Part shown: positions 1 through 64,000 of the stretch, one piece after another | Position numbering within the stretch: position 1 is the first letter of the stretch | How the letters are laid out: the number at the start of each line of letters is the position of its first letter | Assembly: GCF_017643475.1 (NCBI RefSeq) | Contig: NZ_JAEPNI010000001.1 | Span: forward strand, 620,001 to 684,000 | Direction: 5' to 3' | DNA: 64,000 nt | DNA from: Maricaulis sp. | GTDB lineage: Bacteria > Pseudomonadota > Alphaproteobacteria > Caulobacterales > Maricaulaceae | Made by a program: the position numbers and the translations under genes | Notes under the pieces: model-generated | Seen by the model: the letters and a program-made list of their open reading frames with translations, nothing else | What the model was told of the DNA's origin: nothing | The model's database searches: none

Positions 1-212
1 GCGGTGTCGCCCTCGCCAAACGTGCCCTGGCCCAGAATGATCTGGCTGCCGGGCGGCTGGTCGCCATGTTTGCCGATGGCACGGTCCCGGTTCGGTCGGC
101 CTATCACATCGTGACCGCCCGCAATCGCCCGCTCGACGTCGACGCACAGCGTTTCATCGACTGGCTCATTGCCGAGGCGCATGACCATGAACACTCGCTG
201 GACGAGTTGTAG
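1..212 (+). CDS. LysR-family transcriptional regulator, C-terminal end (partial)
   Basis: Only the last 69 codons are present; the reading frame enters at base 3 and stops with TAG at 210-212. The peptide begins GVALAKRALAQNDLAAGRL and continues to an FIDWLIAEA segment. This is the usual end of the LysR substrate-binding domain (family knowledge: periplasmic-binding-protein-like effector domain, GcvA-type members). The DNA-binding domain lies outside the window, so neither target nor effector can be inferred. It converges on the outer-membrane protein gene that stops at 258, with a strong inverted repeat between them. Confidence 0.75.
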   Translation, partial: GVALAKRALAQNDLAAGRLVAMFADGTVPVRSAYHIVTARNRPLDVDAQRFIDWLIAEAHDHEHSLDEL

Positions 213-216
213 AATT

Positions 217-252
217 GAGCGGCCCGACCGCCCGTGCAGAGCCGGGCCGCTC
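217..252. terminator. Inverted repeat between convergent genes, probable bidirectional terminator
   Basis: The 10-base arms GAGCGGCCCG (217-226) and CGGGCCGCTC (243-252) are perfectly complementary around a 16-base loop. It lies between the stops of the LysR gene (212) and the outer-membrane protein gene (258). There is no clear T-run, so termination efficiency is uncertain. Confidence 0.5.
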
Positions 253-257
253 CGGGC

Positions 258-932
258 CTAGAACCGGTAGCGGATGCCTGTGCGAAGGCCTGCGAAGTCC
301 AGTTCATTCTCGCTGACAATACCGCCCTTGTCGCGCGGAGTGTCGAAATCGACATCCGTGCTGATGCGGTATTCGCCGAAGCCGGAAATGCGGTTCGTGA
401 GCGCGATCTCGGCGCCGGCGCCGTAAACGAGGGCCCATTCGTCCTGCTCAACCAAATCGGTTGGCGGGGCGAAAGTGTAGGCGAGGTTGCTGTCGAAACG
501 GTAGTTCGTGGCACCGATCAGGCCGTAGACGCCGAACCGGTCGGTGACGTCCAGCCCGGCGCGGAAATCGATGCCATAGGAGCTGTCCAGCTCGACATTC
601 GAAATGAGAACATTGTTGATGTTCGTCGTTTCCGCCGTTTCATCGGCATAAAAAACCTCGATGGCGGTGAAGTAGTCGTTTTCCAGCTCCCATCGATAGC
701 CCAGGCCCAGGAAGACACTAGCGCTGGTATCGCGGTCGCTGGAGCTGAGGCTGGGCCCGTCGGCTGGTCCGGTGGTTGGGCCATTGCTGCCGGTATTGCG
801 GGTCAGACCCTGTTCGATAGTTGTGTTGTTGAGACCGCCGGAGACATAGAAGCCGTCCTGGGCAAAACTGGTGGAGGAGACGCCGAGCGTGCCGATGGCG
901 ATAAGCAGGGCAGTGGAGATTTGGTTTTTCAT
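258..932 (-). CDS. Outer-membrane beta-barrel protein (OmpA/opacity-like small porin fold)
   Basis: This 224-residue protein starts with a typical Sec signal peptide (MKNQISTALLIAIGTLG, cleavage probably after SFA). The mature part alternates polar and aromatic residues as in 8-stranded outer-membrane barrels. It contains GLGYRWELENDYFTAIEV-type strands and ends in the aromatic residue F (GIRYRF), the usual BAM recognition end. Length fits the OMP_b-brl family. The start has a GGGAT-like ribosome site about 6 bases upstream. No substrate or partner is visible, so function beyond an outer-membrane structural or adhesion-type barrel is not claimed. Confidence 0.75.
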   Translation of the reverse strand: MKNQISTALLIAIGTLGVSSTSFAQDGFYVSGGLNNTTIEQGLTRNTGSNGPTTGPADGPSLSSSDRDTSASVFLGLGYRWELENDYFTAIEVFYADETAETTNINNVLISNVELDSSYGIDFRAGLDVTDRFGVYGLIGATNYRFDSNLAYTFAPPTDLVEQDEWALVYGAGAEIALTNRISGFGEYRISTDVDFDTPRDKGGIVSENELDFAGLRTGIRYRF

Positions 933-1233
933 TTTCGATCCCTTTTTCGGTAGGCGCTTGGTGCGCTGCCCAGAAAAGGGATCGGTCAGCGATCACATTC
1001 AAATCAGCTAACCGGAAGAAAATGCTCACGGGGTGACACGGGTTTGCGCAGCGTCATCAACTGCTTGTGAGCTTTCGCGAATGTGAGGATTGCTCACGCC
1101 CTGCTTCCGGCGGGGCGTGGAAATGGCGCATGCCAAAACGCTCCGGAGGCCCGGAAAATGCGCGCTCCCCCGATCAGGGGAAGGTAAATCGGCCGCGCTC
1201 GCGCTAACGTCATCGCTCACTCAGGAGATTGTC
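933..1233. other. Intergenic region between divergent genes
   Basis: About 300 bases separate the start of the outer-membrane protein gene (reading left) from the small membrane protein (reading right). I see no convincing gene. It contains an inverted repeat with 7-base arms CACGCCC (1095-1101) and GGGCGTG (1113-1119). Promoters for both genes are expected here but no clear -35/-10 pair was recognised. Confidence 0.4.
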
Positions 1234-1518
1234 ATGAAACAGCTGCTCGAACCCGTTTTCACCCTGCTGACTGGCGTCGGCTTCATGCTTTTCCTGGCTG
1301 TTGCGATGAAACTGCGAAGACGGATGAGTGATCCAGGTGGCCGGATGATCCTGTTTGGTTACCTGGCTTTTCCGCTGAGCTTCCTTCTCTTTTCCTTCGC
1401 CGGTCGGGAAAACACCCTAAACAAGGCGTCCGACATGATCCTCGCCGGTGGGGGTGTTGTGATGCTGGCCATGTTGCTGATCGGAGGTGGTCTCCATCTG
1501 CGCCAGGGACGCGATTGA
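1234..1518 (+). CDS. Small membrane protein of unknown function
   Basis: A 94-residue product is predicted from the ATG at 1234, which follows an AGGAG ribosome site (1223-1227) at normal spacing. Upstream in-frame starts lack such a site. Three hydrophobic stretches are visible: about residues 6-24 (a VFTLLTGVGFMLFLAV stretch), 40-53 and 68-85. They are separated by a basic loop (KLRRRMSD), so it is probably an inner-membrane protein with three helices. I do not recognise a family. It is probably monocistronic; the next gene begins 175 bases downstream. Confidence 0.6.
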   Translation: MKQLLEPVFTLLTGVGFMLFLAVAMKLRRRMSDPGGRMILFGYLAFPLSFLLFSFAGRENTLNKASDMILAGGGVVMLAMLLIGGGLHLRQGRD

Positions 1519-1650
1519 GCTGTTAACGATCACATGGCGGCGTTTTCTTGAGACCGCGTCGCAAGCGCAAACAAACAAGGTGTTGCAGACGAAATCTCCT
1601 TGACCGGAAAGGGAGGCTGGTTGTGACTATGCCCTTCGAATGGATACGCA

Positions 1651-1668
1651 ATCAGCCGTCTGGCTGAT
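1651..1668. repeat. Inverted repeat just upstream of the Kor operon
   Basis: Perfect 7-base arms ATCAGCC (1651-1657) and GGCTGAT (1662-1668) around GTCT, ending 24 bases before the TTG start of the first Kor-operon gene. It could be an operator or a 5'-leader hairpin; no regulator is implied by the sequence alone. Confidence 0.4.
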
Positions 1669-1692
1669 GTTCTCAGCGCCGGGGAGGGGATC

Positions 1693-3489
1693 TTGAAGCC
1701 GACCGATGTGAAGGATCCGGACTATTTCCATAAAGTCGTGGACTGTCAGTGGGCCTGCCCCGCGCATACGCCGGTGCCGGAATACATCCGGCTGATCGCC
1801 CAGGGCAAATTTACCGAAGCCTATCTGGTCAATCGTCGATCGAATGTCTTTCCCGGCATTCTCGGCCGCGTCTGCGACCGCCCGTGCGAGCCGGCCTGTC
1901 GCCGCGGTCGTGTCGAGGAAGAGCCGGTCGCCATCTGTCGCCTCAAGCGTGTGGCTGCGGACCATCGCGACGAGGTTGCGCACCTGGTGCCGCAAAGGCC
2001 CGAGCGAACCAATGGCAAGAAGATTGCGCTTGTGGGCGCTGGCCCAGCCTCGCTGACCGTGGCCAATGATCTGGCTCCCCTCGGCTATGAGTGCACGGTG
2101 TTTGAGGCGATGCACCGCCCGGGTGGTCTGATGATCTCCAACATCCCCGCCTTCCGTCTGCCGGAAGAAGTGCTGGATGAGGAGATCGGCTATATCGAGA
2201 AGATGGGTGTCGAGATCAAGCTCAACCACCGTGTCGAGAGCCTCAAGGCGCTCAAGGACGAGGGTTATGACGCCATCTTCATCGGTTCCGGTGCGCCCAA
2301 GGGCAAGGACCTGAAGATCGAGGGTCGCGATGAGGCGGAAGCCAATATCCATATCGGTATCGAATGGCTGGAAAACGTCGCTTTCGAGCACACCAAGGCT
2401 ATCGGCAAGAAAGTTCTGATCATCGGTGTTGGCAATACGGCGATGGATTGCTGCCGGACCTCGCTGCGTCTGGGCGCGGATGATGTGAAGGTCATGGCGC
2501 GCAAGCCGCGCGAATTCTTCAAGGCCTCGCCATGGGAGCTTGAGGATGCCGAGGAGGAGAATGTCGAGATCCTCGTCAATCACTCCCCGAAGCGTTTTGT
2601 CGTCGAGAACGGCAAGCTGACCGGTATGGAGTTCGAGCTGATGGAATACCAGCTTGATGAAAGCGGTCGTATCACTGACACCAAGGTCGCCGGTCGCAAG
2701 ATCATCCCTTGTGACGATGTCATTCTGGCCATCGGCCAGGAGAACGCCTTCCCCTGGATCGAGCGGGATGCGGGCATCGAGTTCGACAAGTGGGGCGTAC
2801 CGATCGTTGACGAGACCACGCATGAGTCCACGGTCAAGGGCGTGTTCTTTGGCGGTGACAGTGCCTTTGGTCCCAAGAACATCATCTGGGCCGTCGAACA
2901 TGGTCACCAGGCTGCAATCTCGATCCATAAACACTGCCAGGGCGAAAGTGTCGCCGAACGCATGCCACGCGGGCTCAATCTCAACTCTGCCAAGATGGGC
3001 GTGAACGAGTGGATGTACTCCAACGCCTTCGACGCGTCGGATCGCCGGGAGATGCCGCTTGTGGAACTCAAACAGCGCCTGGCCGATCGTCGCAAGGAAG
3101 TCGAGGTCGGCTTTACCGACGAGCAGATCATCACCGAGGTTCAGCGTTGTCTGAACTGTGACGTCCAGACGGTGTTCGAGGCGCCGCTCTGCAAGGAGTG
3201 TGATGCCTGTCTGGATATCTGTCCGGTGGATTGCCTGTCGATCGTCCCGGCCGCGGAAGAGGCGGATCTGCGCCAGACGCTGCGTGTTCCGGCGAACAAT
3301 ACCGAACAGGCCGTCTATGTCTCCGAGCCACTTAGGGATACGGGGCGGGTCATGGTGAAGGACGAAGACCTGTGCTTGCACTGTGGCCTGTGTGCGGAAC
3401 GTTGTCCGACCTCTGCCTGGGACATGCAGGACGCTGATATTTTCATTCCTCATGCCATCGAGGAAGCCGAGGGAGTCGCTGCAGAATGA
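1693..3489 (+). CDS. GltD-like FAD/NAD(P) oxidoreductase with C-terminal two-cluster ferredoxin domain (Kor partner)
   Basis: This 598-residue flavoprotein probably moves electrons between ferredoxin-type clusters and NAD(P). An N-terminal Fe-S helical domain shows CQWACPAHTP and GRVCDRPCEPACRRG. It is followed by a first dinucleotide fold at about residue 109 (KIALVGAGPASLTVA) and a second at about 238 (VLIIGVGNTAMD), as in the glutamate synthase small subunit. The C-terminus adds two 4Fe-4S motifs: CKECDACLDICPVDC near residue 505 and CLHCGLCAERCP near 560. The start is TTG at 1693 behind GGGGAGGGG. Its stop overlaps the next start (ATGA), so it is translated with KorA and KorB. No GltB glutamate synthase is nearby, so an assignment to ammonia assimilation is unlikely. 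Confidence 0.85.
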   Translation: MKPTDVKDPDYFHKVVDCQWACPAHTPVPEYIRLIAQGKFTEAYLVNRRSNVFPGILGRVCDRPCEPACRRGRVEEEPVAICRLKRVAADHRDEVAHLVPQRPERTNGKKIALVGAGPASLTVANDLAPLGYECTVFEAMHRPGGLMISNIPAFRLPEEVLDEEIGYIEKMGVEIKLNHRVESLKALKDEGYDAIFIGSGAPKGKDLKIEGRDEAEANIHIGIEWLENVAFEHTKAIGKKVLIIGVGNTAMDCCRTSLRLGADDVKVMARKPREFFKASPWELEDAEEENVEILVNHSPKRFVVENGKLTGMEFELMEYQLDESGRITDTKVAGRKIIPCDDVILAIGQENAFPWIERDAGIEFDKWGVPIVDETTHESTVKGVFFGGDSAFGPKNIIWAVEHGHQAAISIHKHCQGESVAERMPRGLNLNSAKMGVNEWMYSNAFDASDRREMPLVELKQRLADRRKEVEVGFTDEQIITEVQRCLNCDVQTVFEAPLCKECDACLDICPVDCLSIVPAAEEADLRQTLRVPANNTEQAVYVSEPLRDTGRVMVKDEDLCLHCGLCAERCPTSAWDMQDADIFIPHAIEEAEGVAAE

Positions 3490-5315
3490 ATGCTGTTGCC
3501 AGGATCCAGCCCGACGTGCGGGTCAATGATTTCGTTCTCAAGATCGCCAATGTGAACGGAACCGGTTCTGCCTCGGCCAATGGTCTGCTGATGAAGGCCA
3601 TTTTCCGCATGGGTGTGCCGGTGGTCGGCAAGAATCTCTTCCCGTCCAACATCCAGGGCCTGCCGACCTGGTACGAGATCCGTTTGACCAAGGATGGTTA
3701 CCGGTCCCGTGCGGGTACGACAGAATTCATGGTCGCCATGAATGCGGAGACCTATGCCCAGGACCTCGCCGAGGTCTCTCCGGGCGGTGTGATCTTGTAT
3801 GACGACACCTGGCCGCGTCCGGAGATGCACGCCCGCGAGGACATCACCGCGATCGGGGTTCCGCTGGCGCGCATGTGCAATGCCGAGTTCGACAATGCCC
3901 GCACCCGGGTGCTGATGAAGAATATGGCCTATGTTGGCGCAGTCGCTGCGCTGACGGGCATTGATGTTGAGATCATCCGCAGCATGGTCGAGGAGATGTT
4001 CGGCACCAAGGCGCATCTGATCGAAGCCAATATGAAGGCCATTCAGCTGGGTCTGGACTATATCCGCGAGAAACATGCAGAGCCGCTGAATCTGCGGGTT
4101 GAGCCGATGGACAAGACGGCTGGCCACATCATGATCGATGGCAATACAGCGGCCGGTCTCGGTGCGGTTTATGCCGGGGCGACATTCGGTGCCTGGTATC
4201 CGATTACCCCGTCGACCTCGCTGATGGATGGCTACAAGGCCTTCTGTGAGAAGTTCCGGATCGACAAGGAAACCGGAGAGAAGAATTTCTGCATTATCCA
4301 GGCCGAAGACGAACTGGCCTCGATCGGCATGGCTGTAGGTGCAGGCTGGAATGGCGCGCGCGCTTTCACCCCGACATCCGGCCCGGGAATTTCGCTGATG
4401 AGCGAGTTCATCGGCTTTGCCTATTATGCTGAAATCCCGGTGGTGTTGTTTGACGTCCAGCGCGCAGGGCCCTCAACGGGCCTGCCGACGCGGACCCAGC
4501 AGTGCGATCTGACCATGGCGGCCTATGCCAGCCACGGAGATACCAAGCATATCTGTGTCTATCCCGCCGACCCGCGTGAGTGTTTCGAGATGTCGGTCCA
4601 GTCGTTTGACCTGGCTGAGCGTTTCCAGGCACCGGTTTTCTTCATGACCGACCTGGATATCGGTATGAATGACTGGATGATTGAGGAGCTGGAATGGGAT
4701 GACAGCTACGTACCCGATCGCGGCAAGGTGCTGAGTGCCAAGGAACTTGAGGCGATGGAAAAATTCTATCGCTATGAAGATCGGGATGGTGATGCGGTGC
4801 CCTATCGAACCTTGCCTGGTACGCATCCCAAGGGCGCTTACTTCACCCGTGGTTCCGGCCATAACTGGAAAGGCGGATACACCGAGGATGGCGTTGAGTA
4901 CCAGGAAGTGCTGGACCGGCTGACCCGCAAGTGGGAAAGCGCCGCTGACACAGTTCCCGGGCCAGTGATTGTCGACGCGGGCAAGCCGACTCGCCGGGCG
5001 ATCATTTCGATCGGTGGTTGTGACGGAGCCGTGCGAGAGGCGCTGGACCGGTTCAATGAAGCTGGCTTGCCGCTGAATTACCTGCGAGTGCGCGGATTCC
5101 CGTTTAATTCGGAAATCGAAGCCTTCATGGCAGAGCATGACGAGATCTTCGTGGTCGAGCAAAACCGCGACGCCCAGTTGCGCAGCCTGCTGATCAACGA
5201 AACTTCGGTCGACAAGACCAAGCTCGTCCCGATCCTGGATTATGCCGGGATGCCCGCCAATCCGGAGTTCATCTACGACGCCATCATGGCGCATTGCGAG
5301 ACGGAGGAGGCGTAG
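3486..5315 (+). CDS. korA: 2-oxoacid:ferredoxin oxidoreductase, fused gamma-alpha subunit (KorA-like)
   Basis: The 609-residue protein combines a gamma domain (about residues 15-190, with NGTGSASANGLLMKAIFRMG) and a pyrimidine-binding alpha domain from about residue 215 (TAAGLGAVYAGATFGAWYPITPST in two parts). This gamma-alpha fusion is the layout of 2-oxoglutarate:ferredoxin oxidoreductases in aerobic bacteria. With KorB it would decarboxylate a 2-oxoacid, probably 2-oxoglutarate, to an acyl-CoA and reduce ferredoxin. Substrate choice is inferred from family architecture, not proven here. The start overlaps the upstream flavoprotein stop by 4 bases (ATGA), which indicates a tightly coupled operon. 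Confidence 0.87.
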   Translation: MNAVARIQPDVRVNDFVLKIANVNGTGSASANGLLMKAIFRMGVPVVGKNLFPSNIQGLPTWYEIRLTKDGYRSRAGTTEFMVAMNAETYAQDLAEVSPGGVILYDDTWPRPEMHAREDITAIGVPLARMCNAEFDNARTRVLMKNMAYVGAVAALTGIDVEIIRSMVEEMFGTKAHLIEANMKAIQLGLDYIREKHAEPLNLRVEPMDKTAGHIMIDGNTAAGLGAVYAGATFGAWYPITPSTSLMDGYKAFCEKFRIDKETGEKNFCIIQAEDELASIGMAVGAGWNGARAFTPTSGPGISLMSEFIGFAYYAEIPVVLFDVQRAGPSTGLPTRTQQCDLTMAAYASHGDTKHICVYPADPRECFEMSVQSFDLAERFQAPVFFMTDLDIGMNDWMIEELEWDDSYVPDRGKVLSAKELEAMEKFYRYEDRDGDAVPYRTLPGTHPKGAYFTRGSGHNWKGGYTEDGVEYQEVLDRLTRKWESAADTVPGPVIVDAGKPTRRAIISIGGCDGAVREALDRFNEAGLPLNYLRVRGFPFNSEIEAFMAEHDEIFVVEQNRDAQLRSLLINETSVDKTKLVPILDYAGMPANPEFIYDAIMAHCETEEA

Positions 5316-5317
5316 TC

Positions 5318-6370
5318 ATGACCTCGATGCCGAAACCGAAAATCTCCAAACACCTGCCAACCAACGCGCTGGGCCTGACAATCCGCAATTATGAGGGCGT
5401 GATGTCGACGCTTTGCGCGGGCTGTGGCCATGACTCTGTCACCGCGGCCCTGGTCCAGGCCTTCTGGGAGCTGAACCTGGCCCCGGAAAGCGCCGCCAAG
5501 GTGTCCGGCATTGGTTGTTCGTCCAAAACGACGGCCTATTTCATGGGGCAGTCGCACGGTATCAACTGTGTCCACGGCCGCATGCCGTCGGTGGCGACAG
5601 GCGCAAACGCTGTGAACGGCGACCTGCACTATATCGGTATCTCCGGAGACGGTGACTCGCTGTCTATCGGTTTTGGTCAATTCGCCCATGCCATCCGTCG
5701 CAATCTCAACATGCTCTACATGATCGAGAACAACGGTGTTTATGGCCTGACCAAGGGGCAGTTCTCGGCCTCGGCGGATATTGGTACCAAGTCGAAAAAG
5801 GGGCTCGCCAACGAGCAGACTCCGATCGATCCGTGTGTCCAGGCGCTGACCCTGGGCGCGGGTTTTGTGGCGCGCAGTTTTTCCGGCGACAAGTCCCAGC
5901 TGGTTCCGCTGATCAAGGCGGCGCTGATGCACAAGGGCTTCGCGGTCATCGACGTGATCTCGCCGTGTGTGACCTTCAATGACCACGCTGGCTCGACCAA
6001 GAGTTATGCCCATACGTACAAGTATTATCATCCGCTCGTGCATACGGATTTCGTAGCGCAGGCTGACGAGATCACCGGCGCTCCCGATGAGGACGGCCTG
6101 CTGAGCGTGACCTTGCATGACGGCGGCGTTCTGCGCCTGCGCCAGACAGAGAGCGATTATGATCCGCGTGATCGTGCCCAGGCCATTGAGACACTGATGA
6201 CACCGTCCGATTCGGGCGAGATCCGTACGGGTCTCCTCTATCTCAACGAGGATATGGGTGACATGCACGCGTCCAACAGCCTGCCGGCTCGTCCGCTCAA
6301 TACCATCCCGCAGGATGTGCTCTGCCCTGGCAGCGAAGCTCTGGCCAAGCTGCAGGCGCGTTACCGCTAG
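5318..6370 (+). CDS. korB: 2-oxoacid:ferredoxin oxidoreductase, beta subunit (KorB-like)
   Basis: This 350-residue thiamine-diphosphate subunit shows CAGCGHDS at about residue 33, GDGDSLSIG at about 110 and NNGVYGLTKGQ at about 137. These form the ThDP/Mg-binding and Fe-S ligand pattern of the family. I place the start at ATG 5318 because a GGAGGAGG ribosome site lies 8 bases upstream; the frame is open 24 bases further but from TTG. It pairs with the gamma-alpha subunit immediately upstream. The stop overlaps the stop of the convergent HTH regulator gene by 4 bases. How this oxygen-sensitive-type enzyme coexists with aerobic growth cannot be read from the sequence. Confidence 0.87.
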   Translation: MTSMPKPKISKHLPTNALGLTIRNYEGVMSTLCAGCGHDSVTAALVQAFWELNLAPESAAKVSGIGCSSKTTAYFMGQSHGINCVHGRMPSVATGANAVNGDLHYIGISGDGDSLSIGFGQFAHAIRRNLNMLYMIENNGVYGLTKGQFSASADIGTKSKKGLANEQTPIDPCVQALTLGAGFVARSFSGDKSQLVPLIKAALMHKGFAVIDVISPCVTFNDHAGSTKSYAHTYKYYHPLVHTDFVAQADEITGAPDEDGLLSVTLHDGGVLRLRQTESDYDPRDRAQAIETLMTPSDSGEIRTGLLYLNEDMGDMHASNSLPARPLNTIPQDVLCPGSEALAKLQARYR

Positions 6371-6957
6371 TCTGGGGTATAACTGGTGATGATGAGGCCG
6401 CCATCGTGTTCGCCGCGATGGGCCTCATAGTCAGCCTCGGTGGTTTGCGTCAGCGTGGCGTAGACATACCAGGAGCCCGTACCGTCCCGCATGGGCGAAT
6501 AGACCACCTGCCAGAATTGCGGCGGATTGCCCGCGTCCTTCCAGCTGCCGATGGCGCTTTCAATGCGTCCGGATGAGAAGCCGCGGTCGATGAGGGCGTT
6601 GATATGATGGCTCAGCTCGTCACCCGCAGTCATGTCTGCCAGCTCGCGCACTGAACCCAGATGGTCGCGCATCGGATCGCTGACCGTTTCCAATGCCAGG
6701 TCATCATTGTCCGTGTTCAGCAGGAAACAATGATAGGGGCTATGCTCGATCGAGGCGACAAAGTCGTCGAAAGTGCTGCGCGTGTTCGGGTTTTTACGCA
6801 GTTTATCAATAGCTTCAATGATATCAGCTGTGGGCTCGGACAAGCCCGCCTCGATGCGCGAGATCGTGGTCTGGCTGGTGCCGACCATCTGCGCGAACGC
6901 GCCCTGTTTCAGGCGTAGTCTCTGTCTAAGCGACCGAACGGTCCGGGCCCAATCCAT
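6367..6957 (-). CDS. XRE-type HTH transcriptional regulator with C-terminal PAS-like sensory region
   Basis: This 196-residue protein has an XRE helix-turn-helix at residues 7-52 (LKQGAFAQMVGTSQTTISRIE). The rest is a roughly 130-residue domain resembling the sensory half of the three tandem regulators at 14.8-16.8 kb. That half contains an HCFLLNTDNDDLALETV segment and an FWQVVYSPMRDGTGSWYVYA segment, which fits a PAS-like fold. It lies between the Kor operon (convergent) and fhs (same strand, ending 128 bases upstream). It is therefore a candidate regulator of either C1 or 2-oxoacid metabolism; the ligand is unknown. Confidence 0.75.
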   Translation of the reverse strand: MDWARTVRSLRQRLRLKQGAFAQMVGTSQTTISRIEAGLSEPTADIIEAIDKLRKNPNTRSTFDDFVASIEHSPYHCFLLNTDNDDLALETVSDPMRDHLGSVRELADMTAGDELSHHINALIDRGFSSGRIESAIGSWKDAGNPPQFWQVVYSPMRDGTGSWYVYATLTQTTEADYEAHRGEHDGGLIITSYTPD

Positions 6958-7085
6958 ATTCCGACTTCAAAACACTCACTTTGCGGAGGTCAGAAGTCTT
7001 ACGGCCCTGGGAAAAGTCCGGGCACTCATAGAATATGAATACCCAGACTATTTCATTGACTTGAATTAGTTTATGCGAATTCGCC

Positions 7086-8756
7086 TCAGAAGAGTCCGAC
7101 GACCTGGCCGTTGTCATCGAGCCCGATCTGTTCCGCCGCGGGATGGCGAGGCAGGCCCGGCATGGTCATGATCGCTCCGCAGATAACGACGATGAAGCCG
7201 GCGCCCGCTGACAGTCGGACCTCCCGGACGGGGACCGAGTGATTGGAGGGCGCGCCGCGAAGGTTCGGGTCTGTCGAGAAACTGTACTGTGTCTTGGCCA
7301 TGCAGACAGGCAAGTGCCCGAAACCGGCCTCTTCCCATTCGCGCAACTGGTCCCGGATCTTCTTGTCAGCCAGCACTTCGTCAGCACGATAGATGGTCTT
7401 GGCGACTGTCTCGATCTTTTCGAACAGGCTCAGATCATCACCATAGATCGGAGCGAACTGGGCGACACCGCCTTCGATGATCTCGACCATACGATTGGCC
7501 AGGTTCTCAGTGCCTGCCGAGCCATCGGCCCAGTGGCGGCAAAGAATGGCTTCGCTACCCATGGACGCGGCGTATTCCTCGACAAGTGCGACTTCGGCGT
7601 CGGTATCGGAGGAGAAATGGTTGATCGCGACCACGGCCGGTACACCGTATTTGCGGACATTCTCGATGTGACGGCCGAGATTGGCGCATCCCTTCTTCAG
7701 GGCTTCGAGGTTCTCTTCATTAAGGTCAGCCTTGGCGACACCGCCATTGGACTTGAGTGCGCGGATGGTCGCGACGATGACGACGGCCTTGGGTGACAAC
7801 CCGGCCTTGCGACACTTGATGTCGAAAAATTTCTCCGCGCCCAGGTCCGCGCCAAAGCCCGCTTCAGTGACGACATAATCGGCCAGTTTCAACGCCGTCT
7901 TGGTGGCGATGACCGAGTTGCAGCCGTGGGCGATGTTCGCGAACGGACCACCATGGATGAAGGCCGGATTGTTCTCGAGTGTTTGTACCAGGTTCGGCTG
8001 CAGAGCGGTTTTCAGCAGGACTGTCATCGCACCATCTGCCTGGACGTCGCGGCAGGTCACTACCGTCTTGTCGCGGCGGTAGCCGATGATGATATTGCCG
8101 AGGCGTCGTTGCAGGTCTTCCAGGTCCTCCGCCAGGCAGAGGATAGCCATGATCTCCGAAGCCACCGTGATGTCGAAACCGGACTGGCCCGGGAAACCGT
8201 TGGCCACGCCGCCCAGTGAAGCGATAATCTCGCGCAGGGCACGGTCATTCATGTCCAGCACGCGGCGCCAGACCACGCGGCGCTGGTCGATCTCCAGCGC
8301 ATTGCCCCAGTAGATATGATTGTCGATCATCGCGGAGAGCAGATTGTGCGCCGAAGTGATCGCGTGAAAATCGCCGGTGAAGTGGAGATTGATATCTTCC
8401 ATCGGCACGACCTGGGCATGTCCCCCGCCCGCAGCGCCGCCCTTCATGCCGAAACATGGTCCCAGGGAGGGTTCGCGGATACAGATGGTCGCGCGTTTTC
8501 CAATCCGGTTCAGCGCATCGCCCAGCCCCACTGTGGTGGTCGTCTTGCCCTCACCGGCGGGCGTCGGATTGACCGCCGTCACCAGGATAAGATTGCCATC
8601 TTCGCCGCCATTCAGCGATTTGATGTAGTCCGCCGTCAGCTTGGCCTTGTCATTGCCGTACTGGGCCAGCGCCGTGGACGGGATGCCGAGCTTCTCCGCG
8701 ACGTCCGTGATCGGCAGCATGTTGGCCGCACGGGCGATATCGATATCACTGTTCAA
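7086..8756 (-). CDS. fhs: Formate-tetrahydrofolate ligase
   Basis: This 556-residue cytoplasmic enzyme joins formate to tetrahydrofolate using ATP, giving 10-formyl-THF. The P-loop-like [20 protein letters not shown] at about residues 61-80 is diagnostic, as are [19 protein letters not shown] and [10 protein letters not shown]. The start appears to be TTG at 8756 behind GGGGGAG, since the next in-frame ATG would remove conserved N-terminal residues. It is the last gene of the formate operon, 28 bases after fdsD. Formate can thus be oxidised to CO2 by the dehydrogenase or fed into C1-folate pools by Fhs. Confidence 0.95.
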
Positions 8757-8784
8757 CGTCTTCTCTCCCCCTCGAAGGATATGG

Positions 8785-8991
8785 TCAGGCGAGCCGAGCC
8801 GCAGCCTTGCGGACGACCGGCAGCAAACTGTCTGGATGATCGGTGAGGACCGCCTGCAATTGCTCGCGCATGCGCGGTTCCCAGAAACTCTTGATGTGCT
8901 GTTCCACGCCCTCGATCGCCTCCTCCTCGGAATAGGGTTCGAAGAAGCCGGCGATCTGGTTGGCCATGGTGATGAGGCGGTTCTGGTCCAT
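8785..8991 (-). CDS. fdsD: NAD-dependent formate dehydrogenase, delta subunit
   Basis: This 68-residue protein starts [17 protein letters not shown] and contains an [14 protein letters not shown] segment. That is the characteristic signature of the small FdsD subunit found with soluble NAD-linked molybdenum formate dehydrogenases. The family is thought to help assembly or stability of the complex. It begins 5 bases after the fdhD stop and is followed by fhs, inside the same minus-strand operon. Length is normal for the family. Confidence 0.88.
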
Positions 8992-8996
8992 CGGGC

Positions 8997-9782
8997 CTAG
9001 ACTCCCAATCGCACGACGCGGCCGCCTGGGCCACGTGTGAGGATTTGCAGATTGATGGCATCGGCCAGCTGCAGCGCCAGCGATGTGGGGGCGGACAGGG
9101 TGACCAGTGCTGAAGCGCCCGTCGCGGCGGTCTTGTAGACCAGCTCGTAACTGCACCGGCTGGACATCAGCACGAAGCCGGGCGCCTCGATCCGGCCCGC
9201 CGCTGCGAGCAGTCCGATCAGCTTGTCCAGTGCATTGTGACGACCGACATCCTCGCGCACAAACTCGATCACTCCGACCGGCGAACACCAGGCCGCGGCA
9301 TGGACGCTGTGAGTCTGCTGGTTAAGCGTCTGCCGGTCAGAAATGTTGTTGAAGGCGCGTTCGATCGCGGCGTCGCTGATGTTGAGCGCGCGCCTCTGGC
9401 CGGGGCCCGGTGCATGCAACTCCGCCAGGCTTTCGATGCCACACAGGCCACAGCCTGTATGACCGTCGAGGGTGCGCCGGGTTAGGCGGTCACCATTGAT
9501 GGCCTTCGCCGCGATCCGGATGTCGACCGTGGTACCTTCGGCATAGGTCATGATCTCGATCGCGTCCGGTCGGGCGTCTGCGTTCAGGACGCCTTCCGAG
9601 ACCGCCAGACCGAAAGCCAGATCTTCCAGGTCACCGGGACTGGCCATCATCACGGTCCAGGCGCGCCCGTTAAAGCCGATCTCGACCGGGTGTTCCGTGG
9701 CAATAGCCCAGTGGCTTCCCTCCGCATCCGTGGACGCGATGGCGACATCGAGCGAGGCTTGCGGCAGGTTCAATCCGGTCAC
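8997..9782 (-). CDS. fdhD: Formate dehydrogenase accessory sulfurtransferase FdhD
   Basis: This 261-residue protein carries the CGLCG motif at residues 111-115, whose two cysteines transfer sulfur to the molybdenum cofactor of formate dehydrogenase. VREDVGRHNALDKLIG and FVLMSSRCSYELVYKTA are further FdhD signatures. The ATG at 9782 overlaps the stop of fdsA (ATGA), so FdhD is made together with its client enzyme. The position between fdsA and fdsD matches common fds operons. Confidence 0.93.
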   Translation of the reverse strand: MTGLNLPQASLDVAIASTDAEGSHWAIATEHPVEIGFNGRAWTVMMASPGDLEDLAFGLAVSEGVLNADARPDAIEIMTYAEGTTVDIRIAAKAINGDRLTRRTLDGHTGCGLCGIESLAELHAPGPGQRRALNISDAAIERAFNNISDRQTLNQQTHSVHAAAWCSPVGVIEFVREDVGRHNALDKLIGLLAAAGRIEAPGFVLMSSRCSYELVYKTAATGASALVTLSAPTSLALQLADAINLQILTRGPGGRVVRLGV

Positions 9783-12613
9783 TCCGCAGCGGGCACGATA
9801 TCGATGCGGGCGCGGCGGCGATCGCGTTCGGCCTGCCAGTCCGATGGCATGTTGGATGGGGCGACCTGTACAGCCGTGACCTTGTATTCAGGGCAGTTCG
9901 TCGCCCAGTCGGATAACTCGGTTGTCACCACGTTCGCTCCGGATTCCGGGTGGTGGAACGTCGTATACACCACGCCTGGCGGCATGCGATCCGAGAGGAC
10001 GGCACGGACGGTGATCGCGCCCTTGCGGCTGGACAGGGAAACCATGTCACCTTCGGTGAGGCCGCGAGCGTCTGCATCGGACGGGTGGATCTCCAGCACA
10101 TCCTCGTCATGCCAGCGCGAGTTCTCGGTGCGGCGGGTCTGGGCGCCGACATTGTACTGGCTGAGAATGCGGCCGGTCGTCAAAAGCAGCGGGAAGGCAC
10201 GTGTGGTGCGTTCCTCGGTCGGGATGAACTGGGTCAGCATGAACTGGCCCTTGCCCCGCACAAACCCGTCGACATGCATGGTCGGCGTGCCGTTGGGCGC
10301 TGCATCGTTACATGGCCATTGCACCGAGCCCTCGCGATCGAGGCGGTCGAAACTGACGCCCGCAAAAGTCGGTGTCAGCGCCGTAATCTCATTCATGATG
10401 TCCGCCGATTTCTGATAGCGCATGGGATAACCCAGCGCCTCGGCGAGGCGGCAGACCGTCTCCCATTCCGATAGGCCCTGTTTTTCCGGGAAGGCCGGGC
10501 GCACGCGGTTGATGCGGCGTTCGGCATTGATGAAGGTGCCGTCCTTCTCCAGGAAAGACGTGCCCGGTAGGAAGACATGCGCAAAGGCGGCAGTTTCGTT
10601 CAGGAAAAGGTCCTGGACGACCACACAGTCCATGGAGCGCAGGGCCGCGATGACATTCTGGGTGTCCGGATCCGACTGGGCGAGGTCTTCGCCCTGGATG
10701 AACATGCCCTTGAAACTGCCATCCAGCGCTGCGGAAAACATGTTGGGTATGCGCAGACCCGGCTCGTCGCTGAGCGACTTGCCCCAGCTGGTCTCGAACA
10801 GGGCGCGGGTATCGATATCGGAGACGTGGCGATAGCCGGGGAACTCGTGCGGGAAAGACCCCATGTCGCAGGAGCCCTGGACATTGTTCTGGCCCCGAAG
10901 CGGGTTCACGCCGACGCCCTCACGACCGATATTGCCCGTCGCCATGGCCAGGTTCGCCATGCCCATCACCATGGACGATCCTTGCGAGTGTTCGGTTACG
11001 CCCAGCCCGTAATAGATCGCGGCATTGCCACCCGTGGCATAGAGACGCGCAGCCTGGCGGATTGTTTCCGCGGGCACACCGCTGACCGCCTCAACAGCTT
11101 CCGGGCTGTTCTGTTCCTGCGCGATGAAGGCTGCCCAGCGGTCAAAGCTCTCGGCCTCGCAACGCTCGGCAACAAACGCCCTGTCGACCAGGCCCTCGGT
11201 GACAATGACGTGGGCCAGGGCGTTGATGATGGCGACATTCGTGCCCGGTCGTAGTTGCAGGTGATGGTCAGCCTGGATGTGCGGAGAGCGGACAAGGTCC
11301 GTCGCCCGCGGGTCAGCGACGATCAGGCGGGCGCCAGCACGCAGCCGCTGTTTCATGCGCGAGGCAAAGACCGGGTGGGCATCGGTCGGATTGGCGCCGA
11401 TGACCAGGATGACATCTGCCTGTTCCACGGATTTGAAGTTCTGTGTTCCTGCAGAGGTGCCGAACGTCGTCTTCAGGCCGTAGCCGGTCGGCGAGTGGCA
11501 GACCCGGGCGCAGGTGTCGACATTATTGTTGCCAAAGGCCGCGCGGACCATTTTCTGGACGACATAGACTTCTTCATTCGTACAGCGCGATGAGGTGACT
11601 GCGCCGATCGAGCTGCGGCCGTTCTCTGTCTGGATGGCCTTGAAGCGGTCCGCGGCGAAGCCGATGGCCTCGTCCCAGCTGACTTCGCGCCAGGGCTGGC
11701 TGATATCCTCGCGGATCATCGGCGACATCACCCGGTCGGGATGGCTGGCATAACCCCACGCAAATCTTCCCTTCACGCAGGAATGGCCCTCATTGGCACC
11801 GCCGGACGTGTCCGGTGTCATGCGCACAACTTCATCGCCCTGCAGTTCGGCGATGAAGGAACAACCAACCCCGCAATAGGCGCAGGTCGTGGCAACCTCG
11901 CGGCGTGGCTGTCCATGTTCGACGACGCTTTTCTCCATCAGCGTGGCGGTCGGACAGGCCTGGACACAGGCGCCGCAGGACACGCACTCACTGTCGAAGA
12001 AACCCTCATCGAGCCCGGCGGAAACCTTGGATTCGAAACCCCGCCCGTCAATGGTCAGGGCCAGCGTGCCCTGGATCTCGTCACAGGCGCGAACGCAGCG
12101 CGAGCAAACGATGCATTTGGAGCCATCGAACTGGAAATAGGGATTGGAGGCGTCGACGCCTTCGGCCAGGTGGTTTTCGCCCTCGAAACCGTAACGCACT
12201 TCGCGCAGGCCCACTTCGCCGGCGGTGTCCTGGAGTTCGCAATCACCATTGGCGGAACAGGTCAGGCAGTCGAGCGGGTGGTCGGAGATGTAGAGTTCCA
12301 TCACGCCACGGCGCAGGGCTTCCAGGCGAGGTGTCTGGGTCTGGACCTTCATGCCCTCGGACACCGGTGTGGTGCAGGAGGCGGGGGTTCCCTTGCGTCC
12401 CTCGATCTCGACCAGGCACATACGGCAGGAGCCAAATGCTTCCAACCGGTCTGTGGCACAGAGTTTTGGGATGCGTGCTTCCACCTCGGAGGCGGCGCGC
12501 ATGATGGATGTGCCTTCCGGTACGGTGACCGTCTGGCCGTCAATTTCCAGGCTGACGCGGGTCTCGCTTGTGCGGGCCGGCGTGCCGAAATCATTCTCGC
12601 GGCGGCTTCCCAT
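9779..12613 (-). CDS. fdsA: NAD-dependent formate dehydrogenase, catalytic alpha subunit (Mo-bis-MGD)
   Basis: The 944-residue subunit oxidises formate to CO2. The order is: a 2Fe-2S ferredoxin domain with CRMCLVEIEG; a NuoG-like His/Cys region (DHPLDCLTCSANGDCELQ); two 4Fe-4S motifs (CSRCVRACDEIQG and CVSCGACVQACPT); then CAYCGVGCSF opening the molybdopterin domain. A Cys in VCHSPTGYGL near residue 370 is the likely molybdenum ligand. The C-terminal molydopterin dinucleotide-binding domain follows. The gene starts 4 bases after the fdsB stop. Residue order and length match soluble FdsA rather than membrane-bound FdoG/FdnG; no twin-arginine signal is present, so it should act in the cytoplasm. 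Confidence 0.94.
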   Translation of the reverse strand: MGSRRENDFGTPARTSETRVSLEIDGQTVTVPEGTSIMRAASEVEARIPKLCATDRLEAFGSCRMCLVEIEGRKGTPASCTTPVSEGMKVQTQTPRLEALRRGVMELYISDHPLDCLTCSANGDCELQDTAGEVGLREVRYGFEGENHLAEGVDASNPYFQFDGSKCIVCSRCVRACDEIQGTLALTIDGRGFESKVSAGLDEGFFDSECVSCGACVQACPTATLMEKSVVEHGQPRREVATTCAYCGVGCSFIAELQGDEVVRMTPDTSGGANEGHSCVKGRFAWGYASHPDRVMSPMIREDISQPWREVSWDEAIGFAADRFKAIQTENGRSSIGAVTSSRCTNEEVYVVQKMVRAAFGNNNVDTCARVCHSPTGYGLKTTFGTSAGTQNFKSVEQADVILVIGANPTDAHPVFASRMKQRLRAGARLIVADPRATDLVRSPHIQADHHLQLRPGTNVAIINALAHVIVTEGLVDRAFVAERCEAESFDRWAAFIAQEQNSPEAVEAVSGVPAETIRQAARLYATGGNAAIYYGLGVTEHSQGSSMVMGMANLAMATGNIGREGVGVNPLRGQNNVQGSCDMGSFPHEFPGYRHVSDIDTRALFETSWGKSLSDEPGLRIPNMFSAALDGSFKGMFIQGEDLAQSDPDTQNVIAALRSMDCVVVQDLFLNETAAFAHVFLPGTSFLEKDGTFINAERRINRVRPAFPEKQGLSEWETVCRLAEALGYPMRYQKSADIMNEITALTPTFAGVSFDRLDREGSVQWPCNDAAPNGTPTMHVDGFVRGKGQFMLTQFIPTEERTTRAFPLLLTTGRILSQYNVGAQTRRTENSRWHDEDVLEIHPSDADARGLTEGDMVSLSSRKGAITVRAVLSDRMPPGVVYTTFHHPESGANVVTTELSDWATNCPEYKVTAVQVAPSNMPSDWQAERDRRRARIDIVPAAE

Positions 12614-12617
12614 CGCT

Positions 12618-14156
12618 TTAGTCTACCGTGTCTTTGAGTTTCGCGTCCGAGGATGTGAAATCCTCTCGGAAATGGCGAAGCGCGCTCATCACCGGCATCG
12701 GGGTCAGGCCGCCCATGGCGCACAGTGATCCGTCCGTCATGATGGTGCACAGGTCTTCCACCAGTTCCAGATTGGCCTCGACATTCTCGCCGTCGCGGAT
12801 CTTGCTGATCGTCTCGGCGCCTCGCATTGAGCCGATACGGCATGGCGTACACTTGCCACAGCTTTCCTCGGCACAGAATTCCATCGCGAATTCGGCCTGT
12901 CTGGCCATGTCGACCGTGTCGTCAAAGACGACGATGCCGCCATGCCCCAGCATCGCGCCAGCCGCGGCGAAGGCTTCGTAATCCATTGGCAAATCGAGAC
13001 CGTCCGCAGGGATGTAGGCGCCCAGGGGGCCTCCGACCTGGACGGCCTTCAGCGGGCGGCCGCTCAGCGTGCCACCGCCAAAATCCTCGATCAGTTCACG
13101 CAGGGAAATGCCGAAATCGGCTTCCAGCATGCCGCCCCGGCGAATATTGCCCGCAAGTTGATAAGCCTGGGTGCCGCGCGAGCGTTCATGGCCGATCTCG
13201 GCATAGGCTTCGCCGCCATGCTCCAGGATCCACGGTACGCTGGCCAGCGTCAGGACATTGTTGACGATGGTCGGCTTTCCGAACAGGCCTGAAAGAGCCG
13301 GGATGGGCGGTTTGACCCGGACCTGACCGCGCTTGCCTTCCAGGCTCTCCAGCATGGCGCTTTCCTCGCCGCAGACATAGGAGCCGGCGCCGCGACGAAC
13401 CTCGAGTTCAAATGCCTTCCCGGAGCCGAGAATATCCGCCCCCAGCCAGCCGCGCCCTTCCCAGGACGCGATCGCAGCCTTCAGCGTTGCAATGGCGTGC
13501 GGATATTCCGAGCGGCAATAGATGAAGCCCTTTGTGGCACCCACAGCGAGGCCGGCGATGATCATGCCGGCGATCAGCTGGCCGGGATCGCCTTCCATCA
13601 ACATGCGATCGGCAAAGGTGCCGCTATCGCCCTCATCAGCGTTACAGCAGATGTATTTCTGGTCAGCCTGGGCTTCCGATGCGGTTTTCCACTTGATGCC
13701 GGCTGGAAAACCGGCGCCACCGCGCCCGCGCAGTCCGGAGCGGGTCACAGTCTCGACGATGTCCGCTGCGTTGCTAGCGAGTGCTGCGCGGAGGCCATCC
13801 AGCCCGCCACTGGCCTTGAAGGCGTCCAGGTCCAGCGGGTCGATGACGCCGCAACGTTCAAAGATAATGCGGCGCTGGATCTTCATCCATGGCAGGTTCT
13901 CGACCTTGCCTAAACAGGTCGCGTGATCCTTCGGGAAGCCTGTCTCGGCGAGGCGTTTCGCATCCGTCACGCAGAGCGGTCCAAAACCGATCCGGCCATC
14001 CGGAGTGTCGACCTCCAGCAGCGGTTCCAGCCACAACATGCCACGCGACCCGGTCCGCACCAGCTGGTCCTGGGGCAGGGCCGCGGCAACGCCGTCCGCG
14101 CCGACGGAGAGGGCGGCGGCATCCCTGGGGAGAAAGAGGCGGGGCGTATCAGTCAT
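12618..14156 (-). CDS. fdsB: NAD-dependent formate dehydrogenase, beta subunit (NuoF-like)
   Basis: The 512-residue flavoprotein subunit binds FMN and NAD and passes formate-derived electrons to NAD+. The glycine-rich LRGRGGAGFPAGIKWKTA segment is the NADH/FMN-binding signature of NuoF. ESCGKCTPCRIG near residue 435 ligates the 4Fe-4S cluster. About 120 N-terminal residues precede the NuoF core, as in other FdsB proteins, which carry an extra thioredoxin-like domain there. The ATG at 14156 overlaps the fdsG stop by 8 bases. Confidence 0.93.
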   Translation of the reverse strand: MTDTPRLFLPRDAAALSVGADGVAAALPQDQLVRTGSRGMLWLEPLLEVDTPDGRIGFGPLCVTDAKRLAETGFPKDHATCLGKVENLPWMKIQRRIIFERCGVIDPLDLDAFKASGGLDGLRAALASNAADIVETVTRSGLRGRGGAGFPAGIKWKTASEAQADQKYICCNADEGDSGTFADRMLMEGDPGQLIAGMIIAGLAVGATKGFIYCRSEYPHAIATLKAAIASWEGRGWLGADILGSGKAFELEVRRGAGSYVCGEESAMLESLEGKRGQVRVKPPIPALSGLFGKPTIVNNVLTLASVPWILEHGGEAYAEIGHERSRGTQAYQLAGNIRRGGMLEADFGISLRELIEDFGGGTLSGRPLKAVQVGGPLGAYIPADGLDLPMDYEAFAAAGAMLGHGGIVVFDDTVDMARQAEFAMEFCAEESCGKCTPCRIGSMRGAETISKIRDGENVEANLELVEDLCTIMTDGSLCAMGGLTPMPVMSALRHFREDFTSSDAKLKDTVD

Positions 14157-14565
14157 CGGCCAGCTCCGCTTCCAGCAGCTCGGCGCTGGCGCGGCCGATC
14201 AGGCGCTTGCCGATCATCGCGGCCGGGCCCAGGGCACAATTGCCCAGGCAATAGATGGTCTCGCTTGCGATGCCCCTGGCCGACAGGCGCCGGGCCAGCT
14301 CCTCGCTGCCCACAGCCTGGCAGGCTTCGGCACGACAGAGTTTGAGTTTCGGCTTATCGGTGTCGCGGGTGAAATCGCCATAAAAACTGCGAACGCCGTG
14401 GATGTCGGCGCGGGATATGTTCAGGTCCTGCGCAATCCGGCGCGCGGCCTCGTCACTGACGCAGCCGAAATGTTCCTGTGTGTCGTGCAGGATTTCCAGC
14501 AATGCAGCGGGATCATGATTGTGATGTGCGCAGATCTTCGCAACCACATCGATATCGTGCGGCAC
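14149..14565 (-). CDS. fdsG: NAD-dependent formate dehydrogenase, gamma subunit (NuoE-like 2Fe-2S)
   Basis: The gene encodes a thioredoxin-like 2Fe-2S subunit with CRAEACQAVG and CLGNCALGPA, the four-cysteine pattern of NuoE/FdsG. I choose GTG at 14565 (138 residues) because GGGGAGAG sits 4 bases upstream and the resulting N-terminus matches family length. An ATG at 14622 would add 19 residues but has no ribosome site. It is the first gene of the operon fdsG-fdsB-fdsA-fdhD-fdsD-fhs and is divergent from three tandem HTH regulators. Confidence 0.85.
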   Translation of the reverse strand: MPHDIDVVAKICAHHNHDPAALLEILHDTQEHFGCVSDEAARRIAQDLNISRADIHGVRSFYGDFTRDTDKPKLKLCRAEACQAVGSEELARRLSARGIASETIYCLGNCALGPAAMIGKRLIGRASAELLEAELADD

Positions 14566-14791
14566 GCAGCTCTCCCCGGGAATTATTATTCGTTGCAGGG
14601 AGTTTAGCGCTCGTCGCGCCATTTGAAACTGTTTTGTTGACGCATGCGTCAGCCTATAGTCCGCCGCGACGGACTGTTCCCGCATGGACTGTCGCCCTCG
14701 CGGCAAGTGTCACACAAGTTTCAAAATCGCCCTGTTCATCTCGCGCAAACAGTGCCAAACAGAAACTAGCTTCCCAAAAATCGCGATTTAC

Positions 14792-14806
14792 GTTATAAAA
14801 TATAAC
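14792..14806. promoter_or_regulatory. Inverted repeat in the fdsG/regulator divergent promoter region
   Basis: GTTATA-AAA-TATAAC is a perfect 6-base inverted repeat with a 3-base spacer. It lies 41 bases before the first tandem regulator gene (14847) and 227 bases before fdsG. It is the most AT-rich part of a GC-rich region. It may be an operator or overlap a -10 element; no binding protein is shown. Confidence 0.35.
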
Positions 14807-14846
14807 TCATAGCGTTACTGCATTCTTCGAAGGGCGGAAGAGTTGC

Positions 14847-15491
14847 ATGTCAGCAATTGAGATTTCGCAGGAACTTCCCGAGCTGCACTGGCCGTCAGTG
14901 ATCCGGCACTACCGGCATTCGACGGGGCTTAACCAGGGTCAGCTGGCGGATCGTCTCGCCGTGACCCAGACCATGGTTTCGCGATGGGAAGCTGCCGATG
15001 CCCGCCCCAGTCCTCGCATCCAGGAATTATTGTTCGATCTTTACTGGGCCGAAAGCGCGACGATTTCGCGTGATGTCTGGGAGCAGCGTGTCGCCCAGAA
15101 CCCGGCCATTATCTGTGTCGCTGACGGGACCGGACGCATGGCTGTCGCTTCGCGCGGGCTGGCCCGGTTGATGGGGTCGACATCCGAAGAATTGTCGGGC
15201 CGCATGATGAGGCACTACTTCCGTGGCGAGATTTTTGACCTTTTTGCAACCTTTGGGCGTGCAGGCTTTTTCGAAGGTCGGGTGGCCAGCGCGGAGAGCG
15301 TGGACCTGTTCGAATACCGGCACGGTTCCGGGGAATGGAAACAGGTCTATCTGCACGGGCTGCACCGTCCGGTCCTGATGCCGGGGCCGCGTGTCCTGTG
15401 CATGATGTCCGGCGCTGTCGTGAATGAAAGCGTCTATCGCGATGTGAGAGAGCGGCTGGGTGGGCCGGTGGTTGTGCGAAAGGCACTTTGA
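14847..15491 (+). CDS. HTH-PAS-like transcriptional regulator 1 of a tandem trio
   Basis: This 214-residue protein has an XRE-type HTH at about residues 18-62, with recognition helix VTQTMVSRWE. A PAS-like domain begins near NPAIICVADGTGRMAVASRG and ends around CMMSGAVVNESVYRDV. It is divergent from the formate dehydrogenase operon, which makes it a candidate regulator of formate metabolism. The start ATG at 14847 has AGGGCGGAAGAG upstream. The gene is 3 bases from the next regulator, so the trio is one operon. Confidence 0.75.
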   Translation: MSAIEISQELPELHWPSVIRHYRHSTGLNQGQLADRLAVTQTMVSRWEAADARPSPRIQELLFDLYWAESATISRDVWEQRVAQNPAIICVADGTGRMAVASRGLARLMGSTSEELSGRMMRHYFRGEIFDLFATFGRAGFFEGRVASAESVDLFEYRHGSGEWKQVYLHGLHRPVLMPGPRVLCMMSGAVVNESVYRDVRERLGGPVVVRKAL

Positions 15492-15494
15492 GGA

Positions 15495-16142
15495 ATGAGC
15501 ACAGAGACAAACCGGTCCAGTAAACCGGCGCATCTGAGCTGGGGTGAAATTCTCAAACAATACCGTTTTACCAACAATATGAAGCAGATGGCTCTGGCCG
15601 ATGATCTCGGGGTCACACAGGCGATGGTCTCACGCTGGGAGGCAGACCTGGTCGAGCCGGGTCGGGAAATGCAGGAACGCATCCTCACCCTAGTGTCACC
15701 CGAGGAATTATCGGCGCCGATGATCGGCTGGCGGTCCTACATGGCGGAAACCCCGGCCATTGCCGGCGTGGTGTCCAGCTCCGGCATTCTGGAAACGATC
15801 AGTGTCGGCATGGAACGCGAAACCGGTCTGAAGCGCACCGACTGCGAAGGCCAGGAGCTTTCCCGGAGCTTCTCGGAAGGACTGCCGCAACTTTTTTTGC
15901 GTCTAAAATCAATCGGATTCTTTGACGAACGCGTCGAAACCGTTGAAAGTGTGGACAAGTATGTACTCTGCGACGGGCCTCGAAAGGGTGAAACGCTGTT
16001 TGTGCATTCGATGAACTGGTGGCGACGGGGTGAAGACCTCCAGCCGCGTTGGGTGTTCAGCGGAGCGCAGGTCGGCGAGGACGAGTTCGAGGACCTCCAG
16101 AAGGAGTTTGGAAGCCAGATTCGTACAACGCCCATAGCTTAG
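15495..16142 (+). CDS. HTH-PAS-like transcriptional regulator 2 of a tandem trio
   Basis: This 215-residue paralogue of the preceding gene has the same layout: an HTH with LGVTQAMVSRWEADL near residues 37-51, then a PAS-like domain starting TPAIAGVVSSSGILETISVG. The recognition helix is nearly identical in all three tandem proteins (VTQxMVSRWE), so they may bind related sites. The sensory halves have diverged more (for example GFFDERVETVESVDKY here against GFFEGRVASAESVDLF in regulator 1). It starts 3 bases after regulator 1. Confidence 0.72.
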   Translation: MSTETNRSSKPAHLSWGEILKQYRFTNNMKQMALADDLGVTQAMVSRWEADLVEPGREMQERILTLVSPEELSAPMIGWRSYMAETPAIAGVVSSSGILETISVGMERETGLKRTDCEGQELSRSFSEGLPQLFLRLKSIGFFDERVETVESVDKYVLCDGPRKGETLFVHSMNWWRRGEDLQPRWVFSGAQVGEDEFEDLQKEFGSQIRTTPIA

Positions 16143-16159
16143 GGCCTGCGGGGGGAGCC

Positions 16160-16807
16160 GTGGCACAAGATTTAAATCTGCCTGTTGCATCCGGAAAAGT
16201 GAATTGGCCGTCCATCATCCGGAATTTCCGGATGTCCAAACGTCTGAAGCAGGCCGCTCTGGCTGCCGATCTCGGCGTTACACAGGCGATGGTTTCGCGC
16301 TGGGAGAACGGAGAATCCGATCCACCCGAGCGCGTGAAGCGCCGCATGGCAGAACTTGTTCAAGACGCTTTTGTCGTGGCTCCGGCCCCGACCTGGATGG
16401 ACCTGGTTACGCTTAATCCGGCCATCGAATTCGTCACCGACTCCCTGGGTATGTTCAAGGCGATCTCGCAAGGTGCAGTCGATATGTTCGGTGTCACTCG
16501 CGAGGAGATCGAGGGGCGTCAGGTCTCACAATTTCTGGGCGGCGAGTTTGTCGGCGCCATGGATAATTTGCGTGATAGCGGCATGTTCCAGAACAATCTC
16601 GCCTTTGCCCAGAGCATGGGCAGTGTCGAGATCAATGTTGCTTCGGGCATGAAGACGGTTCTGTGTGACTTTATCCACTGGCCGCGCATCTCCGAGGCGC
16701 GCACCGTCTATTGCGTGCACTCAGGTGCCGTGATCGACGAGGCAGCCTATTCCCAGCGCCTAGAAAGCCGAAATGGCGAACGTTTTGCAACGCGCAAGAC
16801 GTTCTAG
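16160..16807 (+). CDS. HTH-PAS-like transcriptional regulator 3 of a tandem trio
   Basis: I start this 215-residue protein at GTG 16160, directly behind GGGGGGAGCC. The frame stays open upstream but would overlap regulator 2. The HTH contains DLGVTQAMVSRWENGESDPP. The PAS-like half starts NPAIEFVTDSLGMFKAIS and ends CVHSGAVIDEAAYSQRL, collinear with regulator 1. A strong hairpin terminator follows 34 bases after the stop and closes the operon. Confidence 0.75.
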   Translation: MAQDLNLPVASGKVNWPSIIRNFRMSKRLKQAALAADLGVTQAMVSRWENGESDPPERVKRRMAELVQDAFVVAPAPTWMDLVTLNPAIEFVTDSLGMFKAISQGAVDMFGVTREEIEGRQVSQFLGGEFVGAMDNLRDSGMFQNNLAFAQSMGSVEINVASGMKTVLCDFIHWPRISEARTVYCVHSGAVIDEAAYSQRLESRNGERFATRKTF

Positions 16808-16841
16808 ACAGACAGCTTCCACCCGGTATGAGATACAATAA

Positions 16842-16867
16842 AGGCGGCCTGAGGGGGCCGCCTTTTT
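16842..16867. terminator. Rho-independent terminator after the regulator trio
   Basis: Perfect arms AGGCGGCC (16842-16849) and GGCCGCCT (16856-16863) with a 6-base loop are followed by TTTTT. It also lies 20 bases beyond the stop of the convergent M28 peptidase gene and may serve both. Confidence 0.8.
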
Positions 16868-16886
16868 CGTGCAGATGTCTCGCTGC

Positions 16887-18578
16887 CTAATCGGCGCGCT
16901 GGGCGTCGCGGAGTGCCCGGAACTCATTACCTTCATACCAGTTCGGCCAGTCCTGCGAATTCGCGAGACGGTTGCCGACATTGTAGAAGAGCTGGGCGTC
17001 TTCGAGCATGCCTTCCATGTTCCAGTCTTCAGAATACTCATCGCCCGGTGCGTGATAGCGATTGGCGCGGTAGTCGGCGCCAAAGGCCTCGCCGGCCTCG
17101 CGGCCACCCTCGCGCAGGTCGAAGCCACCGTCTGCATACAGCATCGGCACACCCTGCTTGGCCAGGGAGATGTGGTCGGAGCGGTAGAAATAGCCCGCCT
17201 CCGGGTTCGGGTCCGGGACAATATAGCGGTCCTGGTCGGCGGCTTCCTCGGTCAGGATATCTTCCAGCTCGGACGCGCCGTGACCAACAACGACCACGTC
17301 ACGTGACCGACCGGTTGGCAGGATGGCATCGATGTTGATTCCGCCGACGGTCTGGGAGAGTGGCTCGATCGGGTTGACGCCGTAATAGGCTGAGCCCAGC
17401 AGACCGGATTCCTCGGCGGTGACAGCCAGGATCATGACCGAGCGTTCCGGCGGATTGGCCGCAAACGCCTCGCCGATTTCCAGGATTGCGGACGTGCCGG
17501 TCGCATTGTCGACAGCACCGTTGAAGATACCGTCTTCACCGACACCAAAACGAATACCCAGATGGTCCCAGTGCGCGGTGTAGATGACAAACTCATCCGG
17601 ACGCTCGGTGCCGCGGACAACACCGGCGACATTGCGGCTGTCCATGGTGCGGGTGGTGTTGCGCAGGGTGCCGGACGCAGTCAGGCCTGTCATTTCAACG
17701 GCTTCAAAACCCGGCTGTGCCGCAGCTGCGGTGAGTGCGTCAAAATCCAGTCCGGACAGTTCGAACAGCTGGCGAGCGCCTTCCTCGGTGATCCAGCTCT
17801 CGACGCCAGCAAATGTGCCTTCACCCGGTTCACGGGCCAGATCCAGCTGGCCACCGGTCCAGGATCCGGAGACGACATTCCAGCCATAGGAGGCCGGGGC
17901 GGTCTGGTGGATGACGATGACGCCGTCGGCGCCCTGGCGGGCCGCTTCCTCGAATTTGTACGTCCAGCGGCCGTAATAAGTCATCGCATTGCCGTTGAAG
18001 AGTCCGCTTTCCGGATCGCCATAACCCGGATCATTGACCAGCATGACGACTGTCTTGCCGCGCGCGTCGACGCCTTCATAGTCGTTCCAGCCATATTCCG
18101 GAGCGACAACGCCATAACCGACAAAGACCAGTTCGGTGTTCTCGATGGCGACTTCGTCATCGGCGCGCTTGGTCCAGTAAACCAGGTCGTCCGGCATTGA
18201 AAAACCGAGGCTCTCGCCATTATGGGCGATGTCGAAGCTGGAATTGGCGGTATCCAGCGTGACCTCCAGCAGGGAAACCGGCTGGAAATAGCTGTCGCCA
18301 TTGCCTGGTTCCAGGCCAATGCGTTGCATCTCGTCGGCGATCCACTGGCTGGCTGCGATGCCGCCGGAGGTCGCCGGAGCGCGTCCTTCGAACTCGTCGC
18401 TGGCCAGGGTGGCGATGCGATGGCGCAGGTCAGCTTCCGTGATCTCGGTGGATGTGATGGATGCGGAGTTGGTGTTTTCCGCGGCGTTATCCTCGTGGGC
18501 GGCGTCCTCCTCGCCGGCCTGAGTGCAGCCAGCAAGCAGCAAGCTGCTCGCGGCAAAGGCAAAAATCGCGTGTTTCAT
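16887..18578 (-). CDS. M28-family metallopeptidase lipoprotein (PA domain-containing)
   Basis: This 563-residue exported protein starts MKHAIFAFAASSLLLAGC, a lipoprotein signal with the lipobox Cys at residue 18. The ATG at 18578 follows GGGGAAC. The di-zinc peptidase core has HWDHLG and NGAVDNATGTSAILEI, then TAEESGLLGSAYY and SDHISLAKQGVPM. These supply the His, Asp and Glu ligands and the catalytic Glu of M28 aminopeptidases. A protease-associated insert lies before it (AGVESWITEEGARQLF region). It probably digests peptides in the periplasm or at the outer membrane. It is divergent from an MFS transporter gene. Confidence 0.87.
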   Translation of the reverse strand: MKHAIFAFAASSLLLAGCTQAGEEDAAHEDNAAENTNSASITSTEITEADLRHRIATLASDEFEGRAPATSGGIAASQWIADEMQRIGLEPGNGDSYFQPVSLLEVTLDTANSSFDIAHNGESLGFSMPDDLVYWTKRADDEVAIENTELVFVGYGVVAPEYGWNDYEGVDARGKTVVMLVNDPGYGDPESGLFNGNAMTYYGRWTYKFEEAARQGADGVIVIHQTAPASYGWNVVSGSWTGGQLDLAREPGEGTFAGVESWITEEGARQLFELSGLDFDALTAAAAQPGFEAVEMTGLTASGTLRNTTRTMDSRNVAGVVRGTERPDEFVIYTAHWDHLGIRFGVGEDGIFNGAVDNATGTSAILEIGEAFAANPPERSVMILAVTAEESGLLGSAYYGVNPIEPLSQTVGGINIDAILPTGRSRDVVVVGHGASELEDILTEEAADQDRYIVPDPNPEAGYFYRSDHISLAKQGVPMLYADGGFDLREGGREAGEAFGADYRANRYHAPGDEYSEDWNMEGMLEDAQLFYNVGNRLANSQDWPNWYEGNEFRALRDAQRAD

Positions 18579-18699
18579 CAAATGTTCCCCTTGGCGATTG
18601 AGGCTGTAGCAGCCAATCTGCCGCACATCCTGCATTCGCAGGCCGGGGACGCAAGCACCTGTTGGCACCGCTTTGACGGAATTGGCATTTGACCATACC

Positions 18700-18713
18700 T
18701 GAATGGTCATTCA
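18700..18713. promoter_or_regulatory. TGAATG-GT-CATTCA palindrome, candidate TetR-type operator
   Basis: Perfect 6-base arms with a 2-base centre lie in the 196-base divergent region between the M28 peptidase and MFS genes, 62 bases before the MFS start. It overlaps another inverted repeat, TGACCAT (18690-18696) with ATGGTCA (18703-18709). The form resembles operators of TetR/AcrR regulators. No such regulator gene is in the window. Confidence 0.4.
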
Positions 18714-18774
18714 TGTTTGCGTCCGCATCGTATCGCAACGGAAACATCCGGTGATGCACTCGAGGGGAGAATTA

Positions 18775-20457
18775 ATGTCCGAAGAAACCAAGTCCGAATC
18801 GGTCGATACGGAGCCCAAGATCAGCAGCGGTTATCGCGGTGTTGTCATGCTGATGCTGTTCCTTGTTTACGCGTTCAATTTTCTGGACCGGCAGATCATC
18901 TCGATCCTGGCTATTCCGATCCAGGAAGAGCTTTCTCTTACGGATGAACAGCTTGGCTTGTTGGGCGGTATCGCCTTCGCGCTGCTGTACTCGACGCTGG
19001 GTGTGCCAATTGCCTGGTTTGCTGATCGCCTCGACCGAACCTGGATCATGACGATTTCCCTGACCGTCTGGAGTGGTTTCACGGCTCTCAGCGGTTTCGC
19101 GCAAAACTTCATGCATCTCTTCCTGGCGCGTGTCGGTGTCGGCGTTGGTGAGGCCGGAGGTGTGGCTCCTGCCTATACGATCATCGCCGATTATCATCCT
19201 CCGGAAAAACGATCGCGCGCTTTGGCTATCTATTCTCTTGGCATCCCCGTGGGCAGTGCGTTTGGCGTGATTGCGGGTTCTCAGATTGCCGGTGGTGCCA
19301 TTTCGGATGCACTGGACTGGCGCTCCGCTTTCATCATTGTTGGCCTGGCAGGCGTCTTTCTCGCGCCGGTCTTCAAATTCCTGGTCAAGGAGCCCAAGCG
19401 TGGCCAGTTCGACGGCGGCAAGACAGTGGACGCTTCGCCTGTCCAGACGGTAGGGGCCTACAGCGCCGACAAGGTGCGCATCCTGTCCATGGCGGGTGCA
19501 GTCTTGTTTGCCTTGCCGAGCCTGCTTTCGCTGTTCAACGCGCTCGTCTTTGGCGCCGAGCCGATCCAGTCACCGCTGGTTCTGGTGGCTGGCGCCCTTG
19601 TTGGGGCGGTGACCGGCTGGCTGGCCGGAAGCTGGGTTGGCAAGACCACACAAGTGGTCCCGCTGTGCCTTGGAGTTGGTGTTCTGATGTTGCTGCCGGG
19701 CCTGGTGACCTGGAGTATTCCAGCCTTCGGCGGAGCCGGGTTTGGCCCGGCTGCGCTCGCATGGTTGGCAGGGCGTTTTATCGCCGGCCTGCTGATCGGT
19801 GCGTTCTTCTTTGCCTTCCGTGATTTCATGGAACTTGTGATCAAGAAGTGGAGCTTTTGGCTGATGGTCTTCGGCGCGTCTTCCTCGTCCATGATGGGGT
19901 ATGGCGTCTTCTTCTGGATCCCGTCCTTCTTTGCGCGCAGTTTCGAACTGAGCCTGATAGAAACCGGCTGGGTCTTCGGCGGTATTCTCTTTGTAGCTGG
20001 CAGTCTCGGCATCTTCCTGGGCGGTGTAATGGGTGACTTCCTGGGCAAGAGCAAACGCTCCGCCTACGCGACCGTTCCGGCGCTCGCCTTCCTGGTCAGC
20101 GCTCCTTTGTACTGGGCAGGCATCATGTCGCCGTCACCGATGTTGTCCGTGATGATCCTGTTCATCCCGACCGCTCTGGGCCTCGCCTGGCTGGGGCCGG
20201 TCATCTCAGCGTTCCAGCACCTCGTGCCCCCGCACATGCGTACCAGTGCATCCTCTGTCTTCCTGCTGATCAACAACCTGCTCGGGATTGGCGGTGGCGT
20301 TTACGTTCTGGGCCGTGTCTCAACGGTTCTGCAACCGACTTTCGGCGATGGTTCGCTGCGGGTATCGATTGCTATCGGCGCAACGCTTTACCTGGTCGCG
20401 GCGGGTTTCATGTTCTGGGCGTCGCGTTATCTGGAGCGCGATTGGGAAGCTGAATAG
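18775..20457 (+). CDS. MFS transporter, Spinster-type, with enlarged central region
   Basis: This 560-residue membrane transporter has the MFS N-terminal half signatures FNFLDRQIISILAIPIQ, PIAWFADRLDR and GVGVGEAGGVAPAYTIIADY typical of Spinster-like families. The start ATG at 18775 follows GAGGGGAG. Between the sixth helix and the C-terminal half (about residues 210-370) there are about 130 extra residues with several strongly hydrophobic stretches. The protein is therefore longer than the usual 420-450 residues and may have more than 12 helices. An alpha/beta hydrolase gene starts 12 bases downstream. The substrate is unknown. Confidence 0.82.
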   Translation: MSEETKSESVDTEPKISSGYRGVVMLMLFLVYAFNFLDRQIISILAIPIQEELSLTDEQLGLLGGIAFALLYSTLGVPIAWFADRLDRTWIMTISLTVWSGFTALSGFAQNFMHLFLARVGVGVGEAGGVAPAYTIIADYHPPEKRSRALAIYSLGIPVGSAFGVIAGSQIAGGAISDALDWRSAFIIVGLAGVFLAPVFKFLVKEPKRGQFDGGKTVDASPVQTVGAYSADKVRILSMAGAVLFALPSLLSLFNALVFGAEPIQSPLVLVAGALVGAVTGWLAGSWVGKTTQVVPLCLGVGVLMLLPGLVTWSIPAFGGAGFGPAALAWLAGRFIAGLLIGAFFFAFRDFMELVIKKWSFWLMVFGASSSSMMGYGVFFWIPSFFARSFELSLIETGWVFGGILFVAGSLGIFLGGVMGDFLGKSKRSAYATVPALAFLVSAPLYWAGIMSPSPMLSVMILFIPTALGLAWLGPVISAFQHLVPPHMRTSASSVFLLINNLLGIGGGVYVLGRVSTVLQPTFGDGSLRVSIAIGATLYLVAAGFMFWASRYLERDWEAE

Positions 20458-20469
20458 GGGCAGAGCCGG

Positions 20470-21330
20470 ATGAGTTTCACCGAGCATTATTTCCAGACCG
20501 AGGACGGTCCGAAAATTCACTATCGCGATTATCCGGCTGTCGGCGAGGAACGGGGATTGCCCGTGCTCTGCCTGCATGGGCTGACGCGCAATGTGAATGA
20601 CTTTGCCGAGCTGGCGCCACAGATCGCGGCGCTGGGGCGGCGGGTGATCGTGGCGTCCCAGCGGGGGCGCGGAAAATCGGACTGGGATCCCCGGCCAGAG
20701 CGGTATCAGCCGCCGATTTATACGATGGATATGGCGGCCTTGCTCGAAAATCTCGGCATTGCGCGTGCTGTTTACGTCGGCACGTCGATGGGCGGGCTGA
20801 TGTCGCTGATCACGCCGACCCTGGCGCCGGGCAAGCTGGCCGCGGCGGTGATCAATGATATCGGTGTCGAGATCAATCCCGGTGGTATCGAGCGCATCAA
20901 GTCCAACGTTTCCGCACGCGGTGCGGTGAAAACCTGGGACGAGGCGATTGACCGGACGATTGCGTCCAACCTGGACGCCTTTCCCAAACGCAAAGGCGAC
21001 AGGGAGTTCTGGGACTGGTTTGCCCGCAAGCTCTGGATCGAGGTCGAGGGCGGGTTTGATCTCTCTTATGACCAGGCCATCGTCGAGCAGTTCGACGAGG
21101 GCGGGGAACTGCCGGATCTCTGGCCGTTCTGGGAGCCTTTCAAGGCGCTTCCGGTGCTCGTTGTACGGGGTGGAAACACCGATCTTCTGACCATCGAGAC
21201 CGTTGACAGGATGCGCTCGAAAAAGCCGGACATGGCCTATGCGGAAGTGCCTGATGTTGGCCATGCGCCCTTCATGACAGAGCCAGAGGCCTGGTCCGCA
21301 ATCACAGACTTTCTGGAACAGGTGGACTAG
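20470..21330 (+). CDS. Alpha/beta-hydrolase
   Basis: This 286-residue cytoplasmic hydrolase shows the oxyanion segment LCLHGLTRNVNDF near residue 35 and the nucleophile elbow GTSMGG with Ser near residue 103. The late His is in VPDVGHAPFM near residue 262; an Asp in VRGGNTDLLT fits the third triad member. It lies 12 bases after the MFS transporter in the same direction. An operon in which the transporter imports, and this enzyme cleaves, an ester or lactone is possible but inferred. The substrate cannot be named. Confidence 0.85.
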   Translation: MSFTEHYFQTEDGPKIHYRDYPAVGEERGLPVLCLHGLTRNVNDFAELAPQIAALGRRVIVASQRGRGKSDWDPRPERYQPPIYTMDMAALLENLGIARAVYVGTSMGGLMSLITPTLAPGKLAAAVINDIGVEINPGGIERIKSNVSARGAVKTWDEAIDRTIASNLDAFPKRKGDREFWDWFARKLWIEVEGGFDLSYDQAIVEQFDEGGELPDLWPFWEPFKALPVLVVRGGNTDLLTIETVDRMRSKKPDMAYAEVPDVGHAPFMTEPEAWSAITDFLEQVD

Positions 21331-21403
21331 CGCGCAAGAATTGGCTTGCCCCGAAGAGCTTCCAGCCTAATTCTCTCGCCATAATTTTCGAGGGAGGATG
21401 TCG

Positions 21404-23800
21404 ATGGCCTGGAAGGCAAGATTACTCGTGGGCTCGGCGCTGATCGGTCTGGTCGCTGGCGCTGGATTTGCGCAGGATGCACCAATTGTTCAACCGGGGG
21501 CTCCGGGGGAGGCCAATCGCCAGCTGAGTGCCGAGGAAGCGGTTGAGATCGCAGCCAATCGGTACTCCGATGATGATGTGCGCTTCATGCAGGGCATGAT
21601 CCTGCATCATTTCCAGGCTGTGCAGATGGCGGCGCTCGTGGGCGAGCGGACCAGCACCCAGTCACTGGTCGATATCGCCAGTCGCATCGATATCTCCCAG
21701 GAAGACGAGATTGCCTTCATGCAGTCTTGGCTTCGTGAACGCAGCGAAGATGCGCCGGACCCGGCCAATGACCCACACGCCATGCATCATGGCGGGCATC
21801 ACAACATGTCCGGCATGGCCAGCCCGGCCCAGATGGTGGCGCTTGAAGCTGCCAGCGGCACCGCATTCGACCGCATGTTCCTTGAGCTGATGATCGCGCA
21901 TCATGACGGTGCCGTGGACATGGTTGACCACCTGCTGTCGCAGCGCGGCTCGGCGTATGACCCGGTATTGTTTGATTTCGTCAATGATGTGCGCGGTGAG
22001 CAGCGTGCCGAGATCCGCCGCATGAATACGATCCTCTCCGGCCTGTCGGAGGACCCGCGCAATGGACTGGCAGCTGGTTTCCGGGATGCAGAGGAAGCGA
22101 TTTCCAACCTGACCCACCTGGCGAGCCTGCCCAAACCGACCGGATTCTTTGATGTTGAGAACCCGGCGGGCCTGCCACCGGAGATTCCGACCGATGCCAC
22201 TGACGAGGATATCGAGCGCCGCTTCGGTGATCGTGCGCCGTTCCTCAGCTTCTCCAACACGGATATGGCGTTTGCCGGTAATCTGATGGCGGCTGGTAAT
22301 TATCATGGCATCAATCTCTACGACATTTCCGGGGACGAGCCGCGTCTGCTCAGCTCGCTGGTGTGTCCGGGTGGTCAGGGCGATGTCTCCATCGTCGGCG
22401 ATCTGATGATCATGTCGGTTCAAGACACGCGTGGTCGTATTGATTGTGGGCGCCAGGGCATTGTCGAAGAGGTCAGCTCGGAACGGTTCCGCGGTATCCG
22501 CATTTTCGATATCTCTGATCCTGTCGCACCTCGCCAGGTCGGTCTTGTGCAGACTTGCCGGGGCTCGCACACCCATTCGGTGGTGTCTGCCGATGACGAA
22601 ACCATCATTGTCTACAATTCCGGCACCAGCTCGATCCGTCCGGAAGAAGAGCTTGCCGGCTGTGTGGCCGGTTTGCCGGGGGATGATGAGACGGCGCTGT
22701 TCAGCATCGATGTCATCGAGATCCCTGTCGCCAATCCGGCGGCGTCGCGCATTGTCGACAGCCCGCGTGTGTTCGCGGATGACGAGAGCGGGCGCATTGC
22801 CGGTTTGTGGGCAGGCGGTGACCATGGTGACGGTACCCAGTCCACGCGCCGCACCGATCAGTGCCATGACATCACGGTTTTCCCGTCGCTGAACCTGGCG
22901 GCTGGTGCCTGTTCGGGCAATGGCATCATTCTCGACATCACCGACCCGCGTGCTCCTCAGCGTATCGACGCTGTTGTGGACCAGGGGTTTGCCTACTGGC
23001 ACTCCGCGACGTTTAACAATGATGGCACCAAGGTCCTATTCACCGATGAGTGGGGTGGCGGTGGCCGCCCGCGTTGCCGTGCCCAGGATCCAAGCGACTG
23101 GGGTGCAAACGCCATCTTCGATATCGAGAATGGTCGCCTGGAGTTCGCGAGCTATTTCAAGATTCCCTCGGCCCAGACCGAGCAGGAAAACTGTGTGGCG
23201 CACAACGGCTCCGTCATTCCCGTGCCGGGGCGCGATATCTTCGTCCAGTCCTGGTACCAGGGTGGCATTTCCGTCATCGACTTCACCGACTCCGAAAACC
23301 CGTTCGAGATCGCCTATTTCGACCGCGGTCCGATTGATCCCGACGTGATGATCAGCGGCGGATACTGGTCGTCCTACTGGTATGACGGACGTATCTACGG
23401 CACCGAGATTGCGCGCGGCCTCGACGTTTTCGCGCTTTCGGCCAGCGAATTCCTCACGGATAACGAAATCGCTGCTGCCGGCCTCGCCAATCAGGGCGAG
23501 GTCTTCAATCCGCAGCAGCAATATCCGGTCAGCTGGCCTGAACATCCGGTTATCGGACTGGCCTATGTCGATCAGCTGGTTCGCGACGAGGTCCTGGCAG
23601 CTGACGCGGCGGCAAGCCTGTCTGAGGCCCTGCAACAGGCCGCCTCCACACTGGAAGCTGGTGAGGAGAACCGGTCGTTGGCATCCGATCTGCGTCGCAT
23701 GTCTCGCGACCTGCCACGGGCCGAGCGCGGCAGCCAGTCGGCCAGCCGTCTGAGTGCGCTGGAAGATGTGATTGATGGTGTCTATCGCGCGCTGCGCTAG
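21404..23800 (+). CDS. Secreted DUF305 protein fused to LVIVD-type beta-propeller repeats
   Basis: The roughly 798-residue exported protein has a Sec signal ending AGFAQ. I prefer the ATG at 21404 because the GGGAGG site directly abuts the alternative ATG at 21398. Residues about 55-215 form a DUF305 domain with paired His/Met motifs (FMQGMILHHFQAVQMA and LELMIAHHDGAVDM). Within it lies a linker rich in His and Met (HAMHHGGHHNMSGM) that looks suited to metal binding. The remainder contains repeated NLYDISGDEP and RIFDISDPVAP blocks typical of LVIVD propellers. DUF305 proteins are often linked to copper; that role is inferred here. A strong terminator follows. Confidence 0.78.
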   Translation: MAWKARLLVGSALIGLVAGAGFAQDAPIVQPGAPGEANRQLSAEEAVEIAANRYSDDDVRFMQGMILHHFQAVQMAALVGERTSTQSLVDIASRIDISQEDEIAFMQSWLRERSEDAPDPANDPHAMHHGGHHNMSGMASPAQMVALEAASGTAFDRMFLELMIAHHDGAVDMVDHLLSQRGSAYDPVLFDFVNDVRGEQRAEIRRMNTILSGLSEDPRNGLAAGFRDAEEAISNLTHLASLPKPTGFFDVENPAGLPPEIPTDATDEDIERRFGDRAPFLSFSNTDMAFAGNLMAAGNYHGINLYDISGDEPRLLSSLVCPGGQGDVSIVGDLMIMSVQDTRGRIDCGRQGIVEEVSSERFRGIRIFDISDPVAPRQVGLVQTCRGSHTHSVVSADDETIIVYNSGTSSIRPEEELAGCVAGLPGDDETALFSIDVIEIPVANPAASRIVDSPRVFADDESGRIAGLWAGGDHGDGTQSTRRTDQCHDITVFPSLNLAAGACSGNGIILDITDPRAPQRIDAVVDQGFAYWHSATFNNDGTKVLFTDEWGGGGRPRCRAQDPSDWGANAIFDIENGRLEFASYFKIPSAQTEQENCVAHNGSVIPVPGRDIFVQSWYQGGISVIDFTDSENPFEIAYFDRGPIDPDVMISGGYWSSYWYDGRIYGTEIARGLDVFALSASEFLTDNEIAAAGLANQGEVFNPQQQYPVSWPEHPVIGLAYVDQLVRDEVLAADAAASLSEALQQAASTLEAGEENRSLASDLRRMSRDLPRAERGSQSASRLSALEDVIDGVYRALR

Positions 23801-23820
23801 ACGGTCTGTCACCAAGAAGG

Positions 23821-23852
23821 AAAGCCGCTGCCCGGAGGGTGGCGGCTTTTCT
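23821..23852. terminator. Rho-independent terminator after the DUF305 gene
   Basis: Arms AAAGCCGCTGCCC (23821-23833) and GGGTGGCGGCTTT (from 23837) pair over 13 bases with two G-T wobbles, followed by a short T-run. The convergent histidine phosphatase gene ends at 23858, so it may act in both directions. Confidence 0.75.
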
Positions 23853-23857
23853 GTATT

Positions 23858-24490
23858 CTAGCCCAGGGCGGACCTGATGAGGTCGGCATTTGGTTTTTCG
23901 TTCCAGAACAGACGGCTGCCGCCGTCACCGCTGATGTCCACGGCGCAGGTATTACCCGTCTTGACCTTCACGTCCGCGTCCGGCCCGGTGAGCGCGTTGT
24001 ACATATAGCGCAGGATGCCGTTGGAGGTGATGACGACCGTCAGGCCATCCAGCTCGGCCGCAGCCGCCATGGAGGCGAGCGCATTGCTGCGCAGCGTATC
24101 CTCGCTGGGGGACCAGTCCGCGCCGGGCGGGCGTCGGTGGTGGAGATCCCATTCCTCGCGAGCCTTAGCACCGAATTCGGCAATGATTTCGTCACAGGAC
24201 TTGCCGCCCCAGGAGCCGTAATCGATCTCGCGCAGGCGTTCGTCGATCCGGACCTCGCCGTCAAACCCGGTCAGTTCGGAGACGATTTCGGCGGCGCGGC
24301 GGGTGCGCTTGAGCGGACCGCAAATGATGTGCGCGGGCGTCAGGCCGGCATCGCGCAGGGCCTCGCCCAGAGCGGCGGCCTGTTGCTCGCCCTTTTCCAC
24401 CAGCGGCAGGTCTTCCTTCGCGCCGACCCAGACGACCTTGTCGCCGGGACCGAATGTATTGCCGTGGCGGGCCAGCAGGATCTTGCTCAT
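23858..24490 (-). CDS. Histidine phosphatase family protein (phosphoglycerate-mutase-like)
   Basis: This 210-residue enzyme starts MSKILLARHGNTFG, with the RHG catalytic His motif at residues 8-10. A LREIDYGSWGGKSCDEI segment and a late ITSNGILRYMY segment, which lacks the usual second His of SHG, follow. The second catalytic His is therefore not obvious and activity should be treated with caution. The start overlaps the kdsB stop by one base (TGATG), so the two are co-translated. Substrate unknown; the operon partner suggests a sugar-phosphate role only by association. Confidence 0.78.
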   Translation of the reverse strand: MSKILLARHGNTFGPGDKVVWVGAKEDLPLVEKGEQQAAALGEALRDAGLTPAHIICGPLKRTRRAAEIVSELTGFDGEVRIDERLREIDYGSWGGKSCDEIIAEFGAKAREEWDLHHRRPPGADWSPSEDTLRSNALASMAAAAELDGLTVVITSNGILRYMYNALTGPDADVKVKTGNTCAVDISGDGGSRLFWNEKPNADLIRSALG

Positions 24491-25269
24491 CACACGACCT
24501 CCCCTTCGCGCTTGATAATGTCCTCGACGCGTGTCGCGTCCTCGGGGCTGTCGACAGACCAGGCCGAGCGGCCGCGATAATCGGTCAGCACGACCTGGAT
24601 CGGAATGCCATTTTCCATCGCACGAAGCTGTTCGAGGCTTTCGGTCAGTTCCAGCGGTGTGGGTTCGAGATCGACCAGTTGTTGCAGCGTGTCGCGGCGA
24701 TAGCCGTAAAGGCCGATATGCTGATAGACCGGCGCGCCCGTTTCCGGCTTGCGGCGAAAGGGGATGACATTCTTGGAGAAATACATCGCGCGCAGGGTCT
24801 TGTCGAAAACCACCGTTGTGCCACTGGCCGAGCCATTGGCCTTGTCGACGCGCATGCGCGCTTCGGTGTCGGCAGGCAAGGCGACCGCGGGCGTGGCCAT
24901 CGGCATGTCCGGATTGTCGCGCAGAGTGGTGGCCACATCGCCGATCACCCAGGGTGGGATCAGCGGGGCATCGCCCTGGACATTGATGATGATCTCCGCA
25001 TCGCTATTCAGGCGTTTCAGCGCATCGAGTGCGCGCTCGGTTCCGTTGCGGCAATTCTCGTCCGTCATCACAGCTTCGCCGCCCGCCGCTTCGACCGCGT
25101 CAACGATGCGCTGGTCATCCGTCGCAACCACGACACGGTCCACGCCGTCAGCCGCCGCCGCGATGCGCCAGACACGCTCGACCATCATCTGACCGGCAAT
25201 TTTCGCGAGCGGTTTGCCGGGGAAACGGGTGGAGCCGTAACGGGCAGGAATAACAGCAAGAACGGACAT
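24490..25269 (-). CDS. kdsB: 3-deoxy-manno-octulosonate cytidylyltransferase (CMP-KDO synthetase)
   Basis: This 259-residue enzyme activates KDO with CTP for lipopolysaccharide core synthesis. The N-terminus SVLAVIPARYGSTRFPGKPL is the nucleotide-binding signature, followed by VVVATDDQRI and NVQGDAPLIPP. The ATG at 25269 has AGGAGATCTCC upstream; the frame is open further but lacks support. It is the first gene of a two-gene operon with the histidine phosphatase and is divergent from the arginine genes. Confidence 0.95.
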   Translation of the reverse strand: MSVLAVIPARYGSTRFPGKPLAKIAGQMMVERVWRIAAAADGVDRVVVATDDQRIVDAVEAAGGEAVMTDENCRNGTERALDALKRLNSDAEIIINVQGDAPLIPPWVIGDVATTLRDNPDMPMATPAVALPADTEARMRVDKANGSASGTTVVFDKTLRAMYFSKNVIPFRRKPETGAPVYQHIGLYGYRRDTLQQLVDLEPTPLELTESLEQLRAMENGIPIQVVLTDYRGRSAWSVDSPEDATRVEDIIKREGEVV

Positions 25270-25364
25270 GGAGATCTCCTTCGCCTTCGGCTTGTTCCAC
25301 ATCCGCGGGCCGATTTCCACTCCCCGCGGCAATGCTGCCATGCTCGCGCGCGCAGGTTCAGGGT

Positions 25365-25378
25365 CTGGACATGTCCAG
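25365..25378. promoter_or_regulatory. Perfect 14-base palindrome between kdsB and the arginine operon
   Basis: CTGGACATGTCCAG is fully self-complementary. It lies 96 bases upstream of kdsB and 56 bases upstream of the carbamoyltransferase start, in a divergent promoter region. An operator is plausible; it does not match the E. coli ARG box. Confidence 0.35.
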
Positions 25379-25433
25379 TGGCGCCCCCTAAGGCCTTGAG
25401 CTGGTTTTATTGCAAGCGCGAAAAGGTAAGCAA

Positions 25434-26441
25434 ATGCGCCACTTCCTGACGACAGCCGATTGGTCCCGTTCCGAACTTCAGGGCCTGCTCGACCGAGCAG
25501 CCGCCTTCAAGTCCGGTGCGGTCAGCCGATCGCTCGAAGGGAAGTCCATCGCGCTCTTGTTTTTCAACCCGTCACTGCGAACCCGATCAAGCTTCGATAT
25601 CGGGGCTCATCAGCTGGGCGGTCACGCCATTGTTCTGGACGCCAAGGGGGCGACCTGGCCGCTGGAGTTTTCTGACGGCACCGTCATGGATGGTTCCGAG
25701 GAGGAGCATGTCCGTGAGGCTGCGCGGGTCCTGTCGAGTTATGTCGACCTGATCGCCATTCGCTGTTTCCCGGAGTTCAAGGACTGGGGCGCGGAGCGTG
25801 AGGACCCGATGATCTCGGCCTTTGCCCAGCACGCCACGGTGCCGGTGATCAACATGGAAACGATTGTGCACCCCTGCCAGGAACTGGCCCTGATGCTGGC
25901 TCTGCAGGACCGTCTCGGATCAGTCGAGGGCAAGGAGTTCCTGCTGACCTGGGTGCCGCACCCCAAGCCGCTGAACACGGCGGTGGCCAATTCCGCCCTG
26001 TTGATTGCATCCAAATTCGGAATGAATGTCCGCATGCTGGTGCCGGACGAGGCCTATCGCCTGGACGAGCGCTACATGTCCGCCGCCGAGAGATTCTGCG
26101 GAGATGCAGGTGCTAATCTGACCCTCACAACCGATGTTGAGGCTGCCTACACCGGCGCGGATGTCGTTTATGCCAAGAGCTGGGGCGCCTTGCCGTTCTA
26201 CGGCAACTGGGATGACGAGGCGCCGCTGCGGGCCAAGGGTGCGGACTTCATGATCACGCCGGAAAAGATGGCGATGACCAATAACGGTGTTGTCAGCCAC
26301 TGCCTGCCCATGCGCCGCAATGTGAAGATCGCCGATGCCGTGGTCGACAGCCCGGCTTTCCTGGGTATCGAGGAAGCGGGAAATCGCCTGCACGTGCAAA
26401 AGGCCATCATGGAAACCCTGGCCAAACAGGGAGGGTCGTGA
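25434..26441 (+). CDS. argF': N-acetylornithine carbamoyltransferase (AOTCase type)
   Basis: This 335-residue enzyme carries the carbamoyl-phosphate motif SLRTRS near residue 49 and HPCQE near residue 145. The loop TVMDGSEEEHVREAARVL and the C-terminal HCLPMRRNVKIADAVVD match Xanthomonas-type acetylornithine transcarbamylases rather than ordinary ornithine transcarbamylase. AOTCase makes N-acetylcitrulline, which must later be deacetylated by an enzyme not in this window. The acidic residues in the EEEH loop fit the acetyl rather than succinyl specificity known from the family. The start ATG is at 25434. The stop overlaps the next start (TGATG). Confidence 0.88.
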   Translation: MRHFLTTADWSRSELQGLLDRAAAFKSGAVSRSLEGKSIALLFFNPSLRTRSSFDIGAHQLGGHAIVLDAKGATWPLEFSDGTVMDGSEEEHVREAARVLSSYVDLIAIRCFPEFKDWGAEREDPMISAFAQHATVPVINMETIVHPCQELALMLALQDRLGSVEGKEFLLTWVPHPKPLNTAVANSALLIASKFGMNVRMLVPDEAYRLDERYMSAAERFCGDAGANLTLTTDVEAAYTGADVVYAKSWGALPFYGNWDDEAPLRAKGADFMITPEKMAMTNNGVVSHCLPMRRNVKIADAVVDSPAFLGIEEAGNRLHVQKAIMETLAKQGGS

Positions 26442-27766
26442 TGAGCGAGAATTTTTCCGAGGTTCGCCAGACGATCGTCCAACTGCTTTCCCACATGCGG
26501 GACGGCAAGGAAATCCGTGAATATCTGAGCCGTTTCTCCGGCCTGGAACAGGAACGTTTCGCCGTCATCAAGGTCGGCGGTGCAGTGATCCGGGATGATC
26601 TGGAAGCGCTTTCAGCCTCCCTGGCCTTCCTGCAATCGGTCGGCCTCTCGCCCATTGTCGTGCACGGCGGTGGCCCGCAGCTGGACGAGGCGCTGGAGAC
26701 GGCAGGCATCGAAACCGAGCGTGTGGATGGTCTGCGCGTGACCCGTGAGCAGGCGGTTCCCGTCATCCGCGAGACACTGACCCGCGCCAACTTGGCCATT
26801 GTTGACGGCGTACGCGCGGCGGGTGGCCAGGCGGCGGCTATTCCCGGTGGTGTGTTCGAGGCGCGCATGATTGACGAGGCCCGGCTGGGTCGGGTCGGTG
26901 AACCGACGGACATACGTCTCGACCTGGTCGCGGCGGCCGCCCGTGCCGGCCAGGCGCCGATACTGGCCTGTCTGGGTGAGACGCCGGATGGCAAGCTGGT
27001 CAATATCAACGCGGACAGCGCCGTGCGGGCACTGGTGGAGGCGCTGCAGCCTTACAAGGTAGTTTTCCTGACCGGGACCGGTGGTTTGCTGGATGCGGAG
27101 GGCGAGATCATTTCCTCCATCAACCTGGCGACCGACTACCAGGAGATTGTCGCGGCCGACTGGGTGTCGGGGGGTATGCAGCTCAAGATCGACGAGATCA
27201 AGCGCTTGCTGGAAACCCTGCCGCTGTCCAGCTCGGTGTCGATCACCAAGCCCAGGGCGCTGGCGAGTGAGCTCTTCACTCACGCCGGGGCCGGTACACT
27301 GGTGCGTCGTGGTGAGCGGATCTTTGCCCTGGATGACAAGACCGCGCTGGACATGGCCCGGCTGGAGGGGCTGGTTGCCCGCGCCTTTGGCCGTCCGACC
27401 GTGCCCGGCTATTGGGACGGGCTGGCGCTGGATCATGCCCTGGTCACGGAGAATTATCGCGCTGCCGCCCTGACGACCCGGCTGGCCGGGTCCATCTATC
27501 TGGACAAGTTCGCCGTGCTGGACGAGGCGCGTGGCGAGGGGTTGGGCCGTGCGGTCTGGCAGCGTCTGATCGAGTATGCGCCAGAGCTGGTCTGGCGTTC
27601 GCGCACGGATAATCCGGTCAATGGGTTCTATTTCGACCAGTGTTCGGGCGCTGTTCGCCAGGATGAGTGGACGGTGTTCTGGCGTGGTGAGAAATCAATG
27701 GCCGATCTGCAACCGGTATTGGAACAGGCCTTTTCACTGCCGGCAACGCTGGAGAGTGCGTCATGA
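26441..27766 (+). CDS. argB: Bifunctional N-acetylglutamate synthase/kinase (NAGS/K)
   Basis: The 441-residue fusion has an amino-acid-kinase domain (about residues 20-285) with KVGGAVIRDD, VVHGGGPQLDEAL and NINADSAVRALVEALQ. A C-terminal GNAT-type acetyltransferase domain follows (about 290-440), with YLDKFAVLDEARGEGLGRAVW. It catalyses the first two steps of the acetylated arginine pathway. This architecture is known from Xanthomonas and Maricaulis maris. It starts at ATG 26441, overlapping the carbamoyltransferase stop, and its own stop overlaps argC (ATGA). Confidence 0.92.
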   Translation: MSENFSEVRQTIVQLLSHMRDGKEIREYLSRFSGLEQERFAVIKVGGAVIRDDLEALSASLAFLQSVGLSPIVVHGGGPQLDEALETAGIETERVDGLRVTREQAVPVIRETLTRANLAIVDGVRAAGGQAAAIPGGVFEARMIDEARLGRVGEPTDIRLDLVAAAARAGQAPILACLGETPDGKLVNINADSAVRALVEALQPYKVVFLTGTGGLLDAEGEIISSINLATDYQEIVAADWVSGGMQLKIDEIKRLLETLPLSSSVSITKPRALASELFTHAGAGTLVRRGERIFALDDKTALDMARLEGLVARAFGRPTVPGYWDGLALDHALVTENYRAAALTTRLAGSIYLDKFAVLDEARGEGLGRAVWQRLIEYAPELVWRSRTDNPVNGFYFDQCSGAVRQDEWTVFWRGEKSMADLQPVLEQAFSLPATLESAS

Positions 27767-28701
27767 CGGTACGTGTCGGACTGGTTGGTGCCCGTGGTCA
27801 TACCGGCCGTGAGCTCCTGCGCCTGATCGCAGGTCGTGACGATATGGAGCTCGTCTTCGCAAGCTCCCGCGAGTTCGCCGGCAAGCCGGTCGCGGATATG
27901 GCTCCGGAAGTAAGCAATGGTCTTGGTTTCGAGGCTCTGAGCCCAGCGGATGTCGCCTCGCGTGAGGTGGATGCCGTGATCCTGGCCTTGCCCAACGGGG
28001 CCGCTGCCGGATTTGTGAAGGCCATCGATGACGCAGGGCGAGACCCGGTCATTGTCGATCTCTCAGCGGACTATCGGTTCGACGACAGCTGGGTCTACGG
28101 CATGCCGGAAGTTTATGGGCGGGAGACCCTGGCCTCGGCGCGTCGTATTTCCAACCCGGGCTGTTATGCGACGGCAGGCCAGATGGCGATCGCACCGGTG
28201 CGCGAGCGTCTTGGTGCGCCGGCTCACGTTTTTGGCGTATCGGGCTATTCCGGTGCAGGCACGACGCCGTCACGCAAGAATGACCTGGCGGCGCTGAGAG
28301 ATAATCTCATGCCCTATGCCCTTGCCGGGCATATCCATGAGCGAGAAATGAGTCGGCATCTCGGTGTCGAGGTCCAGTTCACGCCTCATGTCGCGGCCTT
28401 CTTTCGCGGTATCGTGGTGACCGTGCATCTGGGATTTGCCGAGGCGATTACCGGCGAGGAATTACGCCGTGCCTTCGCGGATTTCTATGCAGGTGAGGCA
28501 CTGGTCGAGCTGGCTGATGGTATCCCGGAAGTTATCGATGGTGCGGGCAAACCCGGCATCACGATCGGTGGTTTCCAGCTGGCCGATGATGGGCGACGTG
28601 CCGTCATCGTGTCCACGCTGGACAATCTGCTCAAGGGCGCCGCGGTCCAGGCAATGCAGAACCTCACCCTTGCCGTTGGCTTGCCGGAGGAGCGGGGCTA
28701 G
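27763..28701 (+). CDS. argC: N-acetyl-gamma-glutamyl-phosphate reductase
   Basis: This 312-residue NADPH-dependent enzyme reduces the product of the NAGS/K kinase. It shows the N-terminal dinucleotide motif GLVGARGHTGRELLRL and the active-site NPGCYATAGQ with the catalytic Cys near residue 132. The C-terminal half contains TPHVAAFFRGIVVTVHL. The ATG overlaps the NAGS/K stop by 4 bases. The stop overlaps that of the convergent GT39 gene by 4 bases (CTAG). ArgJ/ArgE/ArgD are not in the window. Confidence 0.93.
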   Translation: MTVRVGLVGARGHTGRELLRLIAGRDDMELVFASSREFAGKPVADMAPEVSNGLGFEALSPADVASREVDAVILALPNGAAAGFVKAIDDAGRDPVIVDLSADYRFDDSWVYGMPEVYGRETLASARRISNPGCYATAGQMAIAPVRERLGAPAHVFGVSGYSGAGTTPSRKNDLAALRDNLMPYALAGHIHEREMSRHLGVEVQFTPHVAAFFRGIVVTVHLGFAEAITGEELRRAFADFYAGEALVELADGIPEVIDGAGKPGITIGGFQLADDGRRAVIVSTLDNLLKGAAVQAMQNLTLAVGLPEERG

Positions 28702-30248
28702 CGCGGGCGATTCATGTAGGCCACATCGTAGCTCGCCCACAGCTCGAGAAGCTCGCTTGTGCGTTCCACACGCTGATGCCCCGAGGCCTGCCATAACGTG
28801 AAATCGCGCGTTTTGTTGCCGTCGAGCGCGATCGAGATATCGCCGATTTGCTCGATCCGGGCGAAATCGCCCTGGAACATCGGCTCTTGCCAGCTGCGTT
28901 GCGAGACAATGAGGATATCACCGGTAAACTGCTCTGGCAGCGGCCAGCCCTGTTCAGCGTGATTGGTCGCGCCTGGAAAGCGCAGCCACATCTTCACGGT
29001 GTCTTCCGGTTGGTTTCCGTATCTCTGCACCTGGTGGAACACATTCCGGTTATCGAAGACAATGTACGTGTAGTCATCGGCTTGTGCTGCTTGGGAAATT
29101 CGGTCTGCGGTCTCCTGCCAGGCGCGGACACCCTTGGTGGAGTTGCTGAGTCCTGCGGCAACAGTCCAGGACGGAACACTCGCAATGACCATCAGTGCGA
29201 TCATGCTGACGGAATGGGCGGCTATCGACCCCCAGAGCACAGAGCGCCGCCATCGAGGGCCTTGCAACAGGAAGAAGACCACCAGCAGGCTGCCGGCAAG
29301 GTAGGCGGACACCGCCCAGTTGGCATGTGCCCGGGAGATGAAGGCCTGAACGGATACGGTCAACAGAGGTGGCAGGATGAAGAGACTGAGGAGCAGGGCG
29401 TCGGGGTGAACCGATTTGCGCTGGCGCAGGGTGCGATACAGCACGCCGATCAGGATCACGAAGAGGGCTGGGCCGAAGACGCCAAGTTGACCAGACAGGA
29501 AGTCAAAAAGCTCTGCCGGGTGGAAGAGGTTGCCGCCCCAATTTGCGTTGGCCGCGGTGTGAGAGACCGTGGCGAAGTCGTGGGCAGCGTTCCAGAGCAG
29601 GTTGGGCAGCAGTATCAGGGTGCCAAGCACCGCGGCTACGACACCCTTCAGGGACAGAAGCGCTCGCCGCGCAGGCGCGTCCAGGACAAGCGACAGGCCT
29701 GTTCCCACGACAAAATAGATCATGGCGTATTTGGCGAGCATACCCAGCCCGATCGCGACGCCCAGTCCGACCGCATGACCCCAGCTGGCCTTCGTGCGCA
29801 GTGCGACTAGACAATAAAACGCCGCTGCCCAGGCCGCCATCATGGGGGTGTCAGTAGACATGACGGCGTTGGACATCCAGACCGCTGGAATGGTTGTGAA
29901 GGTCAGAGCGACCCAGAACCCCGTGCGCGCATTCCAAAGACGGCGTGCTGCCAGGAAGAGGAAACTCAGCGTGGCGATATTGAGGAGGGGCGCAGGCAGC
30001 CGGACTGCAAAGTCTGTGTCGCCGAACAGGCTGGTGCTGACGGCAATCAACCAGGCAATCATCGGCGGTTTCGAGAAATAGCCCCAGTCAAACTCGCGTG
30101 ACCAAACCCAGTATTGCGTTTCGTCTGCGTAGAGTTCCAGTGGATTGAATGCCAGGGCGAGAATTCGCAGCGCGGCGGAGACGAGGATCAGGATCAGAGT
30201 GAACTGTGTCCAGCGTGATTCTTCGGTTGGCGACTCGATGGGCGACAT
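28698..30248 (-). CDS. GT39-family (PMT/ArnT-like) membrane glycosyltransferase
   Basis: This 516-residue polytopic protein has the early loop LYADETQYWVWSREFDWGYF. Its acidic DE pair matches the first-loop catalytic region of GT-C (PMT/ArnT) enzymes. About ten hydrophobic helices follow, with FSKPPMIAWLIAV and AVMSTDTPMMAAWAAAFY, and a soluble C-terminal domain of about 130 residues. It would transfer a sugar from a polyprenyl-phosphate carrier to lipid or protein on the periplasmic side. The acceptor is unknown. Its start is 80 bases from a Pho-box-like repeat that more probably serves the divergent TonB receptor. Confidence 0.83.
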   Translation of the reverse strand: MSPIESPTEESRWTQFTLILILVSAALRILALAFNPLELYADETQYWVWSREFDWGYFSKPPMIAWLIAVSTSLFGDTDFAVRLPAPLLNIATLSFLFLAARRLWNARTGFWVALTFTTIPAVWMSNAVMSTDTPMMAAWAAAFYCLVALRTKASWGHAVGLGVAIGLGMLAKYAMIYFVVGTGLSLVLDAPARRALLSLKGVVAAVLGTLILLPNLLWNAAHDFATVSHTAANANWGGNLFHPAELFDFLSGQLGVFGPALFVILIGVLYRTLRQRKSVHPDALLLSLFILPPLLTVSVQAFISRAHANWAVSAYLAGSLLVVFFLLQGPRWRRSVLWGSIAAHSVSMIALMVIASVPSWTVAAGLSNSTKGVRAWQETADRISQAAQADDYTYIVFDNRNVFHQVQRYGNQPEDTVKMWLRFPGATNHAEQGWPLPEQFTGDILIVSQRSWQEPMFQGDFARIEQIGDISIALDGNKTRDFTLWQASGHQRVERTSELLELWASYDVAYMNRPR

Positions 30249-30328
30249 GTTCAGGATAGTCCAGCTGAATAGTGTATCATTTTCGCCGCAGCCTAGGCGG
30301 TTTCGGTGCGATGTCCAGATTCAAGAAA

Positions 30329-30346
30329 CTGTCACATAATTATCAC
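30329..30346 (+). promoter_or_regulatory. Candidate Pho box (PhoB site)
   Basis: CTGTCAC-ATAA-TTATCAC has two heptamers 11 bp apart. The first matches the E. coli PhoB heptamer CTGTCAY fully and the second at 5 of 7. It lies 223 bases upstream of the TonB receptor start and 80 bases from the divergent GT39 gene. Confidence 0.5.
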
Positions 30347-30425
30347 CGTCGCATGGCTACCCACAAAATGTTGTGACGCGCCTGGCTGATGAACAAGATC
30401 TGGTAATGTTCGGGGATGTTCGTAA

Positions 30426-30443
30426 TGTGACGTGTTTGTGACG
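30426..30443. promoter_or_regulatory. TGTGACG direct repeat with 11-bp period
   Basis: TGTGACG-TGTT-TGTGACG is a perfect heptamer repeat; on the other strand it reads CGTCACA-AACA-CGTCACA. A third copy is at 30372-30378, about five helical turns away. It may be a reverse-oriented Pho-type site or the operator of another regulator. Confidence 0.45.
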
Positions 30444-30452
30444 CCGTTTGAG

Positions 30453-30470
30453 GGGTCATAAAAGCTTCAT
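30453..30470 (+). promoter_or_regulatory. Candidate Pho box proximal to the TonB receptor
   Basis: GGGTCAT-AAAA-GCTTCAT is a 7-4-7 arrangement ending 99 bases before the receptor start. The GTCATAAA core equals the E. coli consensus. The distance is close to that of the Pho-like array upstream of the gene at 41800. Confidence 0.5.
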
Positions 30471-30569
30471 TCTGACGTCTTGGATTCTTCTAACAGGCGG
30501 CGTAGGAGGCCCGTGCTTCGTTAAAGAGGGCGCCTGCCCTCGTTGGTCGTTCTATTGGGGGACATCCAA

Positions 30570-33500
30570 ATGTCTTTTACAAAAAAATTCGCCTTCAGCG
30601 CGGCGACGGTCGCTCTGCTGGCAGCAGCTCCCGCTGCCGTTTACGCACAGCAGACTACGTCTACGCTGCGTGGTTCCGTCACCTCTGAAACCGGTGCGGC
30701 GCTCTCCAACGCATCTGTTACCATCGTACACCTGCCGACGGCTTCCACGTCGACGGTTCAGTCCAGCGCGAACGGTACATTCAGCGCAACCAACCTGCGT
30801 GTTGGTGGTCCTTACCGCGTCATCATCCAGGCTGAAGGCTACGAGCCGGCTGTTCTGGAAAACATCAACCTGGCGATCGGTTCCCAGGCACCGCTGCGTG
30901 TTTCCCTGTCCTCCGGTGGCACCACCGACATCATCACGGTTCGTGGCGAGCGTCTCGACACGCTGACCCTGGACACGGGTATCGGCTCTGTCTTCTCCGC
31001 CGCTGACCTGGCTGTTCAGCCGACCGTCAACCGCGACTTCACCGACATCCTGGCTCGTGACCCGCTGGTAAACTCCAACGGCAATGGCGAACTGAACATC
31101 GCTGGTGTTGGCACGAACTTCAACGCCCTGAACCTCGACGGTATCGAAATCGGCGAGCAGTTCGGCATCAACTCTGACGGTGTATTCCCGTCCCAGCGTC
31201 CGCCGGTTGACCTCGACGCGATCGAGTCCGTCTCCGTTACGGTTGCTGACTTCTCCGTCCTGAACAACGGCTTCCAGGGTGGTTCCATCAACGTTGTGAC
31301 CCGCTCCGGTTCCAACGAGTTTGACGGCGTGCTCGGCTACTACCGTTCCGAAAGCGACTTCGTTGGTGATCGCGCCTTCGGTCGTGACTACGACGTGGGC
31401 AATTTCGAAGAAGAAGAAATCTCCATCAACATTGGTGGTCCGATCGTCGAAGACCGTCTGTTCTTCTTCGTCAACTACTCGGACTTCGAGCGTACGGCTC
31501 CGCAAAACCCGAACCTCGGTGATACGCAGGTCGGTCTGTTCGACGCCATTCGTACCCTGACGCAGAACACCTATAACTACGACCCGGGTGAAAAGACGCT
31601 CTCCAGCGATGCTGAGACGACCGAGCGCCTGCTGACGAAGTTCGACTGGAACATCAATGATGACCACCGTGCGACCTTCACCTACATGACGCTCGACGAA
31701 GGTCAGCTGGCCAGCACCGGCTCCTTCGACTTCCCGAGCGCGACGCGCCGCGAAACCGTTACCACCGACCAGTACTCCTTCGAGCTGCTGTCTGACTGGA
31801 CCGACCGTTTCTCCACGCTCGTTCGCATCGGCTCCCGTGAAACCCAGCAGCGTCGTACGCCGCTTGGTCAGGCTGGCGGTCCGTCCGGCTCTGATTTCAT
31901 GAGCTTCAACATCCGTGACATCGACGGTGCAGACCCGTGGTTCGCTGCGAACGGCCTCGACGGTGCCGCCCTGGTCGGCAGCTCGCCGGTCAGCGTTTTC
32001 CTCGGCCCGGATCGTTTCGATCAGGCAAACGCCATCGACGACGAGCTGTTCACGGTTTACGCGCAGGGTAACTACGCCTGGGGTGACCACAACATCACCT
32101 TCGGCATGCGTTACGAAGACTACTCGGTCCTCAACGTATTCGTACCGGGCTCTTCCGGTGTTGCAGTCTTCGACAGCATCTCCGACTACGCCAACCAGCT
32201 GGCCTCGGACTTCTTCGTTGACCTGCCGGCGTCCGGTAATGTTGCTGACGGCATCACCAACTACTCCTACGAGCTGTGGTCCTTCTTCGCGGAAGACACC
32301 TGGGCTGTTACGCCGACGTTCGAGGTCAACTACGGCCTTCGTTACGAGCGCATCTCCCAGGACGACCTCGCTCCGGAGCGTCTGGACACGATCCTTGAAA
32401 ACGGTGACCGCCGCACGTTCCAGGAACTCTATGGCATCTCCGGTCGTGACAATCTCGACGGCGTTGACATCCTGCTGCCGCGCGTTGGCTTCAACTGGTC
32501 TGTAAACGACCGCCTGACGGTTCGTGGTGGTGCTGGCCTGTTCTCTGGCGGTTCCCCGGCAGTCTTCCTGGCCAACAGCTTTGTTCCGCTGACCTTCCGT
32601 GGATCCATCGATCCGCTCGCGGGTATCCAGGGCAACACCATCCCGGCTGCCGCTCTGACGCAGATCGCTGATGCTGCTGCCAATGCCAACGGTCGTTTCG
32701 TCCCGGCATTCGGCGTCTTCGGTCCGGACTTCGAGATCCCGGGTCAGTGGCGTTTCGCACTCGTTGGTGAGTACAACCTGAACCTCGATCGCTGGGGTCT
32801 GGGTGACGACTACCGTGTCACGGCTCAGTACGTTCACTCCGAAGCCCACAATCAGCTGCACTTCGTCAACCTCGGTTGGCAGCGTGCTGATCTGCAGGAG
32901 TTCGTTGGCGTCGCACCGGACGGCCGTGTGATCTACCCGAACATGAACGAGCTGGAAGAATCCGCTCCGATCCTTCTGACGAACACCGACGAAGGTTCTG
33001 CGGACATCTTCTCCATCGCTCTGGCCAAGCGCTATGAGAATGGCTTCTCGTTCGACATGTCCTACACCAACACGAGCGCAGAAGACGTGTCCCCGTACAC
33101 CTCCTCGCGCGCCATCTCCAACTTCCGCGGCAATCTCGGCCCGGATCGTCAGGCAGATGTTGCTCACACCTCTACCAACGAGATCGAGCACGCATTCAAC
33201 ATCTTCCTGAGCTATGAGCGCGACTTCATCGGCGATCTGACGACGAACGTCTCTCTCTTCGGTACGATCCAGTCCGGTCGCCCGTTCGGTTACGGCATGC
33301 GCAGCTTCCGTCACCTGTTCGGTGTCGCCTCTGACGGTGAATTCCCGTACGGCAACAACGACCCGCTCTACATTCCGGAGCTCAACGCTGCCGGTACGGG
33401 CTTCGACGATCCGCTCGTGACCTTTGCTTCCCAGACCGTGCACGATGAGCTTTTCGAGTTCGTCCAGGCGCGTAGCCTGGAAGGCTATGCAGGTTCCATC

Positions 33501-33899
33501 ATGCCGGTTCTCAGCGACAACGGTCCGTGGACCCAGCGTTGGGATCTGAGCCTCGAACAGGAACTGCCGGGCATCGGTGCTGCCGATCGCTTCGTCGGTG
33601 ACAACAACTTCAAGCTCACCTTCGACATCTTCAACGTCATGAACCTGCTCAATGATGACTGGGGTCAGCGCGTGAACGGTCCGAGCTTCCAGGGCGAGAC
33701 CACGGTTCGTGCCCGTCTTGTTGATGCGAACGGCAACGAACTGCGCGGTGGCCGTGGCGAAGACGTCTGTGGCGTCACCACGACCTGTACCTACCTGTAC
33801 CGCTTCATGGAAACGGACGCAGACGGCAGCGAGCTGTTCTTCGAGAACCAGGCTGCATCTGTCTACCAGGTCCGCGTTGGTCTGCGTTACGAGTTCTAA
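30570..33899 (+). CDS. TonB-dependent outer-membrane receptor, Oar-like with N-terminal carboxypeptidase-regulatory domain
   Basis: The 1109-residue receptor has a signal peptide (KFAFSAATVALLAAAPAAVYA) and then a beta-sandwich CarboxypepD_reg-like domain (about 30-115, STLRGSVTSETGAALSNASV). A plug follows (about 130-240, IESVSVTVADFSVLNNGFQG), then a large barrel ending in F (GLRYEF). Codon choice is very uniform (GGT, CGT, CTG, AAC, ATC), which suggests very high expression. The ATG at 30570 follows TTGGGGGACATCCAA. No TonB box is certain. Ligand unknown; the Pho-like boxes upstream suggest a phosphorus compound, which is inference. Confidence 0.88.
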   Translation: MSFTKKFAFSAATVALLAAAPAAVYAQQTTSTLRGSVTSETGAALSNASVTIVHLPTASTSTVQSSANGTFSATNLRVGGPYRVIIQAEGYEPAVLENINLAIGSQAPLRVSLSSGGTTDIITVRGERLDTLTLDTGIGSVFSAADLAVQPTVNRDFTDILARDPLVNSNGNGELNIAGVGTNFNALNLDGIEIGEQFGINSDGVFPSQRPPVDLDAIESVSVTVADFSVLNNGFQGGSINVVTRSGSNEFDGVLGYYRSESDFVGDRAFGRDYDVGNFEEEEISINIGGPIVEDRLFFFVNYSDFERTAPQNPNLGDTQVGLFDAIRTLTQNTYNYDPGEKTLSSDAETTERLLTKFDWNINDDHRATFTYMTLDEGQLASTGSFDFPSATRRETVTTDQYSFELLSDWTDRFSTLVRIGSRETQQRRTPLGQAGGPSGSDFMSFNIRDIDGADPWFAANGLDGAALVGSSPVSVFLGPDRFDQANAIDDELFTVYAQGNYAWGDHNITFGMRYEDYSVLNVFVPGSSGVAVFDSISDYANQLASDFFVDLPASGNVADGITNYSYELWSFFAEDTWAVTPTFEVNYGLRYERISQDDLAPERLDTILENGDRRTFQELYGISGRDNLDGVDILLPRVGFNWSVNDRLTVRGGAGLFSGGSPAVFLANSFVPLTFRGSIDPLAGIQGNTIPAAALTQIADAAANANGRFVPAFGVFGPDFEIPGQWRFALVGEYNLNLDRWGLGDDYRVTAQYVHSEAHNQLHFVNLGWQRADLQEFVGVAPDGRVIYPNMNELEESAPILLTNTDEGSADIFSIALAKRYENGFSFDMSYTNTSAEDVSPYTSSRAISNFRGNLGPDRQADVAHTSTNEIEHAFNIFLSYERDFIGDLTTNVSLFGTIQSGRPFGYGMRSFRHLFGVASDGEFPYGNNDPLYIPELNAAGTGFDDPLVTFASQTVHDELFEFVQARSLEGYAGSIMPVLSDNGPWTQRWDLSLEQELPGIGAADRFVGDNNFKLTFDIFNVMNLLNDDWGQRVNGPSFQGETTVRARLVDANGNELRGGRGEDVCGVTTTCTYLYRFMETDADGSELFFENQAASVYQVRVGLRYEF

Positions 33900-33925
33900 G
33901 AACTCAACGCCAAGCGAATTTGCGG

Positions 33926-33951
33926 AAGGGCGGCCCTCGGGTCGCCCTTCT
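33926..33951 (+). terminator. Rho-independent terminator after the TonB receptor
   Basis: Arms AAGGGCGGCCC (33926-33936) and GGGTCGCCCTT (33939-33949) pair over 11 bases with one G-T wobble, followed by CTTC. It is 27 bases after the stop. Confidence 0.75.
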
Positions 33952-34001
33952 TCATGTCCGGAACTCGTTTCCCGGGGCGAGCTGTGCTAGATGCCGCCGC
34001 C

Positions 34002-35039
34002 ATGACCGAGACCCACCTGCCCCATGAAACGGCCGTCCAGGACCGTCTGTTCACCTGCTGGCCCGCTGCGCGCGATTACTGGCCTGCGGCGCTGGAGGAC
34101 GTCTGGCCGGAATACCGCGCCTTTCTGAACCTGGCCGTGGAGCCTGCGCCGAACGGAAGGCGGCTGCCGCTGACCATCCTGGCCTCCACGGGGGAGGCGG
34201 AGGCTTGTGCCCGGGCGGCAATGGGCAATCGTGCCGAGGTTATCCGGCATCCCTATGGGGATGTCTGGACCCGCGATACCGGCCCGGTCTTCCTGCGCCG
34301 GGCTGGGGAGCTGCTCGCAGTGCGCTTCCGCCATAATGGCTGGGGCGGAAAATACCTTTATCCGGGCGATGCCGAGCTAGGCGAGAAGATCGCCGAACTG
34401 GCCGGCGCGCGCATCGTGCCGGTGGATCTGGTCGGTGAGGGCGGTGCGCTGGAGTTTGACGGTGACGGCACCGTCCTGACGACCCGTCAGTGCCTGCTCA
34501 ACTCCAATCGCAATCCCGGGCCGAGCGAGAGCCAGGTCGAGGACCGGCTGAAAAAGGCCCTGGGCATCGAGAAAGTCCTGTGGATCGATGAAGGCATGAT
34601 TGCAGATCATACCGACGGACATATCGACAATATCGTGCGGTTTGTGCGTCCTGGGGTGGTCGTCTGCCAGATGCCGTTCGGAGCGGATGATGAACAGGCG
34701 CGGGTATTCCCCGCCATTCTTCGCCAGCTCCAGACCATGACCGATGCCCGCGGCCGCAGGCTGCAGGTTCACATCATTCCCGGTCCGGGACGGTTTGAGG
34801 ACGAAGACGGTGAGCTGATGCCGGCCAGCTATATGAACTGGGTCATCGGTCCACGGAATATCGTTGTTCCGACCTATGGATCCCAAAGCGAGGGAGCCGC
34901 GCTGCGCATCCTTCGCGGGCTCTTCCGCAATCACAGGATTGTCGGCTCGCGATCTGACGCTATTCTAACTGGCGGGGGGGCGTTTCATTGCGTGACGTGT
35001 CACGTCCCGGGAGGTCCGGAGTGTTTCGAACAGGCATAG
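34002..35039 (+). CDS. aguA: Agmatine deiminase
   Basis: This 345-residue enzyme converts agmatine to N-carbamoylputrescine and ammonia. It belongs to the peptidyl-arginine-deiminase superfamily: VWTRDTGPVFL supplies Asp contacts, DHTDGHIDN the catalytic His/Asp, and GGGAFHCVTCHVPGG the nucleophilic Cys near the C-terminus. The start ATG is at 34002. A serine-hydrolase gene overlaps its end by 19 bases and aguB follows, so the agmatine-to-putrescine route is encoded here. Arginine decarboxylase is not in the window. Confidence 0.92.
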   Translation: MTETHLPHETAVQDRLFTCWPAARDYWPAALEDVWPEYRAFLNLAVEPAPNGRRLPLTILASTGEAEACARAAMGNRAEVIRHPYGDVWTRDTGPVFLRRAGELLAVRFRHNGWGGKYLYPGDAELGEKIAELAGARIVPVDLVGEGGALEFDGDGTVLTTRQCLLNSNRNPGPSESQVEDRLKKALGIEKVLWIDEGMIADHTDGHIDNIVRFVRPGVVVCQMPFGADDEQARVFPAILRQLQTMTDARGRRLQVHIIPGPGRFEDEDGELMPASYMNWVIGPRNIVVPTYGSQSEGAALRILRGLFRNHRIVGSRSDAILTGGGAFHCVTCHVPGGPECFEQA

Positions 35040-36178
35040 CCCTTGTCGCATTCATGAGTTTTGGCGTGTCCGCACTGGCGGATGACGCTGCTGTGCGCAG
35101 TTTCGACTATCTCGACGCGGTCGAGGCCCAGTTCGCGCGCGCCATCGCAGACCAGCGCATCGTCGGCCTGGCGGCTGCCGTGATCGAGAATGGCGAACCG
35201 GTCCTGATCTATACCCACGGCGAGTCTGCCGCGGGCAGTGGCGAGGCGGTGACGCCGGAAACCATGTTTCGCGCAGCTTCGGTATCCAAGACCTTCACCG
35301 GCACGCTGATGGCGATGTTGGAAGCCGAAGGTCAGCTCGATCTCAGCGCTCCGGTGCCGGAAAGCGTGATGAACCTGCAGGGCAATCGCGCGCCGACCAT
35401 CGAGGAAGTGCTGAGCCATCGCACCGGCCTGCCACCGAATGCCTATGACAATATCCTGGAAGCGGGGCGCGATGTTGATGATGTACGCGAACGGCTTGCA
35501 GGCGTTGATCTCATCTGTCCCGTTGGCAGTTGTTACACCTATCAGAACGTCGCCTTTTCCTCGGTTGAGGGTATTGTCGAGGCGACAATTGGCCAGCCCT
35601 ATTCCACATTGCTCGACCAGGCCTTGTTTGACCGTATCGGCCTGCCCAGTGCCAGTGTCGGTACGTCAGCCCTTCAGACGGAGGACAGCTGGGCTGCACC
35701 GCATCGCGGCTGGCGCCGGGGAAGTAATCGCGCCGGCGACCCGGACACGCATTACGACAATGTGCCCTCGGCAGCCGGTGTGAACCTCTCTCTCATGGAC
35801 ATGATCGCCTGGGCCCAGGCGCATCTGGGGTCACGACCGGGCTTGTCCGAGGATGTGCGGGAACGCGCGCATTCGCGGCTGACCGAAACACGTCGGGAAA
35901 CGCGCCGGCTTGGCGCCCTGTCGGATCGAGTCTCCAATACCTGGTACGGGCTGGGCTGGCGCATCTATGATTGGGGGGACCGCACCCTGGTGCTTCATTC
36001 CGGATATCTTTCAGGGTATGGGGCACAGATCGTGATGGAGCCGGAGACTGGCTTTGCCTTTGTCGCGCTGTGGAATTCCGACAATCGCCCGGCCTGGTGG
36101 CTGTGGCCGGTGGTGATGGATTTGCGCACCGGGCAGAGTGACGGATCTCGCTGGCTCGACCGTTTTGACGAGGGCTAG
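35021..36178 (+). CDS. Class-C beta-lactamase-like serine hydrolase, exported
   Basis: The 385-residue protein is read from GTG 35021, which has GGGAGG 6 bases upstream. This start gives a clean signal peptide (FRTGIALVAFMSFGVSALA). The family motifs are SVSK (nucleophile Ser in FRAASVSKTFTGTL) and a YQN triad (CYTYQNVAFS). A late LVLHSGYLSGYG holds the HSG in place of KTG, as in esterase/D-peptidase members. It sits between aguA and aguB, overlapping the former by 19 bases. Its link to agmatine metabolism is unexplained. Confidence 0.82.
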   Translation: MFRTGIALVAFMSFGVSALADDAAVRSFDYLDAVEAQFARAIADQRIVGLAAAVIENGEPVLIYTHGESAAGSGEAVTPETMFRAASVSKTFTGTLMAMLEAEGQLDLSAPVPESVMNLQGNRAPTIEEVLSHRTGLPPNAYDNILEAGRDVDDVRERLAGVDLICPVGSCYTYQNVAFSSVEGIVEATIGQPYSTLLDQALFDRIGLPSASVGTSALQTEDSWAAPHRGWRRGSNRAGDPDTHYDNVPSAAGVNLSLMDMIAWAQAHLGSRPGLSEDVRERAHSRLTETRRETRRLGALSDRVSNTWYGLGWRIYDWGDRTLVLHSGYLSGYGAQIVMEPETGFAFVALWNSDNRPAWWLWPVVMDLRTGQSDGSRWLDRFDEG

Positions 36179-36181
36179 ATA

Positions 36182-37033
36182 GTGGGCGCAACCATTTCTG
36201 TCGCCGTATTGCAGGCGGCATTTGGCGAGGACATTCAGGCCAATATTGCCACAATAGATCGTCTGGCGCGTGACGCTGCAGCCGCGGGCGCGCAGGTCAT
36301 CCTGCCGCCGGAATTGTTCCAGGGACCGTATTTCTGCAAGATTCAGGAAGAGGAGCACTTCGCGCTGGCCTCGCCTGCTGACGAACATCCGTGCGTCCTG
36401 ACGCTGGCACCGCTGGCTAGGGAGCTCGGTGTCGTCATTCCGGTGTCCATCTTCGAGAAGGACGGGCCGAACTACTACAACTCGGTGGTGATGCTGGATG
36501 CGGACGGTGGTGTGCTTGGCACCTATCGCAAGAGCCATATCCCCGACGGGCCGGGCTACCAGGAAAAGTTCTACTTCCGCCCCGGTGACACCGGTTTCAA
36601 GGTCTGGAACACGGCGTTCGGGCGAATTGGTGTGGGCATTTGCTGGGACCAGTGGTTCCCGGAAGCAGCACGTGTGATGACCCTTCAGGGCGCGGAATTG
36701 CTGCTCTATCCTACCGCGATCGGTTCGGAGCCCCAGGACGAGAGTCTGGAGACTTCCGCGCGCTGGCGGCGTGCGATGCAGGGGCATGCCGTGTCCAACG
36801 TCATTCCGGTGGCCGCGGCCAACCGGGTTGGTGATGAGGATGGTCAGCTGTTCTACGGAACCTCGTTCATCTGTGACCATACAGGCGAGGTGATGGTGGA
36901 ATTGGATCGTGAAGAGACGGATTTCAGACTGTGGTCGTTTGATCGCGTCGAAGTCGAACGTGACCGGGCTGCGTGGGGCTTTTTCCGCGATCGTCGTACC
37001 GATCTCTACAGCGATTACTTCAAGCCGGCCTGA
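36182..37033 (+). CDS. aguB: N-carbamoylputrescine amidohydrolase
   Basis: This 283-residue nitrilase-superfamily enzyme cleaves N-carbamoylputrescine to putrescine, CO2 and ammonia. The catalytic triad is visible: Glu in ILPPELFQGPYF, Lys in YRKSHIPDGPGYQEK and Cys in GVGICWDQWFPE. The start is GTG 36182, 3 bases after the serine hydrolase stop, with only a weak GAGGG site. Together with aguA it completes the agmatine route to putrescine. The end overlaps the convergent small membrane gene by 19 bases. Confidence 0.9.
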   Translation: MGATISVAVLQAAFGEDIQANIATIDRLARDAAAAGAQVILPPELFQGPYFCKIQEEEHFALASPADEHPCVLTLAPLARELGVVIPVSIFEKDGPNYYNSVVMLDADGGVLGTYRKSHIPDGPGYQEKFYFRPGDTGFKVWNTAFGRIGVGICWDQWFPEAARVMTLQGAELLLYPTAIGSEPQDESLETSARWRRAMQGHAVSNVIPVAAANRVGDEDGQLFYGTSFICDHTGEVMVELDREETDFRLWSFDRVEVERDRAAWGFFRDRRTDLYSDYFKPA

Positions 37034-37221
37034 TCGGCCTCGCGCGAGAGTATCGTATTTCCCGGAAGTGAAAATGCCAGCAGGATGGCGACGGCAATGG
37101 ACGGCCAGGCAAAGGCGATGGCCTGATCGGTCTGTCCCTGGGTGAGTGCAAGTGCTGATGCCGTGAAACCGGTTGCAGCCAAGGCTGCAGCGGCGAGCAT
37201 TATTGTGAATCGAATGACCAT
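37015..37221 (-). CDS. Small two-helix membrane protein
   Basis: A 68-residue product starts at ATG 37221, preceded by GGGAGG with a 5-base spacer, the main reason to accept it. It has two hydrophobic segments, FTIMLAAAALAATGFTASAL and AFAWPSIAVAILLAFSL, joined by a polar loop (TQGQTDQ). The short tail is polar. No family is recognised. Its 3' end overlaps aguB, which is read from the other strand. Confidence 0.6.
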   Translation of the reverse strand: MVIRFTIMLAAAALAATGFTASALALTQGQTDQAIAFAWPSIAVAILLAFSLPGNTILSREADQAGLK

Positions 37222-37361
37222 CCAGTCCTCCCAATCCCCGCTCTGTTATTGCCGTCCCTCAGCTCGTTAAGCATCGCACACGGGGATGAACGACTCCTTA
37301 TTCCCAATTGATGAAAGTGCTTTGTTTAATGAAGTTTCCTCGTTCTAAACGGGAGAAAGTC

Positions 37362-37904
37362 ATGAACAGGAATGGAATCAGATGTTTGTTGGTCGCGGTA
37401 TCCGCAGCTGGTTTGGCGAGTGTTGTTGCGGTGTCAGCTGTTAACGCGCAGGAAGCTGAAAGCACCCGTCCCGCAGAGGCGCTAGGCTGGATGCAGGGGC
37501 AATGGCAGGGCGAGGGCTGGATCATCGATCGCGGTGGCGAGCGCCGGACCTTTACTGTCGATGAAAGCGTGCGTGCGGCAGCGCAGGGGCATGTCCTGCA
37601 GATCCATGGCGTGGGCCGGTCTGACGGCCGCGTCATTCATGATGCAGCGGGTTTTGTCACCGCCGGTGCTGACGGATTCGAGATGCAGGCTGTGAACATG
37701 TACGGCCAGGCGCTTACCGCCCCGATGCAGGTCACCGACAACGGCTTCGCATGGCAGTTGCCAATGGGTGATTACGGCCGCGTCGAGTATGTCGCCGAAT
37801 ATGATGGCGAACACTGGATCGAGACGGGATCATGGTGCCCGACCGGCGGCGAGTGCATGCAGAATTTCCGCATGCAGCTCACACGCACGGGCGCCGTCGA
37901 CTAG
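37362..37904 (+). CDS. Exported protein of unknown function (small beta-rich domain)
   Basis: The 180-residue product starts at ATG 37362 after GGGAGAAA. The signal peptide (CLLVAVSAAGLASVVAVSA) is cleaved probably after VNAQ. The mature domain contains LGWMQGQWQGEGWIIDRGG, YVAEYDGEHWIETGSW and a Cys pair (SWCPTGGECMQ). The alternation suggests a small lipocalin-like or DUF1579-like barrel, but I cannot assign it. The stop overlaps the stop of the convergent marC-family gene by 4 bases. Confidence 0.65.
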   Translation: MNRNGIRCLLVAVSAAGLASVVAVSAVNAQEAESTRPAEALGWMQGQWQGEGWIIDRGGERRTFTVDESVRAAAQGHVLQIHGVGRSDGRVIHDAAGFVTAGADGFEMQAVNMYGQALTAPMQVTDNGFAWQLPMGDYGRVEYVAEYDGEHWIETGSWCPTGGECMQNFRMQLTRTGAVD

Positions 37905-38578
37905 GACAGTACGGAGACGGCGATGTGTGCGCCGCCTTCCAGCAGGCCGCCGCGAATGCCATCAAAGATAAATTGGGCGGCCAGAGCGGCGAGGATCACA
38001 CCGAGAATTCGGGTGATCATCGCTGCAATGCTGTCGCCGATGAAGCGCATGATCGGGCCGATCGCCAGGAAGATGACCAGACAGAGCAGCAGGTTGATGC
38101 CCGCGCTGCCGAGAATGACGGCCTTGCTCAGCAGGCCGGAATTGGCCGGGTCCGACATCAGCAGCATCATGGTGGCGATGGAGCCCGGGCCGGCCAGCAT
38201 CGGGATCGCCATCGGAAAGACGGAGATATCTTCGTGGGTGCCCGGAATGGTGTCGTCTTCCTCGGAGAGCTTCTCCGCGCGTTCTTCACGACGCTCCGTT
38301 CGCTTCTCGAAGATCATTTCCAGCGCCATCATGAACAGCAACACGCCACCCGCTGCGCGGAAGGCGTCGAGACTGATATGCAGCGCACCCAGCAACCATC
38401 CCCCGATCAGTGCAAAGCCCAGAAGGACGCCGGTCGCGATCACCACGGACTTGATCGCCATGGCGCGGCGGTGTTCGTTCGATGAACCATTGGTCAGCGC
38501 GCCAAATATTGGCGCGACGCCGGGCGGGTCGATGGCGACGAAGAATGTCACGAAAGCGGTGGTGAAAAGTTCGATCAT
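37901..38578 (-). CDS. MarC-family integral membrane protein
   Basis: The 225-residue protein starts MIELFTTAFVTFFVAIDPPG with the DPPG/VAPIF motif typical of MarC. It has about six hydrophobic helices, with AGPGSIATMMLLM in the middle. A charged loop (FEKRTERREERAEKLSEE) sits between helices 3 and 4. MarC proteins have no proven transport substrate despite the historical name. The start at ATG 38578 is preceded by AGGA. It is transcribed in the same direction as the polyamine operon upstream, but an inverted repeat separates them. Confidence 0.88.
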   Translation of the reverse strand: MIELFTTAFVTFFVAIDPPGVAPIFGALTNGSSNEHRRAMAIKSVVIATGVLLGFALIGGWLLGALHISLDAFRAAGGVLLFMMALEMIFEKRTERREERAEKLSEEDDTIPGTHEDISVFPMAIPMLAGPGSIATMMLLMSDPANSGLLSKAVILGSAGINLLLCLVIFLAIGPIMRFIGDSIAAMITRILGVILAALAAQFIFDGIRGGLLEGGAHIAVSVLS

Positions 38579-38650
38579 GGCAAGTGTCCTGTTCCAAGGC
38601 CCGCATATCGCTGGAACCATGCAAGGTCACGCACAATTTTATGATCGGGG

Positions 38651-38687
38651 TGCAAATCATCCATGCATTAACGCATGGATGATTGCA
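38651..38687. repeat. Long inverted repeat between speE and the marC-family gene
   Basis: Left arm TGCAAATCATCCATGC (38651-38666) and right arm GCATGGATGATTGCA (38673-38687) pair over 15 bases with one bulged A, around ATTAAC. It lies just after the speE stop. It lacks a real T-run, so it could be a weak terminator, an RNA-processing hairpin or an operator for the marC-family gene. Confidence 0.6.
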
Positions 38688-38693
38688 AAAGGG

Positions 38694-39578
38694 CTAGCGT
38701 TTTAGCAGTGCTTCGAGTGACCGAGGCAGGGCGAATGCTCCGCGGTGTACGGCCGGGCTGTAATAGCGCGTGTCGATGTCGAGCGCTGCAAAGCGCTCCT
38801 CGACAACGCCGGCAGCAGGAGCGATGCGGCTTTCATCATCGGTTGCGAAACCAAGCGTCATCACACCGCCGGAGAACGTCGGCACGGTGATGGCGTAGAA
38901 GCCGTGGTGCTTGAAGATGCGCGAGAAGTACTCCGACGTGTTCTCGACGACGTCGGAATGCACCGAAGCCAGGCCCGACTGGGTGACCAGGATGCCGCCC
39001 TTGGCCAAGCGCCCGTGACAGGACGCGTAGAATTCCTCGGTGAACAACACGGCACTCGGACCGACCGGGTCGGAACTGTCGATGATGATCAGGTCGAACA
39101 GCTCGTCGCCTGTCTTCATGTAATCGACGCCGTCGACAATCTTGATCTCCACACGACTGTCATCAAAGGAGCCGTTGGAAACTTCCGGCAGCCATTTGCG
39201 CGAGAACGTGATGACGTCTTCATCGATCTCGGCGAGCACGATGCGTTCAACGCCGGGATGGCGCTGGATTTCGCGCATGGCGCCACCATCACCACCGCCC
39301 ACGATCAGCACGGATCTCGCTGAGCCGTGCGCCAGCAGCGGCACATGCGTGACCATTTCGTGATAGATGAACTCGTCGGACATGGAGACCTGGACTAGGC
39401 CATCGATGGCCAGCACGCGGCCATGGGTCTCATTGTCGAACAGGATCAGGTGCTGGAGGTCGGAGTCCTCGGCATAGATCAGCTCGTCGACCCGCAGGCT
39501 GTTGCCGACAGACGGGGTCAGGCTTTCCTTGAACCAGAGCTGGCCCTCATCATCCTTGAAGCAATACCTCGGGATCAT
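38694..39578 (-). CDS. speE: Spermidine synthase
   Basis: This 294-residue aminopropyltransferase joins putrescine and decarboxylated SAM into spermidine. The SAM-site motif LIVGGGDGGAMREI lies near residue 95. IIIDSSDPVGPSAVLFTEEF provides the catalytic Asp region. QSGLASVHSDV is another family block. Its ATG overlaps the speD stop by 4 bases, so the substrate-producing enzyme is co-translated. It is the third gene of the speC-speD-speE operon. Confidence 0.94.
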   Translation of the reverse strand: MIPRYCFKDDEGQLWFKESLTPSVGNSLRVDELIYAEDSDLQHLILFDNETHGRVLAIDGLVQVSMSDEFIYHEMVTHVPLLAHGSARSVLIVGGGDGGAMREIQRHPGVERIVLAEIDEDVITFSRKWLPEVSNGSFDDSRVEIKIVDGVDYMKTGDELFDLIIIDSSDPVGPSAVLFTEEFYASCHGRLAKGGILVTQSGLASVHSDVVENTSEYFSRIFKHHGFYAITVPTFSGGVMTLGFATDDESRIAPAAGVVEERFAALDIDTRYYSPAVHRGAFALPRSLEALLKR

Positions 39579-39997
39579 GCGCCTTCACCCCGCAGGACTT
39601 CCGTGACACGGGCCTCGCCGGCCTGGAAGGCGGCCTTGAGGATGGCAACAGCCTTTTGCGGCTGGGCATCCCCGCACATGAAGACGTCAAACGCCGCATA
39701 GTTGCGTTCCGGCCAGGTGTGGACAGAGATGTGGCTCTCGGCCAGGACCGCAACGCCGGAAATACCGCCATTGGGTTCAAACACATGGGTGTGAATGTGC
39801 AGCAGGGTAGCGCCACATTCTTTCACACAGTCATGCATGGCCTGGCGAATGACACCGTCATTGTTCAGGTCATAGGCGTCAATCAGGTCAATGATCAGGT
39901 GACGGCCGGCAACTTCCTTGCCGTCGACCATGATGAAGTGATCGGCAGCCTCTTCGGCCGTCTCACGCGGGATATCGATCGTGGAAATCATGTTCAT
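39575..39997 (-). CDS. speD: S-adenosylmethionine decarboxylase proenzyme
   Basis: This 140-residue pyruvoyl enzyme of the short bacterial type has the autocleavage site ESHISVHTWPE, in which the first Ser becomes the pyruvoyl group. CGATLLHIHTHVFEPNGGISG and FDVFMCG hold the conserved His and Cys. It supplies decarboxylated SAM to SpeE. The ATG at 39997 overlaps the speC stop (ATGA). Length is slightly longer than the roughly 120 residues common in this class because of about 25 N-terminal residues. Confidence 0.94.
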   Translation of the reverse strand: MNMISTIDIPRETAEEAADHFIMVDGKEVAGRHLIIDLIDAYDLNNDGVIRQAMHDCVKECGATLLHIHTHVFEPNGGISGVAVLAESHISVHTWPERNYAAFDVFMCGDAQPQKAVAILKAAFQAGEARVTEVLRGEGA

Positions 39998-41196
39998 CGA
40001 GCCAGATCCTTTTCGATGAATGCGCCTTGCGCAGAACGGGTAACAAGATCGCCAAACATTGTGGCGAACGGACTGTCGGAGACTTCGGCGGTTTCATAAG
40101 TGCCAAAGCCGTTGAACTTGGTGGCCAGAGCGGCGCCATAGGCTCCGATCATGCCGACCTCGATGTAATCGCCCTCGCGAATGTCGTCGGGCAGGAGGTT
40201 CGGGCCGGGCAGGGTGTCGATGGAATCGCAGGTCGGACCGAACAGCGTGTAGTCCTCCAGCGTGGCGCTGAAGATGCCGCTGGCGCGCAGGATGCGCATC
40301 GGGAATTTCCAGTCCGCATGCGCTGCATCAAACAGACAGCCATAGGAGCCGTCATTGATGTAGAGCGCCTTGTCCTTGCGCAGATCGACACGGACGACCA
40401 CGGATTCGGCCTCGGCTACGAGGGCCCGGCCGGGTTCACACCACAGCTTGGCATTCTCCAGCACGAGCATGTCCTCGAATGCATCGGTGATGGCATCGAC
40501 AAAACGCTGCATCTCCGGCGGTTCCATGCCCGGATAGACACACGGGAAACCCCCGCCGACGTCGACGATATCCACGGTCACACCCGCCTGGACGATCAGC
40601 CGGGAGGCTTCAAGCATGGCGGCGCGATACGCAATCGGTTCCATACACTGGCTGCCGATATGGAAGCTGACACCGAGTTCCAGCGCGTGTTCGCGGGAGG
40701 CGCGGATCAGGTCCGGCCCATCCGTATGCGATACGCCGAACTTTCCGGCGAGCGAGAACAGCGCGAAATCGCTGGCGACAGCCATGCGGACAACCAGTGT
40801 CAGGTCCTTTGCATGGTCTGTTTCCTCGAGGATCTTCATCAACTCGTCATGCGTGTCGAGCGCGAAGATCTTTACCCCATGATCAAAATAGGCCTTGCGA
40901 ATGGAAAGCCGGCTCTTGATCGGGTGCATGTAGGCCATGCGCGCATCGGGACACCGTCGCGCGACAAGTTCGATCTCTGGCAACGAGGCGACTTCGAAGA
41001 AGTCAGTGCCTGACGCGTACAAACCATCAATCACCCAATCGCTCGGGTTGGCTTTGACGGCGTACAGGACGTCGCCTGGAAAATTCTCCTGGAACCAGCG
41101 GCTAGCTCGGGCCAGACATTCCGGACGTCTTACAACGACCGGGTCTTCTAGGTGCCGTGAGCGGACCAGGTCCAGGGGCGTATGGTACGTGGACAA
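39994..41196 (-). CDS. speC: Ornithine/lysine decarboxylase, alanine-racemase-fold (group IV) type
   Basis: This 400-residue PLP enzyme has the PLP-lysine segment YAVKANPSDWV near residue 48, VDVGGGFPCVYPG near residue 215 and CEPGRALVAEAESV near 265. The C-terminal GPTCDSIDTL holds the substrate-contact Cys/Asp. It should decarboxylate ornithine (possibly also lysine) to putrescine for SpeE. The start is TTG at 41196, since no ATG occurs before the conserved PLP motif. It is placed one base after a short leader ORF, suggesting translational coupling. Confidence 0.9.
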   Translation of the reverse strand: MSTYHTPLDLVRSRHLEDPVVVRRPECLARASRWFQENFPGDVLYAVKANPSDWVIDGLYASGTDFFEVASLPEIELVARRCPDARMAYMHPIKSRLSIRKAYFDHGVKIFALDTHDELMKILEETDHAKDLTLVVRMAVASDFALFSLAGKFGVSHTDGPDLIRASREHALELGVSFHIGSQCMEPIAYRAAMLEASRLIVQAGVTVDIVDVGGGFPCVYPGMEPPEMQRFVDAITDAFEDMLVLENAKLWCEPGRALVAEAESVVVRVDLRKDKALYINDGSYGCLFDAAHADWKFPMRILRASGIFSATLEDYTLFGPTCDSIDTLPGPNLLPDDIREGDYIEVGMIGAYGAALATKFNGFGTYETAEVSDSPFATMFGDLVTRSAQGAFIEKDLAR

Positions 41197-41197
41197 T

Positions 41198-41236
41198 TCA
41201 CGTGACCCCCTGTTGGCAGTTAACCCAATCCGGCAT
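41198..41236 (-). CDS. Candidate 12-residue leader peptide upstream of speC
   Basis: ATG at 41236 encodes MPDWVNCQQGVT and stops one base before the speC TTG. A GGAGG site lies 5 bases upstream of the ATG, stronger than anything directly before the speC start. Its position suggests that ribosomes finishing the leader re-initiate on speC, or that its translation controls speC. It contains no run of Arg or Orn-derived codons. Existence as a translated peptide is inferred. Confidence 0.4.
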   Translation of the reverse strand: MPDWVNCQQGVT

Positions 41237-41272
41237 CGTCGCCTCCGCCGGGTTGCGCGCTACTACTGGCAA

Positions 41273-41331
41273 ATTTTCGGGATGTAAAGTCCGAAAATCG
41301 AAATTTCTGATAACTGGTTGAATTTCCGATT
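41273..41331 (-). promoter_or_regulatory. Mutually exclusive hairpins in the speC leader
   Basis: ATTTTCGG (41273-41280) pairs with CCGAAAAT (41291-41298). AATCGAAATT (41296-41305) pairs with AATTTCCGATT (41321-41331) with one bulge. The two stems share 41296-41298 and cannot both be complete. A third hairpin, ACATTTT-CGC-AAAATGT, lies at 41430-41446. This resembles an attenuator or riboswitch-like leader. The Rfam speF motif of alphaproteobacterial ornithine decarboxylases is a candidate but not verified. Confidence 0.45.
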
Positions 41332-41534
41332 TGGCGCTCGGAAGGGGCACGGCGGCGTCAGAGTTTCTGGCGCCAGCGCAGGGCAAGATAGCCCGCAGGG
41401 GACGGCGCTGACCAGCTGCGGCCGGCGTCACATTTTCGCAAAATGTCTATACGGATTAAAATCTTGCGACTCACTTCCCTGGCGGACCTGGCGTCATCGC
41501 GAGGCCCTGACCGCAGTGTAGCGGATATTCCGGG

Positions 41535-41552
41535 TTGTCACAAAAATTTCAA
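41535..41552 (+). promoter_or_regulatory. Distal Pho-box-like repeat upstream of the ElpS-like gene
   Basis: TTGTCAC-AAAA-ATTTCAA follows the 7-4-7 plan. The first heptamer matches CTGTCAY at 6 of 7, the second at only 4. It is 247 bases before the start codon, so weaker evidence than the proximal array. Confidence 0.35.
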
Positions 41553-41669
41553 AGCACATCGCCGCGGGTTGGGGCGCATTTGCGACCGGAAATGATCACC
41601 CTGTTATAGCAACAACATTCATGGTTATCGGACATTCCGGCACCGCGTCTCCGGGCGTCCCAATTCGGG

Positions 41670-41698
41670 CCGTCATCAATCCATCAAATCAGTGTCAT
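41670..41698 (+). promoter_or_regulatory. Triple Pho-box-like array upstream of the ElpS-like lipoprotein gene
   Basis: The heptamers CCGTCAT (41670), CCATCAA (41681) and GTGTCAT (41692) are exactly 11 bp apart. A weaker fourth copy, GCGTAAC, starts at 41703. Tandem heptamers at 11-bp phase are how PhoB dimers line up on DNA. The array ends 101 bases before the ATG, close to the spacing at the 30570 receptor. Confidence 0.5.
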
Positions 41699-41799
41699 TC
41701 AGGCGTAACAAAGCTGGGTTTTATCGCCGCCCCAAGTGGTGGCGCCCCCTCACGACGGGACGTCACCTCGGGTGATTTTGTCCTTTTTGGGGGTCTTCA

Positions 41800-44634
41800 A
41801 TGTCGGTGAAGCAAAACTTCCGCAAGCTTCTGCTTGTTTCTACGTCGTGCGCATTCTTCGCAGCGTGTGCAGATACGTCCATTTCGTCTCCGGGCGATAC
41901 GAATATCGGTACACCGCCGGGCGGCGGTGGCGGCAATGGCGGTGGTGGCAACCAGACCACGATCGATCTGGTTCCGGCCGGTGGTTGTGGTACGGGGTCT
42001 GTCCGCCAGGCGACTGTCGTCAACGGTGACGTCACCATCAATGCCTGTGAGATCACCGGCAATATCACGCAGGACACCGCTATCGCCCAGAATGCTGGTG
42101 TTCTGGTGACCGGGCCGACCTTCATCGGTTCCGACGGTGGCGCCCAGATCACGCTCGAGATCGGCGCTGGCGCCACGCTCTTCGGTTCCGCCGGTTCCGA
42201 CTACATGGTTGTTGCTCGCGGCTCTCGCATCGAAGCGAATGGAACGGCTGCTGCCCCGATCATCATGACCTCACGCCAGGATGTCGAAGGCACGGTCGGT
42301 GAGAATGATCGCGGCCAGTGGGGCGGTCTGATCATCAACGGTTTCGCGCCGATCAATGCCTGTATCGATGGCACGGCTGCCGGCGGTTCCGCCGATTGTG
42401 AAAAGTCTGGTGAAGGTTCTTCCGGTCTCTTCGGTGGCGACAACCCGGCGGACGACAGCGGCTGGCTGCGTTACGTCCAGGTGCGTTACGCCGGTTTCCT
42501 GATCAACAACGAAGACGAGCTGAACGGCATCGCCTTCCAGGGTGTGGGTTCCGGCACGGACGTCCATCACATCCAGGTCCACAATAATGCCGATGACGGT
42601 ATCGAGATGTTCGGTGGCGCTGTTGACGTCCGCAATGTTGTCCTGACGGGTAATGCGGATGACAGTTTCGATTACACCGATGGCTGGGTCGGCCGTGCGC
42701 AATACGTTCTGGTTCGCCAGTCCGGCGATGATGCCGACCAGGGTTTCGAGTTCGACAACCGCTCGTCCAACAACGACCTGACCCCGCGTTCCAACCCGCG
42801 CATCGCCAACTTCACCATCATCGGTGAACGCAATGCCGCAGAATCCGACGACGGCATCCTGCTGCGCGCCGGCACGGCTGCCGAGCTCTACAACGGCATC
42901 GTGGTCGACATGGGCGAGGAATGCCTGGATATCGATGACGCTGCGACCTTTGACGGTATCAACGGCACGAATGGTCGTCCGGCGAACGAAGACATCATCA
43001 TCCAGTCCGTCTTCTTCAACTGCCCGACGAACTTCAAGGATGACGGTGCGGACGACCTCGCCGACGTGGCGAATTTCGTCACCAATACGATGATCAACAA
43101 TGTCGACGCCTCTTCCAACTCCATGTCCGGTATCCTCCCGGGCCCGCAGGAGCTGGCTGTTGTCGCGACCGACGTGAACGCAATCGACCCCTGGTTCGAC
43201 GCCACGACCTATGCCGGTGCCTTCTCCGGCACGGACACCAACGCGTCCAACTGGGCCGCAGGCTGGACTTTCGATCTGTTCGAAGACCCGGGCTGCCCGA
43301 CGGGTACGACGGAGTCTGCCGAGGTTCTCAACGGCCAGCGTGTCTGCCAGATCACCGGCAATATCACCTCGGACGTTCGCCTGACGCGTGGTTCCATTTA
43401 CGAGCTGGTGGGTCCGGTCTTCGTCGGTGTTGACCGCGGTGCCGACCCGGCTTCCCCGCTGCCGTCCGGCCTCGAAGCCAGCCTGACGATTGACCCGGGT
43501 GTCACCATCTTTGGTACCGCCGGTTCGGACTACATCGTTGTTGCGCGTGGATCCCAGATCTTCTCCAACGGTACGTCTGCAGCTCCGGTTGTCATGACCG
43601 CCCGCTCCGACGTCGAAGGCACTGTGGGCGCCAATGACCGCGGTCAGTGGGGCGGACTTGTCCTCAACGGTCGCGCGCCGATCAATGCTTGTATCGACGG
43701 TACGGCGACCGGTGGCACGACGGATTGTGAAAAGTCCGGCGAGGGCTCATCCGGTCTCTTCGGTGGCGCAACGCCGACCGATGACAGCGGCGACCTCTTC
43801 TACACCCAGGTCCGTTATGCCGGCTTCCTGATCAACAATGAGGACGAGCTCAACGGCATCGCCTTCCAGGGCATCGGTTCCGACACCAATGTTGATTACA
43901 TCCAGGTCCACAACAACGCTGACGATGGCATCGAGATGTTCGGTGGCGCTGTTGACGTTCGCCACGTTGTCCTGACGGGCAATGCTGATGACAGCTTTGA
44001 CTACACCGATGGCTGGGTTGGCCGTGCCCAGTACGTGATCGTTGCCCAGTCCGGCGACGATGCCGACCAGGGTTTCGAGTTCGACAACCGTTCTTCGAAC
44101 AACGACCTGACGCCGCGTTCCAACCCACGCATCTCCAACTTCACCATCATTGGTGAGCGTGGCGCGGCGGAATCCGACGACGGTATCCTGCTGCGTGCCG
44201 GTACGGCCGGTGAGCTCTACAACGGTATCGTTGTCGACATGGGCGAGGAGTGCCTGGATATCGATGACGCCGCGACGTTCGACGGCATCAACGGCACGAA
44301 TGGCCGTCCGGCTGCGGAAGACATCATCATCCAGTCTGTCTTCTTCAACTGCCCGACCAACTTCCGTGACGATGGTGCATCCGATCTGGCGGACGTGGCG
44401 AACTTCGTCACCAACACCATGATCAACAATGTTGATGCAGCGGCTAACACCATGACCGGTTTCACCTTCATTCCGGGCAATACCGGTGTGGTTCCGGGGG
44501 CGTCCGAGCAGGCTGTTGTCGCCACCGACATCAATGCCATCGACGCCTGGTTCGATGACGCCCAGTACGCGGGCGCCGTCGAGGATGCCAATGACACCTG
44601 GTACCAGGGCTGGACCTACGTCCGCACCCAGTAA
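41800..44634 (+). CDS. Surface lipoprotein with two duplicated beta-helix-like units (ElpS-like)
   Basis: This 944-residue protein has a lipoprotein-type signal (LLLVSTSCAFFAAC, lipobox Cys near residue 22). A Gly-rich linker follows (PPGGGGGNGGGG), then two homologous units of about 430 residues. Each contains VVARGS, NDRGQWGGL, HNNADDGIEMFGGAVDVR and FEFDNRSSNNDLTPRSNPRI. The same unit is found in outer-membrane lipoproteins of Bacteroidota encoded beside TonB receptors. Position before a TonB receptor and a type II secretion operon matches the Caulobacter crescentus ElpS locus, whose lipoprotein is produced in phosphate starvation. Identity with ElpS is inferred from context. Codon use suggests high expression. 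Confidence 0.75.
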   Translation: MSVKQNFRKLLLVSTSCAFFAACADTSISSPGDTNIGTPPGGGGGNGGGGNQTTIDLVPAGGCGTGSVRQATVVNGDVTINACEITGNITQDTAIAQNAGVLVTGPTFIGSDGGAQITLEIGAGATLFGSAGSDYMVVARGSRIEANGTAAAPIIMTSRQDVEGTVGENDRGQWGGLIINGFAPINACIDGTAAGGSADCEKSGEGSSGLFGGDNPADDSGWLRYVQVRYAGFLINNEDELNGIAFQGVGSGTDVHHIQVHNNADDGIEMFGGAVDVRNVVLTGNADDSFDYTDGWVGRAQYVLVRQSGDDADQGFEFDNRSSNNDLTPRSNPRIANFTIIGERNAAESDDGILLRAGTAAELYNGIVVDMGEECLDIDDAATFDGINGTNGRPANEDIIIQSVFFNCPTNFKDDGADDLADVANFVTNTMINNVDASSNSMSGILPGPQELAVVATDVNAIDPWFDATTYAGAFSGTDTNASNWAAGWTFDLFEDPGCPTGTTESAEVLNGQRVCQITGNITSDVRLTRGSIYELVGPVFVGVDRGADPASPLPSGLEASLTIDPGVTIFGTAGSDYIVVARGSQIFSNGTSAAPVVMTARSDVEGTVGANDRGQWGGLVLNGRAPINACIDGTATGGTTDCEKSGEGSSGLFGGATPTDDSGDLFYTQVRYAGFLINNEDELNGIAFQGIGSDTNVDYIQVHNNADDGIEMFGGAVDVRHVVLTGNADDSFDYTDGWVGRAQYVIVAQSGDDADQGFEFDNRSSNNDLTPRSNPRISNFTIIGERGAAESDDGILLRAGTAGELYNGIVVDMGEECLDIDDAATFDGINGTNGRPAAEDIIIQSVFFNCPTNFRDDGASDLADVANFVTNTMINNVDAAANTMTGFTFIPGNTGVVPGASEQAVVATDINAIDAWFDDAQYAGAVEDANDTWYQGWTYVRTQ
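41980..44631 (+). repeat. Internal tandem duplication within the lipoprotein gene
   Basis: Unit 1 (about 41980-43270) and unit 2 (about 43288-44631) are offset by about 1.33 kb and remain similar even in DNA. For example, both carry the same block around ACCGATGGCTGGGT. The second unit has a few extra residues after GNITSDVRL and near TFIPGNTGVVPG. Confidence 0.85.
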
Positions 44635-44644
44635 CGCACTCACG

Positions 44645-44676
44645 CGGTTCCCGCCGGAAAGCACCGCCGGGAACCG
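44645..44676. repeat. Hairpin between the lipoprotein gene and the TonB receptor
   Basis: CGGTTCCCG (44645-44653) and CGGGAACCG (44668-44676) pair perfectly and the stem extends inward by three more pairs across one mismatch. No T-run follows. It could lower downstream expression or protect the upstream message, giving more lipoprotein than receptor. Confidence 0.6.
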
Positions 44677-44708
44677 TATCTGTCTCATGCAGTCACATGG
44701 TGATTAAG

Positions 44709-47372
44709 ATGAAAACCAATCGAATTGCACTTTCGGCTGCGTTACTGGCGACCACGACCCTGGCCCCGTTTGCAGCCTCCGCGCAGGATGCGCCGATCGA
44801 TGACCAGATCACGGTCCGTTATCAGTACATTCCTGATGACCGTCGCGTGACGTCTGAAGTCTCCGCAGTCCTGTCCCTGGAAGATCTGGAAACCACGGGT
44901 GACAGCGATCTCGCTGGCGCTCTGGTCCGCATTACCGGTATCTCCACCACGGGCGGCCGTTTCGCGGTTGTTCGTGGTCTCAACGAGCGCTACTCGAATA
45001 CGCTTCTGAACGGCTCTCCGATGCCGTCTCCGGAACCGTTCCGCCGCGCTGCCCCGCTGGACATTTTCCCAACCAACATTCTCTCAAATGTTCTTGTCCA
45101 GAAGACTTTCTCGCCGGAGTTCCCTGGCGAGTTTGGCGGTGGTGTCATCGGGATCGAAACAGCAACCCTGCCGAATGAGGGCTTCTTCACAGCTTCCATC
45201 GGCGGCAGTTTTGACACGGTCACGACGGGCAATCGTGGTCTGACCTATGCCGGCTCCGATACGGATTGGCTGGGTTATGATGATGGCCTGCGCGACGTTC
45301 CGGCCGAGCTGGCCGCAATCTTCGACACCACGCGTGTTGGCAACAACCTGCCCGCCGACCAGCAGCAGGCGATCGGCCGTTCCCTGGTCAATTCCGAGCT
45401 GTGGGTTCTCCAGGCCGTTGATACGGATGCAAACGGTTCCGTCGACCTGTCGGCCGGTGACCGTTTCGACTTCGACAACTTCTCTCTCGGCCTGCTCGGC
45501 GCCGTTTCCTACTCCAATGAGTGGGAAACGCGTGAAGGCCAGCGCGGCAAGGGCTCCATCGGTGCCAATGGCCTGATCTATGAAAACGGCCCGGTTACGG
45601 CTGACCGTTCTGGTCTGGCCCCGCTCGGTGAGGGCATCAACAACTTCATGTCCACGGAAAACCAGATCGACGTGTCGGCGATGGTTTCCGTCGGTGTGGA
45701 TTGGTACAACGACCACGAGATCAACCTGCTGAGCATGGTTCTGCGTTCGACGTCCAAGGAAGGTCGCACGGAAGAGCAATTCAACGCCGGTTCCTCTGCT
45801 GTTGTGCGCGGTGATTCCACCGAGTGGTTCGAGCGCCAGGTCATCTTCAACCAGCTGCGTGGTGAGCATGTCTTTGCGAACCTGAACGACCTGGCTGTCG
45901 ACTGGCGCATCTCCGAAGCGACTGCGACACGGGACGCTCCGTATCAGCGCTTCGTGAACTACCAGTTTGACGATGCCCGCGGTGCCTACCGTTATGAAGG
46001 CGACATCAACGACAATTTCACGCGTTTCTCCGAGATCGAAGACGTCACCTCCGACTACGGCGTTGACCTCTCTTTCCCGGCGACCGTGTTTGGTCTCGAT
46101 GCCGAGTTCAAGGCCGGTTACTCCAACACCTCCCGCGAGCGTGAAGCCTTTACCCGTCGTTTCTCCTTCGAGCAGGGTTCTGTCGGTATCCCGGCTGACC
46201 TGCTGTTCTCCCGCATCGACTACATCTTTGCTGCGCAGAACATCGTCGATGAGCGTCTGCGACTGGTCGAGACCGGTGGTCTGACCTTCCCGGAAGCCTA
46301 TCGTGGCGAGCTTGATGTTGAAGCATACTATGTCGGTACCGACGTTGCTCTGAACGATTTTGTCCGCGCCGCGGTCGGTTTCCGCTTCGAGGACGGTACG
46401 CAGTCCGTCGACACCTTTGCCTACCCGCCGGGTGTGCCCAATGGTGTCGATACGGCTCCGATCGCCGAAGAATACGCTCTGCCGGCTGTAACGCTGACGT
46501 GGACGTTTGCCGACAATATCCAGCTGCGTACGGGTTACTCCCAGTCGATCGCCCGCCCGCAATTCCGTGAGCTGGCTTTCTCAGAGTTCTTCAACACCGA
46601 TACCGACCAGCGTTTCCAGGGCAATCCGTTTCTCGTGAACACCGAAATCGAGAGTTTTGATGCTCGCTTGGAATACTATTTCGGTCGAGATCAGTTCTTC
46701 ACCGTCGGTGCTTTCCACAAGATCATGGAAAACCCGATCGAGGAATTCATCATTCCGATCGGTGATGGTCTGAACACGTCCTTCATCAACGCCCCGGAAG
46801 CGACGCTGACCGGTGCGGAGTTCGAATTCGAGAAAACGTTCGACCTCTCCAACCGTTTCCAGAACGCGTTGTTCGCGGACCGGGAATGGTTCTTCAAGAC
46901 CAACTACACCTACATTCAGTCGGAAGTGTCTGCTGAAGGTAATGTGATTGTTGCCCAGGGTGCCTTCGGTCAGCCGCAGGCCCTGTCCCTCAACGCAGCC
47001 GGCTTCATCGAGGACGGTCGTACCCTGCAGGGTCAGTCCGAGCACCTGTTCAACGCACAGGTCGGTTTTGAAGCCAATGACGGTCGTTCCCGCGCGGCGG
47101 TTCTCTACAACTATACGGGCGAGCGTACACGTGCCGTGGCCAACCTCTCCGACAATCTGCCGGAGATCGTTGAGCAGGTTCCGTCTTCGCTGGACTTCGT
47201 CTACAGCCGTACCGTCAACGTGGCTGAGGCTGACTGGGATATCGGTTTCTCGGTCCGCAACATCCTGGGCGACGGGTATGAGGCGACCCAATCTGACGAC
47301 ACGGTCGAGCTGCCGGTTGATACCTACGATGTAGGTACCTCCTTCAGCATCTCGATTTCCCGTCAGTGGTAA
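44709..47372 (+). CDS. TonB-dependent outer-membrane receptor paired with the lipoprotein
   Basis: The 887-residue receptor has a signal peptide (IALSAALLATTTLAPFAASA) and a plug with GRFAVVRGLNERYSNTLLNG. FPGEFGGGVIGIET marks the end of the plug, and the barrel ends in W (SISISRQW). The ATG at 44709 is preferred over 44697 because GGTGA precedes it. It follows the duplicated lipoprotein by 74 bases and precedes gspC, so a transcriptional unit is likely. A role in importing the nutrient handled by the lipoprotein is inferred. The C-terminal half contains the KTFDLSNRFQNALFADREWF-type strands of this receptor class. Confidence 0.87.
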   Translation: MKTNRIALSAALLATTTLAPFAASAQDAPIDDQITVRYQYIPDDRRVTSEVSAVLSLEDLETTGDSDLAGALVRITGISTTGGRFAVVRGLNERYSNTLLNGSPMPSPEPFRRAAPLDIFPTNILSNVLVQKTFSPEFPGEFGGGVIGIETATLPNEGFFTASIGGSFDTVTTGNRGLTYAGSDTDWLGYDDGLRDVPAELAAIFDTTRVGNNLPADQQQAIGRSLVNSELWVLQAVDTDANGSVDLSAGDRFDFDNFSLGLLGAVSYSNEWETREGQRGKGSIGANGLIYENGPVTADRSGLAPLGEGINNFMSTENQIDVSAMVSVGVDWYNDHEINLLSMVLRSTSKEGRTEEQFNAGSSAVVRGDSTEWFERQVIFNQLRGEHVFANLNDLAVDWRISEATATRDAPYQRFVNYQFDDARGAYRYEGDINDNFTRFSEIEDVTSDYGVDLSFPATVFGLDAEFKAGYSNTSREREAFTRRFSFEQGSVGIPADLLFSRIDYIFAAQNIVDERLRLVETGGLTFPEAYRGELDVEAYYVGTDVALNDFVRAAVGFRFEDGTQSVDTFAYPPGVPNGVDTAPIAEEYALPAVTLTWTFADNIQLRTGYSQSIARPQFRELAFSEFFNTDTDQRFQGNPFLVNTEIESFDARLEYYFGRDQFFTVGAFHKIMENPIEEFIIPIGDGLNTSFINAPEATLTGAEFEFEKTFDLSNRFQNALFADREWFFKTNYTYIQSEVSAEGNVIVAQGAFGQPQALSLNAAGFIEDGRTLQGQSEHLFNAQVGFEANDGRSRAAVLYNYTGERTRAVANLSDNLPEIVEQVPSSLDFVYSRTVNVAEADWDIGFSVRNILGDGYEATQSDDTVELPVDTYDVGTSFSISISRQW

Positions 47373-47382
47373 GAACATAGAT

Positions 47383-47406
47383 CGGGGCGGGTTTCGGCCC
47401 GCCCCG
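47383..47406. repeat. GC-rich hairpin between the TonB receptor and gspC
   Basis: CGGGGCGGG (47383-47391) and CCCGCCCCG (47398-47406) form a perfect 9-base stem with loop TTTCGG. Without a T-run it is at most a partial terminator, which would allow reduced read-through into the secretion genes. Confidence 0.6.
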
Positions 47407-47442
47407 GCATTAAGGGCAGGGTAACCTGCACTCGGGAGACGT

Positions 47443-48432
47443 TTGACGGCAGTCCGATATTTCGGATACTGCCGCAACGTGTCCCATCATTTGTTTGGGC
47501 CGGGCTGCGTGTCGGTGCGGCCAGATACAGGTAGTGATTTGAACTGGATCCTGTCGAATTCGAGTGCCGGGCGTCAAAGGGGACAACTGTCCCGGCGTGC
47601 TGCCGCGATCCTTGAGATCGCGATGCTCGCTGTTCTCGCTTTCATTCTGGCACGTTTCATCCTGCTCATCGCCTTTGGCGCCAGCGCCGGGGATTTTGCG
47701 CTTGATCAATCCGACACCCGCAATGCCTCAGCGCGATCCGTGGATCTGGAGCGGGATCTGGACAATACGGACTTTTCGCAACTCTTCGCTGATCGTCGCC
47801 GGACCGAAGAGGCCGTTGTGCAGGCGACGGTCGTGCCGGAAACCAGTCTCAACCTGGTCCTGCGCGGTATTCGCATGGGCGCTGATCCGCAATCCGGTGC
47901 AGCCCTGATCCAGATCGCCTCCGCCGGTCAGTCTTTCGTCCGTGTGGGCGAGGAGGTCAGTGACGGGGTCGAGCTGGCCGAGGTGCACCGGGACCATGTG
48001 CTGATCTCGCGCCGCGGCATTGTCGAGTCCCTCTATCTTCGCGAAACGGCCCAACGTGAGGCAAGCACCGCAGAGCCCGTTGCAGAAGCGACGGAGCGCG
48101 CGCCGCAGGCGCGTACCACTTATTCGCCGCGACAGATCGCCAATGCACGCGGCCGTCCCGGACAGCGCACCGATATCAACGGTCTGTTCCAGGTCGAGCC
48201 CCGTTACATAGACGACGCAGTTGTCGGTTATGCCTTTATCGCGGGCAATCGCGCGCTGCTGGAATCGGTTGGCCTGCGTATGAATGACATTCTGGTGGAG
48301 GTCGCAGGGCAGCCTGTCGCCGACGCCGACCAGATCGAGGACCTTTTCAACCGCCTTCGCGGCAGTGGCGGTGTTGAAATCGGGGTCGTCCGGTCCGGGA
48401 TCGCCCTAACTCTCACGGTGGACATGCCCTGA
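47443..48432 (+). CDS. gspC: Type II secretion protein GspC
   Basis: The protein has a single inner-membrane helix (AAAILEIAMLAVLAFILARF) and an HR domain (NLVLRGIRMGADPQSGAALI). A C-terminal PDZ-like domain follows (GLRMNDILVEVAGQPVAD). GspC links the inner-membrane platform to the secretin. The start is uncertain: TTG 47443 has GGGAG 4 bases upstream, while GTG 47509, GTG 47515 and TTG 47539 would give shorter cytoplasmic tails. It is the first gene of a compact gspC-N operon, and its stop overlaps the gspD start (TGATG). Confidence 0.85.
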   Translation: MTAVRYFGYCRNVSHHLFGPGCVSVRPDTGSDLNWILSNSSAGRQRGQLSRRAAAILEIAMLAVLAFILARFILLIAFGASAGDFALDQSDTRNASARSVDLERDLDNTDFSQLFADRRRTEEAVVQATVVPETSLNLVLRGIRMGADPQSGAALIQIASAGQSFVRVGEEVSDGVELAEVHRDHVLISRRGIVESLYLRETAQREASTAEPVAEATERAPQARTTYSPRQIANARGRPGQRTDINGLFQVEPRYIDDAVVGYAFIAGNRALLESVGLRMNDILVEVAGQPVADADQIEDLFNRLRGSGGVEIGVVRSGIALTLTVDMP

Positions 48433-50378
48433 TGTTTAAACTTGTTACACGCGCACTGCTCAGCGCCCTGGTCCTCATCGCGGTCCAGCCTGCCTTTGTC
48501 GCCCACGCCCGGCAGCATGTGGTCAATTTCAACCAGGCCGAGATCCAGGCGGTGATTGATGACGTGTCCTCGGTGACTGGTCACACCTTCATTGTCGACC
48601 CGAATGTGCGCGGCAGGGTGACGATCACCTCGCAGGCACCGCTGTCCTCCGAGCAGTACTTCCAGGTCTTCCTGTCGACCATGCGCGTGCATGGTTACAC
48701 CGTCGTGCCGACTGCGTCTGGTGCCTATCAGATCGTGCCGGACCAGACCGGCGCGCGCAGCACCAGTCCGGTGAACCAGAATCTGCGCGGTGACCAGTAT
48801 GTGACCCGCGTCGTACGCCTCAATCATGTCGGCACACGCGATGCGCTCAACGTGCTGCGTCCGATCATCAATCCGCAAGGCTCGATCAACGCGACGGAAA
48901 CGGGCAATGCGCTGGTTATCGTTGACTATGCGGAAAACATGAATCGCATCCGCCAGGTCATTGCCGATCTGGATCGTGATACCTCGGTCTTTGAAATGGT
49001 CGAGCTGGAGAATGTGTCCGCTGCGGAAATGGTCCGTATCATCGAGACGGTGCGCGATCGCAATCGTGCCTCCGAGGATGACATGGTCTTCAATGTGACC
49101 GTCGCCTCCATCCCGGCGTCCAACACCGTGCTCCTGCGCGGAAATGCCAATTCCGTGGCAGAGATGGCCCGCCTCGTGCGCCAGGTCGACAGCGTCAGCC
49201 AGTCGAACCAGAGCTTCCGCGTCATCTATCTCAACCATGCAGACGGCGAGGACCTGCTGCCGATCCTGGAACAGGTGGTCGAGACGCTGACCGATGCAGA
49301 AGGCACAGCCCGTCGGCCGTCTGTCTCCTACCATGCTCCGACCAATGCCATGGTCATCAACGCAGCGCCGGATGTTCAGCGCGAGCTGGAACTGGTCGTC
49401 TCCCAGCTCGATATCCGTCGCCCCCAGGTCCTGGTGGAAGGTATTGTCGTCGAGATCTCCGACTCAATCGCTGAAGAGCTGGGCGTTCAGATGTTGCTGG
49501 CGGGTGGCAATAACAGCGACTCGCCGCTGGCGATGACGCGGTTCAATTCCAACACGCCGGATCTGCTGGCCCTGACGGGTGCACTGGCAGGGACCGGCGA
49601 TAGTTCCGATACCAGCACCGATACATTGCGTGACGCAGCCCTGGCGTCCTTGCTGGGTGTGCGGGGAACCGCACTGGGGTTCGGAGGTCAGAACTCCGAC
49701 GGGACCTTGTTCGGCCTCGTCCTGAACGCCGTCGAAAACGACGTCGACAGTAATCTGCTCTCGACCCCGTCCATCCTGGCGATGGACAATGAGGAAGCCT
49801 CTTTCCACTCCGGACAGGAAATCCCGATCACCACTGGCGAAGTGCTGAGTGCCGACAATTCCAATCCGTTCCGCACCGTTGAGCGTGAGGAAGTCGGTGT
49901 CAAACTGACGGTGCGTCCGCAAATCACCGAAGGTGACACGGTGCGCCTGTATATCGAGCAGGAAGTTTCCAGTGTTGCCGGCGCAGTCACGACCGGATCC
50001 AGTGATCTGATCACCAACAAGCGCACCATCCAGACCACGGTGCTGGCCGACAATGGCGAGATTATTGTTCTGGGCGGTCTGATCGAGCAGGATGACCAGA
50101 GTACAGTCAACGGCGTCCCCGGGCTTTCCCGTGTACCCGGCGTTGGCCGTCTGTTTCGCTCGGAGAGCGACACCACACGCCGGACCAATCTGATGGTCTT
50201 CATTCGCCCGACAATTATCCGCAGCGAGGCGGACATGCAGGCGCTGACGGAGAATCGTTATGACTACATCGCCGGCCAGCAGCGTGTGACCAATGACAAT
50301 GGCACCAGCAGCCTGGAAGAGATCATGAACATGCTCATGGTCGACCTGCCGGCGTCCGAGGCGGCGAATGAGAACTGA
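48432..50378 (+). CDS. gspD: Type II secretion secretin GspD
   Basis: This 648-residue outer-membrane channel subunit has a signal peptide ending AHARQ. Four N domains follow, the N0 part starting NFNQAEIQAVIDDVSSVTG. The secretin core contains VENDVDSNLLSTPSILAMDN and EIIVLGGLIEQDDQSTVNGV, ending with the RTNLMVFIRPTII block. The C-terminal tail is acidic and short, with no clear pilotin-binding S domain. The ATG overlaps the gspC stop; its own end overlaps gspE by 11 bases. Confidence 0.95.
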   Translation: MFKLVTRALLSALVLIAVQPAFVAHARQHVVNFNQAEIQAVIDDVSSVTGHTFIVDPNVRGRVTITSQAPLSSEQYFQVFLSTMRVHGYTVVPTASGAYQIVPDQTGARSTSPVNQNLRGDQYVTRVVRLNHVGTRDALNVLRPIINPQGSINATETGNALVIVDYAENMNRIRQVIADLDRDTSVFEMVELENVSAAEMVRIIETVRDRNRASEDDMVFNVTVASIPASNTVLLRGNANSVAEMARLVRQVDSVSQSNQSFRVIYLNHADGEDLLPILEQVVETLTDAEGTARRPSVSYHAPTNAMVINAAPDVQRELELVVSQLDIRRPQVLVEGIVVEISDSIAEELGVQMLLAGGNNSDSPLAMTRFNSNTPDLLALTGALAGTGDSSDTSTDTLRDAALASLLGVRGTALGFGGQNSDGTLFGLVLNAVENDVDSNLLSTPSILAMDNEEASFHSGQEIPITTGEVLSADNSNPFRTVEREEVGVKLTVRPQITEGDTVRLYIEQEVSSVAGAVTTGSSDLITNKRTIQTTVLADNGEIIVLGGLIEQDDQSTVNGVPGLSRVPGVGRLFRSESDTTRRTNLMVFIRPTIIRSEADMQALTENRYDYIAGQQRVTNDNGTSSLEEIMNMLMVDLPASEAANEN

Positions 50379-51891
50379 GACGACCGAGGACACGACTGAG
50401 GAAGGCCGGGCCCGAACCCCGATCACCTACAGTTTTGCACGTCAGAAAGGTGTCGCCTTCCAACCGGAAAACGGTGGCGCCTTCCTTGTGCGTGCCGGCG
50501 CGGACAAGCGGGCCCTGCTGGAGCTGTGCCGTGTCCTCGGGCGCGAATATCCTGTCAGCGAGTATGAGGCCCAGGCCTATGACAAGGCGCTGTCGGATAT
50601 CTACGCCTTTGACAGTATCGATGCGGACGAGCTCGAGGACGAGGAGGGCGATGAGAGTCTGTCCCGCCTCATTGACGAGATCCCGAAGACCGAGGACCTG
50701 CTCGACAGCGCCTCGGATGCGCCGATCATCCGGCTGATCAATGGCATGATTGCCGAAGCCGTTCGCACCAATGCGTCCGACGTGCATGTCGAGCCGTTCG
50801 AGGACCGTGTTTCCATTCGCTATCGCATCGACGGCGTGTTGCAGGAGGCCGTCGCGGTATCACCAAAACTGGTGAGCCCGCTTGTCTCGCGCATCAAGGT
50901 CATGGCGCGTCTCGACATTGCCGAAAAACGCATCCCCCAGGATGGTCGCCTGACCATCACGCTGGGCGGCAAGGCGGTGGATGTCCGTGTCTCCACCCTG
51001 CCGGCTCGTTATGGCGAGCGGGTTGTCTTGCGTCTTCTGGACAATTCCCAGGCGCGTTACGGCCTGGACGATCTGGGGATGCCGGCCGAGATGCTGGCGG
51101 ATTTCCGCAAATCCCTGACTCAGCCCAATGGCATTATCCTGGTCACCGGCCCGACCGGCGCGGGCAAGACGACGACGCTGTATGCCGGGCTCAACCTGCT
51201 CAACGATGCCAGCCGCAATATTCTCACCGTGGAAGACCCGGTCGAGTACGCCATTGACGGCATTGGCCAGACCCAGGTCAACGCCAAGGTCGGCATGACT
51301 TTCGCCGCCGGGCTGCGCGCCATCCTGCGCCAGGACCCGGACGTGGTCATGGTCGGCGAGATTCGCGATGTCGAAACCGCCCAGATCGCTGTCCAGGCTA
51401 GCCTGACCGGTCACCTCGTCCTGTCCACAGTGCACACCAATTCCGCCGTCGCCGCGATCGCGCGCCTCAAGGATATGGGGGTTGAGTCCTATCTGCTCGC
51501 CAGCACGCTCACCGGCATAGTCGCCCAGCGCCTCGTGCGCCGTCTGTGCACGCACTGCCGCGAGGAATACGAGCCGGATCCGTCCGAACTGGAACTGCTC
51601 GGCTTGCCGGCCAATACCGATGCGCAACTCTATCGTCCGGCGGGTTGTCACAAGTGCAAGCAGACCGGTTATGACGGCCGGACGGGTATCTACGAGCTGG
51701 TCGTTGTCGATGATGCCCTGCGCCGTCTGATCCATGATGATGCGCGAGAGGCCGACATGGCCGGACACGCATTTGATGTGCGCAAGACGCTGTTTGAAAA
51801 CGGTGTCGACCTGGTCCTGGAGGGAGCCACCAGCCTGTCGGAAGTCCTGCGTGTCTGTCGCGAGGACGGAGATCGTCATGCCGGCGTTTGA
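50368..51891 (+). CDS. gspE: Type II secretion ATPase GspE
   Basis: The 507-residue secretion ATPase has Walker A GPTGAGKTT near residue 261 and Walker B DPDVVMVGEIRD near 325. A His box lies in VLSTVHTNSAV. A zinc-binding tetracysteine domain shows CTHC near 393 and CHKC near 430. The start ATG at 50368 follows GAGG and lies inside the end of gspD. It should power pseudopilus assembly from the cytoplasm with GspL and GspF. Confidence 0.95.
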   Translation: MRTETTEDTTEEGRARTPITYSFARQKGVAFQPENGGAFLVRAGADKRALLELCRVLGREYPVSEYEAQAYDKALSDIYAFDSIDADELEDEEGDESLSRLIDEIPKTEDLLDSASDAPIIRLINGMIAEAVRTNASDVHVEPFEDRVSIRYRIDGVLQEAVAVSPKLVSPLVSRIKVMARLDIAEKRIPQDGRLTITLGGKAVDVRVSTLPARYGERVVLRLLDNSQARYGLDDLGMPAEMLADFRKSLTQPNGIILVTGPTGAGKTTTLYAGLNLLNDASRNILTVEDPVEYAIDGIGQTQVNAKVGMTFAAGLRAILRQDPDVVMVGEIRDVETAQIAVQASLTGHLVLSTVHTNSAVAAIARLKDMGVESYLLASTLTGIVAQRLVRRLCTHCREEYEPDPSELELLGLPANTDAQLYRPAGCHKCKQTGYDGRTGIYELVVVDDALRRLIHDDAREADMAGHAFDVRKTLFENGVDLVLEGATSLSEVLRVCREDGDRHAGV

Positions 51892-53119
51892 ATATGAAGC
51901 GCTGGATGCGACGGGCAAGAAATCCCGCGGCCTGATCACGGCTGACAGCGAGGTCGCTGCGCGTCGAGAGCTGCGTGGCCGCGCGATGGCGCCACTGAGT
52001 ATTCGTTATGCCGACCAGCGTGCCGAACGCCGGGCGAAGTCCACGGGCGAGCGTTCGAGCGGTTTCTCCCTGGCGCCGTCAAACCTGTCCAATCGCGAGT
52101 TGATGCTGATCACACGCCAGATGGCCAGCCTGATCGGCGCAGGCATGCCAATTGCTGAAACGCTCGGGCTGATCGCGCACCAGGGCAGCAAACACCACGC
52201 CAAGCGTATCCTGACGGCGGTCCGCGCGCGGGTCACGGAGGGCGAAAAACTCTCCACGGCCATGGACGGTTTTCCGAACTCCTTTCCGCCAGTCTATCGC
52301 GCCATGGTCGCGGCGGGCGAAAATTCCGGCGGGCTGGATGCGGTTCTCGAGCGCCTGGCTGACTACCTGGAGAAGGATGAAGCCGTGCGCAGCCGCGTCA
52401 CGGGCGCGATGATCTATCCGGCGATCCTGTCCATAGTCGCGCTGGGTGTCGTCGCCTTGTTGATGACCTTCATCGTGCCGCGCATTGCCGAACAGTTTGT
52501 CGGCATGGGCATGGACCTGCCCGGCCTGACCCGGGCGATGATCGCGATTTCCGCATTCCTCCAGGTTGGCTGGCCGTTTCTGCTGGCGGGCATTCTGGTG
52601 CTCGTCGTGATCAGCGTCCTTGCTCTGCGACAGGAGCCGGTACGCCGGTCGCTGGATGGTTTTCTGGCCCGTATTCCGGGGCTGGGCGGTTTTCTCAAAC
52701 ATGCCGAGAGCGCCCGCTTTTGCCGGACGATGAGCATACTCATCGACTCCGGCAGCGTGCTTCCTGACGCGCTGCGGGCAGCACGCCGTGCCGCTGGCAA
52801 TCTCGCTTTCCGCGATGAGCTGGGCAAGGTCATCCAGGACGTTGAGAGCGGGCGGGGCCTGTCGGACGCCATGCGTAACAGGGGATGGTTCCCGCCGCTT
52901 GCGCTTTTCATGATCGCCGCCGGTGAACGGTCCGGCGCGCTGGGGGAGATGTTTCGGCGCAGTGCCGATCAGCTCGACCAGGATGTCGACCGCACCATCT
53001 CGGTCGGTCTCAACCTGCTGGAGCCGGGGATTATCCTGGTACTCGGCGTGGTCGTTGTGACCATCGTCCTGTCGATCCTGCTCCCCATTCTTCAACTCAA
53101 TACCATGGCACTGGGCTAA
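51878..53119 (+). CDS. gspF: Type II secretion inner-membrane platform protein GspF
   Basis: The 413-residue protein starts MPAFEYEALDATGKKSRG, a textbook GspF N-terminus. It has two repeated T2SF domains: LMLITRQMASLIGAGMPIAE and ARFCRTMSILIDSGSVLPDA. Three membrane helices include ILSIVALGVVALLMTFIVP. The ATG at 51878 lies 14 bases inside the end of gspE; upstream in-frame starts would add unrelated residues. It forms the assembly platform for the pseudopilus. Confidence 0.95.
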   Translation: MPAFEYEALDATGKKSRGLITADSEVAARRELRGRAMAPLSIRYADQRAERRAKSTGERSSGFSLAPSNLSNRELMLITRQMASLIGAGMPIAETLGLIAHQGSKHHAKRILTAVRARVTEGEKLSTAMDGFPNSFPPVYRAMVAAGENSGGLDAVLERLADYLEKDEAVRSRVTGAMIYPAILSIVALGVVALLMTFIVPRIAEQFVGMGMDLPGLTRAMIAISAFLQVGWPFLLAGILVLVVISVLALRQEPVRRSLDGFLARIPGLGGFLKHAESARFCRTMSILIDSGSVLPDALRAARRAAGNLAFRDELGKVIQDVESGRGLSDAMRNRGWFPPLALFMIAAGERSGALGEMFRRSADQLDQDVDRTISVGLNLLEPGIILVLGVVVVTIVLSILLPILQLNTMALG

Positions 53120-53129
53120 GGAGGCGCAG

Positions 53130-53585
53130 ATGCAGAACCAGAACGAGACCGAAAAGCCGGTCGTGGAAATGCCGGACAAGGACGCCGGTTTCTCCCTGAC
53201 CGAGATCATGATCTCGGTTTTCATCATTGGCCTTTTGGGCACGATCGTCGTGATCAATGTCATGCCGCTGGGCGAACAGGCTTCGGTCCAGAAGGCCCGC
53301 GCGGATATCGCGACACTTGAACAGGCGCTGGATGCCTATCGGCTGGACATGCGTCGTTATCCCACTGTCGAGGAAGGTCTCGACGCGCTGATCAACGCGC
53401 CGCGTGATGCGGACAATTACCGCGAGGGTGGATATATCCGCCGCCTGCCGGACGATCCGTGGGGCAACCCCTACCAATATGTCTATCCGGGCGAAAACGG
53501 TGTCTTCGACGTCTACTCCCTTGGTGCCGACGGCCGTGAGGGTGGCGAGGACAATGACGCGGACATCGGTAACTGGCAGGGTTGA
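53130..53585 (+). CDS. gspG: Major pseudopilin GspG
   Basis: This 151-residue prepilin-like protein is cleaved after Gly20: DAG/FSLTEIMISV, with Glu at mature position 5. The C-terminal part holds RYPTVEEGLDALINAP, PDDPWGNPYQYVYPG and the acidic calcium-binding end GREGGEDNDADIGNW. An AAGGAGG ribosome site precedes the ATG. The cleavage would need the prepilin peptidase encoded at 59045. The stop overlaps gspH (TGATG). Confidence 0.96.
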   Translation: MQNQNETEKPVVEMPDKDAGFSLTEIMISVFIIGLLGTIVVINVMPLGEQASVQKARADIATLEQALDAYRLDMRRYPTVEEGLDALINAPRDADNYREGGYIRRLPDDPWGNPYQYVYPGENGVFDVYSLGADGREGGEDNDADIGNWQG

Positions 53586-54094
53586 TGTCCGGGCGCGCCC
53601 ATAACGAAGCCGGTGTCTCGCTGATCGAGACGCTCGTGGCGGTGGCGATTATCGGCATCGTGGCGACGGCTGTTGTCCTGTCCATCCAACCTGGAAGCGA
53701 CCCGCTGGATGAGGAGGCCGATCGCTTGCTCGCACGCCTGGTGTTTGCCGAACAGGACGCCATCAGTACCGGCCAGCCGGTGGGCGTGGTCATCGAGGGT
53801 TTCGGTGCGGGCTACAGTTTTCATCGCTATGTCGATCAGCGCTGGTGGCCGGTGCGCGATGTGGATGCGCTGGGTGCACACATCCTGGAGACCGGTTTCC
53901 GTCTGCGTGTCGATGAAGCCATCCTCGCCGCAGCCATCGTTGGCGAGGGTGAGGAGCGCCCGGTGATTCCGGCGTTCTGGTTTGACCCGGCGGGCATGAC
54001 CGAACCCTTCCGCCTGCGTCTTGAAGACGCCCGTACCGTGCTGGAGCTCGTCTGGACCGGTGATGCCGATACGCGCTGGGAGGTCATCGACTAG
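53585..54094 (+). CDS. gspH: Minor pseudopilin GspH
   Basis: This 169-residue protein has a prepilin site EAG/VSLIETLVAVAIIG with Glu at position 5. The rest is a beta-rich globular domain (FVEGEERPVIPAF-type strands near the C-terminus). ATG 53585 shares its A with the gspG stop; a TTG three bases earlier is less likely. Position and size identify GspH. Confidence 0.85.
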   Translation: MSGRAHNEAGVSLIETLVAVAIIGIVATAVVLSIQPGSDPLDEEADRLLARLVFAEQDAISTGQPVGVVIEGFGAGYSFHRYVDQRWWPVRDVDALGAHILETGFRLRVDEAILAAAIVGEGEERPVIPAFWFDPAGMTEPFRLRLEDARTVLELVWTGDADTRWEVID

Positions 54095-54097
54095 CTC

Positions 54098-54472
54098 ATG
54101 CGCACCTCGACTACAGATCAATCCGGTTTCTCCCTGATCGAAATGATGGCGGCGCTCGCTGTTGTGGCGCTGGCAGGGATTGCCGTTGTGCAGATGTTGC
54201 AGACGACGACGCAGAACACCGCGGCGCTGGAAGAGCGTTCTCTCGCCATGCTGGCAGCGGAGAATATCCTCAACGAACAACTCCTTATTGCCGAGGGTCG
54301 CGGCAGCCGTTCGGGATCCTACAGCCTGGCCGGGGTGGAGTATGACTGGCGCCTCGCCATCAATCGGACGACTGACACGGCGCTGATGCAATATGTCGTG
54401 ACCATTCATCCGGACCGCCAGGACCGGACACTGGCGCGGATCGAGACCTTCCGGCGCAGGAGTGGCACATGA
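54098..54472 (+). CDS. gspI: Minor pseudopilin GspI
   Basis: This 124-residue protein has the cleavage site QSG/FSLIEMMAALAVVALAG and the GspI-type AAENILNEQLLIAEG and GVEYDWRLAI segments. It starts 3 bases after gspH and its stop overlaps gspJ (ATGA). It belongs to the pseudopilus tip complex with GspJ and GspK. Confidence 0.88.
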   Translation: MRTSTTDQSGFSLIEMMAALAVVALAGIAVVQMLQTTTQNTAALEERSLAMLAAENILNEQLLIAEGRGSRSGSYSLAGVEYDWRLAINRTTDTALMQYVVTIHPDRQDRTLARIETFRRRSGT

Positions 54473-55116
54473 CGTCTGCCCAGTCCGAAGCCGGTTTCTC
54501 CCTGGTCGAGATCCTTGTCGCGACGGCGGTGTTCGCTGTTGTTGGTGTGATCTCGGTGGCGCTGTTGTCGACGACGATCACGGCCCAGGAGGTCAATGAT
54601 AACGCCCTGGCGCGCATCAACGCGCTTGATCGTGCGCGTGTATTGCTCCGGGAAGATATCGGTCAGGTCGTCCAGCGCAGCGCCCGGGCCGAGGACGGAG
54701 CAGTGCGTCCGGCCCTGTTCGCAGGGGATGCCAATGGCCTAGCAGACCGTTTTGCGGAGGACGGCGATGAGGTCATTCTCTCGCTCACACGTCGCGGCCG
54801 TTCCAATCCGGGGCTGGTGCGGGCGCGCAGCTCGCTCATCCATGTCCAGTATGTATTGCGCGACGGGCAGTTGATCCGCCGGGTATCTGAACACCCCGAC
54901 ATCACGCCGCTGACCCGCTGGGCGGAACAGGTGATCTTGCAGGGCGCGGACGAGGTCGAACTGGGCTTCATGGTCGGATCGGTCTGGCAGTCACGACTGG
55001 CCACACGCCCCGGCCAGGAAGGCGCCAGCCTGCCACGCGCCGTGCGCCTGCGGCTCACGACGACACAATGGGGGGCGCTTGAGTTCCTCGCGCTGACGTC
55101 GGAGGTGCGGCTGTGA
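54469..55116 (+). CDS. gspJ: Minor pseudopilin GspJ
   Basis: This 215-residue protein has the cleavage site EAG/FSLVEILVATAVFAVVG. RVLLREDIGQVVQRSAR and GDEVILSLTRRGRSNPG are typical of GspJ. The overlap with gspI (ATGA) and gspK (GTGA) shows tight translational coupling. Confidence 0.9.
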   Translation: MTSAQSEAGFSLVEILVATAVFAVVGVISVALLSTTITAQEVNDNALARINALDRARVLLREDIGQVVQRSARAEDGAVRPALFAGDANGLADRFAEDGDEVILSLTRRGRSNPGLVRARSSLIHVQYVLRDGQLIRRVSEHPDITPLTRWAEQVILQGADEVELGFMVGSVWQSRLATRPGQEGASLPRAVRLRLTTTQWGALEFLALTSEVRL

Positions 55117-56102
55117 GGCTATCTCGCCGGGATAAGTCAGAATGCGGCGCGTCCCTGGTGAGCGCGCTGTTGCTGGTTGCCGTAATGAGTTCGCTTGCGA
55201 TGGCACTGGTCACGGACCTGCGTTTCTCCATGCGCCGCTCCGCCAATCTGGAAGTGCGGGACCAGGCCTATTGGTACGCCATGGGCGCGCGCGAATTTGC
55301 CGAGATCTCGATCGAGCGTGCCATGCAGGCCCCGGATGACATGCTGCGTCCCGATGCAGACTGGCTGAGCGGCCAGCGGGTCTTCCCGATCAATGATGGC
55401 CAGCTTGTCGGCCGGGTGCGCGATGCCAGCAATTGCTTCAATCTCAACAGCCTGGTGAGCATCGAGGCTAACGGTCTCCTGGTTGGAGATCCGCTGCAGC
55501 AGCGTCGTTTCGATGCGCTCCTGCAGGCCATCGGCCTGCCGGTTCAGCAATCCGCCACGATCACTGCCGAGCTTGTGGATTGGCTGGACAGCGATCAGCG
55601 TCCGGTCATCAGCGGGGCGGAGGATGACAGTTATGCTCGCGCCGGTCGGCACTACCGCACGGGCAATACATTATTGGCCGAGCGTGAGGAATTGTTGGCA
55701 CTGGCCAGCATGACGCCACGTCTCTACAGCGAGATCGCACCATTTGTCTGCGCCCACCCGGTGGTCGATAACGTGCCGCTGAACATCAATACGATGCAGT
55801 TTGACCAGGCGCCCTTGCTGGTGGCGATGTTCGAGGGTGAGCTTTCCCGCACGACAGCGGACGCCCTCTTGATCGAACGCCCCCAGACCGGGTTTGACGC
55901 CATGCAGGTCTTTTGGGAGCTGGATGCGTTCGAGACGATGGAAATCGAGTCCCACCACCGCCAGGCCGTCGGTCGGACGAGCGAGTATTTTCAGATTGAG
56001 GTCGACGTGCTTTATGCCGGTGCGCGCTTCAGGCTGAGCGAAATGGTCGAGTGGCGAGGGGGCATTCGCCGCCTTACCCAGCGATACGGAAGTTTTTCAT
56101 GA
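55113..56102 (+). CDS. gspK: Minor pseudopilin GspK
   Basis: This 329-residue protein starts with GTG overlapping the gspJ stop. Cleavage is predicted after CG in ECG/ASLVSALLLVAVMSSLAM. As usual for GspK, Glu at mature position 5 is absent. CFNLNSLV and LVDWLDSDQRPVISGAEDD are conserved blocks of the large globular domain. It caps the pseudopilus. Confidence 0.92.
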   Translation: MRLSRRDKSECGASLVSALLLVAVMSSLAMALVTDLRFSMRRSANLEVRDQAYWYAMGAREFAEISIERAMQAPDDMLRPDADWLSGQRVFPINDGQLVGRVRDASNCFNLNSLVSIEANGLLVGDPLQQRRFDALLQAIGLPVQQSATITAELVDWLDSDQRPVISGAEDDSYARAGRHYRTGNTLLAEREELLALASMTPRLYSEIAPFVCAHPVVDNVPLNINTMQFDQAPLLVAMFEGELSRTTADALLIERPQTGFDAMQVFWELDAFETMEIESHHRQAVGRTSEYFQIEVDVLYAGARFRLSEMVEWRGGIRRLTQRYGSFS

Positions 56103-57319
56103 GCCAGGATCTCATTCTCCTGATCCATCCCGATGGCAGCGGACGCTGGTCGATCATCGACCGCGCCAGCGGTCAGCGCGGCGCGTCGGGGGATTTCGGC
56201 GCTGACAGTACGCCGACAGGAGTGCCCGAAGCGGACATCGACCGCACAATCTGCCTCCTGCCGGCCGAGCGGATCTTTGCCAGCCGGATCACCTTGCCGG
56301 CGCGCAGCGAAGCTGAAGCGCGCCAGGCAGCACCTTTCATGATCGAGGATGAACTGGCCGTGGAACTGGATGAGACCAGCGTCAGCATTGGCCCGCGAGA
56401 CGAGACGGGTGAGCGCTGGGTTTATGCCGTAGACCGGGACTATGCTGACAGCCTGCTGGATCGTCTGGACGGCGCTGTTGTGCGTCCCGTTCACATCCTG
56501 CCGGATGCCCAGGCGTTGGCTGATCCGGAAGCTGCACTCAGCCTGGTCGATCGCCGGGGCGATGTTCTGTTCTGGTATGCCGACGACATCGCTGGCGATG
56601 GCAGCCGTGCCGGCGGCGCGGTCTCGCCGGGCCTTTTCCCGCATCTCGCAGCCGAGATTGTCGGTGCAATTGGTGAGGGACAGGTCTCGGTCTCGCCTTC
56701 TCTTGGCCTGATGGGTGCACGCTTTTCCAATCGCGCTGCCGGCGAAGCGGACATGGCGGCGTCGGGTCTGTCAGACGAGATGCTCAAGCGACTGCCGGCC
56801 TTGTTCGGAGAGCGCTGGCGGTCGGCCTTCGACTGGCTCGATGTTCTGCGGCCGCTGCGCACAAGCGCCATCCTGGCCGCCGCCGCGCTGGTCGGATATT
56901 GTGCTCTGCTGCTGGGTGAGGCTTTCTATTTTCGGTATCAGGCCGACCGGTTCGACGGCGCTGCAATTGCCGAATACCGCTTTGTGAACCCCGACTTCAC
57001 CCGTGCCACCATACCCGCCGAGGTAGACCGGATGGTCCGCCGGGACCTGCGAGAGCTGGGCGGCGGTGACAGTTCGGCCTTCCTGCAGCTCAGCGCTGCC
57101 CTGACCGAACTGGTGGCGGATAATGAGCGAGTGCGCATCGACAGTCTTCGTTTTGACCAGTCGCGGGAAGAATTGCGGGTCTCGGCCCTGTTCACGGAAT
57201 TTGCCGATTTCGATGCCCTGACAGCGCGGGCCGGACAGATGGGGCTGGAACTGGAGGACGGCGGTGTGCGTGAAGCTGAAACCGGTCTCCAGGGCGAGTT
57301 TACGGTGAGGGTGCGATGA
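56099..57319 (+). CDS. gspL: Type II secretion platform protein GspL
   Basis: The 406-residue protein has an actin-like cytoplasmic domain (LPAERIFASRITLPARSEAE, with PFMIEDELA) that docks GspE. One membrane helix follows near residue 257 (ILAAAALVGYCALLLGEAFY), then a periplasmic domain. The ATG at 56099 overlaps the gspK stop (ATGA); longer upstream readings are unsupported. The stop overlaps gspM. Confidence 0.9.
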   Translation: MSQDLILLIHPDGSGRWSIIDRASGQRGASGDFGADSTPTGVPEADIDRTICLLPAERIFASRITLPARSEAEARQAAPFMIEDELAVELDETSVSIGPRDETGERWVYAVDRDYADSLLDRLDGAVVRPVHILPDAQALADPEAALSLVDRRGDVLFWYADDIAGDGSRAGGAVSPGLFPHLAAEIVGAIGEGQVSVSPSLGLMGARFSNRAAGEADMAASGLSDEMLKRLPALFGERWRSAFDWLDVLRPLRTSAILAAAALVGYCALLLGEAFYFRYQADRFDGAAIAEYRFVNPDFTRATIPAEVDRMVRRDLRELGGGDSSAFLQLSAALTELVADNERVRIDSLRFDQSREELRVSALFTEFADFDALTARAGQMGLELEDGGVREAETGLQGEFTVRVR

Positions 57320-57816
57320 ATCCGGTTGTCCAGATGATCCGCACCTATTGGGATGGTCGAACGCCCCGCGAACAGGTCCTCTATGGTGTGATGGCGGTGT
57401 TGATGGCTGTGCTGTTACTGACGGTCGCCGTCATCCAGCCACTGCAATCCTTCCATGCGCGCTCCCAGACCGATTACGCCGCATCGATGCGGCTGTACCG
57501 CTCGATCCAGCAGGATGCTCAGACCCTGCGGGAGCTTCAGGCCGGCGCGCAAACGCAGGCCGGTAGCCAGCAATCCATCCGTTCCATCGTTGGGTCGCTG
57601 GCCCTGGGCGAAGGCATCGCCATTGCGCGCATGATCCCGGGTGACGATGGTTCGCTGGCCGTGACTATCGAGCGCGCGGATACCGGCGCGGTGATGCGCT
57701 GGCTGGTCAATCTGGAACAGCGGTACGGCATCCGTGTGGTTTCCTCGACCCTGGATCGGCACGAGACCGGCATGACCCAGGCCTCTGTGGTGTTGCGGCG
57801 CGGGGGAGGTCTGTGA
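57316..57816 (+). CDS. gspM: Type II secretion protein GspM
   Basis: This 166-residue bitopic protein has a short cytoplasmic tail, one helix (VLYGVMAVLMAVLLLTVAVI, about residues 23-42) and a periplasmic ferredoxin-like domain (YGIRVVSSTLDRHETGMTQA). It normally pairs with GspL. The ATG overlaps the gspL stop. Confidence 0.88.
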   Translation: MNPVVQMIRTYWDGRTPREQVLYGVMAVLMAVLLLTVAVIQPLQSFHARSQTDYAASMRLYRSIQQDAQTLRELQAGAQTQAGSQQSIRSIVGSLALGEGIAIARMIPGDDGSLAVTIERADTGAVMRWLVNLEQRYGIRVVSSTLDRHETGMTQASVVLRRGGGL

Positions 57817-58547
57817 TGGCGCGGCGTCTGGGTGTGCTGGCGGGGCTGGTGCTGGTCTGGCTGATCGTGCTCTTGCCGCTCAAGGCGGTGATGATGCTGG
57901 CTGGCGGAGCCGGGGCGTTCGGCTATCCGGATGTCTATGGCAGCGTCTGGGATGGCCGTATCTACGGCCTTCGTATGGCGGGAATGCCGGTGCGCGAGAT
58001 CGAGATGTCAGCGGATCCGCTGCCCCTGTTTGTAGGTCGGCTGGCCGCGCGCTGGCGGGTGTCCGATGACAGTGCGCGAGGCAGTGGCCATGTCGTCCTG
58101 GGTCGCGAGACGATCGAGATCCGTGACATGTCGCTGCTGGTTTCCATCGATCGTCTGGACCTGCAGACCCTGCCCGGGCTCGACCGCTCGCAGATGATCG
58201 ATGTCGATGTGGACAGCCTGTCCATGCGTGCAGGGCAATGCGAAGCGGCGCAGGGACGTGTGCGCACTGCCGCACTGGAGCGATTCGCCGCGAGTTACGG
58301 TTTTGAGGGTCCGTCCATGCTGGGCATCCTGTCGTGTGAAAACGGCGCCCTGGTGTTGTCGCTGGATGGTGCTGCGGCGGATCTGGAAGTGACAGGCACG
58401 GTGCGCATGACCGGTCAGGACTATGCCTGGGACATGGAGCTGCGCACCGGGCGTCCTGAACTTGCCGAAGTGCTGGCCCTTGCCGGCATGACCCGGAACG
58501 GGGATATCTGGATTTATCAGGGGAGTGAGCGTCTTGCCATTGAATAA
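57816..58547 (+). CDS. gspN: Type II secretion protein GspN
   Basis: This 243-residue protein has an N-terminal helix (LAGLVLVWLIVLLPLKAVMM) and a beta-rich periplasmic part starting YGSVWDGRIYGLRMAG, characteristic of GspN. I choose ATG 57816, behind GGGGGAGG and sharing its A with the gspM stop. GspN is an accessory T2SS component missing from many systems. Confidence 0.85.
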   Translation: MARRLGVLAGLVLVWLIVLLPLKAVMMLAGGAGAFGYPDVYGSVWDGRIYGLRMAGMPVREIEMSADPLPLFVGRLAARWRVSDDSARGSGHVVLGRETIEIRDMSLLVSIDRLDLQTLPGLDRSQMIDVDVDSLSMRAGQCEAAQGRVRTAALERFAASYGFEGPSMLGILSCENGALVLSLDGAAADLEVTGTVRMTGQDYAWDMELRTGRPELAEVLALAGMTRNGDIWIYQGSERLAIE

Positions 58548-59034
58548 GGTCCAGCCTGTCAGCGTTCTTGTCCTGGCCCTGGCGGTGTCAGCCTGTGCAT
58601 CGACCGAAGGCGCTCTGCCCGTGTCCGGATCGGGCGGAATGCGCTCGGCTGAAGTGACGGAGCCGGCGACACCGGCCAATGAACTGGCGCCCCAGATCCT
58701 GCAGCCCGGTGAATGCGGTACCTTTTTCTGGACCGCGGATTCCGAGCATCGCTTTGTCGCCTTTGAGAATGAAACGCGCGGTTATGCGCAGCTTTTCGTC
58801 AATGGCCAGGCAGAGAGCTTTTCAGGTCAGCGTCTTGACGGGCTGCATGTGGCCGGCGATCACTATCAACGTGACTTTGCTGATCCGGCACGCGATCTGG
58901 ATGTCGAGATTGAGGGTCGGATAGGCGATCCGTTGCCCACCGGTCAGCGGATCGAACGCGTGGTCATGCGCATCCAGAGGACTGATGGAGCGCTCCTTGT
59001 TGTACCGCTGATCGGGCATTACGCCTGTCGCTAG
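58525..59034 (+). CDS. Small lipoprotein at the end of the T2SS operon, unknown function
   Basis: A roughly 169-residue protein overlaps the gspN end by 23 bases. A lipoprotein signal (VSVLVLALAVSAC) places the modified Cys near residue 24. The mature region has GECGTFFWTADSEHRFVAF and a C-terminal PLIGHYACR, and the three mature Cys may form a disulfide. The start is uncertain: GTG 58525 abuts the AGGGGA site, TTG 58534 is better spaced. No family recognised. Because no pilotin is otherwise annotated, a pilotin-like role is possible. Confidence 0.65.
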   Translation: MSVLPLNKVQPVSVLVLALAVSACASTEGALPVSGSGGMRSAEVTEPATPANELAPQILQPGECGTFFWTADSEHRFVAFENETRGYAQLFVNGQAESFSGQRLDGLHVAGDHYQRDFADPARDLDVEIEGRIGDPLPTGQRIERVVMRIQRTDGALLVVPLIGHYACR

Positions 59035-59044
59035 ACGGGCGGCC

Positions 59045-59524
59045 CTAGAAATAGAGGCCGGCTTGCGGCCAATAGGCCTTAACCAGCCAGATAAGGACGA
59101 TGCCGAAGGCCAGCCAGGGACCAAAGGCCAGCATGGTTGTGCCGCTGGGCTTCTGGCCGCGGATCACGGACATCAACAGGACAAAGAGCAGGGCTGCGAA
59201 ACTGGCGACCAGCAGGATGAAGGGCAGTGCCATCGCTCCGCACCATGCACCGCCGGCCGCAAGCAGTTTGGCGTCTCCGCGCCCCAGCCCGTCGCGACCG
59301 CGCAGGTGTTTGTAGGCGATCTCCAGTCCTACAAGGCCCAGATATCCCAGCGCTGCGCCTATAAGTGCGGGTAGAAGACGATCAAAAACAAGGATGTTGG
59401 CGATCAGGCCGGCGGGAATCAGTGGCAGGGTGATGGCGTCCGGCAGGCGATAGGTCAGGGCATCAATGTGTGCCAGAACTGCCAGACAGATCAATAAAAC
59501 AGCGCTCAGGAGAAGGATGAGCAT
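59045..59524 (-). CDS. gspO: Short A24-family prepilin peptidase
   Basis: This 159-residue membrane protease keeps the two catalytic aspartates: one in AHIDALTYRLPDAI near residue 21 and one in GRGDAKLLAAGG near residue 84. It has about six helices. It lacks the N-terminal cysteine-rich methylase domain of standard GspO/PilD, so it resembles CpaA/TadV-type enzymes. Convergent with the T2SS lipoprotein gene and divergent from phnC, it probably processes the five pseudopilins here. Confidence 0.85.
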   Translation of the reverse strand: MLILLLSAVLLICLAVLAHIDALTYRLPDAITLPLIPAGLIANILVFDRLLPALIGAALGYLGLVGLEIAYKHLRGRDGLGRGDAKLLAAGGAWCGAMALPFILLVASFAALLFVLLMSVIRGQKPSGTTMLAFGPWLAFGIVLIWLVKAYWPQAGLYF

Positions 59525-59533
59525 ACAAAGCCC

Positions 59534-59551
59534 TTGTCATTGCTACATCAT
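59534..59551 (+). promoter_or_regulatory. Candidate Pho box upstream of phnC
   Basis: TTGTCAT-TGCT-ACATCAT has the 7-4-7 layout. The first heptamer matches CTGTCAT at 6 of 7 and the second at 4 of 7. It ends 43 bases before the phnC start, in the 70-base gap to the divergent peptidase gene, an appropriate position for an activator site. Confidence 0.45.
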
Positions 59552-59594
59552 ACGCATACGCCAGTTTCGAAACGTGATGTAGGGGGAGGATTGG

Positions 59595-60395
59595 ATGCCC
59601 GATCGGGAGACAGCTCTCAAGGCAGAAAATCTGCGGATGACCTTCGGCGAGACGAAGGCTCTGGATGATGTATCGCTCACAATTGATCCGGGCGAGATGG
59701 TCGCACTGATCGGTCCGTCAGGATCCGGCAAGTCGACCTTGCTGCGTGTGGCCGCGGGTCTGCAGGTCGCGGACCGCAATTCCGGCCCGGTCCACGTGCT
59801 CGGCCAGCGCATGCAGGAAAAGGGCAAGCTGTCCTCTTCCGTGCGTCAGTATCGCGCGCGGCTCGGCTTTATTTTCCAGCAATTCAATCTGGTTGGTCGC
59901 CTGACCCTGTTCCGCAACGTCCTGCTGGGCGCGCTGGGGCAGATTTCCCTGTGGCGCGGCGCGCTGGGGATTTTCCCCAACGAGACCAAGCAGAAGGCGA
60001 TGGATGCGCTAGAGCGTGTCGGTATCGCTGATTTTGCCGGTCGCCGCGCGTCCAACCTGTCCGGTGGCCAGCAACAGCGCGGCGCCATCGCCCGGGGCCT
60101 GGTCCAGGGCGCGGAAATGCTGTTTGCCGACGAACCGATTGCCTCGCTGGACCCGGTTTCCGCCCGCAAGGTGATGGAGCTGCTGGCCGAACTGAATGAG
60201 CGGGATGGCCTGACGGTTGTCGTGACGCTGCACCAGATCGGTTATGCACGTGAGTTCTGTGATCGCATCGTCGCCCTCAATGCCGGCCAGATCGTCTATG
60301 ACGGCCCGCGTGACGCGCTCACCCAGGAAAAGCTCATCGAGATCTACGGTACCGAATACGAGGCTGCCTTCTACGGCGCCGAGGAGGACGCGTGA
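59595..60395 (+). CDS. phnC: Phosphonate/phosphite-type ABC transporter ATP-binding protein PhnC
   Basis: This 266-residue ATPase has Walker A GPSGSGKST near residue 39, the signature NLSGGQQQRGAIARGL near residue 153, and Walker B EMLFADEP near residue 175. The start ATG 59595 follows GGGGGAGGA. Its stop overlaps the phnDE start (TGATG), and GAGGAGG lies in its last codons. No C-P lyase genes are nearby, so the imported compound could be phosphonate, phosphite or phosphate. Confidence 0.92.
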   Translation: MPDRETALKAENLRMTFGETKALDDVSLTIDPGEMVALIGPSGSGKSTLLRVAAGLQVADRNSGPVHVLGQRMQEKGKLSSSVRQYRARLGFIFQQFNLVGRLTLFRNVLLGALGQISLWRGALGIFPNETKQKAMDALERVGIADFAGRRASNLSGGQQQRGAIARGLVQGAEMLFADEPIASLDPVSARKVMELLAELNERDGLTVVVTLHQIGYAREFCDRIVALNAGQIVYDGPRDALTQEKLIEIYGTEYEAAFYGAEEDA

Positions 60396-62395
60396 TGCGT
60401 GTCAATTCTATCCTTTTCAGCCTGCTTGCTCTGGTCACACTCCTGCTGGCGGCTTGTTCCGAAGTCGTAACCGACACACCGGAAACGCGCGCGGAGCTGC
60501 CGGGCGAACGGCGCACAATCAATTTCGGCATCATTGCCACCGAATCCACCAGCACGCGTGAGACCAACTGGCGTCCCTTCATCGAGGCGATGTCGGAATG
60601 GACCGGTTATGACGTGCAGCCCTACTATGCGTCCGACTATGCCGGCATGATCCAGGCGATGCGATATGACAGCATCCAGGTCGGCTGGTTTTCCAACTTC
60701 TCCGGCCTGCAGGCCGTGCGCCTCGCTGATGGCGAAGTGTTCGCTAAATCGACCTATCCGGATGGCGGTGAGGGGTATTACTCCATCTTGCTGGTGCCGG
60801 TAGACAGTCCGATCCAGTCGGTTGAGGACATCCTGACCTGTGACGGGTCGATTGATTTCGGCCTGGGCGATCCCAACTCCACGTCGGGCTATCTGGTGCC
60901 GTCGGCCTTCATCTTTGCGCCGCGTGGTATCGACCCGGCCGAGTGTTTCGGTTCCGTGCGCAATGCCAGCCACGAGGCCAATGCTCTTGCTGTTGCCAAT
61001 GAGCTGGTCGACGTTGCTGCCAATAACTCCACCAACATGCTGGTCCTGCGCCGCTCCCGTCCGGACGTGGCAGCCCAGCTGCGCGAGATCTGGCGTTCGC
61101 CGATGATCCAGACCGATCCGATCATCTGGCGGTCTGACCTGGATGATGAAGTCAAGCAGCGCCTGCAATACTTCTTCATGAATTACGGTCGCATGGGCAC
61201 ACCGGAAGAGGTCCAGGCCGCGCGCGATGTACTGACGCCACTGCTCTTTGGTACATTCCTGCCGTCGTCCAATGCGCACCTCGATCCCATCGTACAGCTG
61301 GAAATCGTGCGGGACCTGACTGCCGCGCGTAATGATCCCGACCTGACCCCGGCTGAGCGCGCGGAACGTGTCGCCGAGCTGGAAGAACGCTTGGCCCAGG
61401 TCGAGGCCGGCAATTCCGGTCTCGTCAGTCTTGCTTCCAGCGTTGAAGGTGCGGATACGGGCGAGCCGGGCGATGCTGAAACGCAAACCTCGCTGGTGAA
61501 CGCCCAGTCCGTACTGGCCTTCGGTGGGACCCTGGTGCTGCTGACCGTGCTGTTGTTCGCGACTGCGCCGCGCGGACCCGGACCGCGCACGCCGCTGAGC
61601 GAACGCCTGGCAAATGTCGGCATTGTTGTGGGCATTGTCGTGGTTCTGGTGTGGAGCTTTGACTCCTCGGACATGGACCGTTCCTACCTGCTGGTGGAAA
61701 ACGCCAATGACATGGGCGAGTTCATCGCCGGTTTCTTCCCGACGGATATCACCGACGCCGCGTCGCGGTCGCACTATTGGGACGAGTTGAGCGCGGGCAT
61801 TGCCGAGGCCATGCCGCAGATGATCGTCACCGTCCAGATCGCGATCTGGGGTACGTTTATCTCTGTGATCGCCGCCATTCCGTTCGGTCTTCTGAGTGCG
61901 CGTAATGTGGCGCCTCTGTGGGTCGTGCAGCCGGTGCGCCGCCTGATGGACGTCTTCCGTTCAATCAATGAGCTGATCATCGCGCTGGTCTTCATCGCCG
62001 CTGTAGGACTGGGGCCTCTGGCCGGTGTGATGGCGCTGGCGGTGCACACCACCGGTGTCCTGGCCAAGCTCTTCTCTGAAGCGGTGGAAGCGATCGATAA
62101 CGGGCCTGTTGAAGGGATCCGGGCCACGGGCGCGCGGCCTCTGCACGAGGTGATCTGGGCGATCATTCCCCAGGTGGCACCCCTGTGGACGTCTTTTGGT
62201 CTTTACCGTTTCGAGTCCAACGCCCGCTCGGCGACGGTTCTCGGTCTCATCGGTGCCGGTGGTATCGGCCAGATCCTGTTCGAGGCGGTGCGTGCCTTTG
62301 ACTATCAGCGTACGGCAGCGATCGTCCTGGTCATTGTCATCGCCGTCAGCCTGATCGATGTCATGTCCCAGATGTTGCGCAAGCGCCTGGTCTGA
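60395..62395 (+). CDS. phnDE: Fused PhnD substrate-binding lipoprotein and PhnE permease
   Basis: One continuous 666-residue frame joins two normally separate subunits. Residues 1-20 form a lipoprotein signal ending LLLAAC. Residues about 40-300 are a PhnD domain: NFGIIATESTS, YYASDYAGMIQAMR, GDPNSTSGYLVPSAF and HEANALAVANELVDVAANN keep the ligand-pocket Tyr, Ser/Thr, His and Asp. A charged linker (about 300-350) leads to helices near 370-387. The PhnE permease follows (about 470-666), with the EAVEAIDNGPVEGIRATGA coupling region. The binding protein is thus tethered both by lipid and by its permease. Most PhnD/PhnE are separate genes. Confidence 0.9.
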   Translation: MRVNSILFSLLALVTLLLAACSEVVTDTPETRAELPGERRTINFGIIATESTSTRETNWRPFIEAMSEWTGYDVQPYYASDYAGMIQAMRYDSIQVGWFSNFSGLQAVRLADGEVFAKSTYPDGGEGYYSILLVPVDSPIQSVEDILTCDGSIDFGLGDPNSTSGYLVPSAFIFAPRGIDPAECFGSVRNASHEANALAVANELVDVAANNSTNMLVLRRSRPDVAAQLREIWRSPMIQTDPIIWRSDLDDEVKQRLQYFFMNYGRMGTPEEVQAARDVLTPLLFGTFLPSSNAHLDPIVQLEIVRDLTAARNDPDLTPAERAERVAELEERLAQVEAGNSGLVSLASSVEGADTGEPGDAETQTSLVNAQSVLAFGGTLVLLTVLLFATAPRGPGPRTPLSERLANVGIVVGIVVVLVWSFDSSDMDRSYLLVENANDMGEFIAGFFPTDITDAASRSHYWDELSAGIAEAMPQMIVTVQIAIWGTFISVIAAIPFGLLSARNVAPLWVVQPVRRLMDVFRSINELIIALVFIAAVGLGPLAGVMALAVHTTGVLAKLFSEAVEAIDNGPVEGIRATGARPLHEVIWAIIPQVAPLWTSFGLYRFESNARSATVLGLIGAGGIGQILFEAVRAFDYQRTAAIVLVIVIAVSLIDVMSQMLRKRLV

Positions 62396-62417
62396 CCGGG
62401 GCTCACAGCTAGACAAA

Positions 62418-62447
62418 AAACAGGCCGGACATTGTCCGGCCTGTTTT
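62418..62447. terminator. Bidirectional rho-independent terminator
   Basis: The perfect 13-base arms AAACAGGCCGGAC (62418-62430) and GTCCGGCCTGTTT (62434-62446) have an A-run on the left and a T-run on the right. It sits between the convergent phnDE and glycosyltransferase genes and can serve both. Confidence 0.9.
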
Positions 62448-62469
62448 CATTTGGACGTATTGATCGTGC

Positions 62470-63627
62470 CTAGCTATCGATCGACTTCTGGCCGCGCAGG
62501 CGTTTCCAGAACCGCCGGCGTTCCGGCTTGGGATGCGGTTTCAGATTGTCCAGGAAGTCCAGTGCGCACTGGGTCCAGGAGTGTTTTTCCGCGTGCGCCC
62601 GCGGCGCAGCGCGGTCGATTTCCAGACAGTCCATGCAGGCCTGCCGCAGGTCTTCATTGATGAAGCCGCCACCGGAGCCGGGGATGATGTCTTTGGGGCC
62701 GTGAGCCGGGAAGGCCGCGACCGGGGTGCCACAGGCCATCGCTTCCAGATTCACCAGGCCGAAAGTGTCAGTCCAGCTCGGGAAGACAAAGACATCCGCA
62801 TCGGCAAAGTGGCGGGCCAGCTCGTCACCGAATTTCGGGCCGGTGAAGACAGCGTCGGGATATTTCGCCTTCAGCTCTTCCATCTGGGGGCCGTCACCGA
62901 CGATGACCTTGGTGCCCGGCAGGTCGGTTTCCAGGAAGGTCTCGATATTCTTCTCAACCGCAACCCGGCCGACATTGACCCAGACCGGGCGCTCGAGGCC
63001 GGCAAAGACATCCTCGCCATTCATCATGCGCTTGGCCGGGTTGAAGAGCTCGATGTCCACGCCCCGCGCCCACGGCGTCAGATTGTTGAAACCGCGCTTG
63101 GTCAGATCATCGCGCATGGACGGCGTCGTCACCATCATGCGGCCACCGGCATTGTGGAACCAGCGCATGAAGGCATAACCGGCAGACAGCGGGATGAAGC
63201 CGAAGCGCGCGTTCACATATTCGGGGAATTTGGTGTGATAGCTGGTGGTGAAGGGCAGTTTCCACTTCACGCAGATGCGGCGCGCCGCCAGGCCGAGTGG
63301 GCCCTCGGTCGCGATGTGGATGGCTTCCGGCTCGAACTCGGTGAAGCGGCGGGCGATGTCCTTGCGGGCGCCCATGGCCAGCTGGATCTCCGGATAAGTC
63401 GGCAGTGGCATGGTCTTGTAACCCAGCCCAGGATGGATCACCTCGACTTCGCGACCCATCTCGCGCAGCTCGGCGACGGTGCGGGAAAGGGTGCGAACCA
63501 CACCATTCATCTGCGGTTCCCAGGCATCGGTCACCAGCATGATACGCTGCGGGCGTTCATTGCTGTCTTCGGCGTCCGGGCCGTTGGTGGTGACGATATT
63601 ACTCGCGAGGTCAGCGGTTTTGCTCAT
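62470..63627 (-). CDS. GT4-family glycosyltransferase (Agt/SqdX-like)
   Basis: This 385-residue cytoplasmic GT-B enzyme has MLVTDAWEPQMNGVVRTL near residue 30 and IHIATEGPLGLAARR near 105. TSYHTKFPEYVNARFG and the C-terminal FVFPSWTDTFGLVNLEAMAC supply donor-binding Glu residues. The N-terminal segments resemble lipid glycosyltransferases such as Agrobacterium Agt and SqdX. A role in making glycolipids is plausible, for example when phosphate is short, but other GT4 roles are not excluded. The ATG at 63627 follows GAGGAAATTG; a TTG three bases earlier is less likely. Confidence 0.82.
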   Translation of the reverse strand: MSKTADLASNIVTTNGPDAEDSNERPQRIMLVTDAWEPQMNGVVRTLSRTVAELREMGREVEVIHPGLGYKTMPLPTYPEIQLAMGARKDIARRFTEFEPEAIHIATEGPLGLAARRICVKWKLPFTTSYHTKFPEYVNARFGFIPLSAGYAFMRWFHNAGGRMMVTTPSMRDDLTKRGFNNLTPWARGVDIELFNPAKRMMNGEDVFAGLERPVWVNVGRVAVEKNIETFLETDLPGTKVIVGDGPQMEELKAKYPDAVFTGPKFGDELARHFADADVFVFPSWTDTFGLVNLEAMACGTPVAAFPAHGPKDIIPGSGGGFINEDLRQACMDCLEIDRAAPRAHAEKHSWTQCALDFLDNLKPHPKPERRRFWKRLRGQKSIDS

Positions 63628-63799
63628 CAATTTCCTCTGCTTTTCAGCCGCCCGAGGCGGTGAAAATCCTTACTGTCTGCATGCGTCTTAGCGCATTCGT
63701 GCACAATCGCGAAGTGCAACAGCACACTGGGCTTGCGAAGCGGCGTTTGCGGGAGCAATGTCCGCTCCGAAATTTTGGATCCAATAGAAGGTTTGTGCC

Positions 63800-64000
63800 A
63801 TGAATGTTCAGGCCCGGAATTCCATTGAATGGGATGAAATTGACCATTTGAAGTTCGCCAATGAGAGCGAGCTGGTACAGAGCCTTGTCGAGCAGATCGG
63901 CTTTTCCGATCAGACGCGTGACAAGGTTCGTGATGATGCGATTGATCTGGTGAAGCGCGCCCGTGCGTCGACACGCACGCGTGGCCTGATGGAATCCTTC
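63800..64000 (+). CDS. putA: Proline dehydrogenase/P5C dehydrogenase PutA, N-terminal start (partial)
   Basis: The first 67 codons are present; the frame runs off the window. After MNVQARNSIEWDEIDHLKF the segment FSDQTRDKVRDDAIDLVKR and a final TRGLMESF match the N-terminal arm and start of the proline dehydrogenase domain of PutA. The full protein oxidises proline to glutamate. No short upstream SD is obvious (AGAAGG at 63786-63791 is the best). Assignment rests on a short stretch, so confidence is moderate. Confidence 0.7.
   Translation, partial: MNVQARNSIEWDEIDHLKFANESELVQSLVEQIGFSDQTRDKVRDDAIDLVKRARASTRTRGLMESF

Follow-up and report, generated by a model that had tools for sequence, protein, structure and literature searches.

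A PhnD-PhnE fusion in a phosphonate-type ABC importer of Maricaulis, and the probable tethering of PhnD within its order

The Maricaulis genome analyzed here encodes a PhnCDE-family ABC importer in which the substrate-binding protein PhnD and the permease PhnE form a single polypeptide. The joined gene, phnDE, is present in all 23 genomes of the Maricaulis family (f1) in which a PhnD/PhnE locus was read, and a second fusion of the same partners is found in 5 of the 26 genomes of genus f3.g18, f3 and f4 being further families of the same order. An earlier note on this DNA had proposed a search for other chains carrying both domains, and had known of no other such fusion, in agreement with the literature searched, mostly titles and the beginnings of abstracts, where none was found. 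Its interpretation is partly supported: it missed an added helix between the two halves (TM0), the wide conservation of the fusion, its second origin and a PhnC-PhnD fusion in the sister family f4. On balance we favor the view, and think it rather probable, that phnC-phnDE is a PhnT-type importer whose permease subunits each bear their own binding domain, that tethering is a trait of the order, and that the importer serves uptake during phosphate starvation.

The phnDE frame and its added helix

In the window, by which we mean the whole 64,000-nucleotide stretch of DNA analyzed, phnDE is an uninterrupted 666-aa frame running from an ATG at 60395 to a stop at 62393-62395. An in-frame GTG at 60392 lies just ahead of this ATG, which overlaps the TGA stop of phnC by one base, the shared A. 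The features of the locus are as follows.

59534-59551, + strand: Pho-box-like site TTGTCATTGCTACATCAT 5' of phnC, matching 10 of 14 consensus bases
59595-60395, + strand: phnC, ATP-binding subunit, 266 aa (TIGR02315, 282 bits vs. cut-off 266.1)
60395-62395, + strand: phnDE, 666 aa, a substrate-binding lipoprotein fused to a permease (open frame; Pfam, NCBIfam and PDB matches)
60395-60457, + strand: signal sequence and lipobox with acceptor Cys21 (lipobox rule; Cys21 invariant in 14/14 aligned Maricaulis proteins)
60503-61429, + strand: PhnD domain, residues 37-345 (PF12974; PDB 3n5l, 3p7i)
61430-61507, + strand: acidic, fast-changing linker, residues 346-371 (alignment, substitution rates, charge count)
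61511-61567, + strand: TM0, added hydrophobic helix, residues 373-391 (Kyte-Doolittle hydropathy)
61568-61606, + strand: short Arg-rich loop PRGPGPRTPLSER, predicted to be cytoplasmic (3 K/R, 1 D/E)
61607-62392, + strand: PhnE permease, residues 405-666 (TIGR01097)

The continuous lipobox-to-permease frame, the family signatures in both halves and the charged linker described in the earlier note were all borne out. Pfam places Phosphonate-bd (PF12974) at residues 44-295 (E 3.4e-66; 223.5 bits vs. a cut-off of 27) and BPD_transp_1 at residues 494-664 (E 5.2e-18). The NCBIfam PhnE profile TIGR01097 exceeds its cut-off (285.6 vs. 216.7 bits), as does that of the broader PhnD subfamily, TIGR01098 (222 vs. 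112 bits), and the narrow PhnD equivalog TIGR03431 falls slightly short (252.6 vs. 261.1 bits). Among PDB structures, the PhnD domain matches 3n5l (E 8.1e-79) and E. coli PhnD, 3p7i (E 2e-73). By sequence, the PhnC-, PhnD- and PhnE-type components of a PhnCDE/PhnT family importer are all present, but where canonical PhnD is separate, soluble and periplasmic, here it lies on the PhnE chain and has a lipobox. In Maricaulis, with a signal sequence, a lipobox and an invariant cysteine, the PhnD domain is probably exported and lipidated at Cys21. A clear lipobox occurs among fused proteins in Maricaulis only.

TM0 was scored as the best 19-mer Kyte-Doolittle mean in the stretch from PhnD to the first helix of PhnE, with a threshold of 1.6. 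The window protein scores 2.29, and the threshold is reached in all 42 fused loci (35 once identical copies are collapsed) and in 1 of the 82 scorable split loci, 17 unscorable split loci having been dropped; the single exception is a stretch that precedes the likely start of its locus. In eight Maricaulis pairs, TM0 together with the loop that follows it has dN/dS ratios of about 0.08-0.35, a range indicating that this segment is under purifying selection in the genus. AlphaFold modeling of 14 Maricaulis proteins was poor (mean pLDDT 38, pTM 0.21) and gave nothing usable for topology; the evidence for TM0 is therefore its hydropathy. The positive-inside rule would place loop 392-404 in the cytoplasm, and TM0 would be what makes the joining of PhnD to PhnE topologically possible.

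The linker contains 5 D/E and 0 K/R. Acidic, poorly conserved and probably flexible, it might be a site at which PhnDE is cut after synthesis, so that PhnD would become a free lipoprotein no longer attached to PhnE. Such processing seems very unlikely, as the released PhnE would retain TM0 without obvious reason, and a conserved motif, looked for in the linker columns of the Maricaulis alignment, was not found.

Conservation, origins and other tethered forms

The f1 set comprises 11 genomes of the window genus, its own included, and 12 genomes of four other f1 genera. The joined frame was also found in 14 named Maricaulis contigs, seven of which differ in their last 600 residues from every PhnDE of the 11 window-genus genomes, and it is intact in Maricaulis maris DSM 4734, M. 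parjimensis DSM 16078 and M. alexandrii LZ-16-1. Draft assemblies and metagenome bins make up much of the genome set, and an error of sequencing or assembly might be suspected; the persistence of the frame across independent assemblies of the same genus, of other f1 genera and of named isolates makes the chance of an artefact negligible.

Every counted fused or split call is a direct reading of locus DNA, because stops were found between genes whose PhnD and PhnE matches had equal open-frame lengths (e.g. L071, L063); these are not fusions, and comparable long frames, L057 and L107 among them, were likewise rejected. Eleven further f3 genomes that look split by differing match frames only were left out of the counts, as were genome duplicates and loci with no complete PhnD-PhnE pair (L137, L157), neither gene (L133, L158) or no PhnD (L094). 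Weak matches, in f1 genome G227 (best E 3.5e-41) and in f2, f4 and f5, fell outside the reading. The genomes sampled are Pseudomonadota, and the loci from outside the order are the best-scoring ones together with some suspicious frames, a non-random draw. In a plasmid collection, 1046 records gave a match, and those inspected, three in number, are all split, the unannotated one having stops between its PhnD and PhnE halves. One locus, L047, has a lone lipoprotein PhnD without PhnE.

A single origin of the f1 and f3.g18 fusions is rejected by an AU test done after the tree had been inspected (p-AU 5.6e-48). The origins are separate in the tree of 93 rows and again in one of 71 rows built from PhnD alone. 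In the quick tree, the f1 fused group has an SH-aLRT of 91, under the starred level. On these phylogenies, the PhnD-PhnE fusion arose twice, in f1 and within f3.g18. Split PhnD and PhnE are often close to each other and in the same frame, so that fusion is mechanistically easy, and the fusions could reflect a neutral loss of the intervening stop codon with no functional effect. We consider this unlikely, given that an extra helix was gained in both origins, is found throughout the fused loci and appears to be under purifying selection in Maricaulis, and that the f4 fusion has different partners yet tethers PhnD too. Moreover, two f3.g18 genomes retain a lipoprotein PhnD next to phnDE, which suggests that a duplicate was fused rather than that a stop was merely lost.

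In family f4, PhnC is joined to PhnD through one helix in all 15 genomes read, the domains being confirmed. Among 40 split PhnD proteins of f3, a lipobox was found in 35 by rule and in 4 more by eye, the remaining protein being truncated; at PhnD loci outside the order, the rule matched 0 of 51. The rule, which is built on the lipobox motif, misses four f3.g26 proteins with a visible LAGC and matches one f1.g7 protein (L023) whose sister proteins have SPase I-like sites. With a lipoprotein PhnD, two PhnD-PhnE fusions and a PhnC-PhnD fusion, PhnD appears to be tethered across the order by alternative means, and tethering, rather than the PhnD-PhnE fusion itself, looks like the conserved trait. 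This variety of fused and anchored forms suggests that tethering matters to the group.

We put forward, tentatively, that the order has been under lasting selection for a PhnD held at the membrane or transporter, with at least four separate inventions: the lipid anchor, the PhnD-PhnE fusion twice, with a new helix each time, and the ATPase-helix-binding-protein fusion, PhnC-PhnD. A possible cause is the stalk, into whose periplasm, sealed by diffusion barriers and with few inner-membrane transporters, a free binding protein might be lost. If true, PhnC-PhnD would be an importer architecture with a cytoplasmic ATPase and an extracytoplasmic receptor on one chain.

Ligand and possible phosphate control

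The phosphonate import implied in the earlier note accords with membership in the PhnCDE family; set against it are the lack of a detected C-P lyase, the replacement of a ligand residue and the genetic surroundings. No PhnJ (C-P lyase) match exceeded the cut-off in 69 f1 genomes, with one weak fragment below it; nothing matched in the window's own genome, and the E. coli positive control was found. In 16 genus genomes, none had a PhnW, PhnX or PhnA match that exceeded its cut-off, control genomes also falling under these cut-offs. These four enzymes made up the search set, with PhnY/PhnZ, PtxD and HtxA outside it, so methylphosphonate or phosphite may still be used.

The residues at the positions of Tyr47, Ser127, Thr128 and His157 are kept in nearly all rows. 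Glu177 and Asp205 of PhnD accommodate the amine of 2-aminoethylphosphonate, according to one report (PMC12718374). Glutamate occupies the Glu177 position in 0 of 90 rows within the order and in 45 of 51 outside. In the window protein the two positions are Thr213 and Asp241, the aspartate being retained in Maricaulis; the pair found in a 2-aminoethylphosphonate-specific PhnD is thus incomplete, Glu177 being absent.

PstS-like and/or Porin_O_P genes lie directly downstream of phnDE in 9 of 11 same-genus genomes, and neither was found beside phnDE in the window's own species or in G093. The gene beside phnDE is the sole TIGR02136 (PstS-family) match in 7 of 9 genomes compared; all these matches are under the TIGR02136 cut-off, and the three PstS-like proteins tested pass Pfam PF12849. 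Scored against the Pho-box consensus, the window site is weak taken alone, since shuffles reach 10/14 in 11%; of the 11 same-genus genomes, however, 9 have a CTGTCACAAAAGTGTCAT-like site with at least 11/14 bases in this same place, 61-63 bases ahead of phnC, and no good site was found in genera g2 and g7.

Import under Pho control agrees best with these data, the most likely ligand, judged from sequence, being phosphate or some other small phosphorus compound that lacks a positively charged tail. E. coli PhnCDE itself imports phosphate with a Km of 19 uM (PMC6469041). The undetected C-P lyase, the replaced Glu177 and the PstS-like and porin neighbors mean that phosphonate may not be the ligand, and as a default it becomes weakly supported. 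An importer for 2-aminoethylphosphonate, methylphosphonate or phosphite, feeding an enzyme outside the searched set, seems somewhat unlikely: the family, the nearly invariant site residues and the Asp205 of Maricaulis speak for it, as does PhnD1 of marine Synechococcus, whose affinity is higher for phosphite than for phosphate (PMC10284923), and the PhnJ, PhnW, PhnX and PhnA results (the last three lacking a positive control), the replacement of Glu177 in 90/90 and the neighboring genes speak against it. We assumed f3 to be the family of C. crescentus. In that species one study reports no high-affinity phosphate uptake besides Pst, though phosphonate transporters are present (PMC11208175), which, on this assumption, argues against phosphate as the f3 ligand. 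Family membership alone is a poor ground for naming a gene a phosphonate transporter, because these genomes yielded no C-P lyase and the gene is often beside phosphate-uptake genes.

Proposed working and comparison with known systems

In the importer that we favor, of PhnT type (TC 3.A.1.9), each permease subunit would carry its own binding domain. Following export of the PhnD domain, and in Maricaulis its probable lipidation at Cys21, the acidic linker and TM0 would lead the chain back to the cytoplasm, so that PhnE begins, as usual, from the cytoplasm. A complex of two PhnDE with two PhnC would then be served, like OpuA, by exactly two tethered binding domains and not by a surplus of free PhnD. 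Tethering would raise the local concentration of the binding domain and fix a 1:1 ratio, and the importer would most likely work in phosphate starvation. It is an open question of design why the binding domain is tethered in some ABC importers, when many use a free protein in excess. Here one importer in one order occurs lipid-anchored, permease-joined (twice) and ATPase-joined, the sampled outside loci appearing free, and these states offer natural matched pairs for the effect of a tether on affinity, rate and stoichiometry.

Like E. coli PhnCDE (PhnT), the Maricaulis system has PhnC and PhnE over family cut-offs and a PhnD that aligns over its full length with 3p7i and 3n5l; unlike it, an added helix links PhnD, which has a lipobox, to PhnE, Thr replaces Glu177, and no C-P lyase was found. 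In M. smegmatis PhnDCE, Sinorhizobium PhoCDET and picocyanobacterial PhnD1CE the binding proteins are separate. These, too, are of PhnDCE type, and they carry phosphate or are presumed to do so (PMC6469041, PMC10284923). GpxB, a glycerol phosphate-binding protein of the PhnT family, resembles the proteins described here in that the 2-aminoethylphosphonate amine residues are replaced (PMC12718374). The replacements differ, GpxB having Arg/Thr at these positions and the order Thr (Val, Ile), with Asp kept in Maricaulis. Similar in arrangement are OpuA and GlnPQ, in which a single polypeptide comprises both the binding domain and the permease, each importer thus having at least two tethered domains. 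Their ATPase is a separate chain, and in phnC-phnDE the binding domain is likewise covalently joined to the permease with the ATPase apart. OpuA and GlnPQ belong to other families, whereas Maricaulis, a Gram-negative, has a lipobox-bearing phosphonate-binding domain to which a return helix has been added.

The phnDE gene and its relatives

The phnDE gene of the window is one frame of 666 aa, from an ATG at 60395 to a stop ending at 62395, and its ATG overlaps by one base the stop of phnC, the gene directly upstream. An earlier note had claimed that this frame is unbroken from lipobox to permease and that a charged linker joins its halves. Both points are borne out, and the product divides as follows:

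Residues 1-21: signal sequence with lipobox
Residues 37-345: PhnD domain (Pfam PF12974), matched along its length by the PDB structures 3n5l and 3p7i (the latter E. coli PhnD)
Residues 346-371: acidic linker
Residues 405-666: PhnE permease (TIGR01097)

A search of the window's own genome gave a single PhnD-family match. The window's genus is Maricaulis, since several of its genomes encode proteins that match those of named Maricaulis contigs exactly in their last 600 residues. Between phnDE and a convergent glycosyltransferase gene, an inverted repeat flanked by A/T runs is seen at about 62417-62446 and is probably a two-way terminator.

The earlier note had proposed a search for other single chains of PhnD and PhnE, and such chains were found. 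Among 299 genomes drawn from the order, which we take to be Caulobacterales, PhnD/PhnE loci were classed by reading their DNA as fused (one frame) or split (separate genes), with the counts that follow. All 23 loci read in f1, the family containing Maricaulis, are fused (11 in the window's genus and 4, 2, 5 and 1 in four other genera), a count that leaves out G227, a genome with weak matches; G103, a genome of the window's genus, and other f1 genomes had no match at all in the order sample. Within f3, presumably Caulobacteraceae, fused loci make up 5/26 in genus f3.g18 and 0/18 in the other genera, and in family f4 PhnD and PhnE lie apart in 15/15. Named contigs supplied 14 further fused Maricaulis loci (three isolates included; 7 of the 14 non-identical to the first set) and one split locus. 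Outside the order, none of 51 loci chosen from class and phylum samples is fused, and the three plasmid records examined are all split; these samples are Pseudomonadota, except for one Nostoc plasmid.

Two origins, a candidate added helix and probable tethering

The history of the fusion was examined in a tree built from PhnD and PhnE together (93 rows, 518 columns), with linker and signal omitted. In it the 17 fused f1 rows cluster together with an SH-aLRT of 91; the 5 fused f3.g18 rows make up a separate group (SH-aLRT 100) nested among split relatives. Forcing a single origin of both fusions costs 224.6 log-likelihood units and is rejected (p-AU 5.6e-48, in an AU test made after the tree was inspected), and two origins are also what a tree of PhnD alone, with 71 rows, shows. 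The PhnD-PhnE fusion arose twice, in f1 and in f3.g18. Two of the five fused f3.g18 genomes have the order phnC, lipoprotein phnD, fused phnDE:

L079 (locus), 717-1721 then 1816-3654: one gene run, with a lipoprotein PhnD immediately ahead of fused PhnDE
L078 (locus), 3483-4484 (-) then 1565-3499 (-): the same arrangement

These pairs look like a tandem duplication of which one copy was fused, and their arrangement is a probable duplication intermediate; the PhnD-only tree leaves the relation between the two PhnD copies unsettled.

PhnE of split systems begins shortly ahead of its first helix, a start that we infer to be cytoplasmic, and joining it to an outside PhnD would therefore need one extra membrane crossing. 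Ahead of the first PhnE helix, all 42 fused loci contain a candidate helix (TM0), a hydrophobic 19-mer whose mean hydropathy is 1.6-2.9; the short loop after it has 2-5 Lys/Arg and 0-2 acidic residues. A hydropathy of 1.6 is reached in one of the 82 scorable split loci (L069), in sequence ahead of the probable start; 17 unscorable split loci were left out. Across eight Maricaulis pairs, dN/dS of TM0 plus loop is about 0.08-0.35, and the preceding linker changes faster. The candidate rests on hydropathy, the AlphaFold model being too poor to bear on it.

Split f3 PhnDs carry a lipobox in 35/40 cases by rule and in 4 more by eye, the remaining one being truncated; by rule, none was found in the 51 loci outside the order. 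Among fused proteins of the sampled genomes the lipobox is clear in Maricaulis only (11/11), with one doubtful case by rule among 12 in other f1 genera and none among the five of f3.g18, as if fusion had made the lipobox unnecessary. PhnD is attached to PhnE in f1 and the five f3.g18 proteins, and to PhnC and its helix in f4. Tethering of PhnD, by differing means, may be the trait that the order shares. This tethering pattern is a comparison of sequences and not a test of selection.

The PhnC-PhnD chain of f4

In all 15 f4 loci (8/8 and 7/7) the PhnC frame continues without a stop, via one hydrophobic stretch, into PhnD, and PhnE follows as a separate gene; for two of the first 8 the locus is truncated, and the frame begins within PhnC.

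L090 (locus), 331-2247: PhnC-PhnD fused chain
Fourteen further f4 loci: L088, L091-L093, L110, L111, L136, L159-L165

TIGR02315 (PhnC; cut-off 266.1) scores 273.6 bits on L090 and 281.7 on L092, and PF12974 scores 212 bits on L090. A cytoplasmic ATPase and an outside binding domain are thus one chain. We know of no ATPase-binding-protein single-chain importer of this kind, and a search of literature with few subscription journals in it found none. The chain is an unusual ABC importer architecture, more so than PhnDE.

Gene neighbourhood, ligand and consequences of tethering

Genes of phosphate-related type often follow phnDE on the same strand:

L036 (locus), 7226-9538, and other Maricaulis loci: Porin_O_P and/or PstS-like genes after phnDE

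Such genes lie just downstream in 9/11 genomes of the window's genus and in genera g7 (5/5), g16 (1/1), g2 (2/4) and g3 (2/2), and a PstS-like gene does so in 18/26 of f3.g18; none follows window position 62395. Outside the order, similarity searches with the queries used for these counts found no such gene in 26 loci with >1200 bases of downstream DNA. The genome's sole TIGR02136 (PstS-like) match, below that model's cut-off in every case, lies downstream of phnDE and away from pstC/pstA in 7/9 Maricaulis genomes compared; in the window's species and genome G093 the PstS-like gene is beside pstC/pstA instead. A Pho-box-like site lies 61-63 bases ahead of phnC in Maricaulis. It has at least 11/14 consensus bases in 9/11 genomes; the window's site has 10. 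No good site is seen in g2 and g7. Other neighbours are:

Window 53582-59524: type II secretion genes adjoining phnC (GspN by Pfam, others by eye) and prepilin peptidase; gspN and gspL-like homologues upstream of phnC in 11/13 longer Maricaulis loci, peptidase in 12
Window 58525-59034: 169-aa lipoprotein-like protein, no Pfam hit; homologues in the same place in 9/13
Window 62470-63630 (-): GT4-type glycosyltransferase, which might be a phosphate-starvation lipid gene; homologues in 12/13 and near phn loci of some f3 genomes

PhnJ exceeds its cut-off in none of 69 f1 genomes (one fragment falls below it); PhnW, PhnX and PhnA each do so in 0/16 genus genomes and also in 0/14 control genomes, a comparison with no positive control. 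Glu177 and Asp205 of PhnD are described as accommodating the amine of 2-aminoethylphosphonate (PMC12718374); Thr, Val or Ile occupies the Glu177 position in 90/90 loci within the order, and outside it 45/51 have Glu there. E. coli PhnCDE is reported to take up phosphate with a Km of 19 uM, and M. smegmatis PhnDCE is said to carry it (PMC6469041). A passage of PMC11208175 states that C. crescentus has no high-affinity phosphate uptake besides Pst, which counts against phosphate as ligand.

Two PhnDE and two PhnC would most likely form one importer with two tethered binding domains, fixing binding domain to permease at 1:1; free binding proteins reportedly tend to outnumber their translocators (PMC9045158). 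Such a tether would fit rapid hand-over at low copy number and forgo a free reservoir. Stalk cross-bands are described as barriers that keep proteins from passing between stalk and cell body, and in C. crescentus the inner membrane of the stalk is described as nearly devoid of transporters (PMC5590869). We conjecture that in stalked bacteria free PhnD could be wasted in the cut-off stalk, and that this may have caused tethering; the same source places PstA-GFP in the Brevundimonas subvibrioides stalk, a result that makes the conjecture weaker for Brevundimonas. The earlier note's claim that no PhnDE fusion was known holds within a literature search that missed most subscription journals and found no PhnD-permease fusion. 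Fusions of a binding domain to a permease are already known in OpuA and GlnPQ.
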